From positions 726,501 to 790,500 of the forward strand of contig CAMPDV010000063.1 of NCBI GenBank assembly GCA_946699065.1: DNA of 64,000 bases, read 5' to 3'. The position numbers and the translations under genes were made by a program. The notes below the pieces were generated by a model. It saw only the letters and a program-made list of their open reading frames with translations. It ran no database searches and had not been told where the DNA came from. The stretch comes from Loxodes magnus. Its lineage: Eukaryota > Ciliophora > Karyorelictea > Loxodida > Loxodidae. Below, one piece after another: positions 1 through 64,000 of this stretch. Every line of letters starts with the position of its first letter. The first letter of the stretch is position 1.

Positions 1-2
1 AT

Positions 3-3000
3 GATGAGTGGATAGAGCTAAAAGATGCTTCAAAAGGAGTTAAAGACTGCGGAACGCTTCATATTAAGGTCTAATGAACATATCCTTTTAACTTAGAAAT
101 CGAAAATGCTTACAATGATGCTGTATAGAAAATTGAAGACTTGAAACAAAAATAGATTGATGCTAATAAAAATATAAGCAAGTTTTAGCTATAGATCAAC
201 TCTTCTTCGAAGGGAATTACTAAATTCGATGAGCAAATTAAGGAGCAGAACTGGATTAAAGATCAGAAGTAAATAGAATTGAACCTACTATAGCGATAAA
301 AGGATGACATGCTAGCATTTTAAAAATGAATACCCAGTACATTCGATATTTAACCTGGATTTCATTATATACTTAAAGAGAGCTAAGATTACTTAAGCAT
401 ATTCACTGAAATTATTGTTAAAGAGCCAATATTCAAACTTAAACTCAAAGAAAAAAAATTCCTAAAGGTGGTGCGTAACATTTATTAGCTGCTATATTAC
501 TAGATAATCGATAATGATCTCATACAGTCTTAAGTAAGTAAGTATATGTCACTGCTCTGGGAACATGCTTTTATTTCTGAGCTTCACTCAGAGGCCATCA
601 AAATTCTTCATCAAATTGTTAAAAACTCAGATGAACTTAAAATCTGGCTGACCAGCAAGAATTTCGAGCATATAATAGATTTATTAGATCCAACTTCAGG
701 TTTTCATACCTACAATAAAGGTTTGCCATTTAAAGACATGACATATCCACTTGATGTTATAAAGCTCTTGCATACATTAGTAGGAAGACACGATGAAAAA
801 AGCAATAGATCCTTTATTTTTAACCTACTACAGCCAATTGTAGAAGAGCAGTGTCGATAACATTTCATCGAAGAAATTTTCTTGCTTGATCATATTGAAC
901 AAGGACTTTCTCTAAAGCTAAACTACTTTAAAGAGCTAATTGTTCTATAGAAAACTACTCAGTCTTAATTACTATCCTTCCACTTGTAATTCATAGACCT
1001 TTTTGCGTCTTTAAGCAGAGATAGGAAATACAGGAAGAGGATTAGAAACCTATTCAAGTTGAAAGAAGTTCTGGCAGTACTAAACTTATAGGACTGTGAC
1101 TTCTTTATATACCAACCTTATATCAATTTCTTAATGTATGTATATCTTAAAGACGAAGAGAAGAAATCCTTACTGGAGGAAAAAGGAAAGCCACTTTTTA
1201 ACCTACTGTAGCTAATTCTAAAAGGAACCATCTAATTATACCAGCTATAGCAGTAATTCTTAGGAGGAAATATCTCTAATGAGTAGCAAAAGCTATTAAG
1301 TGAGTTGAGTAACTATGTATATGAAACTTTAGTACCTGTTCTTTAGGCTCTCTTTGACGAAAAATATTTCGATAGTCAAACATAGGAAACAGTAAAATAT
1401 GATGTGGAGTAAGCAAAGTAGTACTTATATCAAATATTCCAGAACTTAATGAACATTTCGCACCTCTTTGTTATTAAGTTCGACCTGTATAGAAACAACA
1501 TCACCGATCTCTTTAAGAAAGTACTTAAGAAACTGGATGATGAAGAGATGACTATATTGGATTCTATTAGTAGTGAGATATAAGAATACTCTCAGAATAT
1601 TGATCAAATATTGATGCTGAACTGTGAGACTATAGAGAAGAGAAACTACAAGTACTTCCATAGTGTTCTTTAAACATTTTTCCAAAGTTAGATTGATAAC
1701 TTTTTCCAAGTAATCAAAAGTGACATGGAGGAGTAATGTCAGATCTACGATTACAAGACCTTTAACAGAATAGTTAAGGAAAAGAACAACGTAACGTATC
1801 TGTTCAAGCTGAAGTTCTACCAGAGCCTTTATCTTACCTTTAAAAAAGACGAATACTTTTCAGAAAAGTAATCTAGCAAGTCAAAGAATACAATGAAGTG
1901 CTTGAGGATGGAGTAAGAAAACATTATGAAGAAGCTTAAGAAAAAAGTGCATACTGAATTCAAATCCTACACTAAGAATGGAAAGATTATCTTATAGAAG
2001 CTGTTCCTTGGATAAGCTTTACTTAATAAGTTTGAATGTGGAGAATAAGAATTGGACTTTATCAAGATGCATTAATATTTGTTCGCTATGGAGGACTAAA
2101 AAGAAAACTTATGGGAAATCCCAGAAGGGTATAAGTCCTTGTAATAAGGAATGATGAAGCAGGCAATCTAATACTTAATTGCCTCTTTCAGTTATTAAAA
2201 GTTTAAGTGCTAAACAGACTTCGCTCTGTTGAGCAATGAGCGTAAATAAATGCTGGTGGAGCTATCGAATTTTTGAGAAATGTTGGTTCGCTTCTGTACT
2301 GAAAAAACTTAAAAGTAATTCCTTACTGAATACCAGTAAAGTTTGAAGTCCAATGAGCTAGAATTTTTCTGCCTTCACTATAGCAATATTAATGTTTAGT
2401 ATCCTAACTAAGGAATTGAACTGATGAACTCGGATATGAGTAAAGAATACTTTATCCCTATTTTTTAAAAGTTGCTAAGAAGCTTTAGTGAGTAAATACG
2501 AAACTAAAAGATAGACATAAATCTTGACTATTTGTACTCAATTTCCTGCAACTTGCTTAGAATGCTAAAGAACCTTACTGACGGTCATTATATCCCTATA
2601 TAAAATTTCCTTCGTGATTAGTAAAACGAAGTTAACTGTGATCTGCTTTTTGAACTTAATCAGTTAGCTCAAGTACTTATTATACAGTATTAGAAGTACA
2701 TGAAATACATTGACTTGAACTAAGAACATCCACTCATGTCTGAAATCCTAGATTTCCGCCTTCCTACCAACTCAGAAAAACAGCGTAAATTCTTGAACTG
2801 GAGCGAAATTCCAGATCTCTAGGAAGAAGAGTTTGAGCTATTACTTCTAGTTTTCAAAGCTCTTACTGAGATAGTTTAAGGTCCATGCTCACTGAACTAA
2901 GAAGCTTTAGTTAAGTACAATGTCTGTGAAAACTTCAATCAGTTCTTACAGTTCTTCAGCTCCTTAAACTTCTACTCAAAGATTAGCTACCAAATGGCCT

Positions 3001-4715
3001 TTTTAAAAGAGAACGAAATAAAAGGATGGTCAAAGGATTCTCTAAATGAAATACGAAATCTATGTAATCTTACTCTGAAAAAGCAGCAAACGTCAACCTT
3101 GAGAGTAGCTAGAGCACAATCTACACTCAAATAAAAGTCAGTACTTTTAGAAACCTAGCAGCTCTCTTTAGAGTATGAATTTAGAATAATAGAGTTCCTA
3201 AATGCGCTACTTGAAGGTAGAGGCTCAAACCAAGATATTGTAGTTTCTTATCTTGCTCAAAACTTAGATTTTGACCTTATAGTAGCTAATTTGTAGAACG
3301 CAATGATACATTTGAAAAGAGATGTATACAAGCAGAAGCTAATCAACCAGTACTTTATCCTATGCTCTATACTATGTGAGAGTGATGGCAACTTAAAGGA
3401 AAAGTTCTAGAAATGGATGAAGGAAAAAAATATAAAGCTTCAAGATTACTTATGCCATGTTGAGGTATTGGACTGGGATAATGAAGTGAGAGATTTGTAT
3501 TTCCCAATAAAGCATCTATAAAAGTTAGAACATTGGGGTATTCCTTAGCTATAATAGTAGAAATTAGACTTACTTCATAATATTCCTAGAGATAACGACG
3601 AAAAGAAGCTTATGTCCTTTGAAGTATTTGCTGAGCGTTTAGTACTTCTATGTAACTGACTTAGTTATCTTTATGAGATTCGGTAGAAATCTTTCTTTCA
3701 CAGTATGATGTACTAATGTGTGATTTGACAAAGAATCTAACTTTGGGCTTTGAGGATTCTAACTATCATCATAAACTTGGGATTTTTATGACTATATGAT
3801 ACTGATAACTTCATTTTATACTTCTTTTTGAACTGAATTTTGGGAATTATATTTGCCGCATTCGCGGTAGCTTATTTACTTAATCACTTCTTATACCACA
3901 CTTATATAGATAACAAACTAGTTTAGCTTAGATCAGAGGATAAGTTTTGGATAAGAACTAAATAGTATGCTAAGTAGGTATTTAAATTTACCTTGCTATA
4001 TAAGTTCTCGATATGTTTCTTTGCCGTTCTTGGTTTTATGCATAGCCCATTTTACATTTGTACGCTAATTATTATCCTATTTGAGAATAGCGTAATAACT
4101 TCTATAATCTAAGGAATAATTAACAAGTCTAAGTAGATCGTTACTGTTTTACTTGTTACTGCTTTGTTACTCTACTGACATTCAGCATGGTCATATTATT
4201 CCGGTTATAGCGCTCTATACTCCTTTGATGGTTACATGATATGTGGTACTTTACTTGAGTGCTTTAGGACTCACCTTGATATAGGATGAATTCGTGTTCC
4301 TGTCTTAAATGATGATTCTTAAAGAACGAATTTGGGATTCATTTTATTCAATTTCCTCTACTTGATGCTAGTTAATTTGGTTACGATTGGCATTCTAATA
4401 GCTATCCTAATTGAAAGCTTTGAGGAATCAAAGGAAGCTTAAGAGAAGGTAGAGAAGGATATAAACACTAGATGCTTTATATGCTGTGAAGAAAGTAGTC
4501 GCTTCGAGAGAGCAGGGCTAGATTTTGAAACACACCGTTTGGAATACCATAATTTAGATAACTACTGCTGGCTAATAATGCATGTAAGAGACAAACCTTT
4601 ACAAGATATGACTGGTCTAGAGAGTTACGCAGCGGAACTTCTAGGAATAAAATAGTTCTGGAAATGTCTACCCTAGAACAGAAGCCTGCAGCTGTAGAGA
4701 ACAAGTAAAATGTGA
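3..4715 (+). CDS. IP3 receptor-like intracellular Ca2+ release channel, C-terminal 1,570 residues (5' end outside window)
   Basis: Inositol-trisphosphate/ryanodine receptor family: a tetrameric Ca2+ release channel of internal membranes. One frame runs without introns from the window edge to a TGA stop at 4713-4715. Residues 1-25 look like the last strands of a C2 domain (WIELKDAS, GTLHIKVQW). A charged linker follows, then a RIH-type helical domain around residues 170-330, and a transmembrane block around residues 1,235-1,480. The C-terminus carries the family zinc-finger signature: CFICCEESSRFE, two spaced His, then TGLESYAAELLG, matching TGPESYVAEM of animal IP3 receptors. In-frame TGA stands for Trp several times in the membrane block, whereas Trp in the last 60 codons is TGG. 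The pore loop lacks the usual GGGVGD filter and reads LDIGWIR instead. The N-terminal ligand-binding part is not in the window, so IP3 gating is inferred only from family. Confidence 0.9.
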
Positions 4716-4772
4716 TAATCTTAAATTTTTATTTTTGCTTATAAAACCATAACATACATGACCACTCCTCTA

Positions 4773-7700
4773 TCAATTGAGTATCTTGCTTTAATACATT
4801 ATGATCCTATACTATCTTAAGGTAGTAAAAATGAATTTATAAAACAAGATTAAGTATTTAAATTAGCTGCTTATTTGTTATGCACTGCTAGATTATCAAG
4901 ATACTCTTTGATAACAACTATTAACAAATCTGTATGGCTTTCACTCTCCTATTTGTTGCATTGATTTAGTATCAATTTTAGTAGCTTTTAACTGAGGATT
5001 TCAAAGCCCTTCTTTACTTTTATAAGGTACTTATACAGAAGTAAAGCCATTTCTTAGTTGATATAGTCTTTCCATGCTTGTTACTTCTAAAAAGTCTGGG
5101 TTAAAATCAAGCAATCTATTGGTTCATGTTGCTGTTCTTATTCTGACATCTACTCTCATATAGTTCTTAGCTTATAATACTCATCTAGGACTATCTTTCT
5201 ATAATCTTCCTTAATTATCCTTGGAAATACTAACTCTATAGCTTATTCTCTTACTTACTTCAAATAAGAATTTAGTTCTTCATCCTATGAATCTTCAGCA
5301 GGTAGTAACTACTTCTACTCAAGTTCTTCCATTTATTAATAAAGATTATTTAGGTATAAGGAAGAGGCATATAAGCCAAGTCTTGTTGATGATATATAAG
5401 CATCAAGCTGGAAATAGATAACAAAGAAGAAATATATTAAAGCAATTTCAGCTCTTAGACTGTATGAACTTTAAAGCATCAATTCTACCTTGGTAATATC
5501 CTTTATAATAATGGTTCATTATCATATCACTCACATTTTTGTCTTCTAGCAAAGCAGGGAATTCTATCTTAGGGAATACTAGAGGAATTTAACTGTCTTA
5601 GTCCTGAACTCTTGGTTATATCAAAGTTATCTTTGGGAATGAAATTTCTTAGGTGTGTTCTTAATGTCCTTGCATTTATATATTATAAGATACTTTTGTT
5701 ATTCAAATAAGCTACTTATATAAGAGTAATTTTTAGGTTATACTCAAATCATAAGGCCTTTATTAGTTACCCATTTAATGGTATCTTGTTTGTCTTAAGA
5801 GTTTAGTAATGATCAGTCTTTAATACTTATAAAGCGTTAGTTTGATGAAGAGATCTTAAATGAAAGCTAGCTTCTTCTAGCTTTTCCAGCTTAAATTCAT
5901 GTGACCTACTTACTTCAAAGAGCTCATATCTAACTTATTTCTTCCTATAGATCTAATTTTACCATTTTACTACTATACACTATGACCTTCCAAGGATGTT
6001 GAGAATGAGAATGATTATTATACTTACATAGTTGCAATAGTTGCAGTCTCTATTTGAGTAGATCTTTTGATGATATCTAAAAAGCTAAGGTTTCTTGAGT
6101 ATGAATTATCTGTTCTTATAACCTAATATTTTAGCTCCTTTTTCCCTTTAGCAATTTCCTTTCGTTTAAACCTTTTGAGTCATCCTTTGAACTCTCTTTA
6201 CTCTCTACTTAATATAAATCTAATCTTTTCCCTATCTAGGTATGCGCATATATACAGTATATATCTTCATATGCATAAGAAAGAGAACCAATTAGAATTT
6301 TAGTGGTAGTAACTGCTGAAGGTACTTTAATAAATAAGACAAATCAAAGAACTTGCTAGCTTAAAGAGTTAAAGTGATGACAAGCAAAAAAAGAGATAGG
6401 GATTAGTATTTTGAACTGATGTCCTAAAAGGAAGAGATTTGGCTTTATATAGTTCTATGAATAAATATATCAAGACAGCTATCAGTTAAAATGGCTATCA
6501 CTTCCAATACTTATACAACTTAGCTCTAAGTTAAAGATCATATAAGTGATTATCATCTGAACATGCAAAACTTCTAGAGTATATCATGTATTTAATCTTT
6601 TTAGGATATTCAATATCCTTACTTTATTGACTGATAATTAGCTTTTAGAAGTTAAAGCTTAGCAATTAGTAATCCATATCATAATTAGTTAAAGTTGCTT
6701 ATCTCGATAAACTAGCTTAACCTGAAGTGACTTTTCTAATTACTAGTAGTAAATGTTTAATCCTTGGTAAGTTTTATACCTCCTACTACATTTTCTTACG
6801 GTTGCAAAAGTCTAATTACTCACTAGTCATGTGAAGTCTATTGATTTTAGGTCTTTACTAGAATACCTAAATTAGTCTTAATACTCCTTTAATAGGCTTC
6901 TCATTTTAGCTAAGATTAGGTTCAAGTTGATAATAGTCTTGAAAGATTCCTTTAATTAATATCCATAGTAAAATGATGTAATTATGGCCTAAAAGCCAAA
7001 ATTAATTGCTTCTATATTTAAATTTATTAGTATATTCAATAGTCCAAATATTATTCAAAAGCTAGACAAACTGAAATTTATCTAACATAAAAACTCAAAA
7101 AAGTAAGTCAAAGGGAGTATAAGTAAACGAGGACTTAAATAATAGTCTTTAGGATGAATAGTTAGAAGAGAGTTATGAGACAAGCATGCTGTAAGGCAGT
7201 TTTTAAGTTAGCAAATTAAAAAACTAGTAGAATGTTATCTAGATCTATGTCTTACACTATAGATTCTAGTAAAAAACAGCTAAAAAATATAGAAGTTAAC
7301 TACACTATTAGTTAAATTCCTTATTCAGTAAACAAATTTGTTCTCTTTTATGTTGTTAAACTTGTAAGGGTTTTAAGAGCAGCCATTAAAGCTTGCTACA
7401 ACCAAGAGGGTGAATCCTTTAGATAGGACTTATCAAAATCTTACCGTCAAAAATTGTAGAAATTCAGATGGAAAATTTGTTCATAAAATAGTTGCAAAAT
7501 TAGTCGTTTAACATTTTGACTAGAAAAGATATTATTAATCATAGTTTTTTAATGAAGAAACTACTAAATTTTAAAGGGGGAAATTCATTTTATGAGGACT
7601 AAAAAGATTTTTTGCAGAAGTCAGATAATTTATAGGGTAGAAAGTGCAAATAAGATCATATATAGTAAACTGAAGACTGGCAAATGATCTGATTAATCCT

Positions 7701-8872
7701 TTTTAATTTCTAGCATATTTGTTCATTTAATAACAAAAGTTAAAAGCGATTATTGGTTCTATTAACTAACTTACAAGTAATATCAGAATGTCCAAATATA
7801 AATGAGACTTAACTTTACTGAGAAAAATTAGATTCTTTTCTCTTATGAAGATGCTAGAATGCATAATTTAATCTTAAGTCATTCAAGGAAAAGACAATCA
7901 ACAAGACGATTACACATAAAGCTTCAGGATTTCAGTAGCAACACTAAGCCATTCCATTATCCATCACTAAAGCAAACTTGCTTCTTAGTTTAACTCCGTA
8001 AACTAGCACTAAACACAAAACTCTCAAATGAACTAATAATCATAACTCCATTCACCAAACCATCAGAGTTTTCTTACATAGGCATAGAATAGCAAAGTAA
8101 CTATACATACCAGTATAGATACTAATAGCTTAACTATATAAACCTACATACCTATTTTAAATATCAACTGATTAAATTTAGTTATACAATTAATACTACT
8201 ACCATATAAAACTAGCTAGGTCCATAAATATTTACTCTTAAGTATGAAACGACAATCATAAGTTCCATATGTTTATATGTATTTCTTGTGAGAAGGAAAA
8301 TGATTAGAGGTTGAAATTAAGGGATTTGAGAGAATCGGTGTAGCATACCATTCTTCTCATGTATATAAGGATTGTATTATTTTATATCATGTTGGGTTAA
8401 CCGAGAAATTCAAAATTTTGTGGATAATAATTAAGGTATAAAAATAACTATATCTTGCTATATATTTCTGCTCCTATTACTGACATCCCTTCTTTGATAA
8501 AGAGATCAATTATAGAAGGATAATAGGTGATCCACTAAGCCTCAAATAAAAGGAAATAAAAGAGCGAAATAAAAAAAGATTAAAGACATCAAAGCAAAAT
8601 AATTTTCCATTATCTGCCTCATTCGTATAGATAAGCATACCATATCTACTTCTTCTATGGTTATAAACTATAGATATTTTAAAATTAATATACTTTCAGT
8701 CGATGGACGAAGAAAAATACTATACGCTGCAAATTTTTTATCCATATATCCAAATAAAAACTCATCATTAGCTCGTTTTCTTCCATATAAAACACTTCCT
8801 ACCAAGTTCATAGTAGCTATAAGCAGATTTTCCAGTCTATAAAGAGGAAGATATTAAAAACTTATCTGTCAT
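4773..8872 (-). CDS. Large multi-pass membrane protein, about 1,329 aa, family not recognised
   Basis: The model starts at ATG 8872 (MTDKLENLLIATMNLVGS) and stops at TGA 4775-4773. It needs five small introns: 8837-8861 (25 nt), 7071-7086 (16), 5890-5909 (20), 5460-5488 (29) and 4885-4904 (20). All begin GT and end AG, and together they give exactly 1,330 codons, which supports the model. The N-terminal half has many hydrophobic segments (for example FALMSLIFFYFALLFPFIWG and LLVFQFANLKTALQHACLITL). A basic loop (RFKRKEIAKGKKELKY) follows, then another membrane segment near residue 1,100 and an acidic, Gln-rich helical C-terminus (MEELEQKQLLPAEDSQDEEL). I do not recognise the family; a transporter or sensor is possible. 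It is divergent from the K+ channel and convergent with the IP3 receptor gene. A plus-strand frame across 4758-8171 is also open but lacks acidic residues and was judged antisense. Confidence 0.6.
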
Positions 8873-8977
8873 CGAATTTGAGTACACTACAAAAGTTTCT
8901 AGTTTAATTGAAGAAATTGAAAGTATAAGCATATAAAATATTATAACTGACTGAATATTATGTAGTTAATAGATAAA
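8873..8977. promoter_or_regulatory. Short divergent intergenic region, likely bidirectional promoter
   Basis: Only 105 bp separate the ATG of the minus-strand membrane protein (8872) from the ATG of the plus-strand K+ channel (8978). Both 5' UTRs and any core promoter must fit here or inside the coding regions. It is AT-rich and I see no clear conserved box. The role is inferred from geometry alone. Confidence 0.4.
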
Positions 8978-11190
8978 ATGGATGATACCTTATTTTTAAA
9001 AACAGATAAGTTATAAAATTAAAACATTAGCAGGTTTAGTAGTGAGGAGGAGTATATTGATATTAAGGACCATCTTGATGTCACTACTACAGATAGAATA
9101 AGAGATTTAAAGAATGAAGAGTTTAAAGAAAATTTAAATTCGACAAGTTCATAAGGTACGCTGAGGAATAACAGCTTAATAGGCGACAGAATTAGCATGA
9201 GGAAGTTTTAGAAACTTAGTATAATTGATGATTCGAGAATAGTGGAGACTAAATAAATGTAGGAAAAGCTACTGTTAAATATGTAGAAGCTTAAAAGATC
9301 TACATTTTATAATTTTAATACAAATGAAAAAAGCGGAATTATTTTAGGGTAAAAAGTATCGTAGAAATACTTTGTAGCAAGCAATTCTAAAAGAAGGCTG
9401 TTAAAAAAGGACTCATCCCTGTATAATGTCAATTTAGACTCTCATAGTAAAAGAAACGGAGATATAGTTATAACAAGGCCTTGATATATTTTGTCATACC
9501 AAGGCAAGAAAGCTAAATGAGATTTTACAGTTAATATTTTAGTGTTGTGAAGTGTGAATTCTTCGTTCTTCTACATCGCTTTTGCAGCTCCCGAGGAATA
9601 TTCAGTGCTATACTGAATTGATTTTATCATATAAATACTCCTTTTGTTTGATATCTTCCTTAACTTCTTTACAGAGTACTACTTTGACTTGAAGCCAGTT
9701 TGGTCTTTACCTCTCATTGCTAAAAAATACATAAAATCCTGATTTTTAGTCGATTTCATTTCCAGTTTTCCCTGGTAACAGCTCTTTAAAAGTAATTATT
9801 ATACCAGAATCCTCAGGATTTTTCGTATAGCAAGAGTCTTTAAGATGGTTATGATTCGAACTAACATAATTCGAAAAATTATGATATTTGCTACCCATTC
9901 TAACGGAGAAAGCACAGTGACGATAAAGAAAACAGCGTTTGCTATAAAATATATCATAAAGATAATAAAAATGTTCGTTATTTTGATCTTTTCTAACTAC
10001 TTGTTTGCCTGCTTTTGATTCTGGTTCGTTAAAATTAGTTCATAGGGAGACTCTGGCTGGGATGTTGATTATGGTATTAACGAACTATCTACCCCTAGGT
10101 AGTTTCTTATCTGCTATTATTTCATATAAACTACTTTGGCTACGATCGGATATGGCGATCTTCATGCAACTACTAAAGCAGAACAAGGAATGGTATGCTT
10201 GCTGATGGTTACAGGAGTGATGTTTTTTGCATACTCAATGGGTAATTTTACAAGCTCGATTAGCAGATTTGATAAGCTCTTTAGAAGAGATGACTACAGT
10301 AAAGAAACTTTGATGCATATAAATCAGTTGCAGAAGGTTGGAAAGCCCTTACCCAAAAAATTACAGGATCAAATTTTGAAGAATAAACGATTCCAATCAT
10401 ACAATGACAGATTATACCCAATTCGAGAGTTTTAGCATATATGGGAATAAATTCCTTAAGATCTAAGGTATAAAATCCTAAATTACCTTGTGGGGGACAT
10501 AATAATCCACTTTAGGAATATTTTCATAGTAGATGAATAAAATTTTAAATACTAGCTGTCTATGCATTTCCAGCCTAGGTATTTTACATCGGAACAGATA
10601 CTACAAAGTGAAAACTCTGAAGTGAACGAGATAATTTTTACAAGAAACGGGCTGATTTGCCTAGGACCTATAATTGACGGCGTTTAGTAGATATAGCTTA
10701 AGTTTGAAGGCAACTGCTATTTTGGAGAGTTTGAAATTCTGAGTAATTAGCTATCTGAGACAAATTATATTAATCAAAGCCCAACAACAGCAACTGGGTT
10801 TTCGATTTCAAAACTAGATTTCCTAAAAACACTGGATAATTACCCACCTCACATTAAGAACACCATTATTAATAAAGCTCTCAGTAGAAACAGAGAAATC
10901 AAGAAAATGCTGGTAATACATTTTATATACAGTAAATAGGAAGACTGGAGAAGCTAGAGCAGAATAAGGTTAATTAAGGAGAATAGATAAACAATAATAA
11001 GCAAGAAACTAACCTTTAAACTAACCTCATGCAACTAAAAAGAAGAGCAGCTGTTTCAGTCGGAATTCAGATTAATAAAAACTCAGACATGAACAAAGGA
11101 TTTGACAAGCTTAAAAAATTAATAGACGATATTTCCGAATAGTAAACTAGAGTAGAAAAAATGCTGAAGAACAAAACGGCAATAAAATGA
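8978..11190 (+). CDS. Cyclic-nucleotide-gated/HCN-type voltage-gated K+ channel, 730 aa
   Basis: Six-transmembrane K+ channel subunit. ATG 8978, one 20-nt intron at 10913-10932 (GTAATACATTTTATATACAG), stop TGA 11188-11190; the spliced length is exactly 731 codons. In order: a charged cytosolic N-terminus (about 165 aa); S1-S3 (WDFTVNILVLW, DFIIQILLLFDIFLNFF); an Arg-rich S4 near residue 275 (RILRIFRIARVFKM); S5; the pore helix and K+ filter TTLATIGYGDLHATT (GYGD near residue 391); S6 (MVTGVMFFAYSMGNF); a C-linker (LPKKLQDQILKNK); a cyclic-nucleotide-binding-like fold with the CYFGEFEIL element; and a coiled tail. The binding domain lacks an obvious complete phosphate-binding cassette, so nucleotide control is uncertain. 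Several Trp codons in the membrane part are TGA. Ciliates have many such channels, used for membrane excitability and ciliary control. Confidence 0.93.
10913..10932 (+). other. 20-nt intron in the K+ channel gene
   Basis: GTAATACATTTTATATACAG. Removing it joins REIKKML to QIGRLEKLEQNK and takes the reading frame to a TGA stop. Keeping it gives a frame without a sensible end. It is placed by frame logic, not by transcript data. Confidence 0.75.
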
Positions 11191-11534
11191 CCAAGTGTAA
11201 ATATGAAATCATTTATTATGATTTTAATGGAATTCTATCTTAATTTAATTCCTTTAATATAACTATCTAACTATTAACCATCAAGAGTCATATCAACTGC
11301 TACCTATTAATACCTAAGCTATTTCATGCATTGTATGGTTCATCTTTATAAAGTAAATTTTGACCTCTTAGAGGTTAATTTCAATTATAATGTTGAAATA
11401 GAAAACAAAGGCTAATTGCGTATGATTATCATAAGATAAGCTTGCCTTTCAGATTAGTATATAATGATTATTTAAGTATAAAAGTAATTAGCATTCTTAT
11501 TTTACTATTAAAGGAGATAAATAGAGTAGAAGAT

Positions 11535-12144
11535 ATGAAGGGTTTAAGAATCTTAATGTTACAGAATGAGGGAAAAAGAAAAGTTTAGCTTAATCCTGCT
11601 AATAATACAATCAGTTTGCTCCTTTTCCAAATCAGAAATTAAGCTTAGATGTTTAAAACTGCATATTAGGTACACTTTTAGAAGACACTAATTATGATAT
11701 AGAAACTTTGGTTGGTTAAATGCTAATAGAGTGCTTATGGAGCATTTTGTTGAGTAAATAGAATTTAAAGAAAAAGAGTATAGAAATGGATAAAATATAT
11801 AGCCTATAGCTTTAATAGTATATTAGTGCATCTTTAAATGGTTTGAATATCTTTGGATATGATTGTATAGTAATGGAAATATAAGCACACTGTCATCCTT
11901 TGTAAGTTTAACTGATGCTAGTGATAAGTTAGTATTAGCATAAAGTTAATTTAGCTGTTAGATATTTAATCTTGCTCATAGTATATCAAAGATATACTAG
12001 AAGTTCAACAGCATAGTAAAGATATTACTTTACAATATAAATTTAAAGTTTAAGACTAAAATAATCTAAGTAGCTAATAAGTAGAGGGCAGGGTTTTAAG
12101 ATATAGGGATTCAAAAATTGCTTCTTGAAACTTTGCAAATTTGA
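11535..12144 (+). CDS. Hypothetical protein, about 190 aa
   Basis: Unrecognised. Likely start ATG 11535 (MKGLRILMLQNEGKRK). A candidate 32-nt intron (11583-11614) leads into FAPFPNQKLSLDVQNCILG and LLEDTNYDIETLVGQ, which look clearly protein-like. A second frame change near 11,870 is needed to reach the best C-terminal frame (SSFVSLTDASDKLVLAQ ... LLLETLQI, stop TGA 12142-12144). In the earlier frame the next TGA is at 12254-12256. It lies between the convergent K+ channel and the FYVE/PAK kinase. The exon structure is uncertain. Confidence 0.4.
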
Positions 12145-12407
12145 TACTTATTTTAAAAACTTAGTATTAGCAATCTTCAATACTTAATCAAATAGACATA
12201 CCACAAAAGCTAAAATTGTAAAAGATAGTCAGAATACTTGTCATATATAAACTTGAAGAGTAAGTAATTTGGTTAAAAGGCATGGAATCGTTGGCTTATA
12301 TATATTGTAGCTAATTGTTAGAAGATAGATTGAGCTATTAAAGTCTGCCTAGAAAATACATTATTTTGCAATTAAAGACAAAAGTGAATTAAAGTTTAGG
12401 TTTAATA

Positions 12408-13950
12408 TCAAATAAGAGACGAAAGGAACTTACAAAAATCTTCTCTACTCTAAGCCATTTGAATGAAAGGATGCATTAGTAATTGCTCTGCTGTTGATCT
12501 TTCAGATGGATTTTTCTTTAGACAGCTTCTAACAAAGGATTAAATTTCCTCACTTCCTTTGCTTAAACTTGGTGGATCTTTGGTAGCAATTTAGAATAAG
12601 GCCTTAATAGGAGAGCATCTTATATAAGGAGGCTCTCCATAAACTAGCTCTAATATGACAATTCCTAAACTTCAAATATCGACAGATTAGTCATACTATT
12701 TACCTTGAATTAATTCGGGTGCCATTCAACTTGGAGTACCTACTACCGAAGTCCTCGAAGCTGCTTCTTAAGTTAGCTAAGCAGAAAACCCAAAATCTCC
12801 TATCTTCACTTGCCCATCCTTAGATATGAGAATATTATCAGATTTCAGATCTCTATGAATTCTATGCTGCTTATGCAAATAAACGAGAGAGTTTAGACAT
12901 TCTCTAATTATATAAGCAATCAATTTTTCGGTTAATCTCGTTTTGAAAATTAATTATGTTAAGTTAGCATGCATTAAGTCTAGCACCATCCAATATGCTT
13001 CGTTGAAATAGAAAGTTTCGTAGCAATTGACAATGTTATCGTGATTGCAGATCATCATTATCTGTATTTCGTTTATCATATCTTTTTCTGCTTATTCGTT
13101 TTTTGGTATCATCTTTTTCAAAGCATACTCTTTACCTGTGTCTTTTCTTATACCCACATAAACCGTCCCTTAACTACCTTTTCCTATTATTTTTACAAGC
13201 TGATATTTAGTTTCAGGATTCTCGTTCTAAAAGTTGACTACGTATTAAGTTATTTACTGAACAATCTACTATGAAGGAAGACTTTACATCGCGAATAGCA
13301 CTGCTCCAAAGGCAGCTGCTGGATTTTCAAGGGCATCGGTTTTTTCTATACCACTGTTTTCTATCAAAGAGCGTAGTTCAACAGGAAGAGTGCTATAATC
13401 ACTAAACATATCTACGTTCTCTACTTATGTTTAATTGAATCCTAACTTTGCTGCTAGTTTCTAGTCAATACCAAAATTGCCTTCATCATCTTCTTATTAT
13501 TCTTAAGCCTCATATGTTGCACTAAGACTCTTAGATTCCTCAGCATTACCATTTTACTAGTAACTTTTAACTTAAGACATAACAGGTGGATTCTTAGAAA
13601 TAAAGGACTGAGCTCTCAACTTAACAAACACTCCTTTACATTAATTACAAACTCTATTCTTTCCTCTATCTTTAGAGCAGGATCTGCAGATTGAGTTATT
13701 GCACCTACTACACATATGTTTATTCCTAAACAAATGAAACTTCTTGTTGCATAGATTACATTAATCTCCTTACTTCACTAAATTCTTGAAAAACAATGAC
13801 AATCTTTTAGAAAGTCTAGGAGACTTTTGCTATTCCATTTTTTTATTTTTCTACTAGTGTTAGCAAAACCCTTAACTTTTATCTTAACTATGCCATTCTT
13901 ATTTTAGAATGAGTACCAAATGCAGTTGGTGGAGAGATAGCTGATGTCAT
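12408..13950 (-). CDS. PAK/STE20-family Ser/Thr protein kinase with N-terminal FYVE-like zinc finger, 508 aa
   Basis: Start ATG 13950, one 16-nt intron at 13854-13869 (GTTTTGCTAACACTAG), stop TGA 12410-12408; spliced length 509 codons. Residues about 57-100 form a Cys-rich zinc-binding domain of FYVE type: four CxxC pairs (CNLC, CSRC, CRSC, CNQC) with a basic RNKHMC stretch. A stretch near 178-215 ([17 protein letters not shown] ... [10 protein letters not shown]) matches the second half of the PAK p21-binding/autoinhibitory region. The kinase domain has GKGSQGTVYVG, the ATP-binding Lys (YALKKM), [15 protein letters not shown] and the activation-loop end [12 protein letters not shown], all intact. 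PAK kinases act downstream of Rho-family GTPases on the cytoskeleton; the zinc finger suggests recruitment to phosphoinositide membranes. A full CRIB motif upstream is not clear. Trp in PSWMAPE and VDIWSLG is TGA. Confidence 0.9.
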
Positions 13951-13972
13951 GTTTTCATCATGAAGTGATTGA

Positions 13973-14779
13973 ATGATTTTTGGTGATAGAGATAAGAGAA
14001 TTAAAGTTAGTGTTGAATACTTCTAGAGTGTAAATAATGGTACTAATATGAAGGTATAGTAATGTGAGATATCCTAAAATGGTATTCTATTAAATCTAAT
14101 GATAAATGCTTTAAATGCTAGTCCAACCAAAATTTTGTATAGCTATCATCAAATTCTAGTATAGAAGATGACTGCAGTGATATGAAGTACGAGTAGCAGT
14201 CATTAAGTATAAGTAAATAAAGCTAAGACTAATTAAAATAACACCATCAGATCTTTCTTGTCTAGTTCTGTATATCATAGCATTTGTCCTATCTATGTTT
14301 ACAATAGGCTAATATCATAGAATATAATATAAGCAAGCATTATGATATTAAAAGGACCATATGAGCAGAATGTTACTATGAAGATATATTAACTTGATAT
14401 TAATATCCATATCAATAATGAAGCTGTTTAATGACATTAAGCAATTCTTATTACTTATATCTGACTAATTTTAATCGGAGCATTTCATGCAAGATGTCTG
14501 AAACAGTATCTTACTCTTTATATATTCACTCTATCATTTAATCTAGCATAGTTTATAGATACTGTTGAAGCAAAATAGTAGAAAGATGATTAATTTCTAG
14601 CACTAATGGATTAAGTATATTATGAATTTGATATGCAAGAAGAGATTTTTAGCTTCATTATCAGCTTGCTTTACTTATATGAATAGAGCTATAAAATTGA
14701 GCTTTAAAATGTTGTTTATAATTAGAATTGTTTTCAAGCGACTGATATGAGTTTCCATAATCCATCATTTAGAACATGA
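13973..14779 (+). CDS. Hypothetical membrane protein, about 250 aa
   Basis: Unrecognised. Good protein-like sequence in two frames is joined by a 16-nt intron at 14265-14280 (GTTCTGTATATCATAG). Upstream is a short Cys pair and acidic stretch (CFKCQSNQNFVQ, SSIEDDCSDMKYEQQ). Downstream is a membrane segment (AILITYIWLILIGAF) and an acidic, aromatic C-terminus (DQFLALMDQVYYEFDMQEEI). The stop is TGA 14777-14779, so the coding region overlaps the 3' end of MCTS1 on the other strand by about 46 bp. The start is uncertain: ATG 13973 (MIFGDRDKRIKVSVEYF) needs another intron near 14,020, and it sits only 22 bp from the divergent kinase start. Confidence 0.5.
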
Positions 14780-15377
14780 AGCACCTCAACTGCATATCCT
14801 TAGTTAATTTCCCTCCTACATAAAAGCTTACACTTCTTGAGATGTCATTAGCATTCTTCCAATCGCAATTGCATGTTGCTTTCCTTCGACCCTCACTTGA
14901 ACAATGTCATTAATATTCAATCCTTCTGGTAGAATACCTCCTTTACTTGTAAGTCCTGGGCACATTATATTAGCTCCATTTAAAACAGGCTTTAAGCCTC
15001 CTTTATCAATTTATACTGCAGTGAGCATATCTGGGAATTAATGTACCAGCCTCAAATTAGGAATCCATGATTCTTCATTTCCCTTTAAAATCTACTTCGA
15101 CTCTTCTTACTCTGATTCTTAGATCTAGATTAGAATACCTTAGAAAAATAGAGGAAGCTTGTTATTTACTAGAATGCTAATATGGTTGAGAGGAGCCTTA
15201 GGTTTAGCAATTACCAGAGATCCAGATTTCTTACTAAAGACATGAGTTTCAAAATACGGCTCTAGCACGGGATACGCCTTTAAGATCTAATCTCTAACCT
15301 GTTTAGTAATGGAAGATTTGGGTTTAGTCTAGCTTCCGATTTCTTCGAGTCTGAATAATAAATTACTTTTTAAACAT
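14734..15377 (-). CDS. MCTS1: MCTS1 (MCT-1) translation re-initiation / ribosome recycling factor, 203 aa
   Basis: Homologue of human MCTS1 / yeast Tma20, a PUA-domain protein that binds the 40S subunit with DENR and promotes recycling and re-initiation. Start ATG 15377 (MFKKLEEIGSQTKPKSSI), stop TGA 14736-14734, with 16-nt introns at 15351-15366 and 14816-14831; the spliced length is exactly 204 codons. Family landmarks: the MFKK start, VRDQILKAYPVLEPY, PLFFQ, then the PUA domain with IDKGGLKPVLNGANIMCPGL, VEGKQHAIAIGRMLM and the C-terminal VLNDGLWKL. Length matches the family (about 181-205 aa). Both introns are fixed by homology: without them the conserved start and the LNDGLW end are out of frame. 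The Trp nine codons before the TGA stop is encoded by TGG. Confidence 0.96.
14816..14831 (-). other. 16-nt intron in MCTS1
   Basis: GTAAGCTTTTATGTAG on the minus strand. Splicing joins MTSQEV to REINQGYAVEVLHV, which aligns with the [20 protein letters not shown] region of human MCTS1. This is the best-supported intron in the window. Confidence 0.9.
15351..15366 (-). other. 16-nt intron in MCTS1, after codon 4
   Basis: GTAATTTATTATTCAG on the minus strand, right after the MFKK start. Removal restores the frame into LEEIGSQTKPKSS. Same length and GTAA...AG form as the downstream intron. Confidence 0.88.
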
Positions 15378-15580
15378 TTTAGTTATAAATTAGCCTAAAT
15401 AAGTCTAATTAGTGTTTTATTATCAAATCTATTCAGATTGCTAATTAATAGCTATAAACATGAAGTTGGAAAAGGAGGATTAGAAGAGATCAAAGAGTGA
15501 GAAAGATTTACTATATTAAGTTGCTGTTTAAGTAGTTAAAAGTGATCATATCTTATGCTCAGGTAGTTAGATGCAATATA

Positions 15581-16000
15581 TCATAAATAAAAGGTATTTA
15601 GGCTTTTGCTATTTAAGTAGCTAAAACTAAGACTAGTATTCTCTTTTTTTGTCTTTTGATATTACCTATTAATGTAGTTTATTATGCGATTTCTTTATGA
15701 ATATCTAGCGTATAATTTCATAGAATCTTCTTTGTGATCCAAAATAAACTTTTCAAGCAGAGCACAATCGTCTAATAAAATATTTAAAGGTTAATTTGCT
15801 ACCTTTCAAGCATAACTTTAACAGTTAGCTTGATAACTAAAAATTCTCTCTCCCCATTATATCTTTATTTGGTATTCTTGCACTTTAATAAATCCAGCTT
15901 AAGTAAAATAAGCAAATTTCCTTTCTTCATCTACTTCTATATCTAATTAACTCATTAGAGTTTCCAATAAGAAGATAGAACTGATAAGTTTACTTTACAT
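15581..16000 (-). CDS. Hypothetical protein, 139 aa
   Basis: Intronless frame from ATG 16000 (MQSKLISSIFLLETLMSQ) to TGA 15583-15581. Features: a hydrophobic start, an acidic stretch (LDIEVDEERKFAYF), a middle with one TGA-coded Trp (SYAWKVANQPLNILLDDCAL) and a basic Tyr/Asn-rich end (RYSQRNRIINYINRQYQ). No family recognised. It is followed 32 bp upstream on the same strand by the ELP1 stop, so the order ELP1-this gene-MCTS1 is tandem and closely packed. Confidence 0.6.
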
Positions 16001-16032
16001 TTAATTATTTAATAAGAAATTTATTTACTTTC

Positions 16033-19000
16033 TCACAAAATCCTGCTGTTATACTCGTTGTATAGACTATCATTCACCAAATCACATAACAAATCTTCCA
16101 TTCTTTCTTTTTTGGGAATATCCTAAAACATCTACGCGAAATCTTCTATTACCTTCTCTTAGTAAAGCGTTTTTACCTTTAGATCTTAAAATTTACTCTA
16201 TAAAGCCTTTAATTGCTCTTCTAGTAAGTCGCTCTTTTCGAATAAACCTAATTTCTTTAAAAGGATAACTAAGTCTAAGCTTCTTTTTTATAGATTGTTT
16301 GAATTTTTGTCTCTTTTTATACCAATTAGATAATCAACTATATAATCTTCCTCAAACACACTTCCCTTTTTATTCCAGTTTTTAGTTCTTTTCTTTTTAC
16401 TTTGTACAGTAGAACTTGAATACTTTGATACATTAGATTTTCCAGTTCTTTATGATTGAACATCTTCTTCCATTGGTCTTGACTATTAATTTCCTAGCAT
16501 GATTTTAAGCTGCTATACTTATTTCAATCTACTCATTTTTTCATCGAAGCCTTCGTATGTGGATTTTATTTGCTACATCGTTTCGTTGAATTTCTAACTA
16601 ACAGCCTCGATTAATTGCTCCTTTTGGACCGCTTGGAGGTTATATTTGTATAGCTAAATATGAGATCTTACTATTTGAAGGGCCTTTTCAAACTACTCAG
16701 CATTTATTAGAAGCTCAAACATTCTGATTGGATCGTAAGTAATTTGCTCAAGTAATAGCCAGGCATTCTATATAGTAATATTACCTAGTAGTCTTAATTA
16801 TACTCCATATCTGAGACCATCTCGTCTATGTGCTGCTGTACATTCTCTTTCATCTACTCTAGTACAGTTACAACCATTGGCCAGTTCTAAATTTTTTTAA
16901 AGCAGTCTAAAGCTTTGTGTAAATCCTGTATCTGTAAGTATACATAAGCTGCCTCTTCAGTTTTGCCTGAGTTAACTAACTTCGCTGAATAGCTATTTAG
17001 TACTTTCTTTTGAACAGGTTGAAGAGCTTCTTGGGCAGACAGTATTTTTATGGCATAGGAATGAAGGCTTTCCTTATTAACAAGCTAAATGAACTCTTGA
17101 TCATTCTGGAGTAGATATTTCTAATCCTAAGCCAGCTCACTAATAGCCTATTTATAGCACTTTAAATCCTTCTGGACTGTGAATTTCATGAAAGCTTCTC
17201 CATTTTTAGATTTCAGTTCTTCTAGAGATTAAATATAAGCTTTGTATTCCTTAGGGTCCTTCTATGTGTATTTTCCTATTAGATCCAGTAATTCAAAATC
17301 GTACATTGATAAACACACATCAAATAGTTAATTGGCATCAGCAAGCCAACATATATACTCTATACTCTTTTCCTGCTGACTTTTGTTAGCCACAGTTTTA
17401 CCTTGAGTATGATGAGGCGCTTTGATCTTTTTCTCTTTGGAATGGTCTTTGACTTAAAGCAAAACTTCCTTGTATTCAGGTGGTGTTTTCTTTATAAAAG
17501 TAGAGAGATAGCTAGTCAAGAACTTAACGCTATTCTAGAGAAAAGGTCTCAAAGCATCACAGATTTTGTTTATCTTAGTACTGTCTTCAATTAATTGAGT
17601 GTTTTAGTAAAGAACTTACTACCACACGTTAAAAGGCTTAAGACATACCAGAAAGTTGTTGATGTAGTCCGTGTTGTCAACCTACTTTATGAAGGCTTCT
17701 GCATTCCATCCTTCAGCATCAATATCATATACGAAATTTAGATCAATTCTTTACTTCCTAGCAAGGATGAAAGCTTCTTTGTATTTCAGTTCCTTGATTA
17801 GCTTCTACAATAGGTTAAGGGCAAGAATTCTAGGGGATATAATTTCAATGTTACCACGAGGGAACATTTATAGTACCATTTACTAATCGCCAAGCGATAC
17901 AATTTTAGCTCCTTTTTCTATTTTCCTTACTAGCAATTCTGGATTTTGAACTTATGGTTAAGACGTCAAAGGGAAGGCTATCAAATCATACATTAAGTGG
18001 TCAGTTCTAGTCTGAACATAGAAGCCATAATCACCAGTTAGGCTGTAACTGTTACAATTACTCGCTATAATATTATGATCATTGAAAAGCACATTCTTAG
18101 CTAGTCCTATTACATGTAAGTCTAAAGTTTTAGGGTCTTTAATTATAGAAAAGTCTGAGAAAAGCTAAACTGCTTTCAGTTATCCCAGTAAGGTAAAATT
18201 AAAGTCATGAATCAATATTTCATAGGACTCTAGTAGGAAGTATATCTAGCTTTAAGACTGCTTAATCTTGATGATTGAATCTTTAAACTTCTGTTACTTA
18301 AGAACTTTTCCATCCTAGTGGAGCTAAATTTCGTATGTACTTGCTAAGATATATTTGTTCTCACCCGAACTGATGAAACAACTTTGGTATATATTTTGTT
18401 GGTTTTCTATTTTATAACGTCCTTTCTCTTATATAGAGTTTAGATCAGAAATGTCTAAGACTATTACTTCGTTCTGTCCCTGTACTAGCATTCCGTTTTC
18501 TTCAAAAGAGACTGAAATTGGAACGAAGTTGAGATTTGAATAACTGGCTAAAAAATAGGGAGGTGGAATGTTTACTTTTCCAAGTGGAGTTAAGTTAATT
18601 TAATAACCATCTATTACCGCTGCGACACCATTAGTTGAACAATTATACGCTTGCTGGAATATAAATAGCTGAACATTATTTTCCTAACATTCAAGAAATA
18701 CCATTAGATTGGATTAAATTCAATCCGCATTAATAATTTTATCGTTAAAGCTGTAGTCAAACTTGCAGAATCACTTGAAGTTACTCCTGGTCCATATCTG
18801 TACGTTAGTTTGGTAAACAAGCGTTAGAAACTCGCTTTAGTCATCCCATATTATTTTTAGAACTTCTGCTTTCTCATTTGCGATTTGTTTCAACTCTCCA
18901 TGTCTTAATGAATTTCTCTCCCAAAAGATGATTTACTTATCTCCAACACCAGTGACGAATTCTCCATCTGGCTTATATGCAATCTATTTTTATATGATTT

Positions 19001-19604
19001 CATTTTATTAGTCCAAACTAGCTACCGTTTTTACCAAGTTGTCATTTTTTGTTCAATTAACCTACTCATTCAATTTCAAATCATAGACTCTCGATATTAC
19101 TTTCTGATTAGCGAACTATAAAGTGATAGCAAAGAACTATCCATCAAGTCTCCAGCTAACCATAGAGCCAATTAAAGCAGATTCATAGTTCTCTGTAATT
19201 ACTTTTACTTCATTGGTGATTTCAATATCTGGGTTTATCAAAGCCAGCTTTCCATTCTCAAAAACAAGAGCACAGACTTCTCTTGTGCTATTCCAAGCAG
19301 CAGCAAGTATCTTATTTTCATATTCTTCTGACTTATCAATACATTACACATCAACATCTATCAACTATATGCTTTACTAGCAGATCACAACAATCTTTTC
19401 CATACTCTCTGACAGACTAATATCTATAATCTACTGCTAACTGGGAAGCTGAATTTGGTTTTATAGTTAGAAGTCTTTAAGGGAATATTGAAGAATATCT
19501 TCCTGATTAGTGCAAAACAAAAAATGAGATAGAAGATCTACAAAGCACTGATTAAAAGGCGTCAAGCTTTGCGCTTTGCAACTTATAAGGATTAAATTTC
19601 TCAT
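16033..19604 (-). CDS. ELP1: Elongator complex subunit ELP1 (IKAP/IKI3)
   Basis: Scaffold subunit of Elongator, which makes mcm5/ncm5 side chains on wobble uridines of tRNAs. Start ATG 19604 (MRNLILISCKAQSLTPF) resembles the family start MRNLKL. WD40-type propellers follow, with recognisable blocks: VSWRLDGQFFAITL, YKPDGEFVTGVGDKQIIFWE then NSLRHGE, and VAAVIDGYQINLTPLGKVN with IPPPYFLASY. The hallmark PRGNIEIISPRILALNL links the propellers to the helical C-terminal half (KYKEAFILARKQRIDLNFVYD). Later TPR-like blocks (AQEALQPVQKK, KTEEAAYVYLQIQDLHKALD) also fit. Stop TGA 16035-16033. The span is 3,572 nt and the start and stop frames differ by two, so one or more tiny introns with total length 2 mod 3 are present but not placed. 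About 1,180 aa, slightly shorter than human ELP1 (1,332). Confidence 0.93.
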
Positions 19605-19670
19605 TTTTTATTTATTTTTAACCTACTTTGTGATTATATTATCTGCTCTTGTTAACTGTTAAGCAATTTT

Positions 19671-20293
19671 ATGATAAGCAAATACTTGTATAATATATAC
19701 CAGATATTGTTAGATCGAGAGCTAGTGTAGTGAATATCGCTTATGCTAGTAAGATTGAATGATCACCTATAGAGTATATTTTGAATGATTGCGTTAATAA
19801 TGATTGAACTCATCCGAATTTATCTAGAGTAGCTTTACTGTTTTGTTTACTATCTAATCTCTGGATTTAAAGTGTATCTTTAGATATTATTTGGTCCTTG
19901 ATACTTGATTGTTATAGTAATCTGACTTAAGAAATTACTAAAAGGCTTGTAACTAGAAATTTCTTTTCTGGTCTAACTGATAAAATTTTAATTGGACTAT
20001 CCTTTGAGAAATATTTCATTTTGGTGATGAAATAAGAAAAACAAAGATTAATAAAGAAAAAGTTGCTATTCTTGTAACTTAGTTATGATAATAAATATAT
20101 AGTAAAGCATATGACCGAGAAGAATCATTTATAGCTAGATTCTCATTTAATATCTCCAAGATGCTAATTAAATATGGTTTCGGAAATATATTAGAGACTA
20201 TGGTAGGAAGTTAAATAATTCTTTATAGATAGATTTTGAAGAAACGTTCAATTAAATAAAGAGATATATAAAAAAACTAACTGTTATGAATGA
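19671..20293 (+). CDS. Hypothetical protein, about 201 aa
   Basis: Unrecognised. The frame is clear from about 19,730 (VVNIAYASKIEWSPIEYIL, THPNLSRVALLFCLLSNLW) through ITKRLVTRNFFSGLTDKI and a basic helical end (VMKQEKQRLIKKKLLFLQ) to TGA 20291-20293. A start at ATG 19671 (MISKYLYNIYQI) fits if a 17-nt GT..AG segment at 19710-19726 is an intron; the spliced length is then exactly 202 codons. It is divergent from ELP1 (66 bp between starts) and convergent with the splicing-factor gene. Confidence 0.5.
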
Positions 20294-20364
20294 GAAAATT
20301 TGAAAGAAAATTTTAGAATATAAAGAGCAATTATTATCACTTAATGGTGCTTAATTAATGCATT

Positions 20365-22128
20365 TCATTAAGAATGTTAATACTTTTTGTGGCCTGATTT
20401 CTTGTCGTCTTTGGAACTCTATTTCTGACTTCTTTGAGACTTATCATCACTTGATTTACGACTATTTCTATAATGTGGCTTTCTATTATTTTTTTAGTCT
20501 TTATTTGATTTGTTTCTAAATTTTCTAGACTTTTAAGAGCTTTAGTGTCTATTTTCCTGTTTCTAAGGGGATTATGATCGAGATCGTGATCTTGATCTAG
20601 ATCTTGATCTGTTTTTGAACCATGATTCCATTTTTTCTTTACTGAGGTTGTCTTCGATTTTCTGTTTTCTTTCTTTATCTGAGTTATTTTCAGTAGTTTT
20701 TTCTTACTCTCTAAATGAAACATTTTTCAACTCTTATTATTTCTCTCTATTAGAATTATTTTCACTCTTTTGATCTCGTTCCTTTCTTTGTATATCTTCA
20801 ATTTAAACTTCCCTTTCTCTTTCTCTTTCTCTCTCTCTTTCTTTTCTTTGATTGTCTTCAGTTTAAGCTTCTCTTTCTCTCTCTCTTTCTTTTCTTTGAT
20901 TGTCTTCAGTTTAAGCTTCTCTTTCTCTCTCTCTTTCTTTTCTTTGATTGTCTTCAGTTTAAGCTTCTCTTCCTCTCTCTCTTTCTTTTCTTTGATTGTC
21001 TTCAGTTTAAGCTTCTCTTCCTCTCTCATTTTCTTTTCTTTGGTTGTCTTCAGTTTACATTTTTCTTTCTCTTTCTTTCTATCTTTCTTTTCGCCCTTTA
21101 TCTTCAGGCTTTTTCTCTCTTTCTCTTCTTTCTTTGCCTTCAATCTTTCTTTCTTTATCTCTTCTTATTTTCCCATCATTCTTTTTTTCCTTTTCTCTTC
21201 ATATCCTATCTTCATGATTCTTTTCTTTTTCTTTACTTTAATTATCTTTCTATTTTCGTTCTTTAACTTCTCTTTATTTATCTCCATTCTTCTGTTCTCT
21301 TTCATTTCTATATTTATCTACCTTCTTCTGTTCTTTTTATGAAGGTTATCGTTCTACACTTCTTTATCTCTTCTCCTTTCCTTCTCTATTTAAAGTATTA
21401 TTGTTTCTTTTCTCCTCTTCTTAAGGAGATTCTTTTTCTTCCTTTCTAAAGATATTTTCTCTAGTTACTTAAGGTTATCCAACTTACTCTTCATTCCACT
21501 AGATTTATTCTTTATCCTAAGAGAGTTTATTCATTTCTTCTCTAACTAGATCATCTACTTGTTCTTCCTTATTTATTTCCTACTGCATTTACTGAATGTA
21601 CATTTAGTTCTTTATTATTTCTTTCTTCACCTACAAGTTTTCAAAATCAAAGGCGCTACCTGGAACATAGTTTTGATTCACATTGAGAGCTTTTTTTATC
21701 TAATCTATTTTATGCTCTTTTTCCTTAATCTGTACATGCGTTGATTTGAATTGGCTTTCCTATGGAAATTAGAAATTGTTATTTTATAAGCTGAAAATAT
21801 TATCTTCTTGCATCTTTTTAAGCCTATTGAGCATAGTTTCCCTGGCCTCACTAATCCTCTTCTCCGTTTCTTCTTTACTGAGATTTTTTTTCTCACACTC
21901 AATTTATATTTCCAGCAATTTAATCTAGATAAGTCTCTTTTACTCATGTTCGATTAGTTCCTTATTAGGCTACTTTATCGGTTTCTAAGCTTAGACCTTA
22001 AGCTACTCCAATTCCTTTTTGAAAGCTAATTTGGACTTCCTCGAAAACGGAATGTACGCTTCGTTTCTCTAGACGTATCCATTAGTTCCACTTCCTCTAG
22101 GAGTTTGCAATCCTATACCGTTGTACAT
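20365..22128 (-). CDS. CWC21/SRRM2-type spliceosome protein with cwf21 domain, charged repeats and RS tail, 587 aa
   Basis: Intronless frame from ATG 22128 to TGA 20367-20365. The N-terminus [20 protein letters not shown] is almost the universal CWC21/SRRM2 start; its conserved Gln (22071-22069) is a TAG codon. The cwf21 helix follows (PNKELIEHEQKRLIQIKLLE, EETEKRISEARETMLNRLKK) and then YVPGSAFDF, equivalent to the family YVDGSSFD. The rest is low complexity: a Lys/Glu/Arg-rich stretch with five 16-residue repeats and a C-terminal RS domain (NRSRSRSRSRSRSRS). These proteins sit near the catalytic centre of the activated spliceosome and support exon ligation. The S/F-rich plus-strand frame over this region is its antisense shadow. 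It shares a 51-bp divergent promoter region with the next gene. Confidence 0.93.
20833..21066 (-). repeat. Tandem 48-nt coding repeat (about five units)
   Basis: Each unit encodes 16 residues of the type EAQTEDNQRKERERER in the CWC21/SRRM2 homologue. The unit nearest the N-terminus is the most diverged and the inner ones are nearly identical, so expansion by slippage or unequal exchange is recent. The unit length keeps the reading frame. Confidence 0.85.
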
Positions 22129-22179
22129 TTATAAATAAACTAGAAATTGAAATTTTCTAGTAAAAACAAGGGAAACAGA
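22129..22179. promoter_or_regulatory. 51-bp divergent intergenic spacer
   Basis: Only 51 bp lie between the start codons of the CWC21/SRRM2 homologue (minus) and the next plus-strand gene. Any shared promoter and both leaders must be very compact. No motif stands out apart from AT-richness. Confidence 0.45.
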
Positions 22180-23220
22180 ATGGAACTGAAAATACCTGAA
22201 ATTAATATTCAAGCAGTCATTAGAAATAAGTCTAATATTGCTGAGCTGAAAGCTATTCTTACATAACTGTAGCAATAGAATTAAGAAGAGGAAATTGAGA
22301 AACTTAACCTTGAGATTGTGGAGATACTTCAGCTGGAAAAATAGTTCGAATAGGCGTTCTTACTGCTAAAAAATTTGAAGTGTTCGAGCTAGAAGCTGTT
22401 CGAGTAAAAGATAACGCTCCTGTTTTGTCTTAATCAATTCAGCGAAATTCTATCCTGCTTTTGTGATAGAGAGATACTAAGCTCGAGCTTTTAGGTACAA
22501 TAACCTATTGAGTATATTGACTTGGTTTTTATACTTATAAGTATGCTCTTAGAAGGGAAAGCGGAAAATGGACTGAAACTGATCGAAGCTTAGAAGCAAA
22601 TAAAGTTTATTACCTTTTATCTTAAATTGATTTTTATCAATGAGTTGAATGATCGGAATGAGGTAGATATTATGGAAGAGATGAAGAAGGAAGACAAGCA
22701 TGAGTAGTACTATGAAGGGTTAGAGTATGAACATATTCTAGCAATCACTGCTGGATTGTAAATAGAAATGAGGATTAACCAGATAAGCTTGCTTAAGAAC
22801 AAGCATATAATTCAATATGAGCCACTTTCTAGTGCTATTTTATAGCATAATAAGCAAATTACTATGAGTATTAAAAAGGATGTAATAGAGTTCAGATCAA
22901 GTCTTCAAAGACTCTCGAATTTTTAGAAGCATTTTGAATGGCGTTCTAACTTACTATATGTATAGTAAATTTTGAACATACCTGAAAAAAATCTAAAGTG
23001 AAGGGAAAAGCAAGCAAGGTATAAATGAGCACTAGAGGAGTCCAACAGAAGTTTAGAGTCATACTGACTAAATTTGAAATAGGTAGTTAGTGTGAAAAGG
23101 ATAAAAGCAAGTATTAATGATGGATTAAGAGCGATGGATAAATTACAATTTATATGGATCAGATACAAGCTACTTAAAATGCGATCTTAGAATCAAATAT
23201 TATCTTAAATGTCTCTATGA
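22180..23220 (+). CDS. Hypothetical helical protein, 346 aa
   Basis: Intronless from ATG 22180 (MELKIPEINIQAVIRNKSN) to TGA 23218-23220. Almost wholly helical by composition: an acidic Gln/Glu N-terminal coil (QEEEIEKLNLEIVEILQLEK), a hydrophobic helical centre (YIDLVFILISMLLEGKAENG) and a basic C-terminal third (SVKRIKASINDGLRAMDKLQ). Four Trp residues lie in the C-terminal third; three are TGA-coded and the one nearest the stop is TGG. No family recognised; a TPR-like or scaffold protein is possible. Confidence 0.72.
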
Positions 23221-23456
23221 ATAATCTCTCAGTTTTTCTTAAATAAAATTAATTTTCTTATCTATTTAAAAATATAGCAAGCCGGCTAAATTTTTGAAAG
23301 ATTATAACAATCATTCGATTAATATTCAGTTATATACTAATGGAAATAAGTAATATCTTTAACCTTACTGCTGTAATATAAATAAATAGTATACTTACAT
23401 ATGTATGATGTTATGCTTTCCTTTCTTAAAATATACTTTGGATAGGAAGATATAAA

Positions 23457-23618
23457 ATGAATATTAGATGTGAAGATTTGAGTCTCTATAATATTACTAT
23501 GGAAAGTTGGAGAAGCGGAACTCTTAATTTAGACAGTCTTTCTATGTCACATTCTAATGATGTTTGCTTGAAAAGGTCTTTATGTATGTATGTTAAGAAA
23601 CGAATAGGTGATTACTGA
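23457..23618 (+). CDS. Possible small protein, 53 aa
   Basis: ATG 23457 to TGA 23616-23618 with a natural composition (MNIRCEDLSLYNITMESWRS, DSLSMSHSNDVCLKRS). It lies alone in the 565-bp convergent gap between the helical-protein gene and the Rab gene. It may instead be a UTR. Confidence 0.3.
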   Translation: MNIRCEDLSLYNITMESWRSGTLNLDSLSMSHSNDVCLKRSLCMYVKKRIGDY

Positions 23619-23785
23619 TTCATACTAAAATGTATAGATATAAAAAGGAAGGGCATTTTATATTAAAATTATTATAGTTTATGAATAAAATTTCGCTCTG
23701 AAGGAAGATGAGCTTCAGAGAGGATTGATTAGGTTATAAATACAAAATTAATTATTATTCAGGTTTTATTTAATAGCGCTCGCTA

Positions 23786-24475
23786 TCAACATTTACATAA
23801 TTTAATCTAGCTTGCACAGCAGGGTTAAATGCCACAGAGTCCGTTTATAAAAGATTATTAGCCACTAGGAAGATTGAATGAATTATTTTCTATGGTGACC
23901 GGACTTTAAATAATAGTTTCTGATTTTGCTATCAAGGTTGTTAAATGCGTTTAGGCTAGTCATGTAAATATTTCTTATACATTTTAACCTTGAAATGCTG
24001 AACTCTCATAGAAGGCTCCTATATTCAGCTCATTTGCTAGATTTTGCCCATCTTCGGTAGATACATCTCCTTCTTAGATATCTGACTTATTCCCTACCAG
24101 TACAACAGGAACCCTACTTATATCAGTTTACTTTGAAAATTCCTCATATCACGTATTGACGTTCTAAAAGCTTTCTCTATTCGTGACATCATAAACAATA
24201 ACACATCCATCTGCATTTCTATAAAATCCTCTAATAGCAGCTCTATATCTCTCCTGCCCAGCTGTGTCTCATATATTGATTTTCATTTTAATATCGTTTA
24301 TAAAAATTTCTTTGACTTCTACATTCGAAACTACCGTTTACGTATTTTGGAAAAAGATTTCTTTTTCAGGGTAAATGAATTTAAATAGTAGAGATGATTT
24401 TCCAACTCCAGAGTCTCCTATTAATATGAATTTCATAGTCATTTCAGATTTATTGGATAAGGGATATTGAGACAT
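23786..24475 (-). CDS. Rab-family small GTPase, 229 aa
   Basis: Vesicle-traffic GTPase. ATG 24475, intronless, stop TGA 23788-23786. G1 is [10 protein letters not shown]3 is WDTAGQERY (Trp coded by TGA at 24271-24269), G4 is NKSD and G5 is ESSA; the Rab-type [14 protein letters not shown] helix is present. The C-terminus ends LCKC, a CxC prenylation motif, placed directly before the TGA stop. This shows the real protein end and that TGA is also a terminator. Switch I ([13 protein letters not shown]) departs from the usual PTIG pattern, so the subfamily is unclear. Confidence 0.95.
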
Positions 24476-24542
24476 TTTAAATTAAACCTTTTTTATTTAT
24501 TCTTTACTAGCTTATTTCAAATCTAGACTCCATTGCAATTAC

Positions 24543-25504
24543 ATGTAACTTAACTTCTTGCTTAGTAACATTTTGCACCTTAATAGACTCATTTGAATAT
24601 ATAGTCCAAGTTTTAGAATTTGCCTTATCTTGTAAAAGGATTAGAAGGTAAGAAACTTGTTGATATTGAAATCCTTGTAGTACTCTTGATTTACTATCTA
24701 TACCATATTAACTCTTTTAAGTAACTAGATGATGATAGGTGTAAAAGTATAAAACTAACAGTTTTTAAAAGTAATAAAGAAGCGAAAGGGTTTTAACCTT
24801 ATATTTCTTAGTGTTCAACATCATAAAGGTAAGATATTAACATTTTTATATCGCTTACATAAATAGATTTATTACTAGTCAATGTATAGATTTCATGCTC
24901 CTTTAACATCTTCTTAATCGCAACTAACTATAATATCTGTCTTAGTTGATATAGTATCAGAGAGTATTAGGAGATGCTTATGAAGGTACTAAAGTATGAA
25001 TTCATTCTTAGTATCATAAAAATAGCTAATTAGTCATTCTCATTAACTATGTAAGTTATTTATGGTAGCCAGTGTAGTTATATTCTGTCTGATAATCTAC
25101 CTTTAATACCTTTTTTTAAGATTGAATCGTTTCAACTCTTAAATAAGATGAGATAAGATATAGAAATAAAAGTGAGACAGGAAATAAGGAAAATATAAAA
25201 AAAGCTACTAAAATTGAGCCTTTAATAGTAGATTCAATTAAGATAACTAAAATAAATAAGATTAAATACTGAAAGTACTAGCACTAGGTATCAACTGACA
25301 TCTGAAAAAGTATTTTATATCAGATGTATGTTTCAATAAATGTGTCATTTCTTGGCATTTAAAATAAGACCGATAAAATAAAAATGTTTGCCACTAGATT
25401 GGATATAAAGTCACAATTGTGAAGATGAAAATGTTAAGAGTAATTAATAATTTCTTTAATTTAGCTATCAGAGTTTATTTTCTTAGACTCAGATGACGAA
25501 CTGA
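24543..25504 (+). CDS. Hypothetical protein, about 300 aa
   Basis: One plus frame stays protein-like from about 24,580 (SKFQNLPYLVKGLEGKKLVD) through EMLMKVLKYEFILSIIKIAN and a basic coil (KMRQDIEIKVRQEIRKIQKK) to TGA 25502-25504. No family recognised. The start is not resolved: no ATG lies at the beginning of this frame and an upstream intron is likely. Divergent from the Rab gene and convergent with the VIT/VWA gene, whose stop lies 65 bp away. Confidence 0.45.
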
Positions 25505-25569
25505 GGTTCAAAGTATATTAATTTCAAAGGAGTTTAAATAACTCATACGTATTCATTTACACAAATATA

Positions 25570-28376
25570 TCAGTATTTATCTCTTAGAACTTAAGTGAAG
25601 AATGTCTAAATTTTTTACTAGTTTGGTTGTAAGAAAATTTTACATTCGAAAGAAGTTTAGGAAATTATATAGTAGAATATGCAAAAAAGGGTATTGGAAA
25701 TTATATTTCTATTTAAAATGTTCATCGCTATTACCAAAACAATCAAGGTCCACCAGAAATTAATTTTTTCGCGCTTTCTTCCAAATTTTTCAACTAATCA
25801 TCACTAAGTCCTGTATTTTTAAGCCATTGCTTTCCTTTTCTTGCTACTAGTTTCCAAGAAGATTCATTATTCGAGTATTTCGTTTCAAGTGAAATGATAG
25901 CTAAAGCTGTCGCCCAAATATTATTTTTACTTGCAAGAGTAATAAATGATGGTATATTCTACTATAAAGTTGATAGATCTACACTTAGAGCTTCTGCAAG
26001 ATTTTAGTTAAGTTAGAAAGAACCATCTGCCTTTTAGAGACTTATTAAGGTTATATAATCTGGCTATTATTTAATCGTATCAGACTTGTCTTATTTAATT
26101 ATCTATGTAGTTTATTCTAAAGGCATAGAGATGTGCTAAATGTTCTCTTTTAAAGGTTAGGAAGATCTATGACGAGAATTTGATGCCATTGAATATAATG
26201 GAGCTGCAAAACCTTACTTCATTCTTTTTACTGGAGACATATTAAGATATTTAATTTAATGCATTTAAGATCCATAATCATTAGTAGCTGCGATTGGAAT
26301 ATTTTTTCTAATCATTTTCTGTTAAACCTTATCAAATACTTCTTAAACTGCTATAAAGGAAGTAAGTGAAGAAAGTATTCCAAACTTCGTTGAGAGGTAG
26401 ATTATCATTTCTTTGTTCGTCGTCACGTTTTTCTCAAGCTCTCTTATCATACTCTTAGCTGCAAGCTTAGTTATGGCTGTAGAATCTAAAGCTTGCTGTG
26501 AATTGAATGTAATAGGCACTTATTAAGTTTATCCTTCTTGTAAATAAGTAAAGGAGACATCTCCCCTTTCAAATGACTCATCCATTATTATAGCATATAT
26601 GAATGTTATTTCTTTGTTAAGCAAGAATTTTATTTATTTAGGTGCATGGAGTAAATTTTTGCTTTCAGTCCCGAAAACTTAACCATCTTTATTTTTCAAA
26701 TTCCATTTCATTTTGAAGTTGGTTATATAAGGCTAAAGCGCTATTTCCATTGCATTTACAACTTTGTCATCAATTGATTCGTTTTCTTGCACAAAACTCG
26801 CAGTTCCTTTTCCAGCCTCAGCTGCACTATTAACAAGAAAGGTACTAACACCAGCTCCAATTCCAAATGTATGGACCCTTATTCCCTTTGACTCTGTATT
26901 CTAAGCAATAAGTTAAACTACGGCATCAGGATTTGACACTGCACCGTCTGTTATAAGGAAAATGGTTTTAGGTATTTCTCCCATTCCCCATGAGTAAATT
27001 TCTTCTAATGGCTATAGAATTTTAGTTCCTCCCATATTAGCATAAAAATTTTAAATCTATTAGATAGCAAAAGTTCTAGTTTCATCAGTGTATTATACAC
27101 TCTATGGCCACATTTTCTCGAAAAAGCTTCCAAAGCTAATAATGTTAAAGTAACTATTCGGTGGCAGCGACTGAACAAACAGAATGCATGTTTTTTTAGC
27201 TAGTTCAATCCTTTATCCATCCATACTTCCACTTCTATCAAGAATTAGTACGAACTCCTATTAATAGTTACTATTTGTGTTCATGCTAGGATAGAATGAT
27301 AGCATTACAGAGTAAAAGTAGTTTTCTTTACCTATCAATGTTCTTACTTTATTTTGCTCTTCATTCTAGAATAAAATTATCATGTCTCTATCAGGTTGAT
27401 ACACTTTATGAGGATTCAAACTTATGAAAGCTCCTGTGTCTCCTTTAGGTGTATACAAAATTTCGTGCGTTGCGCATCTTATGTTCTTTAGAGGGCTCAT
27501 GCTTGAAATATTAAGAGTGAAATCAATGCTGTAAGGAACTTTTTACCAGACATTGAAATATATTGCTGATGTTAAATTGTATTTGACTGCTTAATTTTTA
27601 GCAAGCTCTGTTGGAAATTTAGGAGTCAGAGCAGCAGGAATAACTATTCTCCAGTCTCCGTTAATAGTAGGTTTAATTGATGTAGCTACTTAGAAGGTAA
27701 TAGTCACATTAACTCCTGGCTGCAAATTACCTATCATAAGAACTACCTTATCTTAAGCTCTGTCAGTATCATAATGTGCCATATACGCAGTGTTACCATC
27801 TTTAATAGCTTAATCGTATTCTTCTTTTGCCTTCGAAGTTTCCATAATATTTCCGACAATAATCTTACCATCAGTAGTAAGAATGGTTAGATTATAGAGA
27901 ACTGATCCAACATCTACTGGGAATACATACTGAATTTCAACGGGAACTTTTTCGATATTTACATAAGTCTAAGAAATTTGTGATGTCAAGATAACAGAAT
28001 TAAGCTAAGAATGAATAACCACCTTCTTTAGAGGAACAGGTACAAATATAATTTACCAGTTCCCCCATTCGTTAGTTCAGTTGCATTTTTAAAGCAGACC
28101 ATACTACTATATTTCCTTCTTCTGCTCCCAATCTAAACTACCAAAAATTCTTCCTAAATCTCCCAAGTTTCTATTCTACCTCTTCATAACATCATTTTCT
28201 ACATTTTAATGGACCTATTACAAATTAGAAGGTTGAACGCTCTGAAAATTATTCGTATTAAGGTTTTGCTCCCCATTATATATTTTAGAATCTAACTAGG
28301 TGCCTAGATAGTAAGTAAACACGCAGCAGCTTAGCACTCCTGCAATAATGCAAGTAATAATAAATTTCTTCTTCAT
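25570..28376 (-). CDS. VIT + von Willebrand A domain membrane protein (inter-alpha-trypsin inhibitor heavy-chain-like / VWA5-like), about 900 aa
   Basis: ATG 28376, with an N-terminal membrane segment ([20 protein letters not shown]). Residues about 130-270 form a VIT domain ([40 protein letters not shown]). A VWA domain begins at [14 protein letters not shown], the DxSxS metal site, with MGGTKILQPLEEIY and FLITDGAV. A long tail ends in the family block [15 protein letters not shown] ... KGKQWLK. A second hydrophobic stretch ([16 protein letters not shown]) follows. The stop is taken as TGA 25572-25570. The span is 2 mod 3, so a small intron remains unplaced and the last about 50 residues are uncertain. 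The family mediates adhesion or matrix contacts; function here is unknown. All Trp codons in the C-terminal part are TGG. Confidence 0.88.
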
Positions 28377-28576
28377 AATGGCTTTTGATCCTAATAACTA
28401 AGAAATGATTTATAACATTATGCCTCTTTATTTGTTTTATTGCTAGTATTACGTGTATTTAATTAAGTCTTTTAACAAAAACCATTGTATTACTTTTTTA
28501 ATCTCTAAGCATATTAAAATAGATAGGACTTAGAGTCTAAGTTGCTTTCATACTGCGGTTTTAAATCAATTGCTAA

Positions 28577-29296
28577 ATGTCTAGGTTTGATAGTTAGTTT
28601 TACGAAGATATATTTGAGCAGCTTTTTCTGAATATAGATAGATTGTAATATTGCACATTAACAGGAAGCTTATTAAAAGAAAGTCTATTATCAGATGAAA
28701 AAGGTATAAGCTCTTAACTCTAAGCTTTCATAAAGTAATCCTTGTTTATGTTTTGATGAATGGAGAACAGAAATCATTTTTAGGAGACTGTAATGTACTT
28801 TCTATCTTTAAGAAAAGCTTTTTATTGAAATGGCTTAATATATGTAAATCTCTATATCTTTTTTGAAAAAGATACATTATAAGGTAAGAAACCAGGCAAT
28901 GGAATATTGGAAAAAAAGCTCAAGCTAACCAATTTAAACTAATATTATTACTCATTTTGTATTCATATGAAACATCAATTAACCTTTTTATCACTTTTGT
29001 TATAAGCCAGATCACTGATATTTTAGAGAGCTTTGACCTTTTTAAGCTTTTAGGTGATAAACAATTATAAGTAAGAGAAGCTAAGACAATGGTATAAATC
29101 TAAACCTCTTCTAGGTGCTTTTTGAAAGTCTATTTTTACATAATTTGATTTAACTCAGTTGTGATATAATCTTACAGATCAAGCTTATAGATAGACTACG
29201 AAGTAAAAAGCATTAAGATAATTTTTTTCATATATATAGCACTTTAGTACTTCTATTTCGTATTTATCACTGGGGGATAAACTATTGTACTAATGA
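28577..29296 (+). CDS. Hypothetical protein, 239 aa
   Basis: Intronless frame from ATG 28577 (MSRFDSQFYEDIFEQLFLNI) to TGA 29294-29296, both in frame. Contains DRLQYCTLTGSLLKESLLSD, a hydrophobic stretch with Trp pairs, HMKHQLTFLSLLLQARSLIF, and a basic end. It has five internal TGA codons, more than most genes here, so the middle could hold an intron or the protein could end at TGA 28754-28756. Divergent from the VIT/VWA gene and convergent with the coiled-coil gene. Confidence 0.5.
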
Positions 29297-29360
29297 TATG
29301 AGATAGGCATTTGTTATTTGAGAAGCGTATAGCATACAATTTAAATAACATAAGTATAGG

Positions 29361-30491
29361 TCAATATAAGTCTTTATTGTAGTTGAACTTCCCTCTTCCA
29401 AATGTATTATACTGCTTATTCAGTGAATCTATCTTATTTATTTAATAGTTTTCCATTCCTCCTAGTTGCTTTATAGTTTACTTTTTGAACATCTCATGAT
29501 TTTCTTCTAAGAAAACTAGTCTTTCTACTAGTTGCTTAATATCCTTACTTACTATCTGCACAGCTTCATCTACTCCTCTGGAACTTTTTCTAAATATCTC
29601 GTTTTTGATGTCTTAAGTATGATCTTCTATCTAATCAATTTTGTTTTTAAACTCCAGTTTTAAAGCTTCAATCTCCTCTTGTACCTGATTCTTAACAAGG
29701 TTGGCGTTTTCTTGAATTATCTTGCATTAGTTATTTAATGTTCCTGTGAATTACTCCAGGTCAATTACTCTATGCTACAGATCTGCACCCTAAGCTCTTT
29801 GATTATCTTCTAATTAAAAGATTCTAGTTTGTGAGTCTAATATTTAATCTCAACCTTATTTTTGCTTCTCTTCAAGTGTCTTTAAATCGTTTATAAGTAT
29901 GTCAGATAGTTTTCACTGTTCATCGACATTATTGCTTGTGACTTGAAGCTTTGATTTTATGTCTTCTATGTGTTTCTAAGTTTCTGCCCTAAAAGATAGA
30001 AACTGATCTTTTATTTTCGAAAACTCTTACTCTTGCTGGTTTTGCTTTTAAAAGAGTATTTATATCTGCTAGTTCATTTCTTTTAATACTCCTTGAGTTT
30101 TCATCAGCGAGCCTATTCTATCCTCCTCACCTTTATGCTGTTAGGTTTATAGTTTTTCGATAGCTTATAGCGAAGACGACGTAGACTCTCTCAACTCTTC
30201 AACCACATCTTTCCTTATTTTCTCCGTTTCTTCCATCACAGAATCAGCTAAAGTATCAAAAGCTTATCTTAAAGCTAGAACTTGCTTCGAAAGCTTTTCA
30301 TGTTACTTGCTCTACTATTTTTCCAGAGTTTCAGTCTTATTTTAATCTACTTCTAACTGGTTGTTAATAAGGTTAAGCGCTTAGCCTAACTCAGATACCT
30401 TTTGTCTAATTCCAGTTGGGTCTTTCGATTTACCTAAGCTAGATTTTGTGGGTACAAGATATCCTGCTGTTCCTTAAGTTAAAGGCCTCAT
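29361..30491 (-). CDS. Coiled-coil protein, 376 aa
   Basis: Intronless, ATG 30491 (MRPLTQGTAGYLVPTKSSLG) to TGA 29363-29361. After a basic Ser/Thr head of about 25 residues the whole protein is a heptad-rich coil (RQKVSELGQALNLINNQLEV, EETEKIRKDVVEELRESTSS, NQVQEEIEALKLEFKNKIDQ) with few breaks, ending in a short Tyr/Asn-rich tail. Short basic head plus long rod is the layout of SF-assemblin/beta-giardin-type filament proteins that make striated rootlets, but I cannot confirm that family. A cytoskeletal role is inferred. Confidence 0.75.
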
Positions 30492-30809
30492 TTTTTCAAA
30501 ATTTAAGTTAACTAAACAAAGATTAAAATTTGTTCAAGTAGCTAGTATTAGAACTAAGAAATAGAACCAATCTCCCCTAGTTTTCTTTACTACTATTATG
30601 TCAACACTACCATTTTAAGTGAGAGCCACTTGTTCTTATATAGGATTAAAAAAATATCAAGCTCGTCTATACAAGACTAATAGTAACTCAATCCTGATTT
30701 GCTAAGAGAGGCTTATAGATTATTCAAACTAGATTTATATAACAATATGAACTTCTTTTCCTTTAGCTAATATTTGCTATAGTTCTAAACTAACTATGTC
30801 TTTATATTT

Positions 30810-31175
30810 TCACTGCTATGTAGGTTAGTGGATATACTTACATACTATTGAATTAATTTGCTAGCTTATATGAAATTCAAGTGACTTTGAACTAAACGAA
30901 TATTTAATAAGCTTTAGATATCTTCTTATCTATTTAAGAACAGGAATTAAATACTAATAATGTACTATTTTAGCTCCTTGTATTAGAATATCAGTATCAA
31001 TGCAATCAGTTTTATATCCTATTATGCTCCTCATTTTTGTATTGAGACTATTAAGCTTTGGGTCCTAGTAGATGCTTTTAAGTGGTGCTATCTGCTTCTG
31101 TTCTCCTTTCTTTAATTTTTAATTTTCTTTGATTTTTGCTGACACAATGACAAGTATTAACTACTATCTCTTCAT
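30810..31175 (-). CDS. Probable small gene, about 121 aa
   Basis: ATG 31175 to TGA 30812-30810 in one frame (LKKGEQKQIAPLKSIYQDPK, GYKTDCIDTDILIQGAKIVH). The frame also extends upstream with plausible sequence (KKIREVTCVLIHEKAM). A second minus frame here is also protein-like, so the call is uncertain. No family recognised. Confidence 0.4.
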
Positions 31176-31530
31176 AGCTTTTTCGTGTATTAATACACAT
31201 GTAACTTCTCTAATCTTCTTCCTTAAGTTAGTACAATTTATTATACCTAAAACTAGTTTCAAGGTAAAAAGATACAATTAGCATTTAGAGCTGAGTTGAT
31301 CTATATAAACTAAATATTGAGATGAGAGGACTAGCCTTATATATGCAGGTCAATTAAATATCTCAAAGCTCTAAGTGAGACTAAAAATTTAATGAATACA
31401 TATGAGTTACGCACTTAAGCTAGTTAACTAAGCTATCACTTAACTAATAATCCTATTTTCATAGCTAGATATATAAAGTAAGTTTAATACTCAGGCTATT
31501 AAAATTAGCTATCAATCTAATAAATATTAA

Positions 31531-32186
31531 ATGGGGAATTTTCTGTAGCAACTCTAAGAATCCACTGAAAAAACTCATATACCTTTATAGAAATGTAAGC
31601 TCATACTAGTATAGTAAACTTAACTAAAGTGTAGAAGTATATTCAAGTATATAGAGCTACTTCTGAAAGCTTTTTCATGACTTAAGAATAGTACGTTTCG
31701 CTATTTCAAGTTGGAGATAGTACGTTCCTTACATGAGATCCTGATAATATTGGTCTACTTACTATTTTTGAGCTTTTCTCTGGTATGATATTAACAGCTG
31801 ATGCTAAAATAAAGGATAAATTGAGGTCTTTGTTCAAGCTATTTGATTTGAATGATGCAGACATAATAGGAAGAACTGATCTGCTCTTTCTCTTGGAAAA
31901 TTGTGCTATTGCTGCTTGTAGACTTCGCCAAATTCCAGTAGATGTACTATATAAATCCATACAGAATGACTATCTTGAATAGCTTTTAAGTATCACATTC
32001 AAAGAAAATTACAATCACTTGGTACGCTAAGAAGAGTTTATAGAAAGCTGCTTTATAATTCCAGAAATTTAGCAGTTTCTGACTCTTTTTATGAATTAAG
32101 AAGAAAGTGACAAAGGAGAGAATTCCTTCACTTCAAGTGAATTCACAGAACATAGTAGCAACATATCAGAATCTGCTAAGAAATGA
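31531..32186 (+). CDS. EF-hand Ca2+-binding protein (calcineurin B-like/NCS layout), 211 aa
   Basis: ATG 31531; a 20-nt intron at 31595-31614 (GTAAGCTCATACTAGTATAG); stop TGA 32184-32186; spliced length 212 codons. The N-terminus MGNFLQQLQ could be myristoylated. Paired EF-hand regions: WDPDNIGLLTIFELFSGMI and FDLNDADIIGRTDLLFLLEN. The first loop keeps D-x-D-N-x-G-x-L and the second D-x-N-D-A-D, so at least one may bind Ca2+; the others are weak. A Ser/Thr/Glu-rich tail follows. Likely a regulatory Ca2+ sensor at membranes; the partner is unknown. The start is supported by splicing into LNLTKVQKYIQVYRATSESF, a typical first helix. Confidence 0.78.
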
Positions 32187-32304
32187 GGCAAAAACTTTGT
32201 TAATTGATATTTTCTTCATACACTAAACTTGGTATCGATGCATTTCTTCTTACAGTCTTTCGAGTAAAGATAACAATCTATTTGATTTAGATCCTAGTAA
32301 TTTA

Positions 32305-32754
32305 ATGGTTTGATTGTCTTTTCTTAATACTATTAGTGTTAGTAATTTTAGCTTAGCTGATTGATTTTTTGATTAGGTCAAACTTATCTAAAACCATTTT
32401 TTACCTCTTTTATACTCTAGTTTTTTGCTCCCGAGCCTTTAAAACTCTTTTTTTTACTCTTCAGATAGTAGTATATGTCTTCAATTACCTATAAGATAAA
32501 GACACTAATCTACTAATTTCTATCTTAAGTGTGATATTAAAAAGATCAACTTAAAGTTTATATCAGCCTGAATAAAAAGAGTAATATGATTAACCGCTAT
32601 ATAAGCAAACTCATAATTGCTATTATTAAAGCTGTCACTTTTTGTCTGTTTTTACGCTTAAAGTGTATAAATAAAAGTTGGCTTAAATAAGAAACCTTAA
32701 GCATACCATAATAAAAGCTCTAAAACCCATCAGTATTAAAACTAATAGGGTTGA
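32305..32754 (+). CDS. Possible gene, 149 aa
   Basis: ATG 32305 to in-frame TGA 32752-32754. The first 90 residues look natural (MVWLSFLNTISVSNFSLADW, SSDSSICLQLPIRQRHQSTN). The second half is less convincing, and five internal TGA codons make chance openness possible. Nothing else stands out in the AT-rich 32.2-33.1 kb stretch. Confidence 0.28.
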
Positions 32755-33150
32755 AAAAACCCTTTTAAGCTTAAATCTAGTAAGAACTTATTTTGAAATT
32801 AAACTGAAGGAGGCATCCAAAAAAGCTTTTAATTATATCAACACTTAAAAATCAAATACTTGTATCTGCTTAAATTAAATATACCTATCATATCAAAACC
32901 TAGAGCGATCTATAATAAATATAACCTCTTTAGTAACAAAAATTGTATACCTAAAAATCTCTTAGAAAGAGAATAAAATTAAATAGCGGAAGTTAGAAAA
33001 AGCTAATGTATGGTAATAATGGCTAATAAGACAAGCAGTTATTAATATAGAATCAAAATACAATTTTTATAGCTTTTTTTGCGATTTATGAACTGACATA
33101 GTTATATTTATAAAAGGAAGACTATTAATGATTGATGTTCTTAAGTTAAT

Positions 33151-36100
33151 ATGAAGGTAATATTTGTGCTAGCACTATTAATTTTCAGTTTAGTTCTTAA
33201 CAATTTCTTATTTGAAATAGTTAGATGGAAAGTTGAAATTAAGTAAATGAAACCTCTTTTTTACAAGTCTCTAGCTAATTATTAGCTTATAAGGGAAGTA
33301 ATAGATCATGGACTTAAAAGATCTGAAATGGAAATTAGCTCTCTTTCTGTGCTAATTAAAATAGGCAGATTTAAGATATTTAGTGTCTATATCAATTGGT
33401 AAAAAACGGTAGATTGAGTACGCCAATATATCATTTTAGAAATAGCATTTATTAGAATACAAATACTAGAATATCATGATACTGCTTTTATCATTCATAG
33501 CTTAATTTTATTAAGGTTAAAAGATTAAGATTAGTATTAAAAAAAAGGAAATTAAGCTTAAAGTAACTATCTTTTAGCTATATCAGAAGTTACTGTAGTT
33601 TGCACTAGCTTGTCAATGGTTTAGATAGAAAGTCTCAACTGTTCTAGTAAAAGTAAATAAAGAAGCAATGCTGCTGTATAAAAACTAGAATACTAATTGG
33701 ATTATAAATTCCTTTACCATTATAGATTCCTTTATGGTTATAATTAGTCAGTTACATCATTTTTGACCAAATTAACAAGATTATTTTTTAACATATAAAG
33801 GAGGAAATAATTTTCCCTCAGATATAAGTGAAGTAGCAGATGTTAATAACTAAGGAGGCTTGAATTTCTACTGTTCTAGTTAAGAGATAAATACATAAAA
33901 CTATTGTAGCTTGTTTGACTCTAATCTAATAGAAGCAAAATACCTGCTCTTTTCATTCAGATTAGAATTGAACTTAGTTGCGAAAAAATTAATACCACAA
34001 TCACTTAATTTGTAACAAGAGTTTAGATACAAATAGTAACTTTCCATTCATAAGCTTAGATCAATAAACTGAAAAATGAAGCTCGATTTGAAGACATATA
34101 TGGACGTCACCTAACAGCTAAGATAAATAGACAATTTATCTTTACATTTAGTAAATACATTAAGCAATTTCATTGAACTTGTAATTTAACATTCTCTAAT
34201 TACTTCAATAAAAATGATCTGGATATCTCTATACCTGATTTATACAAAGATAGCAAGCGCGATGAATCATTCATATATAAACTTAACTCTAATTTCATAA
34301 AAGTACATTTAGAATGAATACGGAAACACCTTTTAATATCATTACGAATTCTAGGATTAGGATTAAGGAAACATTGGCATAAATATTTATACTATAACAT
34401 TATGATACAATTATGCATGCAGATAACCTGTAAAAGTGATATTAACATGTAGTAATATAAATATTACACAATCTTATTACAATAGGATATTTAAAATTAA
34501 ATAAGCATTTCATTCGCAGTATTAAATTGTTAATCTAAAGTCTACTGAGAGCAATAAAAGTTCAAGAGTAATTGCAAATGCATAAAATGGTGCTTTGTAG
34601 GGATTAATTACGTTATGAACAAAAAATGAAGAGAAACGTTTCTTGAAATTTGCTCTATAAATTATGATTTAAAATCTCAGATTTAGGCTAATTGCACTTC
34701 AACAAATAATACTCAATACTAATGAGAAGGCATTTAATTAATTGGTGGAATTTAAAGAATTTTAAGTTAAGAAGAGACTAAAAATCATAAGTAACCGATG
34801 TAAAATTTAATGACATTAGTAAATTCTACTTCTTATAATAATAGGTCAAATGTAAAAAGCTCAAAAATTAAAATTTTTCAGGATAACCTTATAAATGAAA
34901 ATCTAAATCAGATTCAAAAACTTATAATAGTTTCAGAACAAAAGAGAGTTAATCTGAAGATGAATTAAGCATCACGTAAGCAAAGTTGTCAAGTGAAGCT
35001 TGAGCAGTTTATAAAAGAAATTTAGTCAGTTCAAAGTAGTTGAATCCATTATTTATCCCCCAAAAACATTAAATTGGTTAAAAATTAAAATAAGGTAAAA
35101 GAGGAAGAACTTGAATTATTTTAAGCAAGCTAAAGAAAATCACCTTAGAGGATTAACTAATTAATACATCAATATAAATAAAAAAAGAAATATAGTGGAA
35201 GTAAAATTAATAGAAGTTTATCAACTAAGATATTTAATAGGATGTGAAACATTATTAGATATAGATATTTTAGATATCTTTTAAGAAAATGAAAGCTACT
35301 AAATATGTAACGGAAAATGTGATGACCTACAAAGGAAATGTTGCACTAGATGTGAAGATTAGTGTGTGAAACTTGCTATGATGAGTAATTAAGCTATTGC
35401 TAAAACTGTAGCTAGGGATATTAATTAGAACAGCTAAGTCTCTGTCTTGATTGCTAGGGAGAAATTCCATTTTGCTGAAAATGCTGAAAAGAGCAGACTT
35501 AAATCTAATGTCAGTGTTGCATAAAATAAAAAAAATTATCCTAAAACCAATGTTTTGATAAATGTCCAGCTACGAAACAAGATAGTGAACATAATTATGT
35601 ATGTAGATCATGCAGTGAGATTTTGTCGAATTGCTTGGAGTGTAATGAGGAAGGGACTGAATGTACCTTATGTGAAAATGGCTTTTTCTAAACAGCTTGA
35701 ATTAATGCATATAATGCTTTGAAGTAATTTAACATTGCTAAAAACTGTTCTCAAGATGGAGTTCAGTGCATCAGCTGTTTAGATTCGAAGAAACTATCCT
35801 AAAATCGATACTTAGATAAATGTCCAGATACGGAACATGATGCTGATCTTGATAACATTTGCTAGCCTTGCAATGTTTTAATACCGTCATGTGAAAAATG
35901 TCATGAAGAGCAAAATAGAATATTATGTGATACATGCTAAATTGGTTTTTTTTGGTATTAAAACAAGTGTAGAGACTATGAATAAGTAAATAATGATTGC
36001 TCAATATATGATTAGCAAAGAAAATGCTTAAAGTGCAAAAATTTGTATTTATCTGATGGAACTTATGGATCATAATGTAGGGATACTGAGCAAGATTATG

Positions 36101-37440
36101 ATAGCGACAAAATTTGCCAGCCTTGTAGTTTTTGATTACAAAACTGCTATAAATGCTAATAAGATTCTCACGTATTCGTTCTAAAAGAAAACGAATGCTA
36201 GCCATGCTCGTAGTTTCATAAGATTACAATTAAATGCACAAAGTATAAGAAGTTTATAGATTGAAAAACTCTAAAACTTTCCTATGGTACATGTGTAGAA
36301 GAATGCCCAATAACTTAATAAAATAAGCTATCTTAAAATTTTTGCTAATCTTGCTAAAAACTATTGAAAACTGTGAAGAATGCTCTCAAGATGGCAATAC
36401 TTGCTTTAAGTGTATTAAGCCTTTCATCTTGAATGAAAATAAAGAATGTGCAAATCAAAATTCAAGCCAGGAAGACTAAAATGTTGAAAATGAGGAGAAG
36501 GACAAATATGGATAAGATTAAAACCAAGAAAATGAAGAATAAAGTTAAGAAAGCGAGAGTAAAATCAGAATTAAGAATTCTAAGATAGTGAAGATTAGGA
36601 TGAAAATTCAAGTGATTAAGACAACAATAAAGAAGATTAAAACTAATAAAATAAGGAAGAAAACAACTTAGATTCTGATCAATAAAGGGAAAGTAATGAA
36701 AATTCCGAAACTTAATCTAAAGATGATGAAGTTAACATTGGTAGTTTTAACTTATTAAGCTAAGAAAAAAATACGCTAGAGTCAAACTAAGAATCCTAAA
36801 ATATAGGTTTGACAGTAGGAGTATGCTTCTCCTCTGTAATAAATGTGGCCATATCATCAGGAAATTCAGCAGGAAATTGATTTACTTTTATGATAGCAAC
36901 AGAACTAATTTACACAAATGCTTACATAAACGTAACAAAGCCAGATTTTCTATCAGCTTATTATATTTTGTAAAGTAAAAGTACCCTAAATAACATCCAG
37001 GCAAAATTAGATTTAGGATCTTAAGACTAAAAAGTATATAGTGATTATTATGGGTTACTAGGATTTACGAATTACTCTTTTATAGCAAATTCAGCTTTAT
37101 ATATAATAATAATCCTTCAACTGCTTTGTTTGACTTAATTTTGCTATTAATTGAGAAATATAAATGCAAAATACAAGCTCTTGTTAGTATCAGAAATGGA
37201 TATTTCCATTACATACTTATATAAACTCTTTACTTTATCTTCTGCTAGAAGATAGGAATTTCTTCAATGATGCAAGTTAGAAAACCAAACTTTATTGATG
37301 TCTTAAATAGAATAATCACTTTTGTGGCCATTTTCTTCCTAGTAAGTTTTCATTTTAGATGATGTAAGTACTGATAATAATCCTGTCATATGCAATATTA
37401 AATATACTTCATTATTTAGAAGAAATTAAAGAATAGCTCT
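33151..37440 (+). CDS. Cysteine-rich (furin/TNFR-like repeat) surface membrane protein, exon structure unresolved
   Basis: A patchwork that reads as one large ciliate surface-protein gene. At 33,151 a signal peptide (MKVIFVLALLIFSLVLNN) begins an extracellular region; further blocks at 33.8-34.3 kb include FYCSSQEINTQNYCSLFDSN and SNYFNKNDLDISIPDLYKDS. From 35.3 to 36.4 kb come Cys-pair repeats (CRSCSEILSNCLECNEEGTE, CQPCNVLIPSCEKCHEEQ, CQPCSFWLQNCYKCQQ). Then an acidic Gln/Glu/Asp linker and two membrane segments (GVCFSSVINVAISSGN, NSALYIIIILQLLCLTQF) with a cytosolic tail ending near 37.4 kb. Two frame changes, near 36,350 and 36,570, have no GT..AG intron that explains them, so the gene may be damaged. 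33,151-33,831 alone is also a complete 226-residue frame. Role unknown; such proteins are often sensors or immobilization-type antigens. Confidence 0.45.
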
Positions 37441-37469
37441 AACTAAAAAGTATCTGCTAATAGAAAAAG

Positions 37470-39160
37470 AGCTTAAATAAATAACCTTTTCCTATCTTAA
37501 CTTGATAATGAAGAAAGATTCTTAAAATCTGAAATTAAATACTCAGTTTTACTTAGAAAAATTGGCATCAAGTTTTTAAATTATTCTTAATAGCACAAAG
37601 ATAACTTAAATTTTTAGCAGGAATAAATAAATTTATACTAATTAAGTATTAAATCAAAGCTATCGCAAACTGCGATAATATTTAGAAAAATATTCAGGAA
37701 TTTTCTTTTACAATAAGAGCTTCAAATATATTTACTATCTACAAAATCACTAAGGAGTAGATGGTAATTAGTTCTAAACATACTAACTAAATTTATGGTG
37801 ATTATGTTCTATAAAGTAATTTTTAAGTTTTTTGATATAAAGAAAAAGTTTAAAGATTGAATGTTAAACAGTGGAGCAAAGGGCTGGAGATGAAAAATTC
37901 CATTCTTAATCTTAAATTTTGGAAAAATCAGAAAAAGCTTTCTCAAAAAATAAAAATTAATCTCTTATATAATTCTTAATGAAATGAAACTATTTAATAA
38001 GCAACTTCATTCTACTAAATTATAAACTCAAGGTCTGAAAAAAGAAAAATTATAGAATATTGAATTCAACCTAATAAAAATCTAATAAAGTTATATTTAA
38101 CTAATTTGACAGTCTTTATAATAAAGCATATCAAAATTGCGTCTCAGAAATACCTTATTTAAAAAAGTTTAGATAAAAAATAAAGATTGTCACGTGTCAA
38201 AAGTGTAGAAAATCTGAGGATGAAATTTTGATTTATAGTCTAGATGATAAAAAATAATAAGAGAAAGAATATTTGAGGGAAATTAAGAAAAAAGGAACGG
38301 ATTCAAAAAATAAAAGAATATAAAAGCATAGAAAATAAAATAAAACAAAATAAAAAAATGAAGAGTGCTAATATTTAAAAATTTAACGAATAACATAAGA
38401 AAAGAGCGAAAAAAATGGTAGAAAGAAGCTTAAATATCTTTTGCGAATGTAAGAATTTAGACTAGTAATAAAAATAAAAACTTATATAGTAACCAGAAAA
38501 GCTTAAGCTAAGAAATTAAAATATTAAATAAAAAAAATAAAAATAAAAAAATAGAAGAGTATTTAAAAAAGAACCAGGATTTTACTAAGTAAATAAAAAG
38601 TAAAAAGATGTCAATATAAAGAAATCTATTAACTAAATTACATTATAATTAAAATTAAAATTAGTTATCAATAATTCACAAAAAATTATAATACAATTTT
38701 AGAAGAAAAATAATTAAATAAAGTATTTTAGTAGAAATTTATAAAAAGAAAAATAAGAAAAGATAAAATTTTAATTTGAAAGATATACTTAATTGTTAGA
38801 TTTGCTTAGATAAAATAAATGAATAAAATACGAAGATGATCAATAAAAATTCATTAAATACTTTTAAACTAACAATAAAAACTAAAATAGTTATATGGTG
38901 AATATTAGAAAAAGTAATAAACAAATATATCGAATTATATTTAACTAAAGCTAATTATAATACTATTTACACTAAGAGTTTGAGGCTTAGCAACCTATAG
39001 CAATTCAATATTATAAATAGCGATGATAAGAAAAAATTATTTATCTTAAGCTACTATAAATAAAAGACTGATAAGAGCGAGATTTTAATTACATAATTAA
39101 GACTCGAGAGGTTTCTAGTTGGATCTAAGATATTGCAGTTAGCATATCTAGATGGTTGGC
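37470..39160 (+). pseudogene. Degenerate fragment of the Gln-rich AIG1-like family (copy A)
   Basis: Three blocks align in order with the intact copy at 41-45 kb: 37,480-37,600 (LDNEERFLKSEIKYSVLL against LDNKDTSLQAEKETISVF), 37,870-38,230 (AYQN, PYL and VISVG-type blocks) and 38,750-39,060 (KYEDDQQKFIKYF against KYKDDQQKQSKYLS). Between them the sequence is shortened and scrambled, with frame changes, and no start codon equivalent is seen. A decayed paralogue. Confidence 0.65.
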
Positions 39161-40213
39161 CGTTTTGATAGAGTTTCAGAGTCTCTAACTAATGAATATG
39201 CTTTGAAAATTGATTGTGTTGCCTTCTAGAATGATTATCAAGTTTCCATTTTATTAAGAGCTAGGAAGAAGTTCATCTCTATAATCTTAATCAAAAGTAT
39301 AAGATCACAAGCTTCCTAAAGAAATATAATATAATAATTCAGAGTGTAAAATATACAAAAAACTACGAAATTATAACTGTTCTGGCTTAACTTAAGCAGC
39401 AAGTTTAAACTTGTTCTCTACTTTATGCGAATACTTATAAGATAGGCACAATTTTAATTCAAATAAAGACTTTAACAATTTTATAAATTTACTTATAGAG
39501 TAGAAAAATTAGAATCTTATATCACTATCTCCTTTATAATTTCATTAGTAACCCTATCTACTAAATTTGTGTGGATAATTCTTCGTACATAATTTCAAAA
39601 AATTGAATACAGTTAAAAGAATCCTTCAAATCTGAAGTACGAAATAACAGAACTAACTAAAAGTTTCTTCAATCCATTTAGTAAAACTAAGTAGAAAGAA
39701 AATCATATTTATTGCTATCATACCAAATAAACATTTGATAGTGGAATAAATAAAAAGATATAAGTAAGAGAGAAAATGAATAAAGTAGGTGAGCAAATAT
39801 GTTAATAAAGTTCAAAGATTATAATATAATTTATCGAAAAGATAGCATAATTGCATATTGCTTAATAATCTTATTTATGGTATTCAAATTTTTAATATAA
39901 ACACTTTTTATTAATGAACTCTCTTAATTTTTTCATGCTGATTTACACTTATTTATTGGCTAGTTTATTAAGCTTTCCCTCGTCCAATATTCCTATGTAT
40001 TCCTGTGATTTTCTTTTTTATGTAACTAAGCTCTAGAAATTAAGAATAAGAGTTTCTTATTTAGTAAATGCGAGAATCATTTGCTCATAAAATAGAGCTT
40101 TTGCATAATTAATAGGACCTATCATGCAAAATGATTAGCTTAATATACATTTGGACATATAAACTCAGACATTAAGACTGGAGTGTGAAGTTAATTTCAT
40201 ACAGTTCCTTTTT

Positions 40214-40846
40214 ATGTTTGAGTGAAGAATCAAATTGCAGTTTTATTAGAAAATTTACAATTATGACGAATAAAGAAAGGTTAGGATTAAGAAAAATATC
40301 TCATCAATCTTATTCATAAATAGTAATAAAATAATTAAGGTTAGTGACCTTAACTCATTGATTTGCCTATCTTTAAATTAATTATCTTCTGATTCAACTA
40401 AAAGAAACTAAAATGTAGAATTAGTCACTGTAATTCAATTTTTAAAGGCTTAAGTTATACTATTTATTTGGTAATAAAGTCAGAAAGGTTCTGCTGTATA
40501 TAATACAAAACTCCAAACAGTAAAAGCTATTATGGATATAAAGTCTATTTTGAGAAGAAAAATTAAGATTCCTTTAATTAAAATTTAGGTACAGTTAAAT
40601 AAGACAGTAGGACATACCCTTCCAAGAGATCTAAATTCATAATTTCTATTTGAGAAGTAGAGCTAAAGAAAAACAGATTTAAAGGCAACAACACTAGAAG
40701 CAATAAAAAAATTAGCTAAGAAAAGTTTCTGAGTCATTAAATTAACAAAATTTTAGAGCCAAATAACAATAAAATATCCAACATAATTTACAGTAATGAA
40801 AATAATAAATTCTAATGCTTTTCTAAAATTAAATTAAAAGGCTTGA
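40214..40846 (+). CDS. Hypothetical basic protein, about 210 aa
   Basis: ATG 40214 to in-frame TGA 40844-40846. Natural-looking, Lys/Gln-rich composition (KIYNYDEQRKVRIKKNISSI, KVSDLNSLICLSLNQLSSDS, TTLEAIKKLAKKSF). No family recognised. It lies just upstream of the intact Gln-rich gene; the true start may be further 5'. Confidence 0.4.
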
Positions 40847-41065
40847 AAATTAAACAAAGTTAAAGGATAAGGATAAGAGTTTAATTTAATTATTTAAACT
40901 TCTAGTTTACTTATAAATTATATAATAATTATAGTTTATACAGTAAATTATTATCTTAGAAACTTTAATGACTTTTATATTTAAAAGCGAAATCAATTAT
41001 AATTTAAAATGAGTCATATGCCCTGTGAATTTTATTGAAATAGTAGAAACCAAATCTTGAAATTA

Positions 41066-44000
41066 ATGAGTAATCATAATGCTTTAAGTATTATCATCAA
41101 ATGTCACACCCTAAAAGATTTATAATCTGTTGAACAGTCTCTTTAAAAGAATCCTCCTCAAGAAAACTGTCAAGTTTAAACCTTGTTCCAAGAGTTATTT
41201 AGAATCAATGATCAAAAAATATTCTCTAGAATCTTATAGCTTTTTTTCGAAAGTTTCAACTTCTAGGATGATAATCTTAATAAGGAACTAGAATAAAAGG
41301 TTTAAATATTTTTGTAGGATCAACTAAGCTAAGTAAGCAAGAAATAAGAAGGGTCTAACAGTAGTGATGAACAAAAGCAAAGCGGATTAAAAAACTAATA
41401 ATGATAAAGAAACTTTATCTGTCAGAAGCAAATAGAAGTAAAAATAGACGAATTCTTAATGTCCTAACTTGATAATAAAGATACTTCCTTATAAGCTGAA
41501 AAGGAAACAATTTCTGTTTTTATTTTAGGAAAGTAAGGATGTAAGTTTTTATAAGAATTCCTAAGTGATAAAAAATGAACTAAATGCTCCTAAAATGAAC
41601 AAGTAAATGTATACTAGTGAAATAAATACTAAATAATTGATATCAATAACATAAAGCAAATCTAGAAATATATACAGAAAATATCTATCTAAAATTAGAA
41701 ACTCAAGTTCCTTTACTGTCTACAAAGCCACTAAGTGAAAGAAGATACATAACTTACTATGCTTATTAAGACTTATGGTGAATAGATTCTAGAAAGTACT
41801 CTTTTTGTTTTATTTGATACTGAAGAAGAAAGTTTGAAGAATGTATCTAAAGAATTAAAAGAAATGACTGAAGATTAAAATTCCAACCTTAACCTACTAT
41901 CTTGGAATAATGAGAAATAACATTCTTAAAACTAGAATATAATAGCTTAAATAATTCTTAGGGAAATGAAGTCTTATAATAAACTTCATTCTACTAACTT
42001 ATAAACTCTAAGTAAAACAGAAGAATCATAAGAAAATAAAACTAATATAAAAACTAAAAGAGTTATAGTTTAATAGCTTGAGAGTCTTTATAATAAAGCT
42101 TATCAAAACTATATAGTAAAAATACCTTTTGAAGAATTAGGATTTACAAATATTAAATTAGTTCGTGTCATAAGTGTAGGCAGTCTATGGATAGAGTTTT
42201 ACTTATCGGCTTAGGAGATAAAAAGCAATGATTAAATATGACTAAAAATAGAAATGTACAAAAATATAGAATAAACTGCTTTAGTATATTAAACATAAAG
42301 GAAATAAAAGAAGGTAAATAGTGAATAAATGATATAATATAAGCATTATAAAGACTTAAGTAACGAATCTACTTATATTCGTATTTACTAAGAATAAAAA
42401 TCATAAAACTCCTAAAGTTTATTTCCTCTAAAGTAAGTAATAGAAACTAAAAGATCTTAAGAAAATATAGTAAGTAGTAGTCAGCTAGAAAGTTTACTAT
42501 ACTAAATAATGAGATTTGGATTAAACTTAATAAAATAGAATTAGTTTGTTAGCTTAAGTTTAGACTCTATTTTAGTAAATGAAGAAATGAATAAAGTAAA
42601 GTTTTATTAGCAACCAATTTAAATGAAACTACTATAAGAAAATCATATTTTAATATTAGAAAATAACTTAAACAATTATCAATACTTTCCTTTAGAAACT
42701 TTAGAACAAATTATATCTAATCAAGCATTTTATGACCAAAAAATCTAAGAATAGTAACTCACTAAGCTAGTTTAAAACTTAATACACTAAGAAGAACAAA
42801 ACTATTATGAAATTAAGAACTAAAAATGATAAAGAGCTGAAGAATAATAAAAATAGGAAAATAAAGATTATTAGTACTTAGATAGTTTATTTTAAAAATA
42901 CTAAGAATAGAACAATTAAAAATTAAGTTTTAGAAAGCTAGTTGAAACATTCATTGCTTAATGTAAATATTTAGATTAGCAACAAAAGCAAGAACTTTAA
43001 TAACAGTTATAAGAACTCGAATTTAGTATTAAAATTTCTTAAACGTAAGAACAAATAATTTAGAAAAATCTAAAATAAGTGAAACAATAACAAGCTTAAT
43101 AAAGTTAAAAGAAAAAATGTATTTCAATATACAAAAAATTTGAAACTACTTAAAATAATATAATAAATGATATTAGTATCTAATAAAGCATAAACAACAA
43201 TGATAATTTCATAAAAGAGTAAGATTTAATAGAAACTTTTTAGTAAGTATAAGAAAAAGAAAATTAAGAAGATTAAGAAAATTAAGAAAATTAAGAAGAT
43301 TAAGAAAATTAAGAAAAGATAAAATCTCTATTCGAAAGATTTACACAATCATAAAACTAATACAAACAAAATATTTCTATTAAATACAAAGATGATCAAT
43401 AAAAATAGTCTAAATACCTGTCCTAACACATTATTCTTTAAACTAAAACACTTAAAAATTACTATGATAAATATCAGAAAAGTAATAACAAAAAACTTAT
43501 AAAGGGAATCGTTTAATTCATATTTAACTAAAACAACTTCTAAAACTATTTAAACTAACAATTTAACTAACTCATAGCCAATAACACCTTTACTCTATAA
43601 ACTACTTAGGTAACAGAAGAATCATTTATCTTAAGCTATAAATGCAGACTCTATAACTACTTCAAGTAACAAGCCAGAGATTTCTAACTCAACACTTTCT
43701 AACTATCAGCTCTTGCTATCTACTTAGAAAGAAAAGGTTTATAAGAGTACATTGATAACTACGCTCTTGTGATTCCTTTTAGTTTCTTACTAATTTTATA
43801 GTTGTTTAGCAATAGAAACTTTGAGACTTATTAGATATACTAGGAAATAGCAAATAATGGAGGATTTAGTTTACTGTTTAACTGGTATATCTATAGTATG
43901 ATAGAACATAAATAAGCTATTTAAATAAGTTCTTACCAAATAAACTAGAAATATAAGCAACTAATCTCCTTAAGTAGACACTTCTAATCTAATCACTAAC

Positions 44001-45064
44001 TACTTAACCTTAATACTGCTATTCAAATATCTAAATAACTTCTGATAGACTAATCTGATTCACTTGATTTCAATATGAAAGTAAAGATGCAAAACATTGA
44101 TAATGACTATATCTATCAGATTATTAGTAAACCTTAAATTTAAGAAATTATATAAGCAGTTTAGAGAGGAAATAAAATAGCTTTCGTTAATAGCAAAAGA
44201 TAAGACTTTACTACTTATTGAACTAATGTAAACCTATTCGATAGATCAGTTTTACTCTCTAAATAAGATGAGATTGTAGCTAAGTAGTTAGTTAAATAAC
44301 TTCTAAATATGGTTAACTGTGGATTAATTCCTATTACCTTACTAAAGAAACAAAGAATTTACTTTCCATTCGAAGAAAATTCATCAGAAGAGAAGCAAAA
44401 CTAAAAGTTAGACTATTGGTAGAATAATCATTAGAATGATGTGTTATGTATAGATGTGAAAGAACTTTAGGAGTTATAGATGTTATACAATAACCTAAAG
44501 AAGACATTTTAGTAAAAGAAGTCAGCTATTTAGACTCTTTCGTATAATAAAGTTTTAATGCTTTCTTCTGAAAACATAATTCAAGAAAATGGTTATGTAA
44601 GTTATTTTTATTTATAGAAATCAAGTATAGAATCTGATTCAAATTAAGACAGTAAAGAAAGTCCTTTATTGGAATAGAGAGGTTAATAGTACAATTAGGA
44701 AGATATAAACAAGGAAATGTATAAAGGTCTTGCGGATTAGTTAGGCTTTCTTATTTCAAATGAGAAGTTATAATAATAGCCTTCAGCAAGTAGCTAATAA
44801 GTTTTTGAGAGCTAGAACTAAGAGAATGAATAGAAGGTGATTTAAAATGGGAATGAGAACTAGGAATAAGTCATATCTAAATAGATAAGTTGATCTAGTT
44901 AAAATTATTAGGCTCTTTAAGAAGATTCAAACGTTATGATGGGGAAGATAATAAGCGAACGTTTAGAAAATTTAAAAGAGTTCTAATACGATCATATAAA
45001 TAATATGTAAGATTTTAACTTTCTCCGTGGTTTTTAGAAAGGACCAAACAAGGAATTAAAATGA
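41066..45064 (+). CDS. Gln-rich protein with AIG1/GIMAP-like GTPase-fold domain, 1,332 aa (copy B)
   Basis: Single intronless frame from ATG 41066 (MSNHNALSIIIKCHTLKDLQ) to TGA 45062-45064. Trp is mostly TGA. Residues about 145-260 resemble an AIG1-type (TRAFAC) GTPase: a beta strand and loop VFILGKQGCKFLQEF in P-loop position, YQWNKYQIIDINNI in switch position, and LTMLIKTYGEQILESTLFVL in the place of the family's FGEEVLKYTIVLF. The P-loop lacks GxxGxGKS/T, so GTP binding is unlikely. The rest is Gln/Asn-rich helical sequence, a low-complexity ENQEDQENQE run (43.26-43.32 kb), a conserved globular part (NNGGFSLLFNWYIYSMIEHK, VNCGLIPITLLKKQRIYFPF) and a Ser/Gln tail. I do not know a described family with this whole layout. 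A near-identical copy lies 14.3 kb downstream. Confidence 0.72.
41232..44890 (+). repeat. Near-identical 3.6-kb block, first copy (partner 55541-59170)
   Basis: Matches 55541-59170 almost base for base. The offset is 14,309 bp at the left end and 14,282 at the right, and the 27-bp difference comes from indels that keep the reading frame. Both edges are abrupt: the first 55 codons and the last 60 codons of the two genes are clearly diverged. One internal patch (42,967-43,190) is also diverged. Confidence 0.9.
43259..43318 (+). repeat. Short in-frame tandem repeat (ENQED type)
   Basis: Alternating GAAAATTAA / GAAGATTAA units encode ENQ/EDQ runs in copy B. Copy D has the same array shortened by 27 bp (nine codons) at 57,568-57,600. 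Length change in multiples of three is typical of slippage under frame constraint. Confidence 0.8.
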
Positions 45065-47059
45065 TTTTTTCAAATTTAAAATTACATAATATTATATATA
45101 TTATTTTTATAAAGTAAAAAAATAAATATTTAGTAAGTAACTAATTCCTTCATTATTTTTATTTTTAACTAAGTCTCATGCAAGAAGATATAGTTATAAG
45201 AATTATAATAAAATTTGTACTATATAAAGAATATGATTTAGTTCATAAACAAGGATAAAAAATATTTTTTTTACTCTAAAAGATATTTTATGATATTGAA
45301 ATATTATATTATAAATGCAAAAATCAATCATTTGACTTTAAGATAAAATGTCTCTTTTATATATAGTGTAATAATTTAAATGACTTACAGCTAAATTTAA
45401 TTTTATAAAACTTTAACCTTAAAAATGATAAAAATTAATAGTAAAAATTAAATTACAATTGGATCTTAAATTATACAGTAAAAGGTTATCTTCTTTTATT
45501 AGTGCTAAGCAAATAAAAATTTTGACATATGCTAATTAAATCATCAGTCACCTTTTTAAATTTATTAGATTTATTAAGAAATTTAATCTTAACTATTACA
45601 CTTTTAAATTTAATAAAGTTTACCTTCTCATTCTATAACTGGACATAGTTTGCTTAATATCTTAAAATGAAATTAATTTTTGGTGGCTAAATTGAGTATG
45701 CTTCATTTGATAATAAAGTCAGAAATAAAGTTTAAGTTTGCTAAGAATGGTAAAAGCTAATTAGAGCTAATATTTTTCAGAAGCTTAATTTTTTAAATGC
45801 ATCTATTTTCTGAGTTTTTTTCTTTTATTCATATAAGCTAAATCAATAACATTATCCTTTAATTAGATTTTTTTAATCTAAGACTTTCATAAATTTGAAG
45901 AGACTGAAATAATAATTTTACCTAAGGTAAAAATTTACTCACAAAATCAAAAAGAAGTATCTTGCAAATAGATAATAAAATTAAACTTTAAAATGAGTAT
46001 AAATTAGCAAGGAGGTATAAAAGATTGCACAAATAGGGCAATAACTTAAATTAATGGTACCATTATAATATACATTAAAGAATAGAAAACCTATTTAATT
46101 ATATAAAATGAACAAAATATTATTTATAAGTATCATCCTAGATTCTTTTGCAGATTCAGTGAGGTAAGGATTTGTTTTGGTTTAACTTAATATGAAATTA
46201 TTATATAGACTTTATTTTAACTATCATCTATTAAAGTTAAAAATAATAATCATATAAAACTATAAGAAACAAATAAGAACTCTATTGTCTCTTATTAAGT
46301 GAAGCCACTTTATTAGGTTAAGCTGCAAGCTTATAAGCTACTTATAATTTTTAAGTAAATTAATTATTATGTTAAAAGCTCTACTATTAATAAAAGCATA
46401 TTCTATAACTAAAATTCTTGCTTTATCATATGATTTATTGTAAGGTTTTTCCTTTGGAGGTTATTTTTGTTTTTTTTAATTTAAGAATCATTTGCAATCA
46501 AAAGTAATAATTTTTCTAGTTCTCAGTTTATAAAAAAGGTAAACATTTCATTATAAAAACATTTTTTGTCTCTTTATTTATTTTTTTGTTATATGTAGCA
46601 CTATTTTTCAAATAAATGTTTAGATAGAAATTTTCATGAGATAAGTGTAAAACTAAAACTTTCTGTTGATTAAAATATAATAATTAGATAAAATTTTTAA
46701 AAAGAAACTGAGATAAATGAAAAGACTGATTCATGGTATCAAACAATTTGCCTAATTTTTATTTTAGAATAAAATATTACCTAGAAATATTAATTTTTTT
46801 ATTATCCTTACTTCTTAAGATCGAAAGATATTCCTATTTACAACTTTTCAGAGGTTATTAAAATAAGTAGAAAAAAGGTAAGCTTGGTAATAATCGACTT
46901 TGAAAGTTCAATTAAAGAAAATTAACTCTTATGTTACCATTTTTTATAATATTTTAGCATTGCTTAATTTAAGATAAATAGAAGCGAAAGTATCTTTATT
47001 TTGATTATATTTATATAGTTACATTTCTCTACTTAACTAACTGTATTACATAGAAAACG
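45065..47059. other. AT-rich intergenic / 3' region, no gene supported
   Basis: About 2 kb of very AT-rich sequence between the convergent copy B and the minus-strand gene. It aligns in order, with much divergence, to 59,400-61,150 (for example the stretches at 45,280-45,330 and 59,510-59,560, and at 46,030-46,100 and 60,250-60,310). So it is part of the duplicated unit. No coding frame stands out; the extreme 3' part of the minus-strand gene may reach into it. Confidence 0.5.
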
Positions 47060-49950
47060 TAAATTCAATGCTTTCTCCAGAAATAAATATTTAATACTAT
47101 TTAACTGGTTATAGATATGTTAAAATTGTAAAGCTTCAACCTCTTTGTTTATTTCTTTCGATTAGCATAAAAGCAATCAAATTATCTTTTCTTATCTCTG
47201 AATTTTTTAACTCGCTTATTCATTGAGATTTAATATCCATGATCTTTACAGTTGGCCTTTAAGTTATTTAATAGCTTACTTTTAAAAATAGAGTAAGTTT
47301 ATCAAATGATAAGATATAAAAGATACTCATAAGTTAATTTAATGAAGCATTATAATTTTCTTTTCTTCCTCCTTTTTGTTAATTTTGTTGTATCAAATAT
47401 CATTTCCATAAAATCTTTCATCATTAGATTTTCCAAAATTCACGAAATTTGAATATATATACTTTAGTTTCTTTAGTTACTTAACAGTATACTTTTTTAG
47501 AAAGTAAATGCTTTTATTTTCAAGTTGCTATTTTTTATTTATTATGCTTCTTTAGCTTCATTATTATGTTATCTATTTCTATTCTTTTCCTCATCGAGAT
47601 TGCCTTTCTCTCATTTTTTTTCTTAAATATTTTATGATAATATTTAACCTGGAAAACTTGGAGGACAAGTAAACTCTCACTATATTAATTAATCAGAATG
47701 ATCTGTTAATAGATGTAATGGGAATATTATCATATCATTTTCTTGAAACTGAAACCAACAAAGTTATAAATGAATAATCCATAGCGATAGATTTTAACCC
47801 TACAAAGATTATATAATTATTAAGTGAATTCTCTTCAAGATCTTGGCCTCAACTAATAACTTCTCCAACGTAAAAACCTAAAACTAGAATATTCGAAATT
47901 TCCCTCCTATTGTTCTTTCGATTTTTTACTTATACATTCATGGTTTTTATTTTGGTTCCCTAATCTAGCCAATTTTACTGAAGTTATGATGATTTTTTGA
48001 TTGTAATAGGAAGTTTATAATATCATAATCTACAAAGTCTTGAAGTTGCTACTTCTATATAATCTATTTTTAATTTCTCTATTTTGGCTATAAATACCTT
48101 ATTGCATATAATATTAAAGGATTTCTCATAAAAGTAAAGTTATTTTAGACTGTAGATAATGGTTGATCTAAAAAAGCATCTATAGATTAATAAAAAATCT
48201 TAAAAAAGGAAATGGAAAATTGATATAGCTGAAAGAATAAAGTAGATATGCTAAATTTATGAAGTTTAAGATTTGGAAAATAGATTAATAGTATAAAGGC
48301 TAAAAATAAAGCATTATATAGTTGGATTATTATACTTAAAAAATACTTTTATCATATCCTTAATCTGAAAGGTTTAAGCTTTGTTATTATATAGCAGATA
48401 CTATAATATTTACTTAGTAAGTATAATCGTAGTTGAATAATGCTCTTAGCTGATATATAATTAATATCTTAAAGGTTAACTAATGCAAATATAAAAAATT
48501 ATTAAGAAAATACATTAATTTTGCCAAGCTATCTTTATAAATTAAAATAATATAAAGATAGGAGTGTAAAAAGAGTTATGATCTTTCAGTTTAGATAAGA
48601 TTATTTATATGAAAATATTTAAAAGGTGATGTGACTTTTAGTGAAATAAGATTTTTAAATGTGGTAAGGTAAATAGAAATACCTAATAATCTATATAGAG
48701 TAATTTTAAAAATACATATAGAATTACATCTTATTTAGTAAAAACTCTTTAAAAAATAGTTAACTTTACTTTTATTTATTAGTGTAGATAAATTACACAT
48801 TATAGCTCTGGATAATCTTCATCTTTTAATATGTATAAAATGTATTCTTTTGCTATGTTAAGAACTATTAACTTTTATTGATTATGCAAAAAATATTATA
48901 TGTCCTCTATAAAACTTAAGAATAAATATCAGTCAAGTTTCTCTTTCTTTTTGATTTTTATCTAAAAAGATATTAATAAGAATAATACCTTGCTATAGGT
49001 TTTAAGAGTTAAGTTGTTTACTTTGTTAAGACTTCTTCCTAGTTCTTATTTTATGTCACTTTCTCAACTAAGATATTCTCTTTATTCTACTTCTTATAAA
49101 CCAGATATACTTTCGAAAGCTATTATTATAGCTTTTCAAATGAATTAAGAAAAGTTATTTATTCTCCAAGATAAAAGATATTTCTATTTCAAATCCTCCT
49201 AATTGTTATATTAACTTTTTATTCTCTTAAAGAACTTTTTTCGCTGTTTTCATTAAATCCTTGCTTTTATTTAGAAAAAGAGAGCTTTTTATTTTAATAT
49301 TATTTTGATTCCAATCTTTAGTATAAGTTTAATTTTGCAAACATTTTCCTTAGGACTTTTAATCTAAAAACTGACAATTTAGCATTCTTCGAAGCAATTA
49401 AGATTTTTTTTTCGTTTTAAGTGATTCATATATTTATTTATTTTATCTTGAGTTGAATATTTTCTATAAATATACCTCTTAATAATAAGGGGTATCTTTT
49501 ATATCTTATTATAAATTGATATTTCTCAGAAATAGCAAGATCAAAATTAATTTTTTGGAAAGATATTAAGCTTACTAGAGTAATATATTAGCTTTAATCT
49601 TTTTGTACCTATCATTTCATACAGTATTTTCTTCGTAATTTTCGTTTTTCTTAGCAATAATGATTACTATTTCGTTACTTAGTTTCAATCATCATGTAAT
49701 ATATACCGCTCTTTGACATATTACTCTATATCACTTCTATAGAAGATCGAATTTTCTTATATTCAGCATTCTTTTTCTCACCTTCCACATTTTCTTGATT
49801 GTCTTTAATAGACAAATATTCTTCTAATTCTAAATTAATCTCCTATCAAACTTAAAAGATGCATACAATTGATATTTTATTTTCATAGTAACCTAAATTA
49901 AAATAGATTTTGAAAGTTCTAATGTAGTCATTTATATTTATCACTTCCAT
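47060..49950 (-). CDS. Gln/Lys-rich protein of unknown function, first copy (E1), boundaries approximate
   Basis: A minus frame begins at ATG 49950 (MEVININDYIRTFKIYFNLG) and stays natural for over 900 nt: ELEEYLSIKDNQENVEGEKK, NAEYKKIRSSIEVIQSNMSK, SKQKQGFNENSEKSSLREQK, KKQNKENILVEKVTQNKNQE. Further blocks at 47.06-47.45 and 47.75-47.95 kb (TKRRKKRKLQCFIKLTYEYL; SKKSKEQQEGNFEYS) are similar at protein level to the second unit at 61.3-62.2 kb. That argues for real coding sequence. Small introns are likely; the C-terminal end is not placed. Convergent with copy B. No family recognised. Confidence 0.5.
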
Positions 49951-50939
49951 ATATAACTATAGCCAGTTCTCTCTCTCTTGTGAGTTAAATAGAAAAGTGA
50001 TTTTTATGTTAAGAAGTGATAAGAAAACTTTAACTGAGCCAATTATTATTTATTATATCCTTAGATTAAGTAAATTTCTTCTTTCAACTTACTTATTATT
50101 TTTATAGCTGTAGACTCAACTCTTAAAGCTACTCAATTTTAAATTACCTTCATTTAGTCTACTTTTCAATCTTTCCATTGACTTTCTTTAAAGCCTAGTC
50201 CCTTAGTTAAAAGTAAGATAATGAGACTTAACTTAATTTGCCTAAATATCTTAATAGCTAAAGAAAAAGCAGAATATTTAAAATAATAGGTAAGAATATA
50301 AAGATATAATGCTTAGCATTAAAGTAATAAAGTTAATATCTAACTATAAAATTCATATATCCTTATATCTTTAATATCAACCTAGTAAAATAAACCTTAT
50401 GAGTAAGATAATTAGTCACTTTTATTAATACATCAACTATGAATAATTTGAGAATCAGTGATGTCTTCCTATAAAGCTCAATCTTTTGACTTATTAAGAA
50501 GAACACACTTAGAGTTACCTCGAGTCTTAAGGATTCTTAACTATTTTATTGTCTGAAGTGAGAATAACTAAGTTTTCTAATCTGGGAAAGAAAGCATGGG
50601 CTATCCTGAATATTATTTTGATGTCTAATTTTATAGAAACTTAAAAAGGCTTTTATAATAGAAAACGAGAAAAGTCTGGTCTCAATCTTCAGCAGCAATA
50701 AAATGCCGAATATAGTAAAACAAAAGCTTATCAATGATTATATAAAAGGTATCATACAATATATACTTTAAAACCAATAATATTAAGATTTTATACTTTA
50801 TTGTAAGTGAAATGAGATACTCTATTATCATAATAACTAATAATTATTCTAGATTAAGAGGAAAATTTTTATTAAAGGTCATAAACTTAGAATCAAGTCT
50901 TCCATATCTTAAGTTTAAAAAGTAAAATAAACAACTTAA

Positions 50940-51560
50940 GAGTTAAGGCTTAACTTAAAAAGGAGTTCTTAAGATAGATATAAAATATTTAGATAATCTG
51001 AATCAGAAGGTAATGAAATTATTAAGAAATAATAAAAAGTTAAAACTAAAGGATGGCGCTTAAATAATGATATAATTTATTAATAGAAGCAAAAATAATA
51101 AAGATATCAACTTAAAGTATCTTCAAATTAAAGTTAAGCAAATTAACTAATTAACTTTAGTCTAATAGCAAGCAAATATAACTACCAAAAGTGATTATTT
51201 TAAAATGATTAAGAATGCTATATTAACTGAGTCTATCTCGTTCAATAACTACAGCAGTAATCAATATCTTCTATAGAAATATTTAGATATCTATAATAGC
51301 TAACATGTAGTGATTATTAAAAAGAGCTCATAAAGAACTAAAGAGTTTTTAAGATTTAACCAAATTAAATCACCTACTATATAATATAATTTAGACTAAG
51401 AATAATAACATCAATAAGCTTAAAGGATTAATACATCCTTTTACTAGATTCATTTCTCTTATAATATAGATACTCTAGTAGCATTTTTTAAATAGTTAAC
51501 TCATAAGTAAAGCATTTTTAGCATTAACAAATTTAAACTAATATCAATGTAAATTTCAAT
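50940..51560 (+). CDS. Probable coding segment, unknown protein
   Basis: One plus frame reads KIDIKYLDNLNQKVMKLLRN, DYFKMIKNAILTESISFNNY, SSNQYLLQKYLDIYNSQHVV and HKQSIFSINKFKLISM with no internal TGA over about 600 nt, which is unusual for non-coding DNA this AT-rich. Start and stop are not placed and no family is recognised. Confidence 0.4.
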
Positions 51561-52079
51561 ATTTCAAGTAGTCCATTTATAATTTATAGTCATCATTGTA
51601 ATTTAACTGCTAATTTGTATTAAGTCCAACTTTAAGTTTTTTTCTTAAGCAGAGAAAGCCAGTTTCTAGACTTGAGAAGCTGATTTTGCTTAAGAAAGGA
51701 AAAATATCTAGCGTTGTTTTAATATAAAAAAGGGAAAAAACTTAGTAAAACGAAAATAAGGATTAAAAAACTAGTGAAGCATTATTAATAAGAACTTTCA
51801 ACGCTTTTAGATATTTGAATTTTCCTAATTTCTAAACTTAAAGAAGGAAAAAAATTAATATGAATAAGCCTGCTTATTCCAAACACTATTAACACTAGAA
51901 AAAAATTTACATTCAAACATAATTGAGTAATTCGTTAAAAATTCCGTCATAGAATATTTGTTTGTTTGCTATCTTTTAAATTAAAATTAATTTCGTAAAA
52001 TAGAATTAAGGATTAATCAATAACTCAAATTAAAAAATAACTGTAGACTTATTGCTGCAAAACTAGTTAAAAAAAGATT

Positions 52080-53180
52080 CTTAATAGAAGATAACTAGAA
52101 GAGAAAGAAGTTTTAGAAAACGTTTTATAGTACAAAGAGAAATTAATAGTCATATAGTTAGCATGAGGGTTTTAACTTTATTAGCAATCACCCACCTTTG
52201 TAATTTTAGAATAAGTTGAAAATCTCTTGAGAAGGAAATTAAGTAAGAGAATAATACAAGTAGAGCTCTATGATTATCATTGCTTGGACTTTGCAATAAA
52301 GAAGATTTTTACAAGTAATCTTAAAAATTTTTAAGATCTTCTTTATTTATAGAATGCTAAACTCAATTAAAGATAGGAAGAAAAATTTTTAGCTGATTTT
52401 AAAGAACTTGCTTAGCTAAGTTTAAGAAAGTTAAGAAATACAAAAAGAAAAATTTATTACTAAAAAGATAAAAGAAGCTTTAGTTGCCAATAGCAAATAT
52501 AATTCAAAATAAATGACTGCTTCTAATCTTAACTTGATAATGCAGATACTTTCTTATGATCTGAAATGGAGTAATTTCTGCTTTAGTTTTAGGAAATAAA
52601 GGAAATTTTCTGCAAGACTTCTTAACTAACAAAGTATGAATTAAAACTTTGTAATCTGAACAAGAAACGTATAATAGTTAAAAAAATACTAAATCATTGA
52701 TATCAATAACATAAAAAAATCTAGAAATATATACAGAAAATATCTATCTATAATTAGAAACTCAAGCTTCTTAATTATTGCAAAGCATCTAAGTAAAAGA
52801 AGAAAGTATGAAGAATGTATCTGAAGAAATAAAACAAATAACTGAAGAAGAAAAATTCCAATCTTAATATATCATCTTGGAATAATCAGAAAGAACATTC
52901 TCAAAATTATAATATAATATCCTAATAATTCTATATGAAATGAAGCCTTATACGAAACAACTTCAATCAACTAACTTATAAACTCAAAGACTAAAATAAA
53001 AGGAATAAAAAGAAAAATTCAGTCTAATAAGAAATAAAATAAAGCTATATTTTAATAGATTGATGATCTCTAAAGTAATACTTGCCAAACTAAATAAAAG
53101 TACCTTATGAAAAATTATATTTAAAAAATAAAAAATTAATTTGTATCATAAGTGTGGGAAATCTTTGATTAGAATTGCTA
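52080..53180 (+). pseudogene. Degenerate, internally deleted fragment of the Gln-rich AIG1-like family (copy C)
   Basis: The best block, 52,520-52,900, matches the GTPase-like part of copies B and D (QLDNADTFLQSEMEQ, KIQKYIQKIYLQLETQA). The segment carrying the conserved LIKTYGEQILESTL helix is missing: the sequence jumps from the SIQVK equivalent straight to EESMKNVSEEIKQITEE. Homology ends near 53,160. Frame changes are present. It occupies the position relative to copy D that copy A has relative to copy B. Confidence 0.7.
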
Positions 53181-54492
53181 AATTAATTAAGATGGACATT
53201 GATGTGACACTAAAAATTCTTCTTCACTTAATAATTAATTCTTATTTCGAATTCAAATAATTTATAACTTTCGTCATATTTCCAGTTTCATTACAATAAT
53301 TTAACTTGGAGGTTAAACTATTATCAATTCAAATCTTTAATCATTTAGACTTCTGATAAAGTCTAGATACAAAATAGTAAACTATATGTAAACAACCTGT
53401 GATTAAATTGCTTCTGTAGACCTTTTAAAATCTTAATCATATAAAGTTAGTAATTTATCCTTTACAAGCCTTGTACTTTATTTTCTATTTTTATTCCCAC
53501 TTAAAAGTAAAACAGAAAAGCTGAATATAATTTAAATTAAATAACTAATGCGTTTTGATGAAGCAGGATAAAATACTTTTAAAAGGCTTTAATTAAAGTT
53601 TTAAGTATTAAGATGAAAGATAGTGACATGAAAGAAAAGTTAATCTAGAGAGTTATTAATAAAATGAATTAGCAATACAAATTAAAATCAAGATGCTACT
53701 CCATGTGTCTCTTAACACTTGCTTATCAATAAATTATAGTTACTTTTCATTTTTAGTTACTAAAGATTTTATTTCTGGTAAAAATTAGCAAGAGATGCTT
53801 ATTGATATATCTTCATATATTTGATTTTTAATTTTAAGTAAATGTATTTCAAGAAATGATATTAGCCATGATTTTAAAAATCAAAGTGAAGATCAAATTA
53901 GTATATCAAACTATAACCTCATTTATTATCACTACCCCCTTTAGCTCAAACTGTCATAAATATCTGATATGTTATAATTTTAAATGTATAAAAAGAAAAG
54001 TTATTGATTGACTTTATCTTATAATGATATTCACATTGCGTAATTTTTAGAAAGCACCAGAACAAAAATATTGAATATTTTCATCGAATCATAAGTAAAA
54101 AATTTTGAATTAATAACTTTGATAATTTAATTAAAGTTCAGTCCTTTAGAGATTTATGTAGAAACGCATTAAAGATACTAGACTAAAAATATCGATAGAG
54201 AATAAAAGCATTAAAGTTAAAAATTTAGTTTTTAGAAAACCAGACATACTAAGGTTTGATAGACAGTATATCTAATAGTTATAAATCAAGTTAGATCAGA
54301 AATAAAGAAATTAGCTTTGATTTTTTTATAAAATAAAGTCCATGTTGATAATATCTAATGAAGTGAAGTTTCTAGTAAGTTTTATATAAATTTGATTTAT
54401 CAATTTCTGCCTAAATAGCTGTATAACAAAATTAATATTTTATTTCATTATAACTTTAAAAATTTTAATTGATAACCATACAATTTTGGTAA
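53181..54492. other. AT-rich stretch without a supported gene
   Basis: About 1.3 kb between the degenerate copy C and the next gene. Frames are open because of the code but none shows a convincing start, stop and composition. Confidence 0.4.
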
Positions 54493-55164
54493 ATGGATTT
54501 TAAATTCTTTTAAATCTATTTATAAACACAAAATAAGGGCTTAGAACACTTGAAGAGTTTATGAAATCTGGATTTAGATCTTAAAGACAATAATTTCTTC
54601 GTTGCTTCATACAAAATAATCTAGTTTAAGGAAAGAGCTAATTTGGTGTCGTATCAAAGAAATTTTATTTCTTTGACAACTTCAAAATTTTGCAGCTTTT
54701 ATATGATTATTTTTCCAATTAGCTTCAGGTAGAATAACTTGAAATATGAAGATAAAATCAAGGTAAGTCGATTTGCAAATATCCCTCTTTTGCTTTACAT
54801 GGTAACCTTTTTTGGTTTAATCCTACTTTTTATGAAGAATATTGCAAAAAAAGCTGTTGATTCAAACGACTTTTGCAACTTATTATATGATAAAGACTAA
54901 AAGGTTTTATTTATCTATTCAACAAGAGACAGTTCAATGACAACCGAAATAGTTGTTAGAGACTGTGTTAGAATAGAATAGTTGCATTTACCTTATAATA
55001 TCTATCTTAGAAAAGCTTATATCAACTTCCAGCGTAAAATCTTTAACTCTTAGCTTTGATCCTTGCCAATAATCAAACCATTTTATATATACAGTAAAAT
55101 AAAATTCAAATTTAAAGAGAAAAGTATTCAAAACTAAAATTCTGGCTTAAAGATGTTTAATTGA
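54493..55164 (+). CDS. Hypothetical membrane protein, 223 aa
   Basis: Intronless frame from ATG 54493 (MDFKFFQIYLQTQNKGLEHL) to TGA 55162-55164. Natural composition throughout (LDLDLKDNNFFVASYKIIQF, YEDKIKVSRFANIPLL), a membrane segment (LYMVTFFGLILLFMKNIA) and a following domain (DFCNLLYDKDQKVLFIYSTR, MTTEIVVRDCVRIEQLHLPY). No family recognised. It ends 153 bp before the start of copy D. Confidence 0.55.
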
Positions 55165-55317
55165 AGGAGCGATAATTCGTCAAAATTAAAGTTTTAAAAG
55201 TTTTTGATTCACTTTATAAATAAAAAGAATAAGTATATTTTAAAGTAGAAAAAGCTAGCTATTTTTCTTTTAGTTTCTTATAAAAGTTCTTAAAATATTA
55301 GTTAAAAAATAAAAAAA

Positions 55318-58300
55318 ATGAATTAAATTGACTCTAAGTTTGCTTGGGAAAATAGGAGATAGATAAAACAGCTTATGGAGGAATATGACGCTACTTAAGT
55401 AGTTATCTTAAGCTTAAATCTTAAAGACTTGAAAAAAATTGAGAAGATTTTAGAGTAAGATGTAAAAGGAAATGCCAATGTGAATAAAAATTTATGGTTT
55501 AATTTGTTTGAAAGTAGTAATAAAGAAGATTTCACTAACATCTTATAGTTCTTTTTCGAAAGTTTCAACTTCTAGGATGATAATCTTAATAAGGAACTAG
55601 AATAAAAGGTTTAAATATTTTTGTAGGATCAACTAAGCTAAGTAAGCAAGAAATAAGAAGGGTCTAACAGTAGTGATGAACAAAAGCAAAGCGGATTAAA
55701 AAATTAATAATGATAAAGAAACTTTATCTGTCAGAAGCAAATAGAAGTAAAAATAGACGAATTCTTAATGTCCTAACTTGATAATAAAGATACTTCCTTA
55801 TAAGCTGAAAAGGAAACAATTTCTGTTTTTATTTTAGGAAAGTAAGGATGTAAGTTTTTATAAGAATTCCTAAGTGATAAAAAATGAACTAAATGCTCCT
55901 AAAATGAACAAGTAAATGTATACTAGTGAAATAAATACTAAATAATTGATATCAATAACATAAAGCAAATCTAGAAATATATACAGAAAATATCTATCTA
56001 AAATTAGAAACTCAAGTTCCTTTACTGTCTACAAAGCCACTAAGTGAAAGAAGATACATAACTTACTATGCTTATTAAGACTTATGGTGAATAGATTCTA
56101 GAAAGTACTCTTTTTGTTTTATTTGATACTGAAGAAGAAAGTTTGAAGAATGTATCTAAAGAATTAAAAGAAATGACTGAAGATTAAAATTCCAACCTTA
56201 ACCTACTATCTTGGAATAATGAGAAATAACATTCTTAAAACTAGAATATAATAGCTTAAATAATTCTTAGGGAAATGAAGTCTTATAATAAACTTCATTC
56301 TACTAACTTATAAACTCTAAGTAAAACAGAAGAATCATAAGAAAATAAAACTAATATAAAAACTAAAAGAGTTATAGTTTAATAGCTTGAGAGTCTTTAT
56401 AATAAAGCTTATCAAAACTATATAGTAAAAATACCTTTTGAAGAATTAGGATTTACAAATATTAAATTAGTTCGTGTCATAAGTGTAGGCAGTCTATGGA
56501 TAGAGTTTTACTTATCGGCTTAGGAGATAAAAAGCAATGATTAAATATGACTAAAAATAGAAATGTACAAAAATATAGAATAAACTGCTTTAGTATATTA
56601 AACATAAAGGAAATAAAAGAAGGTAAATAGTGAATAAATGATATAATATAAGCATTATAAAGACTTAAGTAACGAATCTACTTATATTCGTATTTACTAA
56701 GAATAAAAATCATAAAACTCCTAAAGTTTATTTCCTCTAAAGTAAGTAATAGAAACTAAAAGATCTTAAGAAAATATAGTAAGTAGTAGTCAGCTAGAAA
56801 GTTTACTATACTAAATAATGAGATTTGGATTAAACTTAATAAAATAGAATTAGTTTGTTAGCTTAAGTTTAGACTCTATTTTAGTAAATGAAGAAATGAA
56901 TAAAGTAAAGTTTTATTAGCAACCAATTTAAATGAAACTACTATAAGAAAATCATATTTTAATATTAGAAAATAACTTAAACAATTATCAATACTTTCCT
57001 TTAGAAACTTTAGAACAAATTATATCTAATCAAGCATTTTATGACCAAAAAATCTAAGAATAGTAACTCACTAAGCTAGTTTAAAACTTAATACACTAAG
57101 AAGAACAAAACTATTATGAAATTAAGAACTAAAAATGATAAAGAGCTGAAGAATAATAAAAATAGGAAAATAAAGATTATTAGTACTTAGATAGTTTATT
57201 TTAAAAATAGTAAGAATAGAACAATTAAAAATTAAGTTTTAGAAAGCTAGTTGAAACATTCATTGCTTAATGCAAATACTTAAGAAAATAAATGAGACAA
57301 GAACTTTTATAACTATTATAAGAACTCGAATTTAGTATAGAAAAATCTAGTTTGTAAGAAAAAATCAACCAGATAATCTCGTAAAATGACTAAAAGAAAA
57401 TAACTAATAAAATTAAAAAAAAGAATAAGATTTAAGTATTAAAAGCTATTTAAATTACTCAAAATAATTAAACCAATGATAATAACATCTAATAGAGAAT
57501 AAACAACAATGATAATTTCATAAAAGAGTAAGATTTAATAGAAACTTTTTAGTAAGTATAAGAAAAAGAAAATTAAGAAGATTAAGAAAATTAAGAAAAG
57601 ATAAAATCTCTATTCGAAAGATTTACACAATCATAAAACTAATACAAATAAAATGTTTCTATTAAATGCAAAGATGATCAATAAAAATAGTCTAAATACC
57701 TGTCCTAACACATTATTCTTTAAACTAAAACACTTAAAAATTACTATGATAAATATCAGAAAAGTAATAACAAAAAACTTATAAAGGGAATCGTTTAATT
57801 CATATTTAACTAAAACAACTTCTAAAACTATTTAAACTAACAATTTAACTAACTCATAGCCAATAACACCTTTACTCTATAAACTACTTAGGTAACAGAA
57901 GAATCATTTATCTTAAGCTATAAATGCAGACTCTATAACTACTTCAAGTAACAAGCCAGAGATTTCTAACTCAACACTTTCTAACTATCTACTCTTGCTA
58001 TCTACTTAGAAAGAAAAGGTTTATAAGAGTACATTGATAACTACGCTCTTGTGATTCCTTTTAGTTTCTTACTAATTTTATAGTTGTTTAGCAATAGAAA
58101 CTTTGAGACTTATTAGATATACTAGGAAATAGCAAATAATGGAGGATTTAGTTTACTGTTTAACTGGTATATCTATAGTATGATAGAACATAAATAAGCT
58201 ATTTAAATAAGTTCTTACCAAATAAACTAGAAATATAAGCAACTAATCTCCTTAAGTAGACACTTCTAATCTAATCACTAACTACTTAACCTTAATACTG

Positions 58301-59520
58301 CTATTCAAATATCTAAATAACTTCTGATAGACTAATCTGATTCACTTGATTTCAATATGAAAGTAAAGATGCAAAACATTGATAATGACTATATCTATCA
58401 GATTATTAGTAAACCTTAAATTTAAGAAATTATATAAGCAGTTTAGAGAGGAAATAAAATAGCTTTCGTTAATAGCGAAAGATAAGACTTTACTACTTAT
58501 TGAACTAATGTAAACCTATTCGATAGATCAGTTTTACTCTCTAAATAAGATGAGATTGTAGCTAAGTAGTTAGTTAAATAACTTCTAAATATGGTTAACT
58601 GTGGATTAATTCCTATTACCTTACTAAAGAAACAAAGAATTTACTTTCCATTCGAAGAAAATTCATCAGAAGAGAAGCAAAACTAAAAGTTAGACTATTG
58701 GTAGAATAATCATTAGAATGATGTGTTATGTATAGATGTGAAAGAACTTTAGGAGTTATAGATGTTATACAATAACCTAAAGAAGACATTTTAGTAAAAG
58801 AAGTCAGCTATTTAGACTCTTTCGTATAATAAAGTTTTAATGCTTTCTTCTGAAAACATAATTCAAGAAAATGTTTATGTAAGTTATTTTTATTTATAGA
58901 AATCAAGTATAGAATCTGATTCAAATTAAGACAGTAAAGAAAATCCTTTATTGGAATAGAGAGGTTAATAGTACAATTAAGAAGATATAAACAAGGAAAT
59001 GTATAAAGGTCTTTTAGATTAGTTAGGCTTTCTTATTTCAAATGAGAAGCTATAATAATAGACTTCAGCAAGTAGCTAATAAGTTTTTGAGAGCTAGAAC
59101 TAAGAGAATGAATAGAAGGTGATTTAAAATGGGAATGAGAACTAGGAATAAGTCATATCTAAATAATCAAGTTAATCTAATTAAATTAGTTAGATTTTTT
59201 AAGCAGAATTAAACATTATAATGGGGAAGAGGATATAAGGACACCTAAGAAATTTAAAATAATTCTACTTCGATTATAAGAGGAAAACGGAATGCTTTGA
59301 CATACTGCACATTTTTCAGTAAAGTTATAAGCGGTGGTAAGACAATTTTTAGTTAAAAAAATTTTTATTTAGAGAAATAAATAATTTTTTAATGTTTTTA
59401 TTTAAGCTAAGAAACACATATAAAGATATAGATAATAAAAATTATAATAAGGTTTTATTTAACAAACCTAATTTATATAAAGATTTAAATTTTCTCAATA
59501 CTCTTTAAGTTTCTTTATGA
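55318..59520 (+). CDS. Gln-rich protein with AIG1/GIMAP-like GTPase-fold domain, about 1,400 aa (copy D)
   Basis: ATG 55318 (MNQIDSKFAWENRRQIKQLM); the frame is open to TGA 59518-59520. From codon 75 it is nearly identical to copy B, including the degenerate P-loop (GKQGCKF), the YGEQILESTL helix and the Gln/Asn-rich centre. Its own N-terminus (VVILSLNLKDLKKIEKILEQ) is a distant relative of the copy B start (LSIIIKCHTLKDLQSVEQSL). A patch at 57,276-57,500 is diverged. The copy B stop position is not kept: after a diverged end (IIMGKRIQGHLRNLKQFYFD) the frame runs about 70 codons further into AT-rich sequence. The true C-terminus is therefore uncertain, or the stop was lost. Confidence 0.68.
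55541..59170 (+). repeat. Near-identical 3.6-kb block, second copy (partner 41232-44890)
   Basis: See the partner block. Only scattered single-base differences are visible outside the diverged patch at 57,276-57,500 and the 27-bp shorter ENQED array. Direct orientation. Confidence 0.9.
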
Positions 59521-61149
59521 TATCGAAATATTATATTTAGAGATACGAAAATCAATCATACGACCTTCAGTTAAGATGTTTTCTTTCATAAAAAGCATGA
59601 TAATGAAAATTTTCTGCATTTAAATTTCACATTTCTTTTATTAGTTTATCTCAAAGAATGGAGTGATTAAAGATTCAAAGCAAAAAAAATTTAAACTATA
59701 TCTTAAATTAATAAATATATGATGACAAAATTCCTTTTTTTTGCTAATATAGCAAAAAATTTAAGCATAAGTTAATGAAATAATCTTTTACATTAAATCC
59801 AAATTATTATTTCTATAAGAAATTTTATATAAACTCCTTCAATGCTAAGATTTATATAAGTTTCATACTTCTCTTTTATAATGATCCACAGTATACTTAA
59901 TTTCATACAATGAAATTTATTTTTGATTGTTAAATTGTCTATGCTTTTTTTGAAAATAAAAACACAAATTTAGTTTGAATTTTTTATAAGTATAGTAAAA
60001 GTTCTGTCGAGTAGTAATTTATTTAAGTCACTTAGTTTATTATAAAGGTAACTTAGTTTACTTAATTTTTTATCTTATATTTATAATTAAACTAATAACA
60101 TTATCCTTTAGTTAAATTTTATTTTTATCTAAGACTTTCATAGGCTGATAAAAATATAAAAAAGGTTATGTTGCACTTAGAAAAAAAGTATGTCTTGCAT
60201 ATATAATAAAGTATAAACATTTAAAAAGGAGATATAAACGATAGCTTTAAAATAGGGTAATAACTTAAATTAATAATATCATTATAATATACATTAAAGA
60301 ATAGAAAAACAATCAACAACTTATTATATAAATTGAATAAAAGATAAACATAAATATTAAACTAGATTCATTTGCGAAATTAATGAGTTAAGGATTTGTT
60401 TTGGTTTAATTTAATATTAAAAAACAAAGAAGATATTTAAACTATCATCTATTAAAATTAAAAAAATAGTAACCTTTTATAATTGTAACTCTTTTGCCTT
60501 TTTTTTTAAAAGAAGACTCTTTATTAATTTTAATCTTTAGGATTATAAGATGATTGCAATATTTTTTAAGTGTTGCTATTAAATTTAAAAGTTTAATTTT
60601 TATATTATTAATGAATCAAATATATTAAGGTCATTTTTACAGACCAAAGTCTTTTAATCAGATAGTATATTAGAAGATTTTTTCTATGGAGATTATTTGA
60701 TTTTTCATAATATTTGGGATATTTATAATTATTAGTACTAATGTTTCTAGTTTTTAGTTTATCTAAACAGGGGAAAACTTATAATAAGAAATACTAAATC
60801 GCTTTGCTTTAAGTTTTGTTCCATATCTTATATTGTTTTGCAAACTGATTATAAATTAAGATCTTTAAGAGATTAGCAAAAGATAAAATTTTAATTAATT
60901 TGAATATAATCAAAAGATGATAATTTAAAAAAGAAACTGGAGCCAATAAAAGTTCTAACTTCATGAAATCTAGCAATTTGATAAAATTAGCCTCTGTAGA
61001 TAAATAACTTTGGAAAGTTTTTTAATTTTCATATTAGATTTCCTAATTAAGTTGATAAATAATCCTATTTAAATCATTTTAGAGGATTATAAAATTAGTA
61101 GAAAAAAACTAAATATAGTAAAGATAGACTTTGATTGCCTGAAATCTAA
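59521..61149. other. AT-rich intergenic / 3' region, duplicate of 45.1-47.0 kb
   Basis: Aligns in order with the region downstream of copy B, but with far lower identity than the coding block, many indels and no evident coding frame. Confidence 0.5.
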
Positions 61150-64000
61150 AAAAAGAAGACAACTATTTCAATACTTATATTTATAATATTTAACATTTAC
61201 CTTATGTTATAATAATAAAAGCAAAGCTTTTACTTTAAATTGTTTTAATATTTCTATCTTTCTATGTTTTATAAAGGATCCATCAACAAAGACGCAAATT
61301 CAGTTATTTCTTTGAAAATAAATCTTTAATATTGCTTGAGTTTCTAAGAACCATAGAAGATATTTAAACTAAACTTTCTTGCTTTGTTCTTTCAATCACT
61401 TTAAGCAAAAGGATTTATATTTTCTTGTCTCAAAAAAATATTACTCGCTTGTTTACCTTAGAGTTAATTATCCATATATTTTCAATTTTTAAACTATTTA
61501 ATGGCTTGCTTTTCCCAAGACGAAAAAAATAGATTATGCTAAATAGATAAAATATATTAAAGATTTTAATAAGTTAATTTAATTTAGCACTGGAATTTAA
61601 TTTTCTCTTTCTTTTTTTGTTTTTTATTGCTGTATCATGGTTTCATCTCTTTCTAATCTCTTATTATAAGGTTTTCAAATTAATCTCTATTATATATTTT
61701 AATGCTTTTTGGCTGTGCTAATAATCAAAATTTAAGGATATATTAATTTTATACCTTCTGAGAGCAAAGTATTTGTTTTCTAAGTTATTACTTTTTATTA
61801 GATGAGTTTCTTAAATTGATTGCTATTTAGTTAATGTTGTGCTTTTCTTAATAAGATTGATTTTTTCCTCCTAAATTACTTCAATTATTTTATGATAATT
61901 ATTTTTGGAATGTTTTAGGATTACTTAGCTCTCGACATATTTTCTAATCTGGATAAACTGCTAATGAACTGAATAGGGAATTATCACGAATCACTTCTTC
62001 AATTAAAGACCACCAAGAGTAAAAAATGTTTTTTCATAATAATAGCCTTCAGATATCCACAAAACCCTAATTTTATCACGATGCTTTTCTTCAAGCATTT
62101 GGAACAAATTAGTGTTCTCTCTATAATATTAAGAAAAAAATCAGAATAATCAAAATTTTGTCCCGTCATTTGATTTTTTACTTCAATATTTATGACTTGC
62201 ACCTTAGTTCATTATTTTCTACCCAATTTTGCTAATTTAAAATGCTTTTACTTTCTAATAAGAGGAAGTTACTAAAATCCCTATCTACTAAACTCTAAAG
62301 TTTATCCTTTCTATTGATTCAATTTTAATTTCTCTTTTTAAAGTATAAAACTTATTATATATAATAAAGATATATAACTTTAAAAAGCGGAACTTTTTAA
62401 ACTGCAGGTGAAGCAGATACTTTATATGTTTATTTGGAAACAAAAATCTATAAAAGAAATGTATTGAGCTAAAATGTAGGAATTATACAAGATGCTAATC
62501 TAATTAAAATAGAAAAGTTAATAAAGCTACAAATAAAATTTAAAATACTATATAGAAAAAGTATACTAAAGTATTAAGATAAAATCATTCAAGTTAAATA
62601 AAATTAAAAGAGCTCTGCTTTTATAAAATAACCATATTAAGAAAGAATATAGCAGAAATGGGTAAGGCTAATAAAAAGTAATTAATTTGCAGGTCTTAAT
62701 TTGTATTAATATGAAAGTAAATCTAGTTTAATGATAATTACAAATCTTAGATAAAAAGGAAAAATCTTTTTATATTTTGGTATTAATAATAACTAAACAA
62801 TTTTTTAAATCTAAGTAGTCTACAAGATCTAAAAATAATAAAAGTATGATGCAAAAGATAGAATTTTCTAATTTTTTTATAGAAAGTATAATTGGCTTAA
62901 TGAAATAACTAAATATAAAGCTTCTCTTAATTTTAGAATTACACTAAAAAATGTTTACTAAGTTTGCTTTATTAGCTTTAATGAAATAATATTGACTTTT
63001 AATAGTAAATAAATATTACTTTAGTATTTTACGAAATCATTTTTAAAAGGTTTATTTATGCTAAAGATTTAAATTTTGTCTATTATTTAAACTCCTCTTT
63101 AGTTCTTGGTTTTTATAATCCTACAAAGTTTAATTTCTTAAAGATTTTAATAGAAAAACTCTATATTTAATAAACTTTCATGGATTCCATTATTAGTTTC
63201 CTTATTAATTTTAAAACTAAGTTAATCTTTATCGAGTACAGCTATTTCTTGTTTAAGTAATTTAACTTTTATTTATTCTGAATAGTTTACTATTTTATAA
63301 TAAATTACCTCTTATATTAAATGAAGTATCTTATATATCCTATTACTATTGATATTTTTCAGATAGATAACAAGATATTGGAGGTAAGTTTGAAAAGATA
63401 TTTAGTGTATTAAACTATCATAATTATTTTAATCTTTATATAAATCACTTCATAACAAATATCCTTCATACTTTTCGCTTTTTCTTATTTCCTTTACATT
63501 ATTACTATTTCAATATTTAACTTCAAATATAATGTAATAAAATCCAGTTCTTAGATATATAACTCTATTTTTATTTTAGTTTTGGCTAGATATTATAGTT
63601 CTAAGGTAAAGTTAATTTTTCAACTTGTTGCTATAAGATTTTTCTTTAATCTGTTCTAATCTTTTTTAGCACTTATTTAGTTCTTTTTTACTAATAGCAT
63701 AACTCTATGTTATTTAAGATTTTTATCTAGTTATATATTTAATAATTCATTTGGAGTTAACTAAAACTATTTTTTCCCTTTATCAAAAACAAAAATTCTA
63801 GTAATAAGCTTCTTTGCTTTGATAGAGTTGAATTTCTAAAATTACTCCTAGATATATTTGCTTAATATTCCAAAGAGAAGTTCATATCAATCTATATTTT
63901 CTCCAACTGAAATAACAATTTATTTCTAAGGATATTTCATGTTAAGTTTAATATAAATAAAGCTTAATAAATACTAAGCAATAATCACTCTTTTGTAAGA
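61150..64000 (-). CDS. Gln/Lys-rich protein of unknown function, second copy (E2), 5' end outside window
   Basis: Minus-strand blocks match E1 at protein level: FENLIIRDQKEMKP and QKKKEKIKFQCQIKLTY (about 61.5-61.7 kb) against LENLMMKDFMEM and KRRKKRKLQCFIKLTY; and MQVINIEVKNQMTGQNFDYS (62.15-62.20 kb) against the EGNFEYS region. By the 14.2-kb offset the start would lie near 64.15 kb, beyond the window edge. The frame structure between 62.3 and 64.0 kb is not resolved, and DNA similarity to E1 is low there. Confidence 0.4.

Follow-up and report, generated by a model that had tools for sequence, protein, structure and literature searches.

AIG1/GIMAP GTPases (PF04548) form families for which expansion has been reported (PMC7053062). 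The family of the karyorelict ciliate Loxodes magnus considered here is also expanded, and has a weak profile similarity to these GTPases at the IFG motif and the strand following it. However, none of the ten Loxodes members carrying the domain has a P-loop, there is no Pfam match above the cut-off, and the domain is joined to a kinase-like domain and to a further one that has no name. Degraded G motifs in a GTPase-like domain, as in the Loxodes family, are known from pG1 and pG2 of p190RhoGAP and from CENP-M, and in p190RhoGAP the pseudo-GTPase domain is likewise part of a large multidomain protein (PMC5593906). These proteins, however, belong to another GTPase family (PMC5593906), whereas the Loxodes fold is putative and the family is multigene and mosaic. 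The second Loxodes domain resembles pseudokinases in the order of its motifs, but has neither HRD nor DFG, and its score against a profile of eleven kinases is not above those of shuffles.

Young LRR genes of Tetrahymena are, similarly to the Loxodes family, specific to a ciliate lineage, amplified, and diversifying by recombination; however, they shuffle repeat exons of 90 bp (PMC6564038), whereas in Loxodes the ends vary around domain cores that appear to be homogenised. Copies within a single genome also become homogenised in the concerted evolution of repeats (PMC7804092). In contrast to the latter (PMC7804092), the boundaries in Loxodes lie inside the reading frame, and the linker and both ends are spared.

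L. magnus does not extensively edit its genome (PMC11441545). In this ciliate, a gene array is filled by a family that is nameless in all libraries searched. We propose with moderate confidence that this is a Loxodes family of large, probably non-catalytic proteins, whose cores would be homogenised by conversion while their ends diverge, and which may act as scaffolds or regulators. No description of the family was found in the literature on AIG1, pseudokinases, pseudoGTPases and multigene families, represented mainly by titles and abstracts, with partial coverage for GIMAP and ciliate pseudokinases. The main text of the L. magnus genome paper (PMC11441545) does not mention gene families, gene conversion, GTPase, tandem duplication or WD40.

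Coding status and domain layout

The window, that is, the whole 64-kb stretch of DNA analysed, contains two of the array genes, here called copy 1 and copy 2. Copy 1 was initially noticed as a frame for a protein of about 1,330 residues with a GKQGCKF loop and Gln-rich stretches. Indeed, translation of 41066-45064 on the forward strand with table 27 yields 1,332 residues, the stop being the TGA at 45062-45064. This frame has the top coding score within the window, from a score whose training set included copy 1 and relatives in part. Another in-frame ATG lies at 41009, and since the peptide encoded between the two has counterparts in copy 2, L002 and L003, it is the likelier start.

L. magnus uses table 27, where UGA is Trp or stop, and its introns have a mean length of 19.3 bp (PMC11441545). 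In-frame TGA and TGG replace each other in two conserved tryptophan columns: residue 940 is encoded by TGA in six and by TGG in seven of 14 members, and residue 1052 by TGA in five and by TGG in nine. Ka/Ks ratios are 0.25-0.87 where differing versions of a diverged array block are compared, and 0.19-0.96 in eight pairs of relatives, for instance 0.34 over 859 codons in L008/L019. With 0.96 for L024/L025, a value based on few changes, and 0.87 between the copy 1 and copy 2 tails, constraint seems to be weak locally; by these ratios, constraint is present and uneven. The sequence-only reading had named the absence of purifying selection as an argument against itself; in the diverged parts of the sister copies Ka/Ks is below 1. 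This and the exchange of TGA for TGG at conserved tryptophans support the table 27 frame. On this comparative evidence, the gene is real, protein-coding, and read with the karyorelict code.

Glutamine makes up 15.4% of the whole protein with a maximum of 25.4% in the linker, and TAA or TAG are used in 164 of the 208 Gln codons of copy 1. Part of the Gln/Asn-rich helices described earlier is a conserved kinase-like domain. The expectation that standard gene finders miss the gene holds for generic tools; the published L. magnus annotation, on the other hand, used a predictor for ambiguous UGA (PMC11441545).

Three conserved blocks were derived from relatives of copy 1 in an alignment of 16 members. 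Together with the variable parts, they give the order: variable N-terminal part, AIG1-like domain, kinase-like domain, Gln/Glu-rich linker, conserved C-terminal domain, variable tail (Table 1). For the C-terminal domain, searches of Pfam, PDB, prokaryote genomes and viral contigs revealed no relative. AlphaFold2 models of residues 125-655 (six sequences, pLDDT 34.6) and of the C-terminal domain (three sequences, pLDDT 32.1) are too low in confidence to interpret.

Table 1. Features in the window. Domain residue numbers are counted from the ATG at 41066; identities are those of DNA, and "among copies" refers to the six copies of the array.
Feature	Position	Strand	Remarks
Gene copy 1 (studied gene)	41009..45064	+	1,351 aa with table 27; start 57 nt upstream of the earlier 41066
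Variable N-terminal part	41009..41395	+	52-99% among copies; three versions
Core 1	41396..42900	+	1,505 bp, 100% identical in 6/6 copies
Putative AIG1-like pseudo-GTPase domain, no P-loop	41453..42055	+	residues 130-330; from profile comparison
Conserved kinase-like domain, no HRD or DFG	42038..43015	+	residues 325-650; from alignment
Variable Gln/Glu-rich linker	42988..43386	+	64-100% among copies; two versions, 64-67% identity (42988-43190)
18-bp repeat in linker	from ~43257	+	copy number varies
C-terminal conserved domain	43373..44635	+	best conserved part of the family; residues ~770-1190, ~420 aa
Core 2	43387..44591	+	99.5-99.9% among copies
Variable tail	44642..45064	+	45-91% among copies, from 44770 on
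Gene copy 2	55318..59520	+	same cores; N-terminus, linker and tail differ; putative end is the first in-frame TGA past the conserved part
Decayed copy	37495..38253	+	69% to 41462-42224
Further piece of the decayed copy at 37495	38703..38981	+	68% to 43257-43564
Second decayed copy, two pieces	52459..53176	+	78% to 41394-41745, 76% to 41823-42198
Tail relic	49011..49254	-	68% to 44642-44891
Downstream flank of copy 1	45115..47436	+	66.5% to 59354-61679, alignment of 2,433 columns; old tandem duplication
Partner of 45115-47436	59354..61679	+	its start overlaps the presumed end of copy 2

The AIG1-like and kinase-like domains

The first domain can be aligned in ten relatives (residues ~130-330). 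Its identification as AIG1/GIMAP, made initially from copy 1, survives in a weakened form. When the profile of the ten members is compared with one built from ten Loxodes proteins found with the AIG1 model, the score is 23.7, the maximum in 60 column shuffles being 16.0; this value rests on the chosen ten-member subset, an earlier pseudo-GTPase profile that included members without the region having scored 18.7. The similarity is confined to approximately 20-50 columns, covering the helix that bears the IFG motif, together with the next strand. Comparisons with wrong targets all stay within shuffles: the AIG1-like profile against kinases (9.4), the kinase-like profile against AIG1 (14.5), and the C-terminal profile against AIG1 (12.9) and kinases (13.0). 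When single AIG1-model sequences are used, six of ten exceed the 20 shuffles made for each, one of them by a margin of just 0.2, and four do not. On the other hand, Pfam gives AIG1 with an E-value of 0.056 in one of the ten domain sequences, where it ranks fifth of 17 weakly matching families, and AIG1 does not rise above the Pfam cut-off in the copy 1 protein or in the 16 members. Since seven of 14 prokaryote control genomes contain matches above the cut-off of the AIG1 model, the model itself is not specific. On these comparisons, we hold with moderate belief that the domain is AIG1-like.

The absence of a P-loop, seen earlier in one protein, extends to the relatives examined: GxxGxGK[ST] occurs in none of the ten members carrying the domain, and the loop sequence differs among them. 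As the P-loop is missing in all these relatives, the domain is at most a pseudo-GTPase. One could suppose that it is an AIG1/GIMAP GTPase whose altered loop still permits an unusual mode of nucleotide binding, given the weak similarity to Loxodes AIG1-model proteins around the IFG motif and the following strand. However, an unconserved loop makes this very unlikely, and the AIG1-model loci of Loxodes themselves look different. GxxGxGK[ST] is retained in 12 of 18 such loci compared; four have a near-form, GYHGSAKST, and in the remaining two the motif lies outside the matched frame. All six loci in which the motif was not seen have DTPGF, which is missing in the copy 1 protein.

Several other candidate relatives of this domain were rejected. 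A bromodomain protein, the best PDB match of the pseudo-GTPase profile (E 0.091), and the Arf family (second and third PDB matches, to ADP-ribosylation factor-like protein 3 with E 1.4; Pfam E 0.0089 in one of ten sequences) are too weak. L043, a P-loop protein with GKQGVGKT, is similar by eye, and its alignment does not score above shuffles.

The second conserved domain, residues ~325-650, was overlooked in the sequence-only reading. Gly372, Phe378-Tyr379, Lys394 and Pro542 are invariant among 12 members. The order of motifs, namely a Gly-rich loop, an invariant lysine, a helix before a stretch similar to the catalytic loop, and a Pro-Glu motif, resembles that of kinases. The pattern FT.QQLE.FIY.IL...L.L..QN....LT.DSILV.ED aligns with the helix and the catalytic loop of a kinase encoded at 12459-13205 of the window. 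The local score against this kinase is 19.0, and that of a trimmed profile is 18.8, as high a score being reached in none of 30 and none of 60 shuffles, respectively. The eleven-kinase profile gives no significant score, 13.8 with a shuffle maximum of 18.5 (in another run 13.1, reached in 22 of 60 shuffles), while the local path spans 170 collinear columns compared to at most 58 in shuffles. In the global mode, 28 of 60 shuffles score as high with the eleven-kinase profile as target, and 52 of 60 when the target is the single window kinase. For the kinase-like profile and the C-terminal one, we left out the near-identical L002, L003, L005, L006, W2, L011, L025 and L027; the trimmed kinase-like profile also excludes L012, L018, L022 and L028, and L014, L021, L023 and L026 are absent from all profiles.

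HRD and DFG are absent from the 16-member alignment, LTSDSILV-like and FYQQP-like stretches standing in their place. Pfam Pkinase has no match in 12 members, the kinase-like profile finds nothing in PDB at E up to 10, and the viral contigs contain no relatives of the window kinase. Thus the designation of residues ~325-650 as kinase-like is unproven.

The mosaic array

When the genome was searched in six frames, six near-full-length copies were found within 54 kb of contig C63 (767-821 kb), five on the plus strand and one, L003, on the minus strand; the four outside the window are L002, L003, L005 and L006. The long reading frame of copy 2 was first located at 55375-59325. The two intact and two decayed copies of an amplified family, as counted earlier, are all present in the window, accompanied by an inverted relic of the tail. 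In L005 and L006, an in-frame ATG is absent at the corresponding start and within 100 codons upstream, and therefore these two copies may be damaged.

Core 1, which covers most of both enzyme-like domains and holds about 290 synonymous sites, has zero differences in all six copies, including the inverted L003. It is the longest run free of variable sites, 1,505 of 3,988 ungapped columns, while runs in 2,000 permutations do not exceed 114. On the other hand, the three N-terminal versions differ from one another with a synonymous divergence of 0.53-2.1. At the k-mer heterozygosity of 0.6% reported for L. magnus (PMC11441545), about nine differences would be expected in core 1.

The blocks outside the cores group the copies in conflicting ways. 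By the N-terminus, copy 1, L002 and L003 form one group, copy 2 stands alone, and L005 is grouped with L006. By the linker, copy 1 and L005 are set against the other four copies. By the tail, the groups are copies 1 and 2 (78% identical), then L002, L003 and L006, and finally L005. L005 and L006 join the copy 1 sequence at 41393, and copy 2 joins it at 41243. Upstream of the genes, pairs align at 31-56% identity; L005/L006 are the exception, with 99% identity starting at about 40834. Hence both marks of conversion within a family, tracts of identity inside diverged copies and conflicting groupings, are found in the assembled sequence.

The clustering of the copies could be taken to mean a very recent tandem duplication alone, with no conversion. 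However, a core that is 100% identical stands beside gene ends of 45-78% identity between versions and, in the 14.3-kb unit, a downstream flank of 66.5%. One duplication date cannot explain these values, and we regard such a scenario as highly implausible. Our best reading is that the cores are kept identical by gene conversion. An old tandem duplication would have come first, with recent gene conversion of the cores later. Conversion would act between copies in both orientations, and the N-terminus, the linker and the tail would escape it and thus diverge.

Another possibility is that assembly or polishing produced the identity of the cores artificially, the true copies differing throughout. 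The comparison involves a single assembly, such repeats are difficult for assemblers, and polishing was done with Racon (PMC11441545). However, the mappings used in polishing were filtered with samtools -q 20 (PMC11441545), and core 2 retains 0.1-0.5% differences, so that there was no wholesale erasure. Further, versions of blocks switch at sharp positions, common to L005 and L006 in the case of 41393, and a gene-limited tract in a different pair of relatives, L016 and L020, is at 97% and not at 100%. An artefact is therefore an unlikely explanation. If the mosaic holds in the reads, it would represent block-by-block gene conversion within a reading frame, and the cores would be closer to each other than two alleles of an average locus.

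Since neither catalytic site is intact, a non-catalytic role is the likeliest one, and with less certainty we suggest that of a scaffold or regulator. The two enzyme-like domains, common to all copies, would then serve for binding or oligomerisation, and through the differing ends each copy might have a separate partner, location or target. Resemblance to AIG1 alone implies no role in immunity. A recognition role is possible. Its extended version, in which a conversion-uniform signalling core and mixed ends would constitute a combinatorial recognition or regulatory set (e.g. for self/non-self or mating specificity) on a pseudo-GTPase and pseudokinase core, appears improbable to us. If expressed, the family would be a candidate system for recognition or regulation, one that diversifies and is based on dead enzymes.

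Relatives outside the array

The published macronuclear assembly of L. magnus has 706 Mbp (PMC11441545). The six-frame search covered 705,730,643 bases in 7,843 contigs, and the family proved to be larger than the window suggests: there are at least 29 diverged relatives outside the array, the 38 matches consisting of the six array copies, 29 other places and three extra pieces of the latter. This is a lower bound, as 35 of 534 candidates were scored. Identities in this search are understated, the self-match reading 87%, probably because codons read as stop by table 11 are not counted as matches. The C-terminal domain used as a DNA query has at least 44 matches in the genome, with 40 of 91 candidates scored.

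The family was described initially as undescribed-looking, and indeed the copy 1 protein has no Pfam match and the libraries searched give it no name. In 16 members Pfam finds one WD40 repeat, in a single member, and otherwise weak matches. Three proteins have nothing above the cut-off in NCBIfam and nothing in PADLOC, PDB sequence searches return nothing that names the family, and no relatives were confirmed in prokaryote genomes or viral contigs. These searches support the conclusion that the family is new to the libraries used here.

Several groups of relatives (L008/L011/L012/L014, L019/L021 and L023-L028) are near-identical over 5.7-7.9 kb, most of the stretch compared; thus gene-limited exchange is not the sole route by which the family spreads. 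It might be that a mobile element carries the gene as its cargo or as its own open reading frame, and that the pattern of copies arose by transposition. There are dozens of copies on many contigs, the near-identical loci are on different contigs, and the genome is rich in repeats (PMC11441545). However, identity in the array starts and stops inside the coding frame, block by block, and not at common element ends, and Ka/Ks is below 1. Moreover, Pfam matches to transposase, reverse transcriptase or integrase are absent from the 16 members scanned, the scan covering the member proteins themselves. We consider this explanation doubtful at best, and retain conversion of the cores as the preferred reading.

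Two other pairs of relatives also share tracts that do not, or hardly, extend beyond the gene. L015 and L018 have 2,569 bp in common at 93.3% identity. L016 and L020 share 1,169 bp at 97.3%, a tract that includes the C-terminal domain, whereas the protein identity of their kinase-like domains is 27.7%. The same two loci also have a common 0.5-kb repeat at unrelated places in their flanks.

Whole-genome matches to the AIG1 and kinase models

The AIG1 model (Pfam PF04548) has 53 matches in the whole genome, all of them marked above its cut-off. Many of them, on three other contigs of the assembly (C258, C539 and C466), have almost equal scores. The position of the P-loop is occupied by GYHGSAKST in the four fetched loci of this kind (L038-L041). 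The whole-genome search with Pkinase produced 5,592 candidates at first look.

Repeats within and around the family

The copy number of an 18-bp coding repeat in gene copy 1 differs among the six array copies. Positions 45115-47436 and 59354-61679 of the window are old duplicated flanks with 66.5% identity, and the coding scan found no clear reading frame in them. Diverged relatives elsewhere in the genome (L008, L011, L012, L014, L019, L021, L023-L028) lie inside larger near-identical repeats on several contigs; the length of these repeats, 5.7-7.9 kb, is bounded by the stretch fetched per locus.

A WD40 repeat unit within the kinase-like domain was observed in one relative, L022. Among the 40 scored of 1027 candidates, 82-85 bp of this unit recur with 95-96% identity at 39 or more further sites, which are spread over many contigs. 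Many of these sites also carry a second piece, about 123-126 bp from the first. Near-identical WD40-coding repeats are thus amplified genome-wide.

Other genes of the window

The protein kinase carries, N-terminal to the kinase part, a weak match to a FYVE-type zinc finger, below the cut-off. The region 20626-22149 (-) has a strong coding score (114) and no match in the Pfam scan. Both AT-skew and GC-skew are sharp at 20-22 kb.

Coordinates of repeats and additional genes
Feature	Position	Strand	Remark
WD40 repeat unit	L022:2865-2975 = C14:318864-318974		in frame, within the kinase-like domain (C14, another contig)
18-bp coding repeat	window 43257-43320		Glu/Asn/Gln/Asp, in gene copy 1
Protein kinase	window 12201-13874	-	
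VIT and VWA protein	window 25503-28700	-	
Protein with RIH-associated domain	window 3-3635	+	ryanodine/IP3 receptor-like
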